Positions 1-64,000 of a stretch of DNA of 64,000 nt are shown here, one piece after another. The notes under the pieces were generated by a model, which ran no database searches, was not told where the DNA came from, and was given only the letters and a program-made list of their open reading frames with translations. The DNA comes from Quercus robur (lineage: Eukaryota; Streptophyta; Magnoliopsida; Fagales; Fagaceae): NCBI RefSeq assembly GCF_932294415.1, contig NC_065537.1:62696290-62760289 (forward strand). Reading direction: 5' to 3'. The stretch's first letter is position 1. Each line of letters starts with the position of its first letter. The position numbers and the translations under genes are program-made.

Positions 1-283
1 CTCATTGAGAACCTCATACACTCAGTTGCCTATCTTTTTTTCCTTTTTTTCTTTCTTTCCCTGCTAAATAACTATACACTCAACCGGTTTTAGCCGAAAG
101 ATATGTTTAACATCCAGTATCAGAAGTATATAAACTGAGCTGAGATGCATGTCATCAAGGAAATCTCTAGAGGAAAGAAACAAAACTGCTTCAACTATAC
201 ATACTAAGTTATGTTGGTCCAGACTAAATTAGAAGTTCACAAACTGTAATCAACAGTCGAATGATGTTCAACACATAATGTAC

Positions 284-2379
284 CTTTCCTTTTCCAAAGA
301 CAAGCCCAGAAGTCCACATGACATTATCACCCAAGTCTCGCCGATCAGGGTCCAATGCATCCTTCTGTTTCTTCAACCAACACTAACAGCAAGAACAGGA
401 AGACAAGAATCTGAGAATCAGGAAATGTGAATAGACTTGTTGAAATCTCTTAAGGCATGTACACACACAAACATATCTATTATCTTCAGAAGGGAATTAT
501 ATCTACAGCCACTTCGAACTTTTTACACTAAAAAGCCTCAAAAGGCACACATATTACAAATTCCAAATGTCAAGTTGACCAGACTTCAAGCCTACTGATC
601 CATAATACTGTTTTAAAAACATTTTATCTAGAATCTCTATATGCTGCTTCTTCACTAAAATTTCTAGTTGCAACTCTTTTAAATATCAATATTGGGCTAC
701 ATTGATTTTTTTTTTTCAACTAATATTTTAAATTCTTAACTGGGAAGTTAAATAAATAAATAAAAAATACACAACAGGCACAGTGCATGTTTTTTATCAG
801 ATTCTGCAGGGATATCGATGTGAAATGGGAGGGTTGTGAGATGCTTTACAGTGAGCAGAATTCTAGTTAGGCAGCACTCAATAGGAATAAAAATATGCTT
901 TGTAATATGGATGGGTACTATTTGGGATAGATGCCCAGATACTCTAGAGAAACTTTTTAATATCTTGGTTTAAGCATCCACAAGGGGGGCAAGAGTGATG
1001 GCAGAGTGGCCAAAAAATTAAGAATATATATATATATATATATGTATATCTTGAAAAGGAACTACCTTAGGCTTACGCATACAGGATGTATATGCAATAT
1101 CGGCAAAAGAATAGAGTGGATCAACAAGGAAGATGATTTGACAGTTTAAAGTGATCCATACAGTTATATCAAACTGGATGCAACATACTGCAGAGCAGCT
1201 ATAATTCACACATTATGGTATTATATATAGCTCAATAATGAAACAACATACTCCTTAAAATATAAATAAAGTGGGAAAAGGTATTACAATAAATGATATA
1301 ATTAAACTGAATATGTGCATGAGAATTTAGGTTATCTGTAATTGAGGACATATAAGTAAATGTGATGCGGTTGTCCTTCCAGTTCAGATCTGAAGGTTAA
1401 GAGTTCTAAAACATTGAATAGCACCATTAAGGGAAACAGAAGACTTAGCTTAGCCAATAGCCACACACCTTCATCACGAATTCAACCTTACATTCCACAC
1501 TCTTAATTGCTGTGTGAATCACATCCTACTAGCTAATTTAAAGGGAAAATGCCAAAAAGCCATGAGCGTTTTTAATCAACAAACTACAGAAGAATTTCCA
1601 TTGAAATAATAAGCACCAATTGAGACTACAAAAGTCAACATTTCAAACTCTATCAATCCATGTTACTAGGCCGGTTATATATGCACTATAGCCAAAATTT
1701 CAAACTGATTACAGAATAAATATTATTTTTTTCCCAATGTTTTTCTATATATGCTGCATTGAGTTGACAAATTACCTTACTTTATATAAATAATTTACAT
1801 ATAACAAATTATTAAGTTCTTGAGCCACATTAATAAGATGAATATTCCTCAACCCAATTCCACATATTGAATTCCCAGCATTCCAGCTCGTTAGTCGCAT
1901 TGAAAGTGATAAAATATTAAAATCCACCAACCCAGATCAGATATCAGATTTCAATAAAATGAAACTGAAACCAAAAACAACGAAAAAAACAGAAACAATA
2001 CCTCACCAAATCTAGGACCACAAGCCTCCTTATCCCCACAATACACCCAAGAATCGCAAAAACAAGGCCCATCCTCACCACCACACATGCTCTTACAAGC
2101 CATGCAACAATCCTCAGAAGAACTGACCTTAAAGTCAGAACCCCATTTTACAGCATCACCCCAAAGCTCCAAATGCTCAATCCCTCTGCAACACTCACTC
2201 TCTTCTTGACCACCATCTCCAACAACGTCTGAAACTGATGAAACAGTGGCAATCCTACTGGGCCTGTTGAAGACCACAGAGAGGCAAACATAGACCATGC
2301 AGCATGAGATTGTGCCCATAAACAAGAGGCTCAGAATTGCACAACGACCGAGTTCTGAGTCGTTTTGCCTGCGACCCAT
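284..2379 (-). CDS. Cys-rich type II membrane protein, 5' part of gene (probably with a cyclophilin-like domain off-window)
   Basis: Two coding exons are visible on the minus strand: 2379-2002 (126 codons) and 382-284 (33 codons). The first ends at a GT donor, the second starts after an AG acceptor and ends at a GT donor; both junctions are in phase 0. The start is the ATG at 2379. Residues 13-37 form a hydrophobic helix after a short basic N-terminus, as in a signal anchor. The following domain is very Cys- and Trp-rich (ECCRG, CCMACKSMC, PCFCDSW, CGDKEACG, then CWLKKQKD and MWTSGLVFGKG), so it is probably folded by disulfides in the secretory pathway. I recall plant proteins with this N-terminus continuing into a cyclophilin-like domain, but that part is left of position 1 and cannot be checked here. 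The 1.6 kb first intron holds no recognisable gene. Confidence is good for a real gene and moderate for its family. Confidence 0.72.
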
Positions 2380-2639
2380 TTGAGCCTACGAACCCAATTG
2401 ACAAGCCCAGAAATTGTTTTGGTTTTTTTCTCTCTTAATTCTTCTTCCTCATCCTGTTGTTAATGTGAAATCTGAGAATTGTTCTGATTTTGTTAAATGT
2501 TGTAGAGCTGTCATAGCAAAGAGCCCAAGACAGAATAAAAAGACACGTTAACTTCAACCAAAGACTTGTCTGGTTCCTCATATTCTATTCCACTTAAATC
2601 CCATATGGCAATAACTAATAAGGAACTTTGTTTATACTA

Positions 2640-4255
2640 TTAATTTATTTATATTGGAGAAGAATTTTAATGCTCTTTATGTTTTTCCCTTGTTCACTAT
2701 TTATTTCACCTAAATCCCATTTCTCTTTTTTTGAGTTATTTTTACATGTATTTTTAATTTATTTATTCGAATACTTACTTATTTTTCTAGGATTGATAGT
2801 TGTTTTAAAATCAAAATTTGTGCATAATAATATCTAGAAGAAATTCAAATTTTGTTGTCTAGACTTAATATTTTTGACATGGGTACTTTTTAAGAACTTA
2901 TCAGAAGAAAATAATAATAATATTAGAGTTTGTTTAAAAGCTCAATTCTAATTCTCTTTCCAAATAAAGAGTATGTCAAATAGTGTATTTTGCTTTGAGT
3001 GAAGTCTAGGCTCTTTCAAATATAAAATCCAATCATTAAATTTTTAAAAATAAATAAATAAATTATTATTAAAATAAAACTTACTTAAATTCTAAATACC
3101 AATAGATTGCTATTTAAATACAAAAATTACTGATATTTTTCTTTTTTGTTCTAAAATGGGTCAACTCTACCAGATCCATCATTGTAGCGCATTGAGTATG
3201 GAATAACCATTAATCATTTATCTCTGGTTTCAAAAATCACACTCATACATTTTTATCCTCTATATTTAAGTGGGTTACGAATATAAGTCAAACTTTGCCA
3301 TGCTTAAGATTTGTTTTCTTGATAGGAAGGGCACGACCGCCAAGTCTAAAAATGGTTTTGTATTATAAATATAAGTCCAATTTTACATGTCATGTTAGGA
3401 AGTGATCAGATATACATACAAAACCAAGAGTAATTCACTACTCAAAATACAATGAAGGAAACAAGGTGAACAAGTCAGCTTAAGGAAAGTTCAGTCAACA
3501 TCAATCTGCTTCTAAAGAAATTTTAGACGGAATAATCTGATCAATCCATCTAACATGTGACTTTCTAACTCAAAAATCGGGATCAACATTGAGCTAGCTA
3601 ACAATTGCTAGCTACAATGTATAGTCATATTTGACTAGGATTGTAGCTGAGCAAAATGAGTCCTTTATTTTTATTTTTTGACATCTCTCTCTCAACCAAA
3701 GCTCTCTTATTCTCTTTCCACCAAGTTATCACCGAAACTCCTCCCATATTCATACTTTATCTCTAACTCGACCATGGTCAAAACTCTTTTTCCATGGCCA
3801 TGGCCAAACCTCTCTCCCCTTCCCACTCTTATTCCACTTTCTCTCTCTAGAAGATCTCTAGATTATGGAATCATGAGTTTGCGTGAATTTGATCTATAGG
3901 TTTGATTTGGATTTGTGGCTAGGTATATGTGGGGTTTCAGTGGTGAAGGATATGGGTTATAGGTAATGGTTAATTGGCCAAGGAGTGTCTTATTGGCTTC
4001 TTGGTGCTCTAGCTTAAGTTGTTTGGATTGGGTTGTCCGAGGCATGGCTTGGGTTTGTGGGTTTGGTTATGCAAGGTTTCGAATGGGGTGATTTGGGATT
4101 ACTGATTTGACCACTATGTATGATCATTGAGATTGACTTTAAGTTTGTGGGTTTGCATGGGTGGTGATTGGATGGCGATGGTGGCTTTAGATTTTAGGGT
4201 TTGCATGGACAATGGCAATGACAATGACAATTGGTGATGGCTATAGGTTTGTGTG
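2640..4255. other. AT-rich intergenic DNA, no gene seen
   Basis: Between the first gene and the repeat at 4.26 kb I see no conserved coding stretch. Short open frames near 2.6 and 3.7 kb have low-complexity composition and no domain, so I do not call them genes. Confidence 0.5.
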
Positions 4256-4257
4256 GT

Positions 4258-4810
4258 CTTGGGCTGTCCACGGGTCAGATTTGTGCCCAACCCGAACTCA
4301 ACCCAAATAATTTAGGTCGATTATAAAATAACCTGAAATCGACCCAAAAGATCTAATCGGATCTGCCGGTTTAGGTCTCGTCGATTTCTAGTTGTATCGG
4401 GTCAATCTCAGGTTTTATCACCAGGGTCGATATTTGGCCGGTTTCGTCAAGATTCAGCCGATATCTAGCTGGTTCCAACGAGATCTAGCCAAATCCATCA
4501 AGATCTGCCTGATATCTGGGCAGATCTGATGAGATCTGGCCTAGCTTTGTCAGATAACGACAAGATCTCAAAGGATTTGGACTAAATCTCGACAGATCTT
4601 GACAAGATCTCACCGGATCCAGTCTGAAATCCTGAAAAATCGCCAGAAACAATAACTATTACGGGCGGGTCAGGTTTCATGGGTTTTGAGAAAGGACACC
4701 CACAACCAACCTGCCAATGTCAGGTTTAGAGAGATCCAAACTCGCATTTGACCTCCAGAGCTATCGGATTGGATGGCAGCAGGTCGAATCTGAGTGGGAA
4801 TGAAGAGTCA
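4258..4810. repeat. Degenerate hAT-like element remnant built of GATCT-rich repeats
   Basis: The block begins GGGCTGTCCACGGGTCAG, which resembles the TIR of the well-bounded hAT element at 59978-60597 (GGGCTGTCCACTGGTCGAG). Its interior is a run of degenerate units around GATCT, with GATCTG and GATCTCAC recurring every 10-25 bp, as in that element. I could not find a matching right terminus or target duplication, so this copy looks truncated or decayed. The function is unknown and it is probably non-coding. Confidence 0.5.
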
Positions 4811-4900
4811 TGTGATAAATAGGCTAACTAAAATAAATAAAGTAATTTTTTTGGATTAAATTTGGCTAAAAGTTTTCTTAGTTCAATTTGAATGCATTGT

Positions 4901-4933
<33 letters not shown>

Positions 4934-7212
4934 CATATTATGGACTTCTTCCTTCCTTTATTTTTTTTATAAAAATAATAATTTACTTAATTTTGTAAGA
5001 AAATAAAATTCTTTTCAAATCTTTTCAAATCAAATACAATCCTATTACATTGGGTTTGAGTTGAGTTGCTCAAGAGCCTCAATAAGATAGTTTGCCCAAT
5101 TATAACTCCAATAAAAGCTTTCTCTATTGAGGAAAATTAATCATATTTTGAGATCCGAACTTCCTCCACTCACAAATGATGAGTTCCATTATGGATTTAA
5201 TTAACGAACCTAACTATTAGGTAAGAGGAGGAAGTATTGCTTTTAGAGTACTAAACAATTACTTATCTATGAAAAGCCCAATCCATTGTTTCAATATCAA
5301 CATCCTTTCCTCTTTTCTTTTCTTTTCTTTTCTTTTTTGTGTGTGTGCGCACGCACGCGCTCATGCAAATGGATTTAATTATACTGTTTTAAGGACAACT
5401 TACCTCCAAACCAAATTAGAGGAAAATCCCTTCAACTCACTTCATGCTGATTTAAACAACCACCAATGCGTACTTTTAGTCACATGATCAATTTAACAAG
5501 CCACATGACTTTTAAATAATTTAATGAGTTATGTAATTTAAAACATATGAAATGATAGATTCCAATTAGCCCTCTCTTGTTGTCAAATAAGAGAACCAAG
5601 GTTCAAATGCATCTTGTACTTACTTTAGACCATTTATATTCACTCTAAGAGAGAGAGAGAGGATACCTTAAGTTCATAAAGCATCTTGTACACACCGAAG
5701 CAATTATTACGAATTGGAGGGCCTGTAAGGCTGTAATAAAGAATCTTGTAATAGGCCTTCACAAGCTTTAGCCTTAAAAGGAACCAGCAATTTGGACGGA
5801 GGACTGTCCTAGTATTTTACCCATTGTATTTTACCCATTCTTGAATTGTAGAGGCATACATTATACGTGAAAACTTTCACTTTATTATTTTTAACAAAAA
5901 TAAATAAAAAATTACAATCGCATGTGAGACATTTTGTTCGCAGTTGCCCCATCAAATACTTTAGTCAATTTATTCTTTGGGATTGATAATATTTTAATAG
6001 AGCTTTTAAATATCATTAGTGGATATTTTGTTGGCATAGATAAATATTATAGTGTCAAACCATGTTGGAAATTAAAGTCGCAATAATGTAAATTGTTTGA
6101 AAGAGATTTTTATATAAATATATATATATATATATTTATATATTTTCACTGCCTTTCAAGTACGTAGAGGGATAGAGAGAGTGGAGATGTGAACACTCCA
6201 TCTCCCTCCAATCAAACTTATATACCACTTCTGTAAAAGTTGAAAAAACCTCTTGCCAACAAATTTATACAAGTCTAGAGCACGGACATAATTCATGATA
6301 AATTTCACATTCGTTCGATTTGGCAAGTTGTTAATAGTGGATGATAAAACAACGTTAGTTGTGAGCCTTTATATGAGAATCAATCAATACCCTGCAAACT
6401 CAACAATTTGTGAAATTTGTTGTTTAGAGCATTACACTCTTATTTATATCGTCAGCATTTTCGAAGACAACAAAATTTAACTCCAAACGGTCGTTTTCTA
6501 CCCACGAATTATAAAGAACATTCATGTATGTTATCTAAACAACTCACAAACTCGTTAAAAAGGCATTGACAAAAACTAGATATAGATAATCTCTTCAATC
6601 ACCACATAAGTTGTTGGACCATTAGAAGAATATAGCTCAAAAATCAAAATTTAGAGCCAAACTTTTTCCTTACAAACATCTTAAAATAAAACATAACCAG
6701 CCTGGCTCCTTGCACACACAAGAGAGAGAGAGAGAGAGAGAAGAGAGAGCACAACAGAAACAAAATTTTCAAGCAATTACATTTCACATATATTGTTTAT
6801 AAAGCTAAAATACACTGTTAAATAGATTACAAGACTAAAACTGAAAACAGTTTTTAAAGGCAAAAAAGCTTCTGGAACCAAATAAAAACTAGTCAGGAGC
6901 TACACCCTGTGACACTGGAAAGTAATGAAATAATAGTTTCATTATAAAAACATTTACAACTACAAGATTCTAGTCTGAACCAGACCCAACTGGATTTTTT
7001 TTTAAAGATATTGTACAAAACCCAAAGAATAGAACTTATATGAGGCTCTTATGAGCAATGAACACTTCTAACATTCCACTCTATAAAATCAATAATGCAT
7101 GATTTATCGATAACACATGGGGTGGGTTAGCAATGAACACTTTTAACACTATCGATAACGCATGGGGCTAACAATGGGATAGTTAGCCAGAAACTTGTGT
7201 TAATAAAGCGTA
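4811..7212. other. Intergenic DNA with microsatellites, no gene seen
   Basis: This stretch holds a (TA)n tract at about 4904-4931, short GA tracts near 5648 and 6721-6740, and a TA tract near 6117-6134. Open frames near 5.27 and 6.3 kb lack any domain or neighbour support. I see no gene. Confidence 0.45.
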
Positions 7213-7213
7213 C

Positions 7214-7541
7214 TCAGTAACAGCCTCCATATACATTCTCAAATCCCATGCCCCTTATATCTCATAATGTAAACAGCAACCTTTCAATCAAGAACTAGCT
7301 ACTGCCTAATAGAGGTAAGTCCAAAACAATAAAAGACACTAAAACTAGAGACTCCTGCACTACGGAAATTGAAGAAGCCTAATCAGTAACAGCCTGCATA
7401 AGAAAATTCTCAAATTTCATGCCCCTCAAGTCTCATAAGGTAAACAGCTACCTTCAATCATGAAGGAATAGCTAATAGAAGTTAGTCCTAAACAAACGAC
7501 ACTGAAGCTTGAGGCTCCTATGTAGCATAAATTGAGCATGA
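7214..7541. repeat. Imperfect tandem duplication, period about 169 bp
   Basis: Two diverged copies start at about 7214 and 7384. Shared blocks include CAGTAACAGCCT, TTCTCAAAT, CATGCCCCT and AGGTAAACAGC-like strings in the same order. The block lies 3' of the hnRNP Q-like gene. It could fall in a 3' UTR intron or be intergenic; the sequence alone does not decide. Confidence 0.55.
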
Positions 7542-8948
7542 AATCACTCATCCTAGCCATAACAAAGGCGAAAAACTCAAACAAAGGCAAAAATATTCAT
7601 AGAAGAAAATCCTCCTTAGGAAAAACCTCAACAAAGTGGGTAGTAACCAATGCCCAAGTTTTTCTTCAATTGTATTGTATATCACAACTGATCTATGATC
7701 ATAGATAACAAAATGCCAACTCCGGATTGTTATATATCTGGAATGATGTGAATCATAACAATTGAACTCCTCCACCCTTAACTTCTCCTTAGTTATACAA
7801 ACTTAAGATTTTATTTTACCAATAATTTAGCAGTGACAAGTTTCCAATGAAGCTCTCACGAGGTTAAATGATATTAGTAAAGACAACACATGTCAGGAAA
7901 AACGACGGGACAATATTACGGGGCTCTTGTCAGTTAATATTCCACAAACAATATTAATATAATCTCTACTAATTACCATGCCATTTAAGCTTGTCTTCTA
8001 AAGCCCATTGGCTAGGATCTTCTCAATCAGTTGGAAAGTATCAATAATTTTCCATAACCAAAGAAACACAATTTCCATTCCATATGGAAAACAAAACTAA
8101 TACTTATTTAGCAACCATGTCACTTTTTGACATAGCTTATAAACCAACCGAAGAATATCAAGGCCAACATTCTATGACCTTATTCCTGTGTACTTCATAT
8201 CTATTCCAAAAAAGTTCATACATTTTCTACTACCTTCAAGAAGTAGCTGGTTAACTGACTTTTCTTATTCATTCAAGGTTGTGTATCCCTGAAAAAAGCA
8301 TGTGGTCCAAAATAACCAAAATGTCTAGTAGAAGCCAAAACTTTTCCAATGAATTCAAGCACAAGAAGATTTCCAAAATTCCTTAACCAATTATAGAAAA
8401 AACCTCAAGCTCTCAGAATATTCTGTGTTCAGAAGAAAAGATGATGCAGCATATACCTCCATCTGTCCATCAAGTGGAGTCTTATATAGAAAATAAAATA
8501 TGTAATACACATCACATGCTAAGAACTTCTTGTATTCAACTTCTGAAAAACTTAGTTTTCCTTACAGTATTAAATCCAACTGAAAAACTACACATTGGTC
8601 GATTTCTAAGATGGCTTTAACCAACAGCCCCTTTGTTCCGTAAAAATTCCCACAACATATGGAGGGCTATTAGGCTTAGCAACATTCACTCGACAGTAGG
8701 CACATAATGCCTAAGCTTCATTTAGTTCACATCCTACTGCAGCATCTTTGTCATGTCAGATCTGTTCCATAGACAAATTCACTTGTGACGAGACTGCTCC
8801 AAGATTTACCAAGCAAACCTCTTAGACAAATAAAGAGATACCATGCCTTCGGGAAAAAGTCGTCCTCCAATAAAAAGATATGGACGCACATAATCCATCT
8901 AATTCCCTATGCACTTTATTAAAGAAAACAAGAGTATAAAAACTTACA

Positions 8949-11900
8949 TCAGTAATATGATCCAGAGCCACCAGATCCCATGTAACTGCTGCCACCCATG
9001 CCACGACCAGAATACATTGATGAGTAAGAGCTACCGCCAACCTATGACACAGGCCAGAAATAGAATAATTACACAAAATTGCTAGAGACTTAACAGTCAA
9101 CAGTGTCATTCAATTGGAGCAGGTTAGGAAAATACATCACTTCCACGGGACATGTAATCACCACCATAGCTTGATGAGTACATTCCGCCAACATCACTAC
9201 CACTGAAAGAACCTGAAAAACATGCAAAATTGGAGAAAAAGATCACCTAAACAAATCCACAATAATTGCAAAGGTGAATGTCAAATCAGGTAGCTACCAA
9301 CATAACACACCTCCTCCGTAACTCATGCCTTGACGACTGCTATAAATTCCATGTGAATCCTGACTGGAGATGGAACTTCTGCCACTGCTATATCCTAGAT
9401 TAGATCTCCCAACTCTACCAACCATCACAGAGAAAAGTCAGTAACCAAAGCAACATCAATCAGAAGAAGGGGAGAAAAAGTAAAACTGCTTTCAATTCAA
9501 AGAACAATAACACACCTGTCACCATAAGCATCCCCATATTGAGAAGCACTACCACCATATTCATAGTCTAAACGAGCCCTAGATTGGCGGACTCCCGAAT
9601 CAGCATAACGCGGGGGAACATCATCCTATAATTTTGTCAACACGTCAGATAAACTTCAGAATTTTCTCAAATATGAAGTGAGAGGACAGAATATGATCCT
9701 AAAATATAGCACTGCAGCAGAACCGTACAGACAGTTTACTAACCAGTGCAGCATATGGACGTTTTGACCCAGAAATGGAGTCATAATCACGAGGGCGTCC
9801 TTCACGATAAGTTGGAGGAGGAGGGGGAGGTCTTTCAAACCTTTGGCCATAGCCATCATCCACATAAGCTCTTCTTGCTGCTGGACGAGATGTACTCCTA
9901 GGAAGATCAGAGTAACCAGGACCACGGGAAGAGTAGTCATCTCTGTATGATTGCCGTCTCTCAGGGACAGCCCTAGGGCCATAATCTGCGGGAGCTCTAC
10001 TCCTTGGAGGAGGAAGGTCATCACGCCGACCATAATCCCTTTTCAAGCTACTCTTCGGGTATGAAGGAACTGTCAAGAAAGTGCAAAGCAACATAATTAC
10101 TTATACAGGAAAATGAGCAGCATACAGCCAGTTAGATGCATGAATATAAGCATACCAGGTGCTCTCCTCTCATAGGACCTAGCTGGAGGAGGCAAGGGCC
10201 TGCCTCTTGTTGGCATGGACACAACAGGCCTTCTATCTCTCAATCCACCAGGTCTCTTCATACTGACTGGTGGGATGCGAGTTCCAATTCCTCTTCCTCC
10301 ACGAATAGGGAGACTACGTGGCGCTGGACGACCCCATGAACTCCTGACAATTCGTCCAGACCCACGCCCAGATCGGAAATCTCCACGACTAACATGTTTT
10401 CCTTTACCTCTCTGAAGTGGTCTTGACAATCTGGCCCTTACTTTGGCCTGAAATGTGAAAATGGTTATAATTCAAAGCCGTGCAACTAATGCCAACAACA
10501 ACATCATCGCGTAAAATATGAAAAAAAATCATAAGCTTTTGAAAAACCAAGACAAACCTTGTTGTCTCCTTCACCCAATTCAGCATTGTTAATGCTTTTC
10601 GCACATGTCACTGCAGCATCATGAGTGTCAAATGTAACAAAACCAAAATCTCTTCTCTTGGCAGAAGGCATATTCCGGGCAAGCTCAATCTTTTCAACCT
10701 CCCCATATTTCTTAAGAAGCACTCGGACACGGTCCTCATCCCATGAAGCAGGCAGACCATCCACAAATACAGTTTTAACCTGCAACTTAAAAATATGTGA
10801 TCAGCAATTCCAAATATTTTCTCAGATATTTAATGAAAGGGTATAACATCACTACAAAATGACCACACATGAACTGTTTGAAATTATTGAAGATTCTCCT
10901 CAAAAGCAACCCAAAAAATAGTTACCCAAGGGTAGATTTAACAAATTTAGAATACCAAAAAAGGCCCTAAAAACAAAACATTTGAACTTCAATCTGCTTC
11001 TCAAATATCACTTTAATTGAACTATAAAATTAATTTAGTGATAACTACAAAAGGATATGCACATATCCAAACTATAAACTCCAAGAGAAATAACTAGTCT
11101 ATATATATATATATATATATATCCCTACAAGCTTAAAATCGTACATCCATAATACATAACAGGATCAAAATAGAGCCAAACCATCAGGAGTTGCAATTAT
11201 AACGCAACAGAATGGAGAAAAGTTTGACCCAAAAAGATTACCTGTGCCATAATTTCATCACCAGGGTCAATGAAGGAATCTGCAAAAGATACTTTTGCAG
11301 GCCTATCAACTCCAAACACAACATCTCTCTTCTGTAGACGCTTAAAGGCATCCATGGCTTCTGAGCGAGATGAAAATTCCAAAAAAGCGAAACCCCGATT
11401 CATTCCCTCATTGTTACTATCTTCTACCAATGTCAAATCCTCAACATTCTCCACTGAATAATGTTTCAACTTCTCTTTTAACTGGAACCAAAGTTGATAA
11501 CCAAACAGTCAGGTATTTAGCAACTCCTGATAATGACTAGTAAGTTGATAGTGACATCAAGTTAACCAATATACTTACGGCTTCCTTTGTCCAGGTCTTG
11601 CATATGTTACCCAGAAAAAGGGTGTCGCTGTCTTGACTTGGAGTAACACCACATTGTTTCCCATTAATCTGGAATTGCAGCAATTAACATAAATATAATT
11701 TACGGTGTGAAGAAATATAGTTCCTAATCAGACTATTAGAAGATCAGAAATTACCACTGGGTGTTTGAGCTCAACAACAGCCCGTTTTGCTTGTTCCACA
11801 GATGCATAACGCAAGAATGCAAAGCCCTTGTTCTTCTTAGTCTGAGGATTCATCATCAGTCTAACTTCAGTAACCTCACCAACTGTGCCGAAAACTTTCC

Positions 11901-13528
11901 TAAGATCATCCTCGGATGCATCCTTGTCCAAACCACCAACAAAAACTTCGAACTCCTTACGCTTGCGCCTCTCTTTCACAACTTCATTGTGCTCCTCTTC
12001 CTCCGCATCAACCAGATCTGCATGATCCTGCTCAACGCCAGCACGCTCATCATCCTCTTCACCCTCAAGTTCTTCATGAACATCTTCCATTTCCTCCTCA
12101 ACCATATCACCCTCTTCTTCTTCACCAACATTTTCCTCAGCTTCTTCCTCTCCTTCCTCTACCACCTCCTTCTCATCCTCTTGCTCTGTTTCCTTCTCAT
12201 CATAGTCAACCCCACCATCTTCTTCAGGTTCATATTCAGGGTCATTATCATCTAGTTCTAACCGTTCATCTTTTTCATATTCGTCTACAGATTCCCTCAC
12301 CTCATCTTCTTCTGTCATGAAATAAGGGTAGATGAGCCCAGTCAAAATAGGCTCGGGGAAACTTGTAATGCAAAATTAACAAAACCCACAAAAAGTCCTT
12401 TTCTTCAAATTTTTTTATTTTAATAAGTTATGTACCCAATGGGTCTTGAAGCCACAGCCTCATCCTCCACCTAGAACTTACTTGGGGGAGCTAAGTTATA
12501 TACATGATTACCAGGATCATCCTCATCCTTCTTGTTATTTATATAATTACCGTAACTATCAATATGGTCTGAGAACACATTGGAGCTATAAATAATTCCT
12601 AACCACAAATCTGTCATTCTGGGCTCCCAATAAAACCAAAATCCTCACGAAAAGGAAAACAATAGGACATTATCTGTTTACTGTAACTAATTTCTAATCA
12701 TACTTGCTACAATTCAATGCACAGCAGGGGGGGAAAAGGCCTCAACCCCTGATCACATAAAAGCATATTGAGCACCAAAGTGCACCAACTGAACCATTCC
12801 CATTGAAAGCTGATTACTTCATTATTCAATGTTTTCCACAAAAACCCATGTTTTCAATTATATTTTAAAGAAACTATAGATAGAAAGAATTCAATTAACA
12901 ACAAACAAAACACAATAACTTTTCGCAACTCATCCATTAACACAAACACTCTCAACTATTAAGCAAGATACCATACGCAAAATCCAGATATTTTCTTTTA
13001 AAAAAAAAAAAAAAACTGCCTGCACAAACCAACCAAGGAAAAAAGAATCCTTCTTTTGATACAACCCCATAAGAAAATCACAAACTTTGAACAATTCAAA
13101 CAAAGGCCACACACATACACACATAACCCAAAATCACCGTAATTCAAGATTCAATTTCCTCAATCAAAACAATCCAAATAAAAATTCAATAAACCCCAAA
13201 AAACAAAAACGAAAGAAGAAAAAAAAAAAAAAAAAAACTTACTTTTCACAGGACCCGATCCATTAGAAACAGGTTTCGCCTCAGGTTCAGGCTCCACCAC
13301 CACAACAGGCTTCTCCTCGACCTTAACTTCCTCCTCAACCACCGGAGCCGGAACCTCCTCCTCAACCTTCACAGCCTCTTCCGCCTCGATAACTGCCGCC
13401 GCCGCCGCAACAACAACAGCCACCTCTTCCGGTGGCGGATCCTGAGCCTTCTGGGCTCCTCTTGTGCCCCTCGTCGTCCTCTTCGGCCCCGCCGATCCCG
13501 CACCCCTCTTCACAGTCCGTGGAGGCAT
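8949..13528 (-). CDS. hnRNP Q-like RNA-binding protein, three RRMs, 798 aa, 11 coding exons
   Basis: Coding exons on the minus strand are 13528-13243, 12311-11755, 11668-11579, 11481-11242, 10779-10558, 10447-10156, 10069-9744, 9625-9516, 9414-9311, 9212-9136 and 9041-8949. All are bounded by AG/GT and together give 2397 nt with every phase matching. Start MPPRTVKRG; stop TGA at 8951-8949. Residues 1-95 are Ala/Glu/Val-rich and about 96-215 very acidic. RRM1 lies near 217-296 (RNP2 VFVGGL, RNP1 KGFAFLRY), RRM2 near 297-377 (LFLGNI, RGFAFLEF) and RRM3 near 392-468 (VFVDGL, RDFGFVTF). The tail is RG/PR-rich, then Gly/Ser/Tyr-rich, ending SGSYY. This is the plant hnRNP Q/LIF2-like family, probably the Arabidopsis At2g44710 type (from memory): nuclear RNA binding in pre-mRNA processing and, for LIF2, chromatin association. 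A GTAAGT lies one base after the stop, so the 3' UTR may contain an intron. Confidence 0.93.
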
Positions 13529-13862
13529 TGTTTCACCAGCAAAAAGACTCAAACTTTCACACAAAAAAGATTGGGAAAATTGAAAAATTGAACAAAAACT
13601 TAAAAAAAAAAAAAAAGAACCCTAATTTTAATTTAGCTCGAATAAAACTCAACGAATTGAGAAAAATTGAACAAAGAATCGAAACCCTAGAAAATCACTG
13701 AAGCAAAGAATTGAAACCAATTTTGAGAGAGAGAGAGAGAGTTTGAATCTAAAAAACCTAGAATTGAAGAGCGAATATGAAACCCTAGCACAGAGAGAGA
13801 GATATAAAAAGAGAGAGTTGGAGATAGATTCGACAACCTCGGATTTTACTATATAGCCATAT
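13529..13862 (-). promoter_or_regulatory. Leader and core promoter region of the hnRNP Q-like gene
   Basis: Reading the minus strand upstream of the ATG, the leader is CT-rich with a (CT)8-like tract (13727-13742 on the plus strand). There are TATA-like strings at about 13802-13809 and at 13849-13856 (CTATATAG). CT tracts are common in plant core promoters and 5' UTRs. The exact transcription start cannot be read from sequence. Confidence 0.45.
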
Positions 13863-13869
13863 AGGTGTT

Positions 13870-16290
13870 AGAGGAGAGGTTCATTGAGTGTTTTACTCGG
13901 ACTGAAATTGTAATATGTGAGTGGTTTTTTTGACACTTGGCTTTGTAGTATTGGTGGGTTTTTTGTGGAAAGAGAGGTTGCTGTCATGGGAGCTGTAGTC
14001 GGTGATGCACTGGATTCCTGCTTTTGTGGATGAGTTGGAGAAAAAGTTGAATTTATTTTTTAAAATTTTTTATTTTGTTGTTAATTGTAGTCCTAGCCGC
14101 ATTAGGAATATGAAACCGAGTATAGAACCGAGTATAGAAAAAGTATAGAGATCGTAGAATAGTAGAGTTGGTACTTGGAAGTGTCCTATACACTTCTTGC
14201 GCAATTCCTCACCATGGAAAATCAATGTTTAATCTATATATGAATTGTGATGCTTCTAACTCGTTTCGTTTGAAAGGCTTCTTACTCTTTTCCAATCAAT
14301 TATCTTACTTCTTCTGTTGTCGATGTCAATGTTGATTATGGGGCTATTGAGAGAGAGAGAGGAAAAAAAGAATGATGATTATTATGGGACGTTTGTGTTT
14401 AATTGGAAAAAAAATATTAGGGAGTGACTTAAAAACATTGATCCTAGACATATGTTCATTCTTGTCTTCTTTAACATTAATATGATTTCATTGTGAGTTT
14501 TTATAAGAATTTAAGATTCTAATAATCTATATATACAACATAAATTTAAGATTTTTTTTTTTTAAATATTGAAATATATGACATTGAATTAAATCAAATA
14601 CCTTTAACAATTAAATTGTTTCTACTTTTATCATAAAATGAGAGTGAGAAAGAGATGGTGACTATGAATTGAATCAAAAGCCTCAAACAATGCAATTATT
14701 TTTCTAATTAATATTTATAGAATCCCCATGAATAGGATTTGTACATTACACCAACCAAGGTATGTGAGAATATTGGCATGGCTAGATCCAAGCTGTACAC
14801 GTGAAACAGTTGTGAGCAAAGGAAAAGGAACGCTGGTTGAAGGAGGGATCTTTAACCCGTGCCAACGACGTGACCATCTCAGAGAAGAGTGAGATTTGCA
14901 CCTGACATGGACAACCGGCACTTGCACAAAAGGGAGATAGCGACCCCCCATAGTCAAATGCTATAGAACACCCCTTATTGCTTGGGCTTATGCTGGACCA
15001 CTGTTAAAGACACATGTATCACTCTTAACATCCCTGATGTCCCTTTCCTTGACCAAGGTTTGCTCCCCATGTAGTAGTAGAGCCGCCCTCAATCCCACTA
15101 CCCTAACATTGGCGTACTTTATCTCTCCTTCAACCACTATATAATACAGTAGCTGTTTTAAGATTCAAATGGAGGAATCACGATTTGATACCTTGTCCTT
15201 ATGTACTTGGTAGCATTCCTCAGATTATAAGAGGAACATGTTGTTGAACCACTAAGGTAAGAACCAAGAGAGAAACTAAGAGAAAAGCTAAAAAGTTTGG
15301 GTGGGAAAGTGAGGTAGAGAGAAAGGTATCCTTTGGGAAGGAGCATCACCATTGTACAAGACCTTCATTTTTTTTTTACATAATAGAAAACAGAAGAGAG
15401 TAAGGACCATTCCCCTTGCTTGTTTGTGGTTTTTCATCCATTTTAAAGGGTTTTCCACGTACTTCTCATGTCTTCTTTACTTTCCATGTTACACTTTCTC
15501 TTGACACCAAAGTGTTAAAGCTTTCATTTTTAGAGTTTTTAGGCTTTTTCACTTAAATGTACTGTTAGATCTATTACTCACTCCCTTACACTACCTGATA
15601 ATCTAACTTGCATGTACAAGGTTAAACTTTATTCTTTGGTATTTACATGAGATTCCTTTTTCTTATTCTTAATCATGTTCCCGAGAGGGTTTAGTGTCAT
15701 ATTTGATGAAAGTTATATGTATGGCTTGGAGGGAGATCTTTCTTATCTTTCGAGATCCACCTTATAATTTGGAGTCAAAAAGTCAAGATAAGTGCAGAGC
15801 TAACTATAGTTCAAAGTTATTTCTCTTTGGTTAATAAGATCCAAAAAGTTTATCTATCTTAGAAGGTACAATTTTAGAATCGACATATATAAATTATTGT
15901 GCATCAAATAACATCCAAAGTGTTGGTTTAAGAAGAGGGAATGTCTAATATTTTTTCACCAAGAGAACTAGTTGAATTGTTGTGGGCGGAACGAAGAAGA
16001 AGCAATTTATTACCAAGCTATCTTATTGGGAATAATGAAAGCATCTCTAAGTACTCAAAGTTTTATATTTTAAGTGAATTTTCAATAAATTGCTCGAGTT
16101 TTAACAAAAGCCGCTCAGAGAGAGAGAAATTATACTTTATTTTATTTTATAATATAATGATATTATTATTTTTGTTTATAATTTCAATTAAGTGTATGTA
16201 CACAAAGGCTAGTTAGATAATTGAATGGAAACAAAATTAAGTTAAACATTTTTGTATATATAATTATAGTTTGCAATTTATAATTTCAAA
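13870..16290. other. Intergenic DNA, no gene recognised
   Basis: Mostly AT-rich. The part from about 14700 to 15370 is less AT-biased and on the minus strand reads like retrotransposon LTR or leader sequence, but I found no TG...CA ends or target duplication. No coding sequence is supported. Confidence 0.4.
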
Positions 16291-16296
16291 GTTTCA

Positions 16297-16442
16297 ATAT
16301 GTAATGTTTTAAAATAGGTTCTTCCATCCATATATTTGAAAATGAATTCAGATCATTTGATTTTACCCATATACATTTAAAAATTTTAGATTTATACCTA
16401 TTGTTATATGTAATGTTTTAAAATAGGTTCTTCCATTCATAT
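16297..16442. repeat. Direct repeat, period about 111 bp
   Basis: The motif ATGTAATGTTTTAAAATAGG, continuing into TTCTTCCATnCATATA, occurs at about 16299 and again at about 16410. The sequence between the copies is AT-rich and has no other sign of function. Confidence 0.5.
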
Positions 16443-16484
16443 AAGCCTGCAATTTTTATAAACACAATATTTTAGATCAAGAAT

Positions 16485-16580
16485 TTTGTAACTCAATGGC
16501 ATTGTCCAATTCTCATAATGAAAAATCACTTAGGTTCAAATCCCCTCCCCCATTTATGGTAAGAAAAAGAATATGAAAGA
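16485..16580 (+). mobile_element. Probable tRNA-derived SINE fragment
   Basis: On the plus strand TAACTCAATGGCA resembles a Pol III A box. About 40 bp downstream GGTTCAAATCCCC matches the B box almost perfectly, followed by a C-rich stretch and an A-rich tail. There is no cloverleaf, so it is not a functional tRNA. Target duplications were not found. Confidence 0.45.
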
Positions 16581-17311
16581 TAAGTTTCATTATTTTTTGA
16601 AATCAAGTTTCATTATTTATTACTCAATTCAACTAATGAAGCCTTAATCACAATTAAATAAATCAGGGTTGATCCTAGAGATCCTCATAATTGGTTGAGG
16701 TCTCCCCTATACATGATTATAACTATTTTATGTTATTTTTTCCTCATGAAAATTATATATTTTTGTTGCCTTCTTATTTAACATATGGTTTATCACTATT
16801 CACTATTTCTATAATTTTTATTTTAGACATAAGTTCTATTATTAATTATTATACTAAAAAAAATGTTACCTAGAAAAACAATGTAACATCCCAAATATTG
16901 AGTTACAATTCCAAAACTGTTTATGATAACATCACCTTAGAGTTCTTATTGACTTTTGACCATATTCATGACATGAAAAGACAAACATTTAAATTGATTT
17001 TCCCATAATTTACAAATCAAATAAAAATACTATATATTATCTAATTATATGTCAGATATCCTTCTAACTAAAAAAAGCCTAATTAGTGTTGTTAAGTTAA
17101 TTAAAGAAAATCCAAATAAAATGAGAAGTTTGATAGTTGATGCTGCGTACTGAGCCTCAACAAATAAAAATTATGTTATATAATTAATAATATGTTCAAT
17201 ATTCTTCAAAAGTGTTTCCAAGTATAAAAAAAAAAAAAAAAAATTAATTAATTAATTAATCATATGGATAGCCAAATAGCATTTTTAGTTTTGGATTCCA
17301 AATAGTAAAAA

Positions 17312-17407
17312 AGGATCTTTATTTTGGGTTTGAGTATGTTCTCCAACCACACAAAATTTAGGATCTTTATTTTGGGTTTGAGTATGTTCTCCAACCACAC
17401 AAAATTT
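17312..17407. repeat. Perfect 2 x 48 bp tandem duplication
   Basis: Unit 17312-17359 (starting AGGATCTTTATTTTGGG) is repeated without change at 17360-17407. Perfect identity in AT-rich intergenic DNA suggests a recent local duplication. Confidence 0.8.
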
Positions 17408-17856
17408 CCACATATTATATATATATATATATAGGTATGTAACTAATAGTACTTTGAACATTTTTTTTTTTTTGGATTATTTGATAATTTGGAGGAGAAT
17501 GAGGAATTTAAACCCTAAATATCTTTATTAGAAGGATAAAAGATATTAGTTGAGTTATAAGGTTTTTAATTACTTTTAACAATCTCTTCTATTATTATTT
17601 CTATTATTAAAGAAAGACGGAAAAAATGCTTAAACATTAAAAAAAAAAATTAAATAAATTACCAAACAAATAAACAAGTGTCAATAACATTCAATCAAGT
17701 TAAGAGAGGAAACTTATAAAAAAATAAAATTTTCTTAATAAAACACAAACTTAAGAAAGTAAAAGGTTGAAGTTGCCAATACAAGACTAAATTAAAATTT
17801 TTAAAAAATAGAACGAATTTTCTATGCTCTAAAAGACAATTATCTAGCCACTATTC

Positions 17857-18306
17857 TTATTTAATTAAACTAATCAAATCCTTCACTTGAACCCTCCTAT
17901 ACACCACGTCTGCTAGTCGTTCCTCTAACTTTTTCACAAACTTTTCCATCAAAGCCGTGCAATACTTAAGCTCATGCAACTCAAAACCTTCAATGCACTC
18001 GTCTGACAAAAACGGTATCGTCTTCTTCTTCTTCTTGGGTTGTCGTTGTCGTTGTTGTTGTTGTTGTTGTTCATGAAGAAAGCGATTCACCACGGAGTCC
18101 ACAGAAGGCTCACCAAAGGTGTACATCTTGTTCTTGGGAGAGAAGACAATGGCAGCAACTTGGGCACCACACAAGGTATGGAGCTCCCTAGCCTTGCTGC
18201 ACAGACCATTGCGACGCTTTGTGAAGGTGCAGTACATGGCTCCCTTGTTCTGTATTTCCTTTATCTCTATTTTGCTGCGTCCCATGCCTTTTAGTCTAAC
18301 CATCAT
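17857..18306 (-). CDS. Type I (M-alpha, AGL62-like) MADS-box protein, short and divergent
   Basis: Single exon of 149 residues. The MADS (SRF-TF) domain covers about residues 8-66: GRSKIEIKEI, TKRRNGL, LCGAQVAAIVFSP, then FGEPSVDSVVNRFL, the pattern of the AGL62 subgroup, which acts mainly in the female gametophyte and endosperm. The start at 18306 (MMVRLKG) or the next Met fits AGL62-like N-termini; a later Met at 18285 also precedes GRSK. A Gln/Arg run encoded by CAA repeats is followed by five Lys, probably a nuclear localisation signal, then a helical tail. Odd points: positions usually read as SKRR and FKKASEL are TKRR and CSKAREL, and the protein is about half the length I recall for AGL62. 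It may be a fast-evolving functional copy or an early pseudogene. Confidence 0.82.
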   Translation of the reverse strand: MMVRLKGMGRSKIEIKEIQNKGAMYCTFTKRRNGLCSKARELHTLCGAQVAAIVFSPKNKMYTFGEPSVDSVVNRFLHEQQQQQQRQRQPKKKKKTIPFLSDECIEGFELHELKYCTALMEKFVKKLEERLADVVYRRVQVKDLISLIK

Positions 18307-18446
18307 GTAAAGTTAAAGTGTAAGCAAACCCCAATAAGAGATTCTCAAAAAAAAAAAAAAAAACAAACAAGGATCTTGTTTTTGTTTTTTTGTGCCTGCA
18401 ATTTATCTCAGAAATCAGAATACAAGAAATAGAAAAGACGTGTGGC

Positions 18447-18458
18447 ATATATATATAG
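18447..18458 (-). promoter_or_regulatory. Candidate TATA box of the MADS gene
   Basis: CTATATATATAT on the minus strand lies about 140 bp upstream of the MADS start codon, a reasonable position for a core promoter with a leader of about 110 nt. It could also be just a TA microsatellite. Confidence 0.35.
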
Positions 18459-18834
18459 AGAGAAGTAATAAACATTCCGATTCGACTTAGGAATAGAAAT
18501 TAGAGTTTAGGTAGTGATAATAAACTTTGGCAGTTTATAGTGAAATACGAAACTAGGCGTGAAAGCATTGGTGCCGGTGGTGTTTTCCACGTCAGCCTTA
18601 TTATTATTTTTTTTTTTTAACTGATTTTTTTTCTAAAACCCGATAAAATAAAGCGTTCCTCTTCTCTACGCAAGCTATTATGTAGAAACGCAAACGCAAA
18701 AGCAAAAGCAAAAGCTTATTCTTCCCTCCTATTCTCATGGGTCGATTGAATCTCTCTTTTCGTACGGGTTTAGATGCAGCCTAACTGCCTAAGCCGTTCT
18801 CTCAATCACTCTCAAAACGAAGGGAGATAATTCC

Positions 18835-19005
18835 GTACCGTCCCGGCCGTACGGCCGGAATTTTTCGTGCCGGCGCTGGACCGGTACAGAAACAGACCTG
18901 ATCCGTACCGCTCTAGATACCGTAGTGGATGTTTCGGCCGTTTCAGTGGATTTCGGCGATTTCGGCCGATATATTGGTTTCGGACCGGTATAAGATTTAG
19001 AGTTA
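18835..19005. repeat. GC-rich CGGCC/GTACC repeat patch, likely MITE remnant
   Basis: This island is full of self-complementary CGGCCG, GTACGG and CCGGTA strings, quite unlike the surrounding AT-rich DNA. It has no open frame with a domain. It looks like a decayed palindromic DNA transposon, but clear termini were not found. Confidence 0.4.
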
Positions 19006-19456
19006 AAGAAAAAAAAAAAAAAAAAAAAAGACGAATTTACCAGATCTACACTTCTTCTTCGTTGCTACCAGTCGCTTTCCTTTTCTGCTCTTTGTTGTTC
19101 TTTGCTTCAATTTGAGAATAATGGCGAAAAATTTTCTTCAAATCTTGTAATTTTTTTTTTTTTTTTTTTGGCTTTGCTCGCTTGTCTACGGGCTGAAAAG
19201 AGCTCATCTCCATAAAAATGCAGTTGAAAATTGAGTGCGTTGCTACCTTCGATTTATACTTGGAATTTTCTGGAACAGCCTCTTGACTCTTGCGTTGTGG
19301 TTCTTTTATTGAAGCTTTTGAGTAGGCAGTTAGTTGTGGTTCTTTTACCAGAGAAAAGAGATAAGATCAAACACTTTTCTTTTTCTTTTTTTAAATAATA
19401 GCTGGCATCCAATAGCCTACTGTCACAATTAGAATTCCTCTCATGCATCCGCAGTG

Positions 19457-19500
19457 GGCTTGCCATATGCCAAATGTTAGGAACATTTGGCATGCAAGCC
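19457..19500. repeat. Inverted repeat (hairpin)
   Basis: The left arm 19457-19478 (GGCTTGCCATATGCCAAATG, plus TT) pairs with the right arm 19482-19500 over 19 bases, with one 3-nt bulge and a 3-nt loop. The core of the left arm recurs in part as GGCCATATGCCAAAAGGC about 20 bp downstream. Probably part of a MITE. Confidence 0.6.
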
Positions 19501-19559
19501 CAAAAAACACCAGCAACGGGAAGGCCATATGCCAAAAGGCTAAATTTTTTTTGGGATTT

Positions 19560-19599
19560 AGCTACAGTACCATCTCAAATGTAAGATGGTACTGTAGCT
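19560..19599. repeat. Perfect 16-bp inverted repeat with 8-nt loop
   Basis: AGCTACAGTACCATCT (19560-19575) and its exact reverse complement (19584-19599) flank an 8-nt spacer. It lies just upstream of the GC-rich gene fragment and tandem repeats. Confidence 0.75.
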
Positions 19600-19639
19600 G
19601 AATGGTATAAAAAATATTAATTTTTTAATAACCACAGAC

Positions 19640-20040
19640 CGTTTTAAAACCCGGTAATTTCTCTCTCCTCACTCATTTTTTCTCTTTCTTTTCTCTCTCT
19701 TCCTCTGTCCACCCTCTGTCCCGACTGCGCTAACTCGCGCCCATGCGCTTGCTTCGCCGCCACAGCTACACAAACGACGTCGTCTTCCTCCTCCTCCTTC
19801 TCTCGCTTCTCATCACACGACGCCGTCGGAGGAGGACCCGGACCCACAGGCCGAGTCTCCAATCTCATCGAAAGCGAACCGGCTTTCCGTCGCTCCAGAT
19901 CCGTCGCGATTCCCTTCCTCCGGTCCAGGTCCCGGTTCGTCGGAACTGGGTCCGACACCGAGTTCAGAGACACCACGCCCAAGGCCAAAGCGTCGTCGTT
20001 TACAGACACCAATGTGGCGCTCGGCATAGAGACCGATGTG
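19640..20040 (+). other. GC-rich gene-like fragment, family not recognised
   Basis: This is the most GC-rich part of the local region, with codon-like texture. One plus-strand frame is open through GRVSNLIESEPAFRRSRS and SFTDTNVALGIETDVDLF and runs on into the tandem repeat, but it has no ATG. A neighbouring frame reads Pro/Ser-rich. A CT-rich leader-like sequence precedes it (19655-19715). It could be the 5' end of a captured host gene inside a transposon, or a decayed exon 1. I do not recognise the protein. Confidence 0.4.
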
Positions 20041-20390
20041 GATTTGTTCCGATGGGTTGGGGGATTTGTTCCGATGGGTTTGATGGTGGGTTTGCTGGGT
20101 TTGTTTGGGCAGAGGGTGGGTGTTTGCTGGGTTTGTTTGCTGGGTTTATTTCGGTGTTTGTGAATTTTTCCGATGGGTTGGGGGATTTGTTCCGATGGGT
20201 TTGATGGTGGGTTTGCTGGGTTTGTTTGGGCAGAGGGTGGGTGTTTGCTGGGTTTATTTCGGTGTTTATGAATTTTTCCAATGGGTTGGGGGATTTGTTC
20301 CGATGGGTTTGATGGTGGGTTTGCTGGGTTTGTTTGGGCAGAGGGTGGGTGTTTGCTGGGTTTGTTTGGGCAGAGGTTATTTGGGTATTG
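20041..20390 (+). repeat. Minisatellite-like tandem repeat, nearly three copies of 108-121 bp
   Basis: GGATTTGTTCCGATGGGTTT recurs at about 20062, 20183 and 20291. The first spacing (121) exceeds the second (108) by a 13-bp GTTTGCTGGGTTT-type duplication. The period of 108 bp is a multiple of three, so one frame gives a repeating hydrophobic peptide (MGLMVGLLGLFGQRVGV). It directly follows the gene-like fragment. I know of no protein with this repeat, and translation is doubtful. Confidence 0.75.
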
Positions 20391-20399
20391 GGTTTTTGT

Positions 20400-21330
20400 T
20401 TTTATTTGGGTTTAAGGATATATTATTTTATTGTGTAAAAATATTATTTTAATGAGTAGGATAGGAAAATAAAAGTTGGGATGTTGGGTATAATGAAAAA
20501 TGGTATGGTATAAGTAATAAAGTAGCTTTTTGGAATGGTAAAATAAGATAGGATTTGAGATCCGGATGTGGAGCTTAAAGCAAAACCGCTAATTCCAAGT
20601 TTTCAACTTCGTAAATTGTTATATATATAGAGCCCGTTTGAATATAACTTATTTTGATGAAAATTGAAAACTGAAAATATTATAACAAATAAGTAAAAAA
20701 CGTAGATGATTATTTTTTGATATGGGTGCTATAGCTCAACTGAAAAATGCAGATTTTTTTTTTTTTCACTCCTCGCCCACCCTAACGCCTGTCTTCGAGA
20801 AGAGAAATCTACGCCCACCAAAGAAATCCACAGAGGAAAACAACCCAATCCAACGCTAGTGGCAGTTCCCGTCAGCGCGGTGGTCGGTGTCCACCTATCT
20901 ATCACACCCACAAAGAGGAGGAGATATTTGAAACCAAAATCAAACCCAAAAAACTCAAGGATTCAAACCTCAAATCAAAACTTAGATCAAATCTAAATAT
21001 CAAAAGATTCAAAACCCATTACAAACCCAAATATTAAAACCCAAACAAGCTCAAGATTCTTGGGACTAACCATCGATTGACTCACCTGCGAAGTCTAATC
21101 GAGTAATCAACCACCAAGCAATGGAGGTAAAGACAACAACTTGAAGATCTGACCTGAGCGGCAGCAAAAACAGAGGTGCTTGAAGATAAAAAAAAAAAAC
21201 TGAAATGGTGGTGGGTTTTGTGTTGTGGGTGGGGATGGAAATCTTAAATTTGACGTGAAAGGGGTAGAAATCTCAAGTTTTGTATATATATGGTACGTAT
21301 AAGACAGTATCCTTACCTATGATGGTTTTT
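20400..21330. other. Repeat-derived DNA, no gene recognised
   Basis: Near 20630-20700 there is a partial MITE related to the one at 33915-34283 (shared AACTTATTTTG, GAAAACTGAAAAT). From about 20760 to 21200 the sequence is richer in C and A and may be a retrotransposon leader or LTR remnant. No coding sequence is supported. Confidence 0.4.
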
Positions 21331-21334
21331 GTGG

Positions 21335-22804
21335 TGATAACAATAGGGAAAATGAGAATAAGAATTGGATTTAACTGAGGAAACCCTGACCTCTTGAGAC
21401 TTAACTCGAATTAAATTCTTTGATGCCTTATTCATTATTGTCTTACTGCTTAAATACAGCAAGTGATAACAACAAAAACGAAATACAAGGACTTCTTCCT
21501 AATATGAAGGGATACTGTGGCACAACAACCCAACATGCTAGGGACCCACCCACAATTGAAAAACAATTCAAACTAACCAACAATCCTAACGTTACAATAG
21601 AGATCTTCCCAAAGATAATAACAAACATCTAAAACAGAGGACAGTAATAACAAACACCTAAAACAGAGGACTCCAACCCACATCCAAGTAGATACACGTA
21701 TCAATTCCCTCCCCTCTTGAGAAGGTCCTTGTCCTCAAGGGTATACTGAGGAAACTGCAACTTCATGGCTGTTAAGTCTTCCCACGTGGCATCACTAGTT
21801 GGTAAGCCTTGCCAATGCACGAGTACTTCAATTCTGTTGCGACGAGTCCTTTGATCCAATACTGCCTGTGGCCTTACTAGTAACTCATCTTGGTCTCCCA
21901 TAGTAATAGGTAGCTGAGGTTGGGCAAAAACTTTGGTGCCTAACTTCTCCTTTAACAAAGACACATGGAAAACCGGATGTATACGAGAATCTGAAGGTAA
22001 TTCCAATTTGTAAGCCACCTGTCCAATACGTTGCAGGATGCGAAATGGACCATAATAGCGTGGAGCTAACTTCGCATTTCGGCGCAAAGAAACAGAGACT
22101 TGACGATATGGCTGAAGCCGTACATACACCCAAGTCCCTTCCTCATAGACCTTCTCCCTATGCTTCAAATCATATCTTTTCTTCATTTGATCTTGTGCCA
22201 TCTTGAGATTTTCCTTGAGATCCTTCAGAATCTGATCCCTCTTCATCAATTCTATTTCCACAGTAGCTACCTTTGCAGTACCTTGAACATAAGTCAGTAA
22301 TGATGGTGGCTCCCTACCATACACCACTTCAAATGGAGTCTTTTGGATAGCCGAATGCCAACTTGTATTGTAACAAAATTCTGCCCAACATATCCACCTG
22401 ACCCACTGCTTGGGTTTATCACTAGTGAAGCAACGTAAATACATTTCTAAAGTTCTATTCACCACCTCACTTTGTCCATCTGTTTGTGGATGGTAAGCTG
22501 AACTAAAATTGAATTTAGTTCCATTAAGACGGAACAACTCAGTCCAAAAGGCACTAGTAAAAGCTGGATCACGATCACAAACTATAGTTCTAGGCATACC
22601 ATGGAGCTTAAAAACATTTTCAAAAAATATTTGGGCAATACTCACTGCTGTGTAAGGATGTGTTACGGGAATAAAATGTGAGTATTTAGAAAGCCTATCT
22701 ACCACAACCAGGATAGTGGACTTACCTTGAGACATGGGTAGCCCATCCACAAAATCCATGGAGATATCTTCCCAAACTCGACTTGGAATTGGCAACGGCT
22801 GGTT
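21335..22804 (-). mobile_element. Truncated Ty3/gypsy chromovirus: integrase, chromodomain-like end, 3' LTR
   Basis: The coding part (22804-21701) starts abruptly at QPLPIPSRVWEDISMDF. It contains the integrase core with its D,D,E residues (MDFVDG; CDRDPAF; DGQSEVVNR) and a long C-terminal domain ending in a chromodomain-like VLVHWQGLP...ATWEDL, then stop. A purine-rich tract, GAGGGGAGGGAA, follows the stop. Next comes an inferred LTR from TGATACG (21703) to TTATCA (21335), about 369 bp with short inverted ends. The zinc-binding part of integrase, RT/RNase H, protease, gag and 5' LTR are missing; a stop and a poly-T tract lie just upstream of the break. The remaining frame is open, but the element cannot move by itself. 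Confidence 0.88.
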
Positions 22805-22859
22805 GATTTGATGGTGTTTTTTTTAGTGAGGTTGCATTCGAGACCCTATTGTCGTGCCT

Positions 22860-24640
22860 TTTTTTTTTTTTTTTTTTTGGTTTGTTGTTAAAATTTTTGA
22901 AATTATAAGTCTACACTTAAATGCACATTTGTTTGTCTGTTATAGTTTAATATAAATTAAGAAGTTGCCTATTATTGCATGGACATGTTTCCTTACCTTC
23001 AACTCAGATCTCATCACTCAAATTTTATGCTATTAATTAGCTATCAGAATATGATCTACCATCACACAAAGAAAAGTAAATGAATATGTCATATGATAGT
23101 TCCAATGTCACACATGACAAATACGTGTTAATGATAGACTTGACTCCCTTATATAATCAAGGTTTCATTTAATTTTGTTGCTTTTAATTTAAAGGTGTAA
23201 AAATATGTTGAAGAAGTTAATGATTGTCATTGCAATGGAATAGTTGCTTTCTCTCTATACTAATACACATACTCTTTATGTTGTTTCTATAGTAATCTAT
23301 TCTTGGTTATCTTTTCGGCATGTTATACAATCTGTTAGATTTGGGAGAGCTTCAGACTATGGCCTACACTTTAGGAGATTCACTCTTTTATCTCTCAAGG
23401 GAGTAATTGAATTCATGCTTGAGTAAAGCAAATGACGTATAAATTTTTATTGCAATGCGTGGAGACCAGAAATCAACAATGGACTAAAATTACAGAGCAT
23501 GTACTATGGTCCATAGACCATCTGTATGTCTCTCCTTTTTAATGATTTTATGTGTAAATTTTTTACAATTTTTCATACGAAATGTTTAATTACTTTCTTT
23601 ATTTTACATTGGAGCCAATAGTTGAGATTAGACAAATATTTAACATCGCAACATTTATTAGATTATTGAATACTAATCTTTATTTAATTTTTTGTTTGAT
23701 TGATATTTTCCAAGAAAATGTTAAGGCTAAAACATGTTTCATATTGAATTTTTAAAATTGGAATCTTAATTTGTAATCTAAGAGGTTACAAAAGTTATAT
23801 TTTTAAAACATTTATATTAAATAATAAGTCATACTCAATAGCTTTCCGGTGCATTACATGAGTTAGCGACTAGTTGCATGTATTCCTAAGTCTAGTTGGT
23901 AACAAAGTATAGACCAATAATAAAATTTGCACTACCCACGTTGCTTGCATCAAATACCTCAATAAAACACATATAGTAAAATTAATGTGTTTTTTTTGTC
24001 ACAATAGTTAATTTAATTGGTTTTATCCCTATGCAATCAAATTATATAAAAATAAATAATTTAAACCTATATTAATAATTAGTGACCGTGTCAAAAACCC
24101 AACTTTTATTTTTATTTTTATAATTATAATTATATAAGAAAATTCTCTATTAAAGCTTCAAAAAAAATATATATATATATATATGATTTCAGCATAGGCT
24201 AAATTTATGTATTTGTCATAGGCTAAATACAAGAGGGAACCTAATATTCTACCACGTTATAATATGAACTACTATTAAATAATAATTTTTATAAAATAAT
24301 GAAAACAAGTGCTATGATATTAAATATTGACAAAGCTTAAATATAATTTCTAGACATTGTACCTTAGATTCTACCATTAAATTCAACCATGTTGCTGTAT
24401 ATATCCATGCAACACAAAATATGTAAAATTCTCAAAAGGACAATTAAATTACCATTGCACATCCTTAGTGCGATAGTTACTTCACAAATATGAGGTTGTT
24501 TGGTACTTACTTTTAAACAATAATTTTCAGTGTTTAAACAACAATAACACTTCTGACACGTATTTCTATAACACTCAAACACATATGTCCACAACACTGA
24601 TGAAAACTAAACAACAATACTTAATTATTACTACCAAACG
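22860..24640. other. AT-rich intergenic DNA, no gene seen
   Basis: A poly-T tract at about 22859-22879 is followed by AT-rich DNA. A short frame near 23.3 kb has no domain. Nothing else is recognisable. Confidence 0.4.
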
Positions 24641-24642
24641 GC

Positions 24643-24778
24643 CACATAAGTGATTGTGAGGTGTAGAGGGCAAGAGCCAAAGTTTAAGTCTCCAGAAGAG
24701 AGCTTCACACACATATATACTTAGTTTATGCTAAAGTATAATTTCTATCATGTATTATAAAAAAAAAAAAAAAAAAAG
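24643..24778 (+). mobile_element. tRNA-derived SINE, 5'-truncated copy
   Basis: The sequence matches the SINEs at 49606-49761 and 51447-51627 in order: GCAAGAGCC, a B-box relative (AGTTTAAGTCTCC), CACACACATATATAC, AATTTCTATCATGTAT, then a poly-A tail. The A-box end is missing or decayed. The orientation is opposite to the other two copies. Confidence 0.6.
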
Positions 24779-24779
24779 T

Positions 24780-26950
24780 GAGAAAATTAAATTAAACTAG
24801 TAATGTGATTCATTAACCAATATAACCACATGGTTGAATTTAGTATGAGAACTTAAAGTATAACTTTATAACTATTAATAAATGGTATTTAAGTTTTGTC
24901 CTTAAATAAAAATTTCTTATAAAATATAATTAAAATTATGTCTTTTGACCGGTCAAATAATGTCGTTTCATTTACACCGCTTTATTTGATATTATAGTAG
25001 TAATTGAATAAGGTTTTTTTTTTTTTTTTTTTTTTAATGTTAAAATTTAAATATTTTGATTCTTTTATATAGCATAGCACTTGATCATTATACGCACGAT
25101 TGATTAGTAGAATGATTTTAAGATAATAATATTTAAGAATAGATTAAATTCTATAAGAATTTAGTGTAAACCTTTTGGTTTATACTCACCAATAAGGACA
25201 TGTCACATTATATTAATAAAACATAAATATATTTAATTAGTCGCTAATTCGTGCGATGTACTGGATAATTAAATAAAAATTAAAAGTATTTATTTTACTT
25301 AAATGTCAATGACTTGACTAAAAAAATGTATAACTTGAAAATAAATGATATAATGATTTAGAAATTTTTTTTTTCTTTCATATCATTGGTTCCACATAAC
25401 ACATCCTAGTGTGGGCTATTCTATGATGATGACTTCACACAATACTTAACTGCAATTAAATCTACTATCCAACACCAATCTAATATGTGTTTTCTTGATA
25501 GTAGATTTATAAATTGCATTCTCATATCCTCCATCATTTAGAAGGTAACTAGAGTAATGATTGTATGTAATGTATAGATTTTATTCTTTTACAATATAAA
25601 ATTATTATTATAGATGATTAAAATAATTAAAATAAAATCTAATGTTCTGAAAATTTTTTGAAATAGAATTTAAAAGTTTTTAAAACTTAGTTAATAGAGT
25701 TTCTATTTTACCTAAAAGTGAACTATCATAATTAATGAGAATTTAACCATTTTTTGCAAAGAGAAGATAACCATAGGCCCAATTTTTTATTTTATAGCAT
25801 AGGATGTTATAGTAAATTTGTACCATGTGTAATACGTTAGTCCATTATGATAGTTCCAAATAATATCCTAATACCTATTTATATGAGTTTTCTTTTTAAT
25901 GATGCCATAAAAGATGAAGTTTAATAGAAGTCATTTAAGATCCAATGCATCCAATAATTTTAAAAAAAATAATAATAATTTCAAAAGTCTTTTAATTGTA
26001 AATTTTTTTAATCATAAAATAGACTTTATCTAAATTATAAAGGAAAGCATTCAGAATTATCATATCATTGATATCATATCATGATGGTTGCAAATAGCAA
26101 TATTATTATTCATGGCTAATAGATGAACAATGAAACTGTGAATTGACAATTTAACAATTCAAATACCAAGTTTAAACTACAACAACACATATACAGAATA
26201 CTCCAAATATTGGAACATACTTCTTCTGCCATTTTTATTATTTAATCAAAACCAAAATTTCAAAGATAATTCCAATTCAATTAAACCCAATACATACATA
26301 CACATGAACGTAAAGAATTCCAAAAATAAAAACAACAATCTCTAAAAGCCTCTGCCTAATATAGTCACTATTATTTTTTTTTTCTTCAGATTATTGATAA
26401 AAATATCTCTCATATATGTTAACATTAAACCTGATAAGAAAAATTTAAATACCAATGAATAACCCCCATTGACTAGTTATCAGAGTCAAAATATAGTCAT
26501 ATTATCCAGAATCATATATATATCAATCAAAGTTCAAAAAAAAAAAAATATATATATATATATATATATCATCCAAATACATATATAAAATCATTTATTC
26601 AATAATCAAATATATTTGTGATAATCCTATATTCTTTACTTTAAATCAATAATACAATTGAAATAAATTGTAACAATTATAAACAATTTTCAGTAGTTAA
26701 GATACAATAGTATAAGCAAAATAAAATCAATTAAGATAAGGTTACTTACCTCAGCTAGCTCACCACAAAAAAAATTTTCCCTAACACTTTCTCTAAAATC
26801 TTTAAATATCACATAAAATAATTTTTCAAGTATCATTTACTCAATAATCAAATAATTTAAGAAAACTTATCACAATACCCCATAAAAAAAACTATTAAAA
26901 ATATCTAATAACTTTTCACTATTATCTCACACTAAAAATACACATATTCA
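24780..26950. other. AT-rich intergenic DNA, no gene seen
   Basis: Contains poly-T (about 25015-25035) and TA tracts (about 26549-26568). I see no conserved coding sequence or bounded element. Confidence 0.4.
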
Positions 26951-26955
26951 TAATA

Positions 26956-27138
26956 GGGTTGTGTTAACGGGCACTGTGTGGTGCTCGTTAAGCACACATT
27001 TTTCTGAAAAAAAATTGTGCCTTCTTTATCAATTTATATTACCTTTTCAATTTATAGGTACTATTTTAAGATATTTTTTACTTTTTTTTGACAAATATTT
27101 TTTGTTTTTTCTGCCCCTGGTGCTGGTTAACATTCTCC
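26956..27138. mobile_element. Mutator-like MITE with 9-bp target duplication
   Basis: This 183-bp element is flanked by perfect 9-bp repeats TTCATAATA (26947-26955 and 27139-27147). Its ends share G G n4 TGTTAAC nn GCAC in inverted orientation: GGGTTGTGTTAACGGGCAC on the left, GGAGAATGTTAACCAGCACC on the reverse of the right. A 9-bp duplication is the Mutator superfamily signature. It has no coding capacity. Confidence 0.72.
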
Positions 27139-27493
27139 TTCATAATATATATTTCCTTTATTTTCTGCCACTAATTCCTACTCGCCAGGAATAAGGCCTA
27201 CAGATTACATACAGAGTCAAAGTCAATTTGTAAAGGACCACCACCTAGGTCCACCTTCTTCTATTCGTGTGTTCCTTTTTTTTTTTTTTTTAGATACAAT
27301 ACGTGTGTTCCTTTCTTCTTCTTCTTTTATTTATTTTTTTACCTGCCACCATTAATTCTCTTTAGAGATGAGGACAAAACCAAGCACTTTGTTTTTTTTT
27401 TTTTAGCTTGTCAGACTACAAGCCTAAACCATGACTTTTCCTATTCACCAAAGCCACAGTTCGGTAAACCAGTGCAGAAATCGGACCCATTAA

Positions 27494-27693
27494 GTGTGTG
27501 TTTGACCGGGCTTCAACAATTCAATTTTTTTACTATTTAATTTATTTTTATTATTATTTATAGGTTTTAATATATTTTTTGATACTATTTATACGTCCTA
27601 TTGTACTATTTCAGTTATCTTTTAACTTTATCTGTAATACTTTCAGCAAAAAAATTTAAATTTCAACTAAATAAGTTATTCTCAAACAAACAC
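27494..27693. mobile_element. PIF/Harbinger-type MITE related to the one at 39179-41105
   Basis: At 200 bp its terminal GTGTGTTTGACC and CAAACAAACAC are imperfect inverted repeats. The interior shares strings such as CTTTTAACTTTATCTGTAATACTTTCA with the MITE at 40904-41105. A TAA precedes the left end, but the right flank begins directly with another repeat, so no target duplication is seen. Confidence 0.55.
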
Positions 27694-28037
27694 TGGAGAC
27701 GGAACTACCTTAGGGCTGAGAGGGCCATGATCCCTCCCAACCTTTGAAAAAAAATTCCCTAGTATATGTATTTGCATAAAAAATATACTTTTGGCTCCAA
27801 AATTAATATACTTAGCCCCCCTCTCCCAAACAATTTACAAGTTGACCCATGAAACAAAAAAAAAAAAAAATTATCAAATTATCCCTTGTCTAGTTGCCCC
27901 AAAAATATCAAGAAAAACATTTAGCTAAACATTTGGACAATTTACAAATCCGGACAATAAGGAGAATTTACAAAACAATTCATATATTCAGATAATAATA
28001 AAAAATTCTTTGGACACGATCTAAGTTAAAATATATA

Positions 28038-28832
28038 TGTAGGGACACGATTTGCAACGACCCAACACGATACTGGGTTCGCCCGTAAATAGGCCCAAAC
28101 AATATGATTTGTAGAGCGTGGGTGTAAAAAACTAGATTAACTTTTGTATAATAAAAAGACTCACCCTCACGTATTTTGAAGGCTCAAAGCTGGCACAATG
28201 ATCGTTTTCTTTGGTAATCGATATCGTTCTTTTTCTCTTTTCGTTCTTCTTCTTTTGTCTAGGTTTTCTTCCTTTCTTCTTTTTTGTTCCGATCCCTTTT
28301 TTTTTTTTTTGGCATGTTCTTTTTTCAGTTTATATACCACCCTTTGCATTCCATCCTCACCACACACGTGTAGGTTGGGTTCGGAGGATTTCTTTCTGTC
28401 CCATCTAGCACCTCCTGGAACTTCCTATGGGCAGCTGTAAGGCTGCCTCCTTACTGTTAAGGTATCACCTCCACATTAATGCGGCCAGAGAGTTGGTTGA
28501 GAGGTCATTAATGCGGAGGCAGCTGTGGTTATAGATATTTGTTTCTCTTTTCCCTTTTACCCTTGGTCTGTTATCCTATCTTCATTGGTGACATAATTCT
28601 GAGGTTCGGTTGAAACAAGACCGCGTCCTGTTCGTCCTCGGACGCATACTGCCGAGGAATATTGCGTCCTCGGACGAATACAGAACTCTACCCTCGTGAT
28701 ATTGACTACCACCCCCTTCAGTAACTACTTTATGACTTGACTTGGCCTCCTCGGACGGATATGCATCCTCGGATGGCCCACAGGCCCAACAATCCTGACC
28801 TTAATGGGCCTATTGATCGAACGGCCCCCACA
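28038..28832. mobile_element. Solo LTR with 5-bp target duplication
   Basis: The 795-bp block begins TGTAGGGACACG and ends CCCCCACA, with ATATA on both sides (28033-28037 and 28833-28837). No internal retrotransposon sequence is present, so it is a solo LTR left by recombination. It contains repeated CCTCGGACG motifs and inverted GGCTGCCTCC / GGAGGCAGC. Confidence 0.75.
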
Positions 28833-28839
28833 ATATATA

Positions 28840-29670
28840 TAACAAATCAATTATAAATCCTAGCAAAACAAATCACAAAAACCCAATAACCTCTACCCAA
28901 TTTCTACCTCTCATTTGAGAGCTTTTTGTCCTTCTCAAGTAACTCAACCCCATAGTTACAGAAACAACTCCTATGCTGCTAATCACTCCATCCACACACC
29001 AATTAGTGTCACCAGTAACTTGGATCAGTTGGTGTCTTTAACTCAATCTATGAAAAAAAATTTATTTTTTTAAAGATCTACTGCTCACTTGGATCATTTG
29101 GTGTCTTTTGAAAATTTACTTTAACGGTGCATTATTAGCATTAATTTATTCTTGATTATAATATCTATTATTGATTTTAAAACAATACAAAAAAATTTAA
29201 TGCTAATAATACATCGTTATCAACCTTTAGTATTAATATTCTAACTTTTTAAAATTCTTGAACAAAGAACTTTGGCCCCCCTAAGTTTGAATCCTGGTTC
29301 AATCCCTGACAGACACTAAGCCTAAAAATCTGCAGCTTCTTTTTACACTTAACTCAAAGAATCAAAATCAATACAAGAAATTGTCCAGTAAAGTGGTGTT
29401 GAAAGCGTAGAAGTAGTTTTCTTAAATAGGAAAGAGTACGGATCATGGGAGAGTGTTATTGTATTTGGCTAGAAGTCTAACTTGCGTTAGTTATTTTATT
29501 TTATTTTATTTTATTTTAATTTTTTAGAGAGAGTATAAGGAGTTTAGGGATGGTGGGAGTGTAGTGTAGAAAGAAGTGTTTGTTTTATATTTTGTAAGTT
29601 TTGTTTAAAAAAATAATAATGATGTGGCAAGCTCTAGAGAGGTCAACAAAAAGTCAAAAGTTTCGGTTAT
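28840..29670. other. Spacer between two solo LTRs, no gene seen
   Basis: AT-rich spacer with a (TTTTA)n tract near 29485-29520. No coding sequence is recognised. Confidence 0.4.
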
Positions 29671-29677
29671 ATATATA

Positions 29678-30424
29678 TGTAGGGACTAGGGCCCAAAATA
29701 ATGTATTGGGCTTTGGGCCTTGCCCGAGGGCACTAACAAGTTCGAGGAGGAGCAAATAACTATTAAATAATTCCCAGTAAAAGTCTCATAAGCAGGAGAT
29801 GAAGGGAAGGAGATTCAAGGAGGAATTCTCATCGGACACAACGAATGTAGTCCAAGTATATACTCTAGCAATTGAAATGTGCCCCATGAACAGTGAGAGG
29901 GAAATAAACTCAAAATATTTAAGGAAAAGCTGCTACCACCGCATTAAATGCACTGTAGCTACTTTTCTGGCTGCATTAATGTGGAGAGGACCTCTGAACA
30001 GTGTTGCCTTGGCTACCATAACTCACAAAAGGTTGAAAGGGATGTTTGATGAGATGGACACTCAAGTAAGGATTCAGATAATCAACAAGTGTAGGATCAA
30101 GATGGTAAAAAAAAAGCTATATAATGTGGAGGAACCCCCATGAGAAGGGAATCGGAAAAACAAAGAGAAAACACTATAGCAATCTAAACTATCTTAGTAT
30201 CCAACTGTGATCAATATACAATAATTGTGGTCTCCTCGGACTGAAAGTCCATTGACATAAATATCTCTTATTTGTGCTTGATTATCTTTTAATCCAATAC
30301 TAGCCATTGTTCAATTCATTAGGACCTAGTTCTTTGACCCATTCTCTACAAATTCATTGTATTAGGCTCATTGGACCAAGACTCCATACATTTTGGGCTT
30401 GGGCCCCAAATTTTTAGCCCTACA
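29678..30424. mobile_element. Solo LTR, second copy of related family, 5-bp target duplication
   Basis: The 747-bp block has perfect terminal inverted repeats TGTAGGG...CCCTACA and ATATA duplications on both sides (29673-29677 and 30425-30429). It resembles the solo LTR at 28038-28832 in its start, in its CTCGGAC motif and in GCATTAATG-type strings. The open frame at 29799-30143 lies wholly inside it and is not a host gene. Confidence 0.8.
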
Positions 30425-30429
30425 ATATA

Positions 30430-31655
30430 TATTACAAAGGACAACATCTCAATAAACACCATATTAGGTGTGATAGGATGTATTGATTTTTAAAGCTGAT
30501 GTGAAAATCTTTTAATGGATTGTGTAAATAAAAGTTTTACATCCCATCATTACCAAATTCGGACTCATTTAAGAATCACATAAGCTACAAGCCAAAGTGA
30601 TCAAGTGCTATGAATTTACAATTACTCTTACTCACTTTGGCATGTGGCACATGTGATGTTGAACATTAGTCATGTTGAAAGTATTCAAATAATTATAATT
30701 GTAATAATCAATTATTATCTCTATATATCAGAAACACTAAAATTATCCAAAAAAAAAAAACACTAAAAAATAAATTTATTCCACAACCCTTGTTGGCATT
30801 AAGAAACGATAAATATCTCTTGACCATTCTCCTCCTTTTGTTTAATAAGCACTTTTCACTGTAAAGATCCCTTTGATTATTCCGACCCACACCCGGCCCA
30901 AAGAAGACTATCATTTGGCCTAAATTGTCTCAAAGGGAATACTTAATCAAAGAAGCTTCATGACTATCAGCTTGCCAACAATGATTAACCGTGTCAATTA
31001 AATCCCTCACCAAAGCATTTTTTGGATGGAATTTAGGTTGAGAAATAACCTTGTAAGTTGTACCCAAAGGAAGCCATCTATTCTGCCAAATTCACACTGT
31101 TGTTTCACGAGTATTAACCCTTCATTCATGCATACTTTATTGTTGAACCATACACATGTTATCAAAATTTTTACTAAAACAAGGGTTTCACACCAAAGGC
31201 GACGGGGTAAATTGGGATCAGATCATGGGTGCCTCATTTTTACCCCATCCTTTTCTTTTGGAATAGGAAAAACCTGTGTGAGGTGAGAGTGGGACAAGTT
31301 GGGTTCGGGGCATGATTGAAGGTGTTTTATTAACAATAATGAGATGGTTCTAACATTGATAAGATTAAGATGGAACAAAAAGGGGAAAGGGTAAGTACTG
31401 AGTGAGGAGGATAGAAAAGTGTTTTGAATATGGTAATAGAATGTGTAAAAAAACTTAAATTATGACTAGGATATGCGTATAAAGATTAATTATATATATA
31501 ATGGGCGGGGCCAGACAAGACAAGATGGGTTGAGGCAAACAAAACTCATTTTTGACCTGTCACGATTTTAGAAGTCAAGGATCCAAGTCCATACGAGGTG
31601 GAGTCACTCAAATAAGATGGGTCAAACATGATAGGGCAATTTACCATAATACCAT
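30430..31655. other. Intergenic DNA 3' of glycosyltransferase gene A, no gene seen
   Basis: No conserved frame. This part lies outside the segmental duplication, which starts at about 31660. Confidence 0.4.
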
Positions 31656-31911
31656 ACTTACACATGAATTTACTAAGTGCAAAAGTTGTCGTAACAGAAT
31701 AAGGGATAGGAGATATCATATGAGGGAAAAACATGGATCAAGGTAGTGGCAAAGTAAATATAACACTCCCTGGTAAAATAAAAATTGGCCCCATGAAAGG
31801 TCAAATCGTGTATCAATCTATGTATATCAAAGCAATTAAATTCCTTTTGAGTATATTGAAGCAACAAATAAAATATATTACATTAATTAACCAATAGTCG
31901 TATTAGCTACA

Positions 31912-34900
31912 TTAATTCCATGACTTGGAACATCCCCAGTGCATTGACCAACCTAAATTTGTTGTTACATTAGCCAATCGTTTATAAGAAGTGTACTTGA
32001 ATTGCTTCCAATCGCGAAGGACAGCCTTTAGATCATTCACCTTGGCACTAATACTTCTACAACAATTGGCATGTACAGTGGCCACTAATCTCAAATCCTT
32101 GCTATCTTGGCAAAACCCACTAAAATAAAGGGTGTCCAAGAAAGTTACTCTAAGATTTAATTCTCTAATTATGCCCCCTTTTATTAGGTTTAATAACACA
32201 TCCTGCTCTTTTTGTCCTCTAGAGTCGTTCTTCATGGCATACCATATTCCTAATAATTTGATGGTCTTATTATTTGATTGGATGTAGTAGAAGCCAGTAT
32301 TGATTTGATGATTTTCAGATCGCAAATCACCTAAAAAATAGTCAGTACTAATTTGAAGATCCTCGGTTTCATTTGTGCTTAGCCTAATAAGGGGATTCCT
32401 TAGCCACATCACATCTGTATCCTGTTACAGAAAGTTACCAACCATTTAAAAATAAATATAATGTTTAAGAAAATACAAACAAAGAGGGCAAAAAATAAAA
32501 ACAAAGAAAAAAGAAAAGAGCATTATGAGGAAAGACTTTAGTTTGGTTTAAATTGTTCAATATTAAACTTTTGTTTATTGTTAATTCAACAAAAAGAAGT
32601 TAGATATGAAAAAAGTATCTTATAAAACAGTTTCACGAGACCTCTCTTGCACAAGATGTGTGAGTTCCACATTTGTGGATCTCACAAGCAAGATATAAGG
32701 GGATGGTCTCATGAGATTGTTTCATAAAATATCCTCTTGTTAGATATAGACCTATTCAACAAGAAAGTATCATGAAATCATCTAATGGAGTATTCATCTC
32801 ATATTTGGTAGATCTCATTACCATATACTAGTGGAAGTCATATATTGTAAGAGAAGTGCTCCATGAGTTAGTCTCTTAAGATAATTTTCCCCATCCAACC
32901 TAATGGCTAATACAAATAGAATGGTACCATTGCTTGAACGTACAATGGCGCCAACTTACAAAAAGTTTTTCAGACAATTTCCGATACTACAAAAAAATAA
33001 CTCAAAAATTTAGATATTAAAACTTCTAAAAGACCAAAAACAAACTAATCTTGAGCAATTTCATTCACTGAAATTTCCTACCCATTTGAGATCATTCGCA
33101 AAAATATTATGGAATTGGGGGAAGTGAAGATAGAGGAGAGGAGATGAGAGGGAGCTCACACAACTTTATAATGGTTGGTGTAATTTTATTGCCAATGATG
33201 GACATCAAGCATTCCCAAATTCTTCTTCATCTTGGAAGTCAAGTAGCAAATTAAGAACCATACAAGAAAGAAAAATGAGAGGAAACTAGTTGTCAATCAC
33301 TTTCATATAAATTCACGACTTTTTCTATACCACTCACAGTTAGGAATTAACCACATAGAATAATTGTAAAAAATGTTATAGTAAAAGTTGTGGCGGTAAA
33401 ATTTTTTATTTCTCACACACTTCTCAAGCGTAAAAATTGTCACTTCCTTCTTTTATGACTACCATTAACTTTCCAACATTTCTTTATTACCACAATCTCA
33501 ACTGTTGACAGTTTCTTCAAAACCCAAACTAAGCTCCTTTTGATTTGCATGTCTTCGCTTTCCTAAATGACTCTGAAATTTATAAGCTTTCTTCTCACAT
33601 AATCCATATTGTTAGAAGTAAAGCCCTAGATAACACTAAACTTAGACACTCAATAAGAACATTCACATAAACCTAAACTAATTTTTTTACTGAACACATA
33701 AACCGAAATTTAGACACTCCAATAATAACATTCACATAAACCTCTTTATAAGTTTATAAGCTAAGTTTTGATATTATAAAAAATAAAAAAATAAAAAATA
33801 AAAACTCATTTTTTTCTTTCTATTTTGTTATTCTATTTTTCACTTTACCTTCTACTTTTTTACTATTCTATTTAGATACTATTATTTATTTTATTTTATT
33901 CACAAACAAATCTAGGGTCTGTTTGGATAGAACTTATTTTGCTGAAATTGAAAACTGAAAACTGAAAATACTGTAGCAAAATAATTTTTAAATGTATGAA
34001 TAGTATTGTGGGACCCATTTTTAATGAAAAAATTGTCAAAAAATGAGATTTGTGGGTCTCGTAACTGAAAAGTTGCTGAAAAGTTGTGTAAAAGGTACTG
34101 AAAAATTAATTAAAATAATTTTTAAACGCTGAAAAGTTGATTAAAGTGCTGACAAGTTGCTGAGGTGTGCAATAAGTTTGGTACCAAAGTCAATAATCAC
34201 GGCACAGCTGAGAAAGAAAAAAAATGGTTGAAACGCGCAACAGTATAAACACAAACGTGAATAATCCGTATCCAAAACAACACCTAATGACCAAAATTGA
34301 CTACCGACGGCAACAATCAAGATCGGATACCCACAGCATAGATCAGCCACTTACATCTTATAGCCAAATCGACCCCCCAACAACCATATTAGCCACCCTA
34401 TGGCAACCTCGACTACGGCATGCCTAATCTCAATTATTGAACACTTGACCACCAAAATCCAATGTCAAAAACGGATTGTTTACTAAGCCTTTTTGACGTG
34501 GGCTAATCAAATTTTAATTGAAGAATTCGGATAATTAATCTATTGCTAATTGACATTTGACATACCAAAAAATTACACAGGAATATTCATATGGCATGAA
34601 CCCCATCCTAGGAAACAAAAGTTCAAAGCCATTTAAAATCACACACACACATCTCTATATATATAATAATAGGTAAAGCTGAAAAAAACTCAAATTAGAA
34701 TTTTAAATTAGAGTTCCAATTTTGCGCCATGTGTCCTAAATTATTTATTCTTAAAGAGATTTATTTCTTAATTTTAGAATCAAATGTGGGACTACATCAT
34801 AAATATTCATCCAAGTGAGTTATTAAGTACAAAAACCAATGAGTCTAAAATAAATAAATCATAAAAAAAAATGCTTCACAATAATAATAAAAATGACAAT

Positions 34901-36469
34901 TTACATTTTATATCTAATAATATTTTTATAAATTTTTTGAAAGAGTTAACAAAATATAAAAATGACTATCAATAGTATTTAAATTATATATGTATATAGG
35001 AATTATATTATGTATCTTATTGTATTTGAAAATAATACAAAATGCTCTAGTTAAACCGACCTTGGATTGTGTTTAATGCATTTTGGTATTGCACCTCTGA
35101 GTGTGTTTGTATAAGCAAAAACTATCCTTTTGAGTTTAAAATAAGAATTTGTGAAAATACTATGAAAATTGTGGTTTGCAAAATAAAGTTTTAAGTTTTA
35201 AAAACACTCTTTTAAACTTCCAAATACCTAACAAAATGGGCCTGAAAGTCCAATACGAACACGCAAAAAAAACGCATTTACATTTTACAAGCCCCAAAAA
35301 ACGCTTTTTTACTAGCCCAAAAGTTGAACCAAACGGGCATTGTAACCTGTCATATTCCTGACAAAAAAGTCAATATCTGCCATATTCACAATCCTATCAT
35401 ATTCCAACACCATTGTTTCAATTCCAACCAACCATTTACATTATCAACCAAAATCCATCTAACGGCGTAGCTTTTGTTTTTCCTCATTAATTAAAAGTTG
35501 AATGAGAGGAGCCGAAAAATTTGTTTGTAAGTGCGAACTTCAAGTTTGCTTCAAAAGTGTTACTTTCTAGTTTCTACTACATAAGACATTAATTATAAAA
35601 GCCAATAGTGTACTTCTAACCATACCATATCCAGAATTACTATCTAATATGTATAGAGTAGTGTTCACCTACTCTGTTACACATAGTTTCAAGAATAACT
35701 TGAAGATCATAATTGTAAGTCATAGTTGGTTTTTCAAATGGGTGTAACAGAACGTGTAATAACTTTTAGCCATGTTTATAACTCCAAATATATACTATAA
35801 ATGCAATACTAAACTATAACTTACCGTGAAAATGAAGCTGTAGCCACGTTTAAGAACCTCGATAAGAAACTGGGTTCTTCTCCACATCATCTTGATGAAA
35901 TCCTCGGACATGTAAACTTTTTCTCCCTCAAAATCCACACCGTCCGTTTTCAATCTGTAGCAGTTCAACCGTCGAAACAGGCAGCGATCATAGGCCGTCT
36001 GATCTATTGCCACGATCAAAAGGTTGTCAAGCAGTGGCCTAGTGTTCTCCCCAAGCCAAAAGCTCTCAAGAAAAAGGTCAAGCATGGTGATGTCAGCTTG
36101 GATGTCTTGGACAGCATAGGCCTTGTTTATGATGGTGATTATGACCGTTTTGTTTGCCATTGAAGCTTTGGATAAAGCTTCTTCAAGCTCATCTTGAGGA
36201 ACACGTATGTTGGTCTGTAAGAATTAAAAGATTTTTTGAGTTTTTGGTACAAAATTAAGATAACCCATATGCATGTTTGTGAAATAAATGAAGGAATAAG
36301 CTTGAAAGTTGAAACTTACTGTGTTTGATTGTGTGGAAAGAGATTCCTTTCGGAACACACTGAATGGATTTGTGATATAGGAGGAGGACCAAACAGCAAG
36401 ACACAAGAACCCCACGAAGAATAATAAAAGTATTGCAGGGTTTCCAAATGAGTGTTTTACATGATCCAT
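31912..36469 (-). CDS. GT77-type (Nucleotid_trans) glycosyltransferase, copy A, 349 aa
   Basis: Three exons: 36469-36320 (50 codons), 36214-35825 (130) and 32421-31912 (170 with stop). All junctions are GT/AG and in phase 0. The start MDHVK matches the paralogue's MDYVK. Residues 12-29 form one membrane helix, so it is probably a type II Golgi protein. Exon 2 carries KTVIITIINKAY and a Leu-rich stretch; exon 3 opens with the metal/nucleotide-sugar DxD motif, DTDVMWLRNP (D181-T182-D183), then INTGFYY, GQKEQDVL, FLDTLYFSGFC and HANCC, the order typical of plant At4g15970-like proteins (Pfam Nucleotid_trans, CAZy GT77). Relatives add arabinose or xylose to wall glycans and glycoproteins; substrate here unknown. 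The C-terminus ends KSWN, eight residues shorter than copy B, because of a 4-bp insertion. The 3.4 kb intron 2 holds a MITE. Confidence 0.9.
33915..34283. mobile_element. Harbinger-type MITE in intron 2 of copy A
   Basis: This 369-bp insertion starts GGGTCTGTTTGGATA and ends TATCCAAAACAACAC, with CTA on both sides. The same intron of copy B (near 59150) lacks it and reads straight from ACAAACAAAT into AATGACCAAAAT, so it inserted after the duplication or was lost cleanly from copy B. It is non-coding. Confidence 0.72.
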
Positions 36470-37543
36470 GTGTGTCTTTTGGGGTTTTTGGATGATCAAG
36501 ATGTCTCACTTCTAGAAAAAAAATTGATAGAGAAGGAACTTAGATAAAGAGGGAGAGAGAGATTGAAAAGGTCATGCTAGGTAGAAAGGTCATCATCATT
36601 TACCAAATTACCACCAAAAAAGCAAAAAAAGGTAGGAAGGTCATGCAATCTGCCTGAAGTCTTAGAAACATCATATTAATTCCAATCACTTCAGGATATA
36701 TTGTACTTGTGGTAGACTGGTAGTTGTAATACTTTTCATTTTCTTGTCCAAATTCTTGGTTACCGCATGCTGCATGCATATTCCAGCCCACCAAATATGG
36801 AAATTATATGTTAGAGAAATACTTATATTTTTATGATTTTTTTTTTTTGAGAAAATAAAGATAGACATGAAGTACATATAAAAGAGCATTCACATAGCTC
36901 ATGCAAAATTTTATTTCTATTTTAGCATAAGAATCTACTTTTTTTTTTTCCTTCTATTTTACACATACTTACGTTTCAAAAAACCAAACATTAAATTATC
37001 TATTTTATATTACATTTCATTAAAATATTAAATTTTCTTGATTTTTTTAAAAATTGTTTCTCTTTCTTCACACACAACAATCACCATCCACTTTCTTCCT
37101 TCATCTTTGGGATATATAAAGAAAAAATAAAAAACTAAATGCAAAATAAATAGTGTCAATGTAAATCTACACGATTACTATAACAACAATGTATTTTTAC
37201 ATAATTTTACATAATCTGATGAGGGTGAATTTTCAACTTGATAAACTAAAATGTGGTATATTTTCTATTATATAAACATTGATTTGAGTGCTTTTCAGAG
37301 CTATGTGCATAATGATAAATAACACAAAAATAGTCACATATGGAATTTTAAATTATACATAGACATTACTAATACAAGCCAAGCATAATTGTAGATGGTG
37401 CAGAGAATTTCAACAAATTGGTAAAACTCTGACATGAATATAAAACCACCAAAAACTGTAACACTACAGAACAAAATTGTATGAGAATTTTATTTTACAG
37501 TATTGGTGTTAAATATTGAATTAATACTGATAGGTCAAGAATG

Positions 37544-38520
37544 TGTTGACCCCTTGTGATAAATTAACCAATTAATTTAGTCAATAAGAATTAATTAGAT
37601 TCAATTACATGTAATAAGCGTGGTAGAACAAACAAATCACCAACTAAGTTAAATGCAGCGGAAAATAAATTTGATATAGGTGATTTGTTTATGAATGGGG
37701 AAAACCATCGAGGCAAAACTCCACCGAGTGAATTTAAGGTCACCACTCCTGAGAATTTACTATTATCAAAACAAACGGTTACAAGTAAAAGAATCTCAGT
37801 ACCTTATACCAACTTACAGTTGAACCCTTACCCCAATACTCAATTGGACTTATTTTGTAGTGACAATCTCTCATTTTCAATGCAAAGCTCTTAGTTCGTG
37901 ACTAACCAATCAATGTACGGATTCAAGTACGTGACTAACACACCAACTTGAGAAGGATGATGGCTGCAAAGTTCTTCAGTTCATCCACATGATGAAGATC
38001 AAGAAACTTCTTGATTACAAAACCTTATAGCGTACAAATGCAACAACTTCTTCAAGAGAAAGATGAACTAGGGCATATGTCTCCGGTCTTAATATGCTTG
38101 CAACAACAAGTGCAACAACCTTTTCGTCTACTTGCATCAAGTGAGATGGCTCTTAAAATAATCTTTATATATGTTTGGGGTTGTGAAAAAAGAAAACCTA
38201 AACACATACACATGGATATGCGTGAAATTAGATTTGAAAAAACTGATTTTCGTAATTCTTGATAGATACAGCTGTCGAGCTTATCTGTTGAGTATTACAT
38301 TTTAAATCTCGATAGATACATCTGTCGAACTATCTGTCGAGTTTTAAAATACAGCACTTCTTCACTTGATTCTTAAACAGATTTGCATGACTTCAATACT
38401 TGAATTTGAACTCGAACTCTTGTTTTTGAAGTATTAAACACATCCTAGATTTATCCAATTACAAGTAAAATGCGTTTTGTCAAAAGATTAGCTAATTCTA
38501 AATAACATATATTCTTAACA
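37544..38520. mobile_element. LTR-like retrotransposon remnant
   Basis: It runs from TGTTGACC to TTCTTAACA, with LTR-like composition and a repeated GATAGATACA(G/T)CTGTCGA motif near 38262 and 38311. I recall similar LTRs in Fagaceae. No 5-bp target duplication is evident (GAATG against TGATC), so the borders are uncertain. The open frames inside it are not supported as genes. Confidence 0.42.
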
Positions 38521-38550
38521 TGATCTACATATGTCCTAATAGATACCATT

Positions 38551-38980
38551 AATTCCTATTAGAAAATAGAAATGACTATATATATATGTCGAATTCTGAT
38601 TTTCGTAGTCATTAGATTACGTGAATTAATTTACATGTGACAAGTCATGTTCTAGAAGTTCAGTTGTAGAGACTTGTTGTAGTCACAGAAGTGTTAGGAC
38701 TTGGGAGTCACGAGTGGCTCATATCTCGCCAGCAATGTATAAAGAGTCATAAATTCTTTGGTCATAAATTCCTATTAGAAAATAGAAATGACTATATATA
38801 TGTCGAATTCTGATTTTCGTAGTCATTAGATTACGTGAATTAATTTACATGTGACAAGTCATGTTCTAGTAGTTCAGTTGTAGAGACTTGTTGTAGTCAC
38901 AGAAGTGTTAGGACTTGGGAGTCACGAGTGGCTCATATCTCGCCAGCAATGTATAAAGAGTCATAAATTCTTTGGTCATA
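38551..38980. repeat. Near-identical 216/214-bp tandem duplication
   Basis: Units 38551-38766 and 38767-38980 differ by one substitution (TCTAGAAG against TCTAGTAG) and by one TA repeat. Such identity, in a region where the other duplicates are clearly diverged, points to a recent event. No coding content. Confidence 0.88.
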
Positions 38981-39185
38981 AAATGGAGATGTCAAAACGT
39001 ATTTCCACGTTTTTAACTACTAGTCAAAGTTTTAACTTTTAAGTTTTAAAATGGTTGAAAACGTTTATAATGCTATCAAAGTTTAATAATTCCATCTTAA
39101 TTAAATTCATCTCATTTGAAATAATGAAATCCATTCATTAATATGAATTACCAGAAGTTGAGTCAAATAAATAATTAAGAGTCTA

Positions 39186-39951
39186 CAGTAGTGGTTCTAG
39201 GAATTTTTCCCAAGGTGTTCCTTAAGAATTTCTAAGTCAAAAACTTAAAGTCAACATGAATTCGTTTAGAAGATGAAGCTGAATTTTGCACAAAAGATGA
39301 ATTTTGGGTACGTGGTTTTCTTATCAAATACTTGTCCATATTTCTAGCAAAATAATAAATAATAAACTATAAGTTCATTTGAAATATTAATAAAATTATT
39401 AATTATTGTTGTTTAGTTGTTTCATTAATTTGTTTGTCTTTTATAAACTACTATAATTTGTTATATTGTTGTTTCATTAATTATAAAATTATTAATTGTT
39501 GTTTAGCCTAATATAGTAACATAATTTAATTTGTTTGTCTTTTATAATGTATTGGTTAATGAAATTATTAATTATTGTTTATTAGTTGCTTTCTCCAATT
39601 AATTATTGGTTAATTAAATGATTGTTTATTAGTTGCACTGCTACACTAGCACATAGCCACACACCCATGTGCATTTACCCCGGCCTCATGCCCCCATCCA
39701 CCCCCCAATTCAACAGACAAGCCCCAATGCCCCATGGCCCCCAATCACAAGACTAGAGCCAATCAAATAAAGCCAATTAATTGTATCTCACCAAAAACAC
39801 AACACCAATACTAAAAGACAATTAATTTATCTCACCAACACCAATACCAACGGATAACTCCAAAAATAGGGAAAATATTAATAAAAATTTATAAAGTAAA
39901 CTAAGCAAAAGGCAAAACAACAGACAAATGACAATCATAGTTCAAAGTCTT

Positions 39952-39982
<31 letters not shown>

Positions 39983-40538
39983 CATCGGTGTACAACTCTT
40001 CAAACTCCTCCTCTTATAGATCAAAGAAAGGAGTGACTCTGTGGACCACCGTGGGGTCGAGCACTTGGTGCTTGGCCGCCCTTATCACATTCTTTCAGTT
40101 TGAATGGGAGATCGAGTTCGAGGCCCGATCTGGCGATCTCCTTCTCCGTCCATTCTGTTGGTCGTCTCAAGGGAAAAAGCGAGTGACCCAAGGCAAGGAA
40201 AGCGAACATTCCCTCATATCTAGGGCCAGCCACAACGTATCCCAATCATCCATTGTCATCCACACCAAGTACGCCGCCTCCGAAGCCGTCATCGTGTCTA
40301 AGAAGCTCCTCCGTAGCACTAGCAAGGTGGGGTGGATCGTCGGCACCACCTTCCTGATCCTGGCTATGCCACTTATCATCGAGATGAACTGCGACCAACA
40401 ACTCACCGAAATCGAGCTCCAAAATGCTAGCCTTCTCGGCACCACTCCCACTCCTAAATGAGTGTGACAGAGAGAGAGAGAGAGCCTTTTGCTTCTTTCT
40501 TTTTCAATTAGGGTTTTCGAAAAGTTTCAGACTTTTTT

Positions 40539-40583
<45 letters not shown>

Positions 40584-40629
40584 ATTTCGGTTCTGTTTGA
40601 GGCTGGATCTGATTTCAATATATTAGGTT

Positions 40630-40668
<39 letters not shown>

Positions 40669-40903
40669 TATTTTGAGAGTCCGTGGGTTACTAGGTTTGC
40701 TACCATTTGTTGGGCTTGTCGTGGGCTTGACGTTGGGCGTGCCGCTTGCTCTGTTACAAATTTTTTTTTTTTTAGGGTGTTCCTAATTTTTTTTTAAAGG
40801 GTAAACAAATAAAAAAAAATTTTAATTACTATATATAAATTTTTTTTTTTTCAATTAAGGGTGTTCTTGGGAGCACCCTGAGCATAACGTGGCGCCACCA
40901 CTG
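39186..40903. mobile_element. hAT (Tip100-like) non-autonomous element carrying a TOM22-like gene
   Basis: The 1718-bp insertion has inverted ends CAGTAGTGGTTCTAGG on the left and CAGTGGTGGCGCCACG on the reverse of the right. It is flanked by an imperfect 8-bp duplication, AGAGTCTA (39178-39185) and AGAGTTTG (40904-40911). The right copy is intact MITE sequence, so the element landed in the first bases of the MITE. Subterminal GGTGTTCCTTAAG and AAGGGTGTTC also mirror each other. There is no transposase frame; the only recognisable coding content is the TOM22-like sequence. Confidence 0.65.
39928..40461 (+). pseudogene. TOM9-2/TOM22-like mitochondrial import receptor sequence captured in a hAT element
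   Basis: An open frame of 177 residues starts at an ATG at 39928. Its last 99 residues, from about 40162, match plant TOM22 (TOM9-2), a tail-anchored outer-membrane subunit of the TOM protein-import complex: SEHSLISRASHNVSQSSI, SKKLLRST, the membrane helix WIVGTTFLILAMPLIIEM, then ELQNASLLGTTPTPK and stop. This length equals a whole plant TOM22 as I recall it. No Met lies at or near the expected start; the only upstream ATG adds 78 residues, including RERERERER from a GA microsatellite. The gene lies inside the hAT-like element. Captured and probably non-functional, though the tail region is fully open; translation as a long fusion cannot be excluded. Confidence 0.72.
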
Positions 40904-41132
40904 AGAGTTTGTTTGGCAAAGATTATTTTTGCCAACTTATTTTACTATTCAGCTTATTTTTGCTATTATTCATGAGTTCCACTGTACTTTTTGGTATTAT
41001 TTATGGATCCCATTGTATTATTTCAGCTAACTTTTACTTTTATCTATAGTACTTTCAACAAAAAGTTTTCAGTTTCAGCAAAATAAACAAATCCCAAACA
41101 AACCCTAAATATCATAAATGGTGATATAGAAA

Positions 41133-41133
41133 T

Positions 41134-41178
<45 letters not shown>
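41133..41178. repeat. Compound (CA)n(TA)n microsatellite
   Basis: About ten CA units run directly into about twelve TA units, followed by a T-rich tract. It lies in copy C where copy D has a SINE, so the two copies differ here. Confidence 0.85.
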
Positions 41179-41187
<9 letters not shown>

Positions 41188-42074
41188 TCCTTTTTAACAA
41201 AGGTTTTTTAAGAGCTAGAGAAAGATAGGTACATATTTACCTTTGTTAAAGAGAGTATAGGATTTTTGGCTCTTTGTTGTTTTTCCCCAGAGTGGACTAA
41301 CAAAATACCAAAGTTTTTTAATATAAATAAAATTGTTAGGAATAAAGGTATTTTAGTAAGGATAAAGTTTGGTTACAAATTTAGTTAAATTGGCTACAAC
41401 TCCCATTAAAAAAAATTAACATAGTTATGTATTTTGAAAATTTAATTGTTGGATTACATATTCTTTATGTTCTTAACACGCATATCAATTGGATGTTATT
41501 TACTATTTGCTTCATAAATTTATTTTTTATACATATTTTTAAACTACAAAAGTTGAAATTTAAACATTTGATTGATAATATAACTATTAATCTTTGGTTT
41601 TCTTGAAAATTTGCAAGCATGAATGATATATGAAAAAAATGTTATCCAATTGTGGATTTCTCAAAATTTACATCCAATAAAAAGATATTAAGTAAAGTTG
41701 TAACCATTGGCTTGTCTTTTTATAGCAATGTAAATTCATAATCAACTAGGAATAGGATTCATATATGCCTAAGGTAAAATTTAAATATTTCCCAAACCTT
41801 AATGGCTTCAAAAATTGGAAGTCAATTTCATTTAAAAAGTTCCAAACTTTTACTACTAGAATCAGGTTGGACCGAAAAGCCCGTTAAACCCGTTCTATTA
41901 TCATTCATTAAAGACCGTGATTCTCAATTAATGTTTAGCATATACAATTCATTAAAAGAGACCCGACCATGCAATTGAGGTAGAATGTTTTTTAGTTTAA
42001 CTTTGCATACCCCAAGAGAGATCACATTAGGTAAGAGAGATGTAATTAGGGCAAGGTACAAGGCTCTTGGTGTT

Positions 42075-42696
42075 TGTGGTGGTCCCTTCCCAATAATCTT
42101 GGACTTTTGGGCCTAAACCCCCAATTTATTTGTATTTTGGGTTGAGCTTATTCCACAATGGGAGATCCAAGAAGTGTTTCTTCAGATCACTAATGGAAAT
42201 TGAAAGTTACTCTAGCACCTAACTCTTTGGTTTCTAGCTCAGCCGAGGTGGATACTAGGCAATCGAGCTTCTACCTTGAAATTCGAGTAGGCTTTCCTTC
42301 TTCCAAAGATATGCTTTTCCTCACTACTCTCGTGTTTCTCTCTTCCCAAAATTTTCCAACCCTTGATTCTTACCTCTCCTCTCCTATTTATATCCCCCCC
42401 TTAATGGGGTTATCATGATGAGGAGATCTCCTCATGTTAGTGGGTCCCTCCGTATCATATTATTGACCAAAGGGGACCCACCTCCTACTATTGATATGAC
42501 TTCCTAGTAACTTGTGCCTAATGTCGATTATTGCTCAGCGGGCAGATTCACCCCAAGACATTATCTCTTGTTCATGGCATATCTTGGGTTTGTTCGAATG
42601 TTCGGCCAAGCCCATCTCAGCTTAGCTAAGTGGGCCAAGAACATTCAATGAGTGGGCCTGCAATTTGGGGCTGGGCTGCTATTCTTGGTCCGTGCA
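42075..42696. mobile_element. Solo LTR in duplicated copy C
   Basis: The 622-bp block begins TGTGGTGGTCCC and ends GTCCGTGCA. The flanks GTGTT (42070-42074) and ATGTT (42697-42701) differ by one base. Copy D at about 50785 shows the uninterrupted GGTGTTTATTTAGTATATA, which confirms the insertion. It contains an LTR-like TATA region (CCTATTTATATCC) near 42390. Confidence 0.72.
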
Positions 42697-42866
42697 ATGT
42701 TTATTTAGTATATAAAGTTATGATGCTTCTCATGATAAATTGTGTTATTTAGATGTGCTGCATATCTTATCATATACTATATAATTTTGCTTAAAACCCC
42801 ACTCTACTACTACAAAAGTTAGTCCCTTTTGTAGTGCTACTTTGAGTTAAATAATGTGTTTGAGCT

Positions 42867-42867
<1 letters not shown>

Positions 42868-42929
<62 letters not shown>

Positions 42930-42946
42930 TGTGTGTGTGTGTGTGT
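42868..42946. repeat. Long compound (GA)n(GT)n microsatellite
   Basis: About 29 GA units (42868-42926) are followed by about ten GT units. Likely highly polymorphic. Confidence 0.9.
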
Positions 42947-42996
42947 TTAACATTTAGTTTTTTTCTAAAAAATAATATACTATATACTAAAAGTTA

Positions 42997-43235
42997 GGCT
43001 TAGAAACCGCACTAAGTGGCTTTACCAAAATACAACAATATTTTGGATAAAAGTATTTTTTAGATAGAGACAACAACATCTTTGTTCTTATCAATTTCTT
43101 TAAATAAAAATCAGGCTTAGAAACTATGATTGTGTTAAGTGGCTTCACCAAATTATAGCAATATTTTGGATAAAAATATTTTTTAGATAGAAACAACATA
43201 TTTGTTCTTATCAATTTCTTTATATAAAGTAATAA
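42997..43235. repeat. Imperfect tandem duplication, period 117 bp
   Basis: Unit 1 starts at 42997 and unit 2 at 43114, both with GGCTTAGAAAC. They share AATATTTTGGATAAAA, TATTTTTTAGATAGA and TTTGTTCTTATCAATTTCTT. No coding sequence. Confidence 0.8.
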
Positions 43236-43240
43236 TAAGT

Positions 43241-43423
43241 ATTTTATCAAAATATGCAAAATGCATCTAAGTTTCAATTGATAGAATAACAAAATATTTC
43301 CACGTTTTTAACTACTTGTCAAAGTTTTAACGTTTAAAATGGTAATCACAGGGTTGAAAACGTTTATAATGCTATCAAAGTTTAGTAATTCCATCTTTAA
43401 CTCATCTCATTTGAATAGTCAAA
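43241..43423. repeat. 183-bp repeat unit, left of the LINE
   Basis: It matches 49333-49515, right of the LINE, and more loosely about 38990-39178. Its last 11 bases, GAATAGTCAAA, are the left target duplication of the LINE, so the LINE entered a pre-existing tandem pair. Confidence 0.85.
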
Positions 43424-43799
43424 GGAGTTTGTGCTTAATGACGAGAGATGTTTAGTGCTTTTCTCCCTTAGGAAAAAGTATTAGTTAAAAACTTCATTAG
43501 AACAATTATTTTTTTTTTTTTTTTTTGATATCGTTAGAGAACCATTAAGTATTGAGCGTTGAAAAATGTTGGAGTTGATTGGATCCGGTGCATTAGTGCT
43601 GGTTGATTGGAATGTTTCTTTGATCTAATGGTTTTCAGGTCTCCAACACCTGCTAACATTAGACTGTAGAATGTTCTTGTGAGTGTTTTTGTTTGAATCC
43701 TTGAAGTAACTAGTTTACTATCAAGGCTTGTAGGGCTTTGTTTCTTGGGGTTCTGGGAAACAGTGAGTGCTTTGAGTGTTTGCTCGAACAGTTTTCTCT

Positions 43800-45089
43800 A
43801 TGGAGGATATCATGAATGGATGGAAAAAACTATCCCTCTTAGACAGAGAAGGGAATGAATTCAAATTTCAGGCGCAACATAAATCCCAAGAGTTCTCGAT
43901 TGTGGCGAAGTTCTTCACACCTAGAGCTCTAAATGTGGAAGCAGTAACACGTACCTTTAACCCTATCTGGAGATCAAAGAATGGGTTTCAGATCCAAAAT
44001 CTTGGTGACCATTGATTATTGTTCATTTTTGAAAATAAATCAGATGTGGAAAGGGTCTTACGCAATGAACCTTGGAGCTTTGACAAGCATGTTATTGTAC
44101 TCCAATACTTTAACAAAACCCTCCCGTTACGTGATGTGGTGTTTAAGGAGACCGTTTTTTGGGTTCAAGTGCATGACATACCGATCACATACATGAACCA
44201 AGCTATGGCTGAAGCTTTGTGTGCATCGATTGGAGAGGTGATTCATGTGCCGGGGAACTCTACCTTGGGCGGACAAGGTTTTATGCGGGTACGGGTTCGA
44301 GTGGATGTTACTCAACCCCTTTGTCGTGGGAGAGTGGTGACTTTGGAAAATGGTGAGCAGTCATGGGTAGCCTTTAAGTATGAGCGGCTGCCAATTCTTT
44401 GTTATTGGTGTGGACGTCTAGACCATACCGATAAGGACTGCGAAGAATGGATTCAGAGTAATGGCACCCTCAAGATAAAGGACAAAAGGTATGATTCTAG
44501 CATTAAAGCCTTGCCTTTCTATCCCTCAAGCAAAAATTCTGTTTGTGTGCCTGGTTATTTTGAAACACAGAAACAGAAAATCAAAGAGAGGGCGACTGTC
44601 ACGATGAAATTCAATCGGAGAGGAGAGCCGGATGTCCAGTGCCGGCAACAGGGAAAACCATAAACGGAAGGTGCGCCTAGTCCGGATGAATTTAATGCTA
44701 ACTTGAATCCAGACAAGCCGGTTTCAACGCCTATTTTTCAGAGTCAACATGAGGCCGTTAATGATGATACAATTAATCCCATTAATTCAGAGCGCACGTC
44801 CAAGGATTCTGATCTGCATGGGATTAGCCAACATGCTGATAATGTATTGGATGACACGGTGGAGTCCACTGGATGTAGTGAGGCCCGTGTTGGGCTAGGC
44901 CCAACCAGCATTGGAAACAAAAAGGACCCTCTTGTGAGACCGGGCCTGGTAAAGGAATTTTCAGCCAAATGGGTGAGGATGGCCCGGCCTAACAATCACT
45001 ACGTAGAAGTAAAAGACGCTGCACAACTGGGAAAGCGCCATGTTGAAGCTTCTTCCTCTGAACATCCAGAAGCAAAGCGTCGTTTGTAG
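43800..45089 (+). pseudogene. LINE ORF1 (DUF4283 / zinc-knuckle protein), two stop codons
   Basis: The frame starts at ATG 43800 (MEDIMNGWKKLSL) and stays in one frame to 45089, apart from TGA at 44013-44015 and TAA at 44661-44663. The first part is the nucleic-acid-binding DUF4283 type (FNPIWRSKNGFQIQNLGDH, then VERVLRNEPWSFDKH). A CCHC knuckle follows (CYWCGRLDHTDKDC, near 44400-44441), then a Ser/Asp-rich tail with a basic end (EAKRRL). ORF1 proteins of plant L1 elements bind the element RNA. Both stops are nonsense changes without frameshift. Confidence 0.88.
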
Positions 45090-45157
45090 CAGAATGAGGC
45101 TTCACAGCCACTCTCTTTCTCAATGGTGGAGGCTGCCTAGTAGCCCCGCCGACTCCA

Positions 45158-48100
45158 ATGAGTTGGCTATGTTGGAACGTGCGGGGGCTTGGGAACCAAC
45201 GCACCGTTCATGAGCTTGCATCGATAATGCGGGCGCAAGATCCTGCTGTCCTGTTCTTGGCCGAGACATGGGCAGACGATGATAGGCTTTCTAAGATTTG
45301 TGATGACTTGCATTTTGATGAGAAATGGGTAGTTCCAAGAGTGACAAGGGCTGGCGGTTTGGCCCTTTTATGGAAGAACACAATTCAGATTAATGTGGAC
45401 TCCTCTTCTCTTAATCATATTGATGTTATAGTTAACAGAGGAAGGGAGGATTCATGGAGGTTCACGGGTATTTATGGGTTTCCGGAGGCCAGCCGGAAAA
45501 GTGAGACTTGGAATTTACTGCGTAATCTCCATCGGAAATACACCCTTCCGTGGTTGTGTGCCGGTGATTTCAATGAAATCCTACTGTCACATGAAAAGCT
45601 TGGAGGGGGACTGAGAAGTGCAGCAGCAATGAGTGAGTTTAGAGAGGTTGTGGATGACTGTGGGTTCATGGACTTAGGGTGTGTGGGGAAAAAATATACT
45701 TGGAGAGGCAAGAGAGGTGATACCATGGTATTGGAGAGACTTGACCGTGCTCTTGCTACTCATTCATGGCTTGCTCAGAATCCAGCTACTAGAGTTCAAT
45801 GCATTCGGTCCTATGTTTCTGATCATTATCCCATTATTATTAATCCTGAAGGGGTTGCAGATAGACCTTGCAAACCCTTTAGGTTTGAACACATGTGGTT
45901 GAAAGAAAGTGGATGTAGTGATACCGTAAAGCCAGCATGGCTGTCTCCTTCCCCTGTTTCAAGCTCTCCGATGATGCATGAAAAAATAAAGCTTTGTGGT
46001 ATTAGGCTTATGGAGTGGAGCAAGAGATCCTTTGGCAGCGTGAGGAAGCAGTTGGAGGAAAAATCAAAACTTCTGGAAAAGGCTGAATTTGCAGTGGCAA
46101 GGGGGGCAGACTATGAACCAGTGAGATTACTAAAATTGGAGGTCAATGAATTGTTGGACAAGGAGAGCTTAATGTGGCAGCAGAGGGCTAGAGCTTTGCA
46201 TCTTAAGTGTGGTGATCAAAACACACGGTTTTTCCACAACAAAGCTTCTCAGAGATTTAGGCGCAATAGGATTGTGGGTTTATTGGATGACTCTAATTCA
46301 TGGTGTACAGATACTAAGTAGGTGGCTGATATTATAGTTGAGTTTTATTTGAGGTTGTTCACATTTGAGAGACCATCCACTGCCCAAGGTATTTTGGAAG
46401 TGATACAACCCATAGTCACTGAAGAGATGAACACCAACCTAATTAGAGATTTCACTAGACAAGAAGTTGATCTTGCTTTGAAGGAGATGGCCCCACTTAA
46501 GGCTCTAGGACCCGATAGTATGCCTCCTCTATTCTTTCAGTCTTTTTGGCCTTTGATTGGTGATGATGTCTCTAAAGCTGTCCTGGATTGTTTACAGTCA
46601 TGTTATATTCCTAAAGAGTTCAATTACACTTATGTGACTCTTATTCCTAAAGTGAAAAATCCTGAAAAAATTGCTGAGTTTAGGCCAATAAGTTTGTGTA
46701 ATGTTATTTATAAATTGATTTCAAAGGTTCTAGCAAACCGATTGAAACCTTTATTGCCTTCTATTGTGTCTGAGAATCAAAGTGCTTTTCAAGCTGGGAG
46801 GGTGATCACAGACAATATCCTCATGGCATTTGAAACTTTACATTACATGAAAACTCAGCAAACTGGTTCCACAGGTTTTATGGCTCTCAAACTCGACATG
46901 AGTAAGGCGTATGACCGAGTTGAATGGTCTTTTCTGGATTGCTTGTTGAGAAGATTGGGTTTTCATAACTGCTGGGTTGATCTTATGATGGAGTGTATTA
47001 CTACCGTCTCTTACTCTATTCTGATCAATGGGGAGCCCTCACAAACCATCTATCCTAGTAGAGGATTGCAACAAGGAGATCCTATCTCTCCTTACCCATT
47101 CCTCCTTGTTACAGAGGGTTTGCACGGCCTAATTTCCAAAGCGGCCACTTTTGGTGATATTAGAGGTATATCTATTTGCAGGAATGGTCCTCGATTAACC
47201 CACTTATTTTTTGCAGATGATAGCCTTCTTTTTTGTAGAGTTTCTTTACAGGAATGCAATCACATACAAAACCTTCTTGCTACTTATGAAGAAGCTTCTG
47301 GGCAACAACTGAATCGGGAGAAGACAAAGTTGTTCTTCAGTAAAAATACGGGCATTGAGGTCCAAGAATCTATCAAAGATTTGCTAGGGGTTCCGGAGAT
47401 TAAGCAGTATGAAAAATATTTGGGCCTACCATCCTTTGTGGGAAAGCGAAAGAAAGCAAGTTTGGCTTACATTAAAGATCGGATTTGGTCTAAGCTCCAA
47501 GGGTGGAAAGAGAAGCTCCTCTCCCAAGCTGGTAGAGAAGTCCTTCTAAAGGCAGTGATACAAGCGATCCCAGCCTACTCTATGAGTTATTTTAAACTCC
47601 CCATTTCACTTTTCCAGGAGATTGAGATCATGATTCGACAATTTTGGTGGGGACAACGTGGTACAAGAAGGCGTATTCATTGGGTAAAATGGCGCACTTT
47701 ATGTAGGCCAAAAGCTTATGGAGGTATGGGGTTTCGGGAGCTTAGAAGTTTTAATGACGCCATGCTAGCCAAGCAAGTATGGCGACTATTAAACAATCAA
47801 GACTCCCTTTTTTACAGGTTCTTTAAATCAAAATATTTCCCACATGGGTCTATTTTTTATGCTAAGGACACTAAAGGGTCTTTTGCATGGAAGAGCATTT
47901 TGAAGGGTAGAGAACTCATCAAGGGGGGATTGATGTGGAGGATTGGGGATGGTGCACAAGTGCGTATTTTTCATGATGCCTGGCTGCCTGGCTCTCAACA
48001 CGGTAAAGTGTTCTCCCCTGCCCTTGAAAGCCATGCAAATGCCTTGGTTTATAACTTAATTAACCATGAAGATAGGAGTTGGAATGTGGCTGAGATTGAT

Positions 48101-49246
48101 AGAATGTTCTTACCTAATGAGGCAGCCACCATCAAGGCCATTCCACTTAGTTTGTTTGCTCAACAGGACCTCCCTTTTTGGCCATTCTCCCGTGATGGTA
48201 GGTTCTCGGTTAAGTCTGGTTATCACCGTTTAATGGAGCTTGAGGATACAGAGCAAAATGATACGGCGCATCCTGGGACTGCATCTTTGGTTTGGAAGGC
48301 CATTTGGCGCATGAAAGTGCCAAACCGTGTAAAATCTCTTGTATGGCGAGCTGGGAGAAATGCCCTTCCTACACGGATGAACTTGGTCCGGCGAAGAGTC
48401 CTTACTGATGCGGTATGTTCGGAATGCAAGGTACAGGCAGAGGACACGCAGCATGCTCTCTGGTCCTGCCCGATCCTACAGGAGGTGTGGAAAGTGCATT
48501 TTGAAAAGCTTGTGACAGACGCAGGCTCTTGCTCCAGGTTTATTGAAGTTCTGGAACGTGCGACATCAGAAAAACCGTCATTGGACTTGTTTGCTATGAC
48601 GGTAGCGGAAATCTGGATGCGCCGAAACAGAGCTCGTATGGGAGAGCCTACTGTACCGGTCTGCCAGGTTGCTCTTAAGGCAGCTAGTTCGCTTCAAGAA
48701 TTCCAGCAGCTTCGCCCCGCTCATGCTGTGATACCAAGAACAGCCCGTGCAGTAAAATGGAGGCCTCCCTCTGCGCCATGTGTGAAGGCGAACTTCGATG
48801 GTGCTATCTTCTCCCAAGATGGACTAGCTGGTACTGGCGTGATAATCCGAAATGAGCAAGGATTGGTTATGGCTGCTTTGTCACAACAAATTCCATCACC
48901 TGCTTCGGTGGAGATGGTGGAGGTGTTAGCGGCTCGTCAAGCTCTGGTTTTTGCTAAGGAACTTGGGTTTGACAAGATAATCTTGGAGGGTGACTCTGAG
49001 ACGGTTATCAAGGCTATTTTAGGTGACTATATGGACTGCTCTTATATGGGTCATGTACTGCAGGATATTAAGTTGTTGTTTTCTAGTTTTTCTTTTATTT
49101 CAGTCAAGCATATTCATAGGGAAGGGAATTGTGTTGCCCACAAAGTTGCTAGACGGGCTATTAGAGATCCTTTTCTTGTATGGATGGAGGATGTTCCTCC
49201 AGATATTTTTTATGTTTATCAACTTGATCTTTTAAGGATGCATTAA
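45158..49246 (+). pseudogene. LINE ORF2 (endonuclease, reverse transcriptase, RNase H), one stop codon
   Basis: The ATG at 45158 (MSWLCWNVRGLG) opens an apurinic-type endonuclease with NVRGLG, AETW, GIYGFP, CAGDFNE, LDRALA and SDHYPI motifs. A single TAG at 46319-46321 splits the frame, which then continues to 49246. The reverse transcriptase shows KALGPDSMPPLFF, FRPISLCNVIYK, LKLDMSKAYDRVEW, GLQQGDPISPYPFLL and the catalytic FADD (near 47212). A zinc-binding RT-associated domain (about 48280-48500) precedes an RNase H with NFDGAIF, EMVEVLAARQAL, LEGDSETVI and HIHREGN. The total is 1363 codons with stop. Only the one TAG prevents a full product. Confidence 0.93.
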
Positions 49247-49332
49247 TAAATTTTTTAACCCAAGGGGGTTGTTTCTCAAAAAAAAAAAAAAAAAGAATAG
49301 TCAAAATATGACAAGTAGTTTAGTAATTCCAT

Positions 49333-49515
49333 ATTTTATCAAAATATGAAAAATGCATCTAAGTTTCAGTTGAAAGAATAGCAAAATATTTCCACGTTTT
49401 TAACTACTTGTCAAAGTTTTAACGTTTAAAATGGTAATCACGGGGTTGAAAACGTTTATAATGCTATCAAAGTTTAGTAATTCCATCTTTAACTCATCTC
49501 ATTTGAATGGTCAAA
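49333..49515. repeat. 183-bp repeat unit, right of the LINE
   Basis: Partner of 43241-43423, from ATTTTATCAAAATATG to TTGAATGGTCAAA. Before the LINE arrived the two units stood about 27 bp apart in direct orientation. Confidence 0.85.
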
Positions 49516-49605
49516 TCCATTCATATGAATTACCAGCAGTTAAGTGTAATAAATAAATAAATAATTAAATATCATAAATAGTGGTACAGAAACATTTTTT
49601 TAAGA

Positions 49606-49761
49606 TTTTTTTTATACAAAGATAAAAATTCTATTTTAATTTAATTTAAATGTACATGTGTATAAAACTTCAAACTAGAGACTTAAACCCAGGTCTTGCC
49701 CTCGACACCCCACAAGCACTTATACTTGTGGAGTGATCATTGCACCAAGGACGTGTGGTGG
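49606..49761 (-). mobile_element. tRNA-derived SINE
   Basis: On the minus strand TTGGTGCAATGATCA is an A-box relative and GGGTTTAAGTCTC a B-box relative, followed by TTTTATACACATGTACATTT and AATAGAATTTTTATC into an A-rich tail. It is the same family as 51447-51627. Copy C lacks it at the matching place. TTTTTAAGA-like sequence on both sides may be the target duplication. Confidence 0.68.
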
Positions 49762-50535
49762 TTTTTAAAAGAATTTTTAAGAGAGAAAGATAGGTACACA
49801 TTTATTTTTGTTATAGAAAAAATCATTGGATTTTTTGCTCTTTGTTGTTTTTCCCTATTGTGGAATAACAAAAAATCATAGTTTTTTATTTATTTATTTA
49901 TTTATTATTATAAATAAAATTGTTAGAAATGAAAGTATTTTAGTAAGGACAAAGTTTGGCTACAAACTTTGTAGAATTTGTTATAATTGTCACTAAGAAA
50001 AATTAACATGGTTACATATTTTGAAAATCTAATCATTGGATTACATGTTCTTTATATTCTTAATACCCATATTAAACTTCATGCCAATTAGATATTATTT
50101 ATTATTCGGTCCATAAATTTTTTTTTTGCATAATTTTAGATTACAAAACTTGAAATTTAAACATTTGATTGATGTCATAGCTATTAATATTTTATTTTCT
50201 GAAAATTCTGCAAGAATGGATAATATAAAAAGGAAATGTTAGCCAATTATGAATTTCTTAAAATTCACATCAAATAAAAAAATATTATGTGAAATTGTAG
50301 TCCTTTTAGCAATATAAATTCATACGTACCTTAAGGTCAAATTCAAAAGCTTTGAAGTCAGATTCATTTAAAAAGTTTCTAACCGTTATTATTAGAATCA
50401 TGTTTTTTCATAAAGCCCATTAAACTCGGCACATTATCATTTCATTAAAGAGCATGATTCTTAATTAATATTTTGTTACCATTTCTTTTATGGATGTGGG
50501 TTTTATCCAGTGTCCTGTGATATTGAACTCACTGC

Positions 50536-50575
50536 GATCATAATACGTGTTCGAAGATAAACACGTGTTATGATC
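50536..50575. repeat. 16-bp inverted repeat in a copy-D-specific insertion
   Basis: GATCATAATACGTGTT pairs with AACACGTGTTATGATC (one mismatch), 8-nt loop. It lies in about 180 bp (roughly 50495-50675) present in copy D but missing from copy C, probably a small transposon remnant. Confidence 0.6.
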
Positions 50576-51446
50576 ATAACGGGTCCGGTACATTGGAGGC
50601 ATTAGACAGAAGTTGCGCCCTTCTTTTATATTATTTGTTCCAACAAGGTGGGTGGAGAGAGGGGAATTCCAACCTTGTCATAAAAGAGACCAGACCATGC
50701 AATTGAGCTGCAAGACCTTTTTTTTTTTTTTTTTTTTTTTAACCTTGCTCACCCATAGATAAGTCATTGGTGTGGTACAAGGCTCTTGGTGTTTATTTAG
50801 TATATATAGTGTGATACTTCTCATGACAAATTGCCCTACTTCAATTATATATTTTTCAATTATATTATATTTAATTTGAATAATTTGAAAATGTTATATA
50901 TATCTTATATAGTTGAGTTTAACTCTGGGAGTAATTTTAGAAACTGGTAATATTTTATTTCATCCTAAGAAAATTGAAATTTTTTGTGGTAGTCATGATT
51001 AATATGCAAATGCAAAGATGCAATATATCATGTCGAATTCAACACACTATCTACTTTCGGGGAAATAAAAATAAATTCAACACAATATCATACTATTACA
51101 GTCGCAGCACACACTATCTACCAAATATTATGGCCCAAACGCGCACACTCTCCCTAGTTTCGGACCAGTCTTTTTTTTTGGTAGAAAGGAGTTTCGGCCC
51201 ATAGTCATGACAATGGCTTATACGTTTGTTTTTCTGTAGTGCATTTACATAAGTGAAAAAAAGAGCAATATTTTATTTGAGAAACAAAAAAAAAAAAAAG
51301 AAGGTGAGTTTGGCAAACTTTTTTGTTGAGAAATTTTTTGGAATAAAACTTATTTGCATAGTATTTATCAAAATTCACCTTCAAAAAAATATAGTTTTTG
51401 ATAACTTTTATGTTAAATATATGACAAAAAATTTAAAAACTAGCTT

Positions 51447-51627
51447 TTTATTATTATTATTATTATTTTTATTTTGATACAAGATAGAAATTCTATTTTA
51501 TCTTAGTCTAAGTGTATATGTGTGTGAAACTCTTTCTTGGAGACTTGAACCCCAGCTCTTATCCCCCACACCCACAAGCACTTATACTTGTAGAGTGACC
51601 ATTGCACTAAGAGTGTACAATGGTAAT
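51447..51627 (-). mobile_element. tRNA-derived SINE with target duplication
   Basis: At 181 bp and flanked by ACTAGCTT (51439-51446 and 51628-51635). On the minus strand it has an A box (TTAGTGCAATGG), a B box (GGGGTTCAAGTCTCC) about 50 bp on, a body and an (AAT)n tail. This is the cleanest of the three copies in the window. Confidence 0.75.
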
Positions 51628-52393
51628 ACTAGCTTATTTTTAAAAAAACTAAAAATTAGAGTATTTGAAAAAAAATAAAATAAAACTTTAAACAAAAAGC
51701 AAAAAAACTTTTCTCAAATACACTCAGGAATATTACTAGCTTGCTTGTAATGGGCTTGTACATAACATCCCTCTGTAACCTTTCCAATCTAATCATCTAC
51801 TTTATCAGACGAGACAAATATTTAAATGAAACAAAAAAGAAAGGAAAAAAAAAAACCTAACACATTGCCATGAAATATTATTAAAGAGCTAATATTGATA
51901 CATTTTCATAAACAATGATATCTAAGCTTATCTAAAAATAAAAAAAGAGAGATTATAATTTTAAATATTCTTAATAAATTGTTATTCTTATTTTATCCAA
52001 TAAACATATAAATTCATAAATAACTATATTATATGTATATATATAATTATTAGCGATAAATCCTAAATAGTACACTAGTATTAATTGTTATCAAAATATT
52101 TCGATTCTCAAACTAACCAAAACGGCCTCTGTTACGGTATTTACTTCGTTGGTCAAACCGTATACAGGATAATTTACCAACACTAAATGCCAATTTACTA
52201 AGCGCAAAAGTCATCATAATAGAATAAGGGATAAAAGATATCATATGAGGCGAAAATGTGGATCAAAATGGTGCCAAAGTAAATATAACACTCCACAGTC
52301 AAATCATGTATCAATCTATGTATATCAAATAGATAATATTCCCTTTATGAGTTTGAAAAATTGAAGCCACAAATAAAACAAACTATACATTAA

Positions 52394-55300
52394 TTAACCC
52401 ATTGTCGTACTAGCTACTTTCCATGATTTGTAACATCCCCAGTGTAATGACCACCCTAAATTTGCTGTTACATTAGCCAATCGTTTATAAGAAGCGTACT
52501 TCTTGAATCGCTTCCAATCACGAAGGACGGCCTTTAGATCATTCACCTTGGCACTAATACTTCTACAACAATTGGCGTGTACTGTAGCCACTGCCCTTAG
52601 GTCCTTGCTATCTTGGCAAAACCCACTAAAATAAAGGGTGTCTAAGAACCTTACACTAAGATTTAATTCTCTAATTATCCCCCCTCTTATCAGGTTTAAT
52701 AACACATCTTGCTCTTTTTGCCCTGTTGAGTTGTCTTTCATGGCATACCATTTTTCTAATAATTTGATGGTCTTATTATTTGATCGGATGTAGTAGAAGC
52801 CAGTATTGATATGATGTTTTTCAGATTGCGAATTACCTAAAAAATTGTCAGTACTAATTTGAAGATCCTTGGTTTCATTTGTACTTAGCCTAACAAGGGG
52901 ATTCCTTAGCCACATCACATCTGTATCCTGTTACAAAAAGTTCAACCATATAAGAATAGTATAATGTTTAAGAACATACAAATAAAGAGGGAAAAGAAAA
53001 AACAGAGAGAAAAGAAAAGAGCATTATGTTTATGGGCCTATGGCGTAGCAAAGCCTTGATTTGGTTTAGAAAGTTCAATATTTAACCTTTGTTTATCGTC
53101 AATTCATCAAAAGAGGTTAGACATGAAAAAAAGTATCATATAAGATAGTCTCTTAAGACCTCTTTTGCACAAGATGTGTGGGTTCCACATCTATGGATCT
53201 CACGAGCTAGAAATGAGAGGATGGTCTCATAATACAAATTCATGAGATATCCTCTTGTTAGACATGGGCCAAAATAGGGAGAGAGTATCATGATATCATC
53301 TAATGGAGTACTCCTCTCATATTTGGTAGATCCCATTATCATATATCAGTGAGAGTCATATATTTCGAGAGAAGCGCTCCATCAGAGTCTCATAAGATAA
53401 TTTTTCCCATCCAACCTAATGCTAATAAAATGGTGCTCTATGAAATGAATTAAGCGGAACGAACTAAATTGAACATCTAGCTATTTGAACAATCTATTAT
53501 TTGGCTTAGAAATTAACAAACTAATCTTGAGCAATTTCATGATATAGGGGGGGGGGGGGGTGGGGGGAGTGAAGATAGAGAATATGAGAACGTAAATACT
53601 TTGATTACACAATATGTGATTTATTTATTTTTGCCAAGTCACATTTTCCCCCTGAATATACAAAAGACTTTCTTTTGTAGTGGAAAAGAGAAAAACAAGG
53701 CTACGGAGTATGAGAAAAACTTAAGATAGTCCTGGGACTATCTAAGTATCACTCATGGAGTATGGGTTCCCCTCCATCTAAAAGATTACAGGGTACAAAC
53801 AACAAATCCGTAAAGAGGCAAAAAAAAAAAAAAAAAAAAAAAAGGCCCTAATGTGTTACAAAAGAAAGCCCAATAGCCTTATATAAAAAAAAGCCCAATC
53901 GGCTAAGTTATGTGTTACACATCTTTTTCCTAACTTGTTTACAAAAGAAAGCGCAATGGGCTTCTATAGAAAAAGCCCAATCGGCTATGTGTTACACATT
54001 TCAACTCTCTTTTTACGAGCTTGTCTTTTTCTAGTGGAGGATAAGAGAAATTATTCCATATATGTGGGTTTATTAATTTTTAACTTGACCAATTTTTTTA
54101 TAAAAATAGAGTGGCGTTATTTCACACACTTTGTTTCCCACGAATTGCACACATGCACAATTTTACATTGAAATCGTCTTGATTTCCATACTGAAATTGT
54201 AACTTCAAGTAATGAGTTTTGTACAAAATTGTGTCTGTGTGTACTTTGTGTGTAATAATATATGTGCACTAGTTATTACCCTTAAAAATAAGAGAAACAC
54301 TATGTTCACAATAATTTCACAACACTTTCATAATAAATTTTAGGGATAATTACACCTTACCTACCTGTGGTTTGTCTCTAATTTGATGTGCCTATCCGTG
54401 GTTTAAATTTTGACACTTTACCCACCTGTGATTCCCACCGTTACTGTGCCGTAACCCACCTCTCCCTCAGCCGTTACTCTAACACAGAATATGTAAAAAA
54501 AAAATACCCAAACAGATCAAAAAGTTAGGGTTTTTAATTGTTTAAGAACTTCTATGAGAATATATGCCCAGAAAAATCAAACCTAAGTCAACCACTATAA
54601 ATATCATATTTTCCTTCTCTACATGTCTCTTTCCTCTCACCTATTCTTCTACAACATTCTCTCTCTCATCTCTTTGCTTTCTCTCTCCGATGGTGGAGTT
54701 AAGGAGGACATTGGCCACCACAGTGATGGGTTTCATTTTCCTCTGTTCTTGCTTCATGGGTTTCATTTTTTTGTGGTTTTGGTTGTGGGTTCATTTGATT
54801 TCGTTCGTTCTCGCATTCGTCTCGGTTTCAGCCTTTGTCTCGGCGGTTTGGAGCAAATCCAGGAAGAGGGTCGGCGGTGGTTTAGAGAGAATAGAGCTCG
54901 ATCTTGGCCTCCATCCTAGTCTCGGCCTCCGTCTCGGCTAAAATGGAGCTCGATCTCGGCCTCCACCTGGTCCGTTGATGATTGCGAAATCCCTTTTCCT
55001 CTCTCTTTTTTGATCAACGATGGTGGTAGTGGGTTTGGTTACTTTGTTGGCATTGGTTTGTTGACTGATCGGTGGGTTTGGTGACTGATTGGTGGGGTGG
55101 ATCTTTGGTTTGGTCGGCGGGGAGGTGGGGTGGTGGTGGTTTGATTGTGTTGGTCAGTGGTGGTGGGATCTGGGTTTGATTGTGTTGGTCTGGGTTTGAT
55201 CTGGATTTGATTGTGTTTTTTTGGATTTGTTGTGATTGGTTTCTTGATTTAAGTTGGTTTATTTACTAGGTTTATGGGTTTGATTTGCTGAGAATTTGGT

Positions 55301-58300
55301 GTTGATTGTGTTAGAATTTGGAGAAGAACATGAATAATTCAAAGAACCAGTTATAAAATGAAGAATAAGTTGAAGAACATTAAGAAATGTTTTTTAATTA
55401 TAAAATTAAAAGAGAGAAAAAATATGACAGATACCCATTTGATTGATAAATTCAAAGGACACAAGAAGATAGAAAAATACCCTCATCTTCATTTGTCCTC
55501 TGAGCTTTGATTGATAAATACAAAGGAAACAAGAAGACAGATACCCATTTTATTTTTTTAATGTGACGGCTGAAGACAGAAACCCTAACTTTTTGATCTG
55601 TTTGGATTTTTGTTTTTTAAATATTCTGTGTTAGAGTAACGGCTGAGGGAGAGGTGGGTTACGGCACAGTAACGGTGGGAATCATAGGTGGGTAAAGTGT
55701 CAAAATTTAAACCACGGGTAGGCACATCAAATTAGAGGCAAATCATAGGTGGGTAAAATGTAATTATCCCTAAATCTTAAATGGAAAGTTGTTATTGACT
55801 TTTATGGGTGGATAAAAAAGTAATTTTCAAGTTGTGAATTTAAATTAAAACCAATAATAACTTATCACTTATAATTTATTGTGAAGTGTTCTGAAATATT
55901 GTGGATGTAACATTTCTCTAAAAATAATGAACACACGAGTTGATTAGATAATCAATCAAGTGTTTGCTTGTTTTTGTTTTAATTTTTTAATTTTTTGTGG
56001 CTAATGTCCCATGTGACTGATTATCATAATGAATGTTTAAACTAATTACATTTTTTTCCTTCTCTGTTTTTGTTTTCTTCTCTTCTCTTATTCTCCTCAT
56101 CCTCCTTGATTTATCTTTAAAAAGAGTTTTATATGTGAAAAATTGAAAAATCATGGATTTATATGAGAATGGAAAATAATATTGTCATACAAAAGGATGT
56201 AACGATGATTTCCCTTTGGAATAAGAATGAAATAGAATTGTAGAGGTGGTAGTGATTAATGTTGGAGTTAGATTTGGCAAATTATAGTTTTTCACCCTAA
56301 ACTATCACACCGATTGCACTTAACTCTCTGAACTATTAGGATGCACAATTGATAGTAATGGCAATGATTGCAGAGCCCATGGGAGGAGAGAAAAAATTCA
56401 AAAGGAAATGAGAGAAAAATAACAAACAATGAGAGAGAAAATTGTTTTTTAATGGAGAATGAAAAGAAAAAGGAGAAAACAAAAATGAGAATCCTCAAAT
56501 TTGGAGTTCTCATTTTTTGCTTCAGAAAATAAAATATGCAACATAAGTTTTCGTGAAAATGCAAATCAAAACCTGAAAATGTTACCAAACATCATTTATT
56601 TATTATTATATGTATAATATTACTTTATTGAAATATGTAAAATCCATTTTAAATAAAAATGTTAAATAGAGTCTAAATAACGATATCTTGAACTTGATTA
56701 AGTCTAATCACTGTGATGAATGAGTTGATTATTTAGATAACAAATGAAAAAGAAAAAATATATATATATATATATATATACACTAAAAAACAAATACTTT
56801 ATTTTTTATTTTATTTTTTGAAAATACGTAGATTATTAATCATAGGATGGTGGACTTTGTACGTCATGGTGACCATGTAACACAAAAACAAATTGAAGAA
56901 ATAATATGATATAATGGGGTTTTTTTTTTTTTTTTTTTTTTTTTTTTCTTGAATGTATTGTATAAAAGGTTGGTACAATGATTGAGGGCAACACAAATAA
57001 TTAGCATAGTATATGATCTCAGCCAAAGACATTACCTTTTGAGCATATGGTCTGAGAATTAAATGTCCCCACGTTACAGTTTTTTTTTTTTTTTTTTGAT
57101 AAGACACGTTACAGTTTTTTATGCTTGAATATGGAGACTTGTCTGAGTATAGTCATTGTCTCATTTCGGCTCATATTTAGATCTAACATGTGAAAGAAAT
57201 TATAAAGCTGCATTCCAGCTATAGCTAAATTGTCACTTTTAGTGGTCATGCAGAAAGTTTCACTCTAAAATCAAGTGAAGCTGTAGGTCATAAAAATCCT
57301 TGAAAGCTTTGGTCACTATCACTCACGATTTCAGTTCAAATTTACATGTGCACGGATGCGTGTGCAAAATGATGTGTGTATCAGAATTTGACCAATAATG
57401 CATAATCCAAACTCCAAAGTTCTTAGTATTGATTAATTTCTCACATATTATTCTAGTAACACAGCTTTTATAGTACACCTTATTATAACTATTTTATATG
57501 GTAAATTATAACTGACTGCTAGGTAATTACATATAAACTCATCACTATTTTTACACCACTCATAATTGGCCATATATAATAGTTGTAGAAAATAGTATGA
57601 TAAAGGCCGAGTGGTAGTACTTGACTTGTCACATAATTCTCAATAGTAAAAGTTGTCACTTTTTATTTTTTATTTATTTTATGACTTCTATTAACTTTAT
57701 AACATTTCTTTATTATAGGACTGGTAAAATAAGCCCAAACCCATTTGCCCATCCAAAATCACCCACTCTAATTAAACCCAAATTCACCCAATTATTAATT
57801 GGGTTAAATGGGTATCAACCCAATTAGACCTAGTGATAATTGGGTTTTAACTAAAAACCCATTGAAGCTCATTTAACCCAATAACAATATACCCAAACTC
57901 AATCTAGCCCTTCCCACCCAAAAAAAAAAAAAAAAAAAAAACCCAACCCTCACCTGAGACATTTTAGGGTTAGGTTTTCATTTTCCCCCACTTTCTCGGC
58001 CTCCAATCACTTTCTCGGCCTCCAATCACTCATTAGTAAGCTTCGAATTTCTGATTGGACCTTCTGGTTTGACAACTAGTCCAAACCCAAACAAGGTGCG
58101 GTGTGGGGCACCTCCCTCGGCAAGGTCTACACCTTCGACATCATTGAAGATATCTGGTGGTACCTTTCTAACCTTCCTCAATTCCCTAATTTATTCATGT
58201 TTTTGTGTCTATTACTATGATTCTTGATCTGGGTTCCTCTTCATCTTTGCCCTCTTTCGTTTTTGTATGTGTTAAGAATAGAAATATAGCTTGCTTTTCG

Positions 58301-59003
58301 AGACTTTTCATTTTTTTTAAAGATCCAGAGCAATAGGGGGTTTTGTATTAATTTCGATTGCCTGAACTTTTTTTTGGTAATTTAAATCTGTGAAAGTAGT
58401 TAGTAGTTGTCAAATTTCTATCACATTTCCAAATTTTATAAATATGTAAATGCATTACAAGGTATGAGTTTGCTTGTTTGAGATTGAATTGCAAGGTTTA
58501 TTAGATTAATCTTTCTTCCTATTGGTATTATTGTTTTAGTTTCTCATGAGGTATATTTTTGTGAATAAGTTGCTTTGATTGAGCTTTTAAGAAGGTGTGA
58601 TGCATTGATTAATTCAGCCACATGGTTGAAATTAATTGGGACCTAAGGTACAGGACTTTTGTTGCTGCCTGTTTGAAATTTTGAGCATTCCACGGTTGAA
58701 TGTATGATCAAATTTTAGATAATACTATATACTAAAACACAAACCAAACATTTTATCTTATATAGTTTTATATACATGCCTTTGCTCTCCTAGATGACTC
58801 TGAAATTTCTAAGCTTTCTTCTCAAATAATCCATCTTGTTAAAAGTAAAGCCCTAGAGAATACTAAACTTAGACACTCAATAAGAACATTCACACAAACC
58901 TAAATTATTATTATTTAATTTTTTTTGAACATATAAACCTAAATTTAGACATTCCAACAAGAACATTCACATAAACCTCTTTATAAGTTTAAGCTAAGTC
59001 TTG

Positions 59004-59036
<33 letters not shown>

Positions 59037-60365
59037 TTTTAAATAACTGATTTTTTTACTATTTTGTTAGTCTATTTTTCACTTTACTTTCTCCTTTTGT
59101 GGTATTCTATTTAGATACTATTTATTTATTCTATTTTAATCACAAACAAATATAATGACCAAAATCAACTACCGACAATCAAGATCGAATACCCACAACA
59201 TAAATCAACCACTTAATAACTAATGTCAAACATTTTACAGCCGAATTGACTTTTCAAATAGGGCCGACTCAACAATGAATACAATTGATGCAATCGTCTA
59301 AGTTCCAAATAAAAGAAGGTCCCCACTTGTAAAAAAAAAAAAATTATATATAATATATTTATTTATATATTTTAATTACAAAAATAAAAAGTTTTAATTA
59401 TTTTATTAGTTAATAAAATGCATTAAAAAGTCTCATCTATCTTAAATTGCAGAAGATTAAAAAGGAGAAAAAAACAATGAGCTCACTGTCACACCCTACA
59501 GTGACAGTGCACACCGCACACAACTTGATACTTGATAGAATGATACTATCATTATGATAGGCTAATAAGACTCGGCTGTTGAGTATATAATATTTTATAA
59601 TCTAAAAAAGTTGAAAACAATTTCATAACTACCATGCAAGTGCAAGAGATCTCCGCATATAGCCATTAGCTAGCCCCCACCCACACAGCTACACCACCTA
59701 CACACTTACTAACCCAGTAACCCACCCAGACAGGCCACACCCACACCCAATGTATACCCACTCAAATTAATATATATTTTTTTATGCAAGCTTTTACTTT
59801 AGAGCATCTCCAGTAGTATCATCAATTTTTTGTACTGTTTGGAGAATGAACAGTAATTTTTACCTTTATCTACCTACTTTTTCAAATACACTTTCCAACA
59901 GACTCTCTGTCTCATTCTCTATCTCATTTAAATATTATTTCTTCATTCATTATTTATTCTTTTTTAACAACTACACATAGGATTGTCCAGACTTGACCGG
60001 AGCCCGACAACCTAGCCAAACCGCTTGACGCCGATCCGATTTCGGCCCGAACCGAAGGTCCAATCGGTCGGCGGTGGGTTTCCGTTCTCAAGAACTGACA
60101 CCAGTGGGTCGAGTGGCGGGTTTGCTTCTCCAAAACCCGAGCAACCCGAACCCGACCGGAGTTGTATAAAAAATCTGGCCAAATCCTGCAAAATCAAGCC
60201 AGATCCGGCGAGATCTCGACCAAATCTGGTGAGATCTCAACTAGATCCGACTAGATCTAGTGGGATTTAGCCAGATTCGACCAATTCCAGCAATTTTTAG
60301 TGAAAAATTTTAGATTCCAGCGAGAAAAAATGAAGATACCGGAGAGATTTTCCAGATTCCGGCGA

Positions 60366-60406
<41 letters not shown>

Positions 60407-63015
60407 CTTCAGATTTCGATGATTTTTTTTTATTTCAGCAACTGACCGAATCGACCAACGCTCACCCTCACCCAAAACCGACTCGACCGATTTTTCCGGC
60501 GGTCGGTTCCGGGTTCCTCTGCCCCTCCACCCAACCCCGGTGGATTGAGTCCGGGTTGGGCCCAAAACTGACCCGACTCGACCAGTGGACAGCCCTAACT
60601 ACACATCTTCCAACATTTTTTTATTCAACACTTAATTATTATAATTAAAAAAAGGATTTGAAGAATGAACAGTAGCCCATCAAACTTGATGGGCTACTGT
60701 TCATGAGCCAAAAAAAAATCCATGTATATCGAATCGGTTGGAGCATGAACAGTGCCCAAATTCTCCAAAGTTTAGCTAGCCAACCCGGATACAGCATTTG
60801 TTGGAGATGCTCTTATGGGTTATTATAAATTATCACGCTAACTAATAATTTGATGTTATCATATTAATTCAATTGTATTATAGTGATACTAATTTATTTA
60901 TTTATTTTACATGATACTAATTTATTGAACTATGTAATAAATTTTTTATTTGTATAGTTTTATACTTTAAAGTATAACGTGGTCACGGTTTTAGAAAATT
61001 TGTCACAACCAATTAGTAATTTTGCATCTCAGAAAGTAAAAAAATAAATTTTAAATAAATATTATTTAATTAATATTTAAATATAAAAAAGATCCCACTT
61101 AAAATTTTCGCCTAACTCTCAAAGTTATTGAGCCGGCCCTGCCCCCAAAGGCCATATTAGCCACTCTATCGAACACTTAACCGATCCAATGTCAAAGACA
61201 GGTTGTTTTGGCTAAGCTAACCCAATACTAAGCCTTTTTGAGGTGGGCTAATCAAATTTTAATTGAATTATATTGGGATATAATTAGTCTATTGCTAATT
61301 CTAGACATACCAAAAAATTACACCGGAAAAATCCAAATGGCATGAACCCCATCCTAGGAAACAAAAGTACAAAACCATTTAAAATCATTTTCACATGACA
61401 ACTGGCTTCATGAAATGCTTAAACTTAGAGGCCCACGTATTCCTTGTTCCCAAGAGTCAAAAAATAAAAAACTTAAGATGCCCACGTTTACATCACAAAC
61501 TATTGGCAAAAATGATACATGTTACATCGATGTTCTACTTTTATTTTATTTTATTTTTAATTTTTATATGAATTATTGCCATAGAATCATATCCTAATAT
61601 TTTCATTTCTTATAAAATATAACTCTTTCTTAGAAAGAAACAAATAATACTAAAAAAAAAAAACATTTCGAGATACGTATCCTAAATTAATATTCCTAAC
61701 CAAAGAGTCAATCACAGCCGTATTCACATCCCTATATCATATTCCAATCATTATTTTTTAAATTCCAACCAACCATTGACATTATCAACTAAAAACTATG
61801 TAATTAATGGTGTCACTTTTGTTTTTCCTTAATAATTAAGGAGAATGCATGAAAGGAATCGATAAATTTTATTACAAGTGCAAACTTTAAGTTCACTTCA
61901 AAAGTATTAATTTCTAGCTTCTACTCTAAGAGACTAAACATCTTAGGTAATTATAAAGCCAATGGTACATTTTTTCAACCATAGTTTATAGAATAGTGTA
62001 TATTACACGTAGTTTCAAAAATAATTTGATCAAAAATCGGGTCTTTAAGCTATAGTTTTAATCTTTTTTTTTTTTTTTAATGATTGATTGCGTAAATGTA
62101 TTGTGTAACATCACGTATGTTATAGTTTTTTGGGTTTAGTTTACTTCCATTACTTTTTTAATTAGAATATCTTTTTATTTTAATGAAAAATTGTCATATC
62201 ATTCACTAACTAAATAAAATGTGAAAATTAAAACTTACTACCATTTCTTATTGTATATTTAAAACAAAATTAAAGTGCATATCCAGTTAACCAAACCCTT
62301 GTTTTTTTATCTGTGTTTATAACTCTAAATATTTACTGCATGTAATACTAAACTAAAAAAAAATAGTAACGTACCGTGAAAATGAAGTTGTAGCCACGCT
62401 TAAGAACTTCTATGAGAAACAGAGTTCTTCTCCACATCATCTTGATGAAATCCTCGGACATGTAAACTTTTTCTCCCCGAAAATCCGAACCGTCCGTTTT
62501 CAACATGTAGCAGTTCAACCGTCGAAACAGGCAGCGAACGTAGGCCGTCTGATCCATTGCCACGATCAAAAGGTTGTCAAGCAGTGGCCTAGTGTTCTCC
62601 CCTAGCCAAAAGCTCTCAAGAAAAAGGTCAAGCATGGTGGTGTCAGCATTGATATCTTGGTCTGCATAGGCCTTGTTCATGATAGTGATAATGACCGTTT
62701 TGTCTGCCATTGAAGCTTTGGATAAAGCTTCTTCAAGGTCATCTTGAGGGACATGAATGTTGGACTGTAAGAATTAAAAGAATTTTGAGGCTTTTGTACA
62801 AAATTAAGACAACCCATATGCATGTTTGTGAAATCAATGAAGGAATAAGCTTGAAAGTTGAAACTTACTGTGTTTGATAGTGCAGAAAGAGACTCCTTTT
62901 GGAACACACTGAATGAATTTGTGATAGAGGAGGACCAAATACAGAGATAAAAGAACCCAAAGAGGAAGAATAAGAGTAGAGCAGGGTTTCCAATTGAGTA
63001 CTTTACATAATCCAT
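52394..63015 (-). CDS. GT77-type (Nucleotid_trans) glycosyltransferase, copy B, 356 aa
   Basis: Three exons: 63015-62869 (49 codons), 62764-62375 (130) and 52927-52394 (178 with stop), with GT/AG borders and phase 0 as in copy A. One membrane helix (about residues 11-28) precedes the lumenal catalytic domain. The DxD motif is D180-T181-D182 at the start of exon 3, followed by NPLVRLST, HINTGFYYIRSNN, GQKEQDVLLNLI, FLDTLYFSGFCQ and HANCCRS. The protein ends KSWKVASTTMG, probably the ancestral C-terminus that copy A lost. Intron 2 is 9447 bp, holding a Mutator-like element, a hAT-like fragment with eIF(iso)4E sequence and a three-level nest. All exons are free of stops and frameshifts. Splicing across this intron is assumed, not shown. 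Confidence 0.86.
53821..54000. repeat. Poly-A tract plus tandem duplication, period 83 bp
   Basis: After about 24 A residues (53820-53843), two units share TTACAAAAGAAAGC, AAAAGCCCAATCGGCTA and TGTGTTACACAT, offset by 83 bp. It lies inside intron 2 of gene B. Confidence 0.6.
54343..55770. mobile_element. Mutator-like element with long (about 190 bp) inverted repeats
   Basis: The 1428-bp element is flanked by a 9-bp duplication TAAAT(T/C)TTA (54334-54342 and 55771-55779) with one mismatch. The terminal inverted repeats, 54343-54534 and about 55578-55770, match along nearly their whole length (GGGATAATTACA outermost; CAAATTAGAGGCAAA-like and GTTACGGCACAG blocks inside). The centre (54540-55570) holds no transposase. 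It includes a CTCGGCCTCC/CTCGTCTCGG-rich stretch and a GGT/GTT-rich stretch that may be captured host DNA. The open frames at 54564-54941 match nothing I know. Confidence 0.85.
57716..58780. mobile_element. hAT-like fragment inserted in intron 2 of gene B
   Basis: Relative to copy A, about 1.06 kb is inserted between TTCTTTATTA and TTTGCTCTCCTAGATGAC. It starts TAGGACTGGTAAAAT, like a hAT terminus, and continues with AACCCAATT-type repeats common near hAT MITE ends, a poly-A tract and captured eIF(iso)4E sequence. No matching right terminus is visible, so it is truncated or rearranged. Confidence 0.45.
58041..58159 (+). pseudogene. eIF(iso)4E exon fragment
   Basis: From 58056 the plus strand reads WTFWFDN, a stop, then SKPKQGAVWGTSLGKVYTFD followed by IIEDIW, the cap-binding core of plant eIF(iso)4E, the translation initiation factor that binds the mRNA cap. 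The TAG at 58077-58079 replaces the family's Gln (CAG to TAG). Coding similarity ends at TGGTG followed by GTACCT, which fits the exon/intron border within the FWCL segment. A piece of gene with its intron was therefore taken up, not an mRNA copy. It is only about 35 codons long and interrupted. Confidence 0.75.
59978..60597. mobile_element. Non-autonomous hAT element, innermost of the nest
   Basis: The 620-bp element has perfect 8-bp duplications ACTACACA (59970-59977 and 60598-60605). Its ends are TAGGATTGTCCAGACTTGAC and (reverse of right) TAGGGCTGTCCACTGGTCGA. The interior has GATCT-type degenerate repeats, a long poly-T (about 60368-60406) and GC-rich CCGACTCGACC/GGTCGG arms that can fold back. 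No transposase. Confidence 0.88.
60666..60705. repeat. Near-perfect 40-bp palindrome inside the MITE
   Basis: Arms of 19 bp (ATGAACAGTAGCCCATCAA and its exact reverse complement) are separated by AC. It lies in the middle-level MITE. GAACAGTA also occurs near the MITE's left end (about 59848). Confidence 0.85.
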
Positions 63016-63578
63016 GTGTGTGTTTTGGTGTTTTTGGATCATATATCGAGATGTTTCACTTCTTGAAAAAAATTGATAGCTAGCTTTGTATGTATGTAAT
63101 GGAAAGTTTTGGAAGGGAATTTAGATAAAGAGGAAGAAAGGGATAGAAAGGTCATGCAATCTGCTGGAGATCTTAAGAAACATTAATTTAATTTCCTGTG
63201 GTTGAAAATGGTGGCCACGACATTGGAAATAAGTAGAAAGTTCGTACTTTGTTACCTACACGTCTATACTTATAGTCTTACACGAAAACTGCAAAATCAA
63301 ACCTTATATATTAATTCCAGTCACTTCAGGATATTGTACTTGTGGTAGTTATAATTTCATTTTATTGGCCAGATTCTTAGGTACTGCATGGATATTCCAC
63401 CCCACCAAATATGGGAATTATATGTGTTATAGAAATATATAAATTTTTATGAATTTCAGAATATAAATATGGACCTATGTGTTCATAATGATAAATAAGT
63501 AAATAACACTAAAATATGTACATATGGAATTTTAAATTATACATAAACATTACTAATCATGGTTTTAAAAACTGGCTA

Positions 63579-64000
63579 TGTAATACCCTAATTTTGTCTT
63601 TATGATTATCACCATACATTGTCATATTATTATAGAGTTGGGGTACAATATGTGTGTGCACGGTAAGATGGGAGTAGACAATTTTGTGGTGCTACAAAAT
63701 AGGTGAGAAAATTAAAGTTTTAGTGCAACAATTAAAATAAGAAATAAATAAATAAAAAAGGAAAATATTTTATGGGCCTCTTGGAGACTAAAGAGATAAG
63801 TTTAAGTAGGTTTTAAACTACAGCCCACATCTCCGATGCGTCAAATATAAGGTAGATGAAGAGATAAATTAGAGTTTTTCATAGAAATGAATTCATCACT
63901 AAGGAGGTTAGGAGGTGTATTTTCCTTGGAGTTAATTAAAGAGGCAACCAAAGAATTCCAGGTATGTTTTCTCATTTGTTAGAATCAAAGAATTAAAAAG
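63579..64000. other. Right edge of window, possible LTR start
   Basis: Beyond the segmental duplication the sequence TGTAATACCCTAATTTTG begins a different block that runs off the window. Many plant LTRs start TGTAATACCC, but no second end or duplication can be seen. No gene is supported. Confidence 0.3.

What the first reader, a model, noticed from the sequence alone, without database searches (positions are those of the whole stretch)
39178..41108. TOM22-like gene carried by a hAT-like element nested in a MITE, with the empty site visible in the window
Seen: TAA-flanked MITE ends, inside them an 8-bp-flanked element with CAGTRGTGG ends, and inside that 99 codons resembling plant TOM9-2. Copy D (about 49561) keeps the unoccupied site. 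Established: Mutator elements often carry gene pieces; hAT elements less often, and here the whole conserved TOM22 length seems present. Inference: a complete small mitochondrial import gene was captured (Pack-hAT), and its reading frame has stayed open.
Basis: partly seen in the sequence, partly recalled or inferred. Interest (0 to 1): 0.72.

Follow-up and report, generated by a model that had tools for sequence, protein, structure and literature searches.

The report
Plant transposon carrying a TOM22-like fragment
A small plant DNA transposon appears to have picked up most of a mitochondrial-import gene and jumped into another small transposon; the structure is there, but the kind is already known and the gene copy looks like a worn fragment without its start codon.

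Summary
The nested structure is there. At 39176-41108 a 201-bp MITE with TAA target duplications lies in one copy (A) of a duplicated segment; copy D has a single TAA at 49566-49568 and no MITE. Near the MITE's left end sits a 1718-bp insert, 39186-40903, with CAGTAGTGG / CCACCACTG ends and an 8-bp flanking duplication (6 of 8 match). It carries a 99-codon TOM9/Tom22-like stretch.

Corrections: (1) copy D lacks MITE and insert together, so the insert's own empty site is not seen. (2) A free search for such a 9-bp repeat plus 8-bp duplication is at chance in this window (14 found, mean 13.35 in 40 resampled windows); the case rests on hAT-type ends and on where the MITE is split. (3) No in-frame ATG stands at the TOM9 start; the only upstream one lies before a GA tract. 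(4) The open frame needs no selection unless the insert is old.

Best reading: a non-autonomous hAT-like Pack-TYPE element with a worn TOM9 fragment. Gene capture by hATs is published (grapevine Hatvine-6; maize Pack-hATs). Other copies and the parental gene could not be sought: no plant collection was on hand and the genome search did not complete.

The parts
39176..39178 (.). TAA, left target-site duplication of the MITE
   Evidence: copy D has a single TAA (49566-49568)
39179..39185 (+). GAGTCTA, displaced first 7 bases of the MITE's left end (5 of 7 match GAGTTTG)
39178..39185 (.). AGAGTCTA, left 8-bp flanking duplication of the insert
39186..40903 (+). 1718-bp hAT-like insert without recognised transposase, ends CAGTAGTGG / CCACCACTG
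   Evidence: left-end and right-end patterns match only here in the window at up to 3 mismatches
39952..39979 (+). (AG)14 tract inside the 177-aa frame, between its only upstream ATG and the TOM9-like part
39928..40461 (+). 177-aa ATG-started open frame: GA tract, unassigned sequence, then the TOM9-like part
   Evidence: 39928-40161 alone has no Pfam match at E up to 1
40162..40461 (+). TOM9/Tom22-like stretch, 99 codons plus stop, no start codon
40904..40911 (.). AGAGTTTG, right 8-bp flanking duplication of the insert
40905..41105 (+). 201-bp MITE, PIF/Harbinger-type by its TAA duplication (label recalled); ends GAGTTTGTTTGG and GGGTTTGTTTGG
41106..41108 (.). TAA, right target-site duplication of the MITE
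49382..50473 (+). copy D of the flanking segment, without MITE and insert
   Evidence: 686 of 836 gap-free aligned bases identical over two chosen stretches

Best explanation
After the duplication that made copies A and D, a PIF/Harbinger-type MITE inserted at a TAA in A (shown by comparison with D, unless D lost it cleanly). A non-autonomous hAT-like element, which at an earlier locus had taken up the TOM9 coding stretch with flanking DNA, then inserted 7 bases inside the MITE's left end, duplicating AGAGTTTG (the split of the MITE end is shown; the hAT mechanism is inferred from the ends and the length of the duplication). No transposase was recognised in it, so it would have been moved in trans (inferred). 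The TOM9 part lost or never carried its start codon and is most likely a decaying passenger (inferred).
For: Single TAA and read-through in D. The MITE's left end is present at 40905 but its TAA lies 1.73 kb upstream, followed by GAGTCTA: this places the insert and a duplication of about 8 bases without using the CAGT motif. The 9-bp ends and 8-bp duplication fit grapevine hATs (ends 8-23 bp, duplications 8 bp; PMC2528002, passages); CAGTGGCGGA-type ends with 8-base duplications are printed for silkworm MITE families labelled Pegasus-like (PMC2997013, one passage; that Pegasus is a hAT element is recalled). Tom22 match. The one other TOM9 hit in the window has E 0.92. Pfam scans of 17 of 17 stop-to-stop frames of 40 aa or more overlapping the insert (the longest from its ATG) gave Tom22 and no transposase.
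Against: The flanking duplication matches at 6 of 8 only. The same structural criterion finds 14 places in this window against 13.35 by chance. The two 200-bp subterminal regions are not more alike in inverted orientation than shuffles (score 30; 19 of 200 shuffles reach it). No other copy was seen in the window. Parental gene and related elements were not found. The hAT nature of the CAGT ends rests partly on recall.
Confidence: 0.7

Rival explanations
1. Two events: the hAT-like element was in the MITE first, and the TOM9 stretch came in later by another route (retrocopy, another element, or repair at the GA tracts that lie on both sides of it).
For: The insert has blocks of differing composition: GC 0.16-0.19 at 39366-39635 against 0.50-0.60 at 39996-40445. 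GA tracts lie on both sides of the TOM9 stretch (39952-39979; 40469-40484 and 40540-40577). A later arrival would leave the outer ends unchanged.
Against: Apart from the GA tracts, no direct repeat flanking the TOM9 stretch stands out (it lists repeats of 14 bases or more, so shorter target duplications would be missed). No A tail follows the stop codon directly; the first long tract after it on the coding strand is 29 T (40632-40660).
Confidence: 0.15
2. The insert is not a hAT element: the ends and the 8-bp duplication are coincidence, and the 1.7 kb arrived by another kind of insertion or as filler DNA at a break in the MITE end.
For: The structural criterion alone is at chance level; 2 of 8 duplication bases differ; no other copies seen in the window.
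Against: The break in the MITE end, placed independently, coincides with CAGT...ACTG ends and with a duplication of the length hATs make.
Confidence: 0.1
3. The TOM9-like frame is a working gene kept by selection, started at the ATG at 39928 or at a non-ATG codon.
For: The 99 codons are open; a stop-to-stop frame of 188 codons or more appears in only 13 of 1000 resampled elements; GC at codon positions 1-3 is 0.50, 0.42, 0.67 over 40165-40458; the membrane-span proline called conserved in PMC5240110 (passages) is kept. If the insert were as old as the A/D split, an open frame would be rather unlikely without selection (0.07).
Against: No ATG at the TOM9 start; the upstream ATG reads through (AG)14, where a slip of one unit shifts the frame; 8 of 26 residues of the membrane-span core differ from the Arabidopsis protein as I recall it. 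The insert may be much younger than A/D.
Confidence: 0.06

Closest known systems
Pack-hAT (Pack-TYPE elements of the hAT superfamily in maize; PMC8903248, passages seen)
   Same: Non-autonomous element with terminal repeats and target duplication, holding DNA of a cellular gene.
   Different: No cluster of copies could be shown here; here the nesting in a MITE gives an order of events.
Hatvine-6 (grapevine hAT family with transduplicated genic sequence; PMC2528002, passages seen)
   Same: hAT-type ends with captured genic sequence between them.
   Different: Hatvine-6 elements share a transposase coding sequence; none was recognised here.
PIF/Harbinger-type (Tourist-like) MITE (family label recalled)
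   Same: About 200 bp, TAA duplication, matching terminal repeats GRGTTTGTTTGG.
   Different: Interrupted by the insert; not assigned to a named family, no repeat library was searched.
Plant TOM9 (short form of Tom22; PMC5240110, passages seen)
   Same: Membrane span with its proline, and a C-terminal tail ending in a stop.
   Different: No start codon; altered core residues by comparison with a recalled sequence.

Membership tests
hAT superfamily, non-autonomous | 8-bp target-site duplication | tested here: inconclusive
   AGAGTCTA / AGAGTTTG, 6 of 8; position fits the split MITE end, but at chance as a free search
hAT superfamily, non-autonomous | short terminal inverted repeats (8-23 bp in grapevine hATs) | tested here: met
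   CAGTAGTGG / CCACCACTG, 9 bp with 8 of 9 paired (range from PMC2528002)
hAT superfamily, non-autonomous | end sequence of a known hAT family | tested here: inconclusive
   resembles CAGTGGCGGA-type ends printed for Pegasus-like MITEs (PMC2997013); no plant hAT library was searched; the plant hAT likeness is recalled
hAT superfamily, non-autonomous | related autonomous element with a hAT transposase | not testable with these tools
   no plant genome collection; the genome search did not complete
Pack-TYPE element | cellular coding sequence between the ends | tested here: met
   Tom22 match at 40162-40458, below Pfam's curated cut-off; E 4e-26 against a recalled plant TOM9
Pack-TYPE element | several copies with the same ends, parental gene elsewhere | not testable with these tools
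   single copy in the window; nothing confirmed in viral or prokaryote contigs, which are not plant collections
PIF/Harbinger MITE | 3-bp TAA duplication with matching terminal repeats | tested here: met
   empty site in D
functional TOM9 gene | start codon and intact frame | tested here: not met
   in-frame ATGs only at 39928, 40366 and 40384; 99 codons otherwise open

The most novel reading that the evidence does not exclude
The element has made a new chimeric gene: transcribed from captured or element DNA, the 177-aa frame adds a new N-terminal part to a TOM9 membrane anchor, giving an extra or interfering TOM subunit.
Probability: 0.03. Interest if true: 0.55.

Novelty: new member of a known kind. 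Interest (0 to 1): 0.2.

Why it matters
It is a tidy example of nested insertion with gene capture by a hAT-like element in a plant, a kind already in print. It would matter more only if the captured stretch were transcribed and translated.

Tried and rejected
Searches for relatives: the TOM9-like protein (40171-40458) in viral contigs (12 pattern matches, none confirmed) and genome contigs (83 pattern matches, none confirmed); left-end and right-end patterns in viral contigs (0 and 0, exact matches). These are not plant collections, so the misses say nothing about plants. PDB: 5 weak Tom22 matches (best E 0.12), none named as a plant protein. Upstream part 39928-40161 as a second captured gene: no Pfam match. 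Other frames of the insert: two weak hits below cut-off (DUF3082 E 0.2; Involucrin_N E 0.023) and LAS2 E 0.11, taken as chance. Shared subterminal repeats: inverted comparison not above shuffles; the direct comparison scored 31, without a control. A 184-bp target duplication of the LINE was considered and rejected: the LINE is flanked by GAATAGTCAAA at 43413-43423 and 49295-49305 and landed in an older tandem repeat.

Papers: (CAGTGGCGGA) gave 66 papers, 20 listed, of which I opened one for a passage; (CAGTGGTGG with hAT, matched anywhere) gave 1,022 papers, 10 listed, useless because 'hat' matched inside other words. For TOM9 with transposons: 6 papers, listing; 14 papers, listing; 0 papers. 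By title and abstract start, none of those listed reports a TOM9 capture by a transposon; their full texts were not read, and most subscription journals are not in the library.

The remaining frames of the insert were then scanned. Confidence in the best explanation went from 0.72 to 0.70 because the hAT type of the ends rests partly on recall.

Full report
The window looks like plant nuclear DNA (inference from Pfam matches of 9 of the 15 stop-to-stop frames of 150 aa or more: an SRF-type/MADS domain, two nucleotide-diphospho-sugar transferase frames, an RRM, a reverse transcriptase with RNase H-like part, and an integrase with chromodomain; one of the 9 had no match). The species was not identified.

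Structure. Copy A's left flank (38993-39178) matches 49382-49560 and its right flank (41191-41936) matches 49762-50473. At the junction A reads AATAATTAA, then 1.93 kb, then TAAATATCATAAAT; D reads AATAATTAAATATCATAAAT (single TAA at 49566-49568). So A gained DNA bounded by TAA, or D lost it cleanly. The right 201 bp of that DNA, 40905-41105, has ends GAGTTTGTTTGG and (other strand) GGGTTTGTTTGG: a MITE of PIF/Harbinger type by its TAA duplication (label recalled). Its left end is separated from its TAA by 1.73 kb, and beside that TAA stand 7 bases, GAGTCTA, that match the MITE start at 5 of 7. A later insert therefore split the MITE near its left end. The insert runs 39186-40903 (1718 bp), starts CAGTAGTGG, ends CCACCACTG, and is flanked by AGAGTCTA and AGAGTTTG.

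Is it more than chance? As a free structural search, no: 14 places in the window satisfy a 9-bp inverted repeat (up to one mismatch, CA start) with an 8-bp duplication (up to two mismatches), against a mean of 13.35 in 40 Markov-resampled windows. Fixing the ends as CAGTRGTGG gives 1 pair, and none in 199 of 200 resampled windows, but the motif was fixed after the fact. What carries the case is that the break in the MITE, placed by comparison with D and with the MITE's other end, coincides with these ends. Similar ends with 8-base duplications are printed for Pegasus-like silkworm MITEs in PMC2997013 (one passage). The subterminal regions show no inverted similarity beyond shuffles (19 of 200 reach the score). 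Copy D does not show the insert's own empty site, since it lacks the MITE as well.

The captured sequence. The membrane-span proline is kept. The frame's in-frame ATGs are at 39928, 40366 and 40384, so none stands at the TOM9 start. The ATG at 39928 opens a 177-aa frame, but that frame crosses (AG)14 at 39952-39979 and its first 78 residues have no Pfam match. In a core of 26 residues, 8 differ from the recalled sequence (counted on the alignment). Pfam scans of the 17 of 17 stop-to-stop frames of 40 aa or more that overlap the insert (the longest scanned from its ATG) gave Tom22 and only weak sub-cut-off hits besides, hence no recognised transposase.

Does the open frame mean selection? About 3.2% of random point changes in these 99 codons make a stop. 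Over two chosen, alignable flank stretches A and D differ at 150 of 836 gap-free aligned bases, with 14 gap events; the unalignable part beside the MITE was left out. If the insert were as old as that split, the chance of no stop and no frame shift is 0.07; at half the age 0.27, at a quarter 0.52, at a tenth 0.77 (assumes that two thirds of indels shift the frame and equal rates in both copies). The insert is younger than the MITE, and the MITE is absent in D, so ages below the A/D split are likelier. Resampled versions of the element had a longest stop-to-stop frame, over six frames, of 188 codons or more in 13 of 1000 and of 99 or more in 569 of 1000: the observed 188 is unusual, as expected where coding sequence was captured, and does not by itself show selection since.

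What is known. PMC2528002 (passages) reports that grapevine Hatvine-6 hAT elements hold genic sequence, and PMC8903248 (passages, 12 of 41 places) reports Pack-hATs in maize and proposes that Pack-TYPE elements gain DNA when neighbouring insertions are mobilised as one. The present element fits that kind. The paper searches (listings only) showed no report of a TOM9 capture.

Verdict. The anatomy is good, the interpretation mostly right, the claim of a complete gene is not supported, and the kind is known. Interest is low to moderate.

Noticed in passing
43424-49294: L1-type LINE (label recalled) with DUF4283/zinc-knuckle, endonuclease, reverse transcriptase and RNase H-like parts; the second frame has one in-frame stop (TAG, 46319-46321). 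Flanked by GAATAGTCAAA at 43413-43423 and 49295-49305 after an A tail, inserted inside an older tandem repeat (43240-43423 and 49332-49515, 178 of 184 identical).
   Followed up: partly
38547-38982: Tandem duplication of about 215 bp, 98% identical over 222 aligned positions, just left of the finding.
   Followed up: no
31667-36840 and 52192-63456: Larger duplicated stretches, 69-87% identical, with nucleotide-diphospho-sugar transferase frames in both; apparently a segmental or tandem duplication.
   Followed up: no
49590-49761: Roughly 170-190 bp in copy D that do not align well with copy A, where a CA/TA repeat stands instead; origin unknown.
   Followed up: no
27525-27694: A second MITE-like sequence, 76% identical to the finding's MITE over 170 bases, with different ends.
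   Followed up: partly
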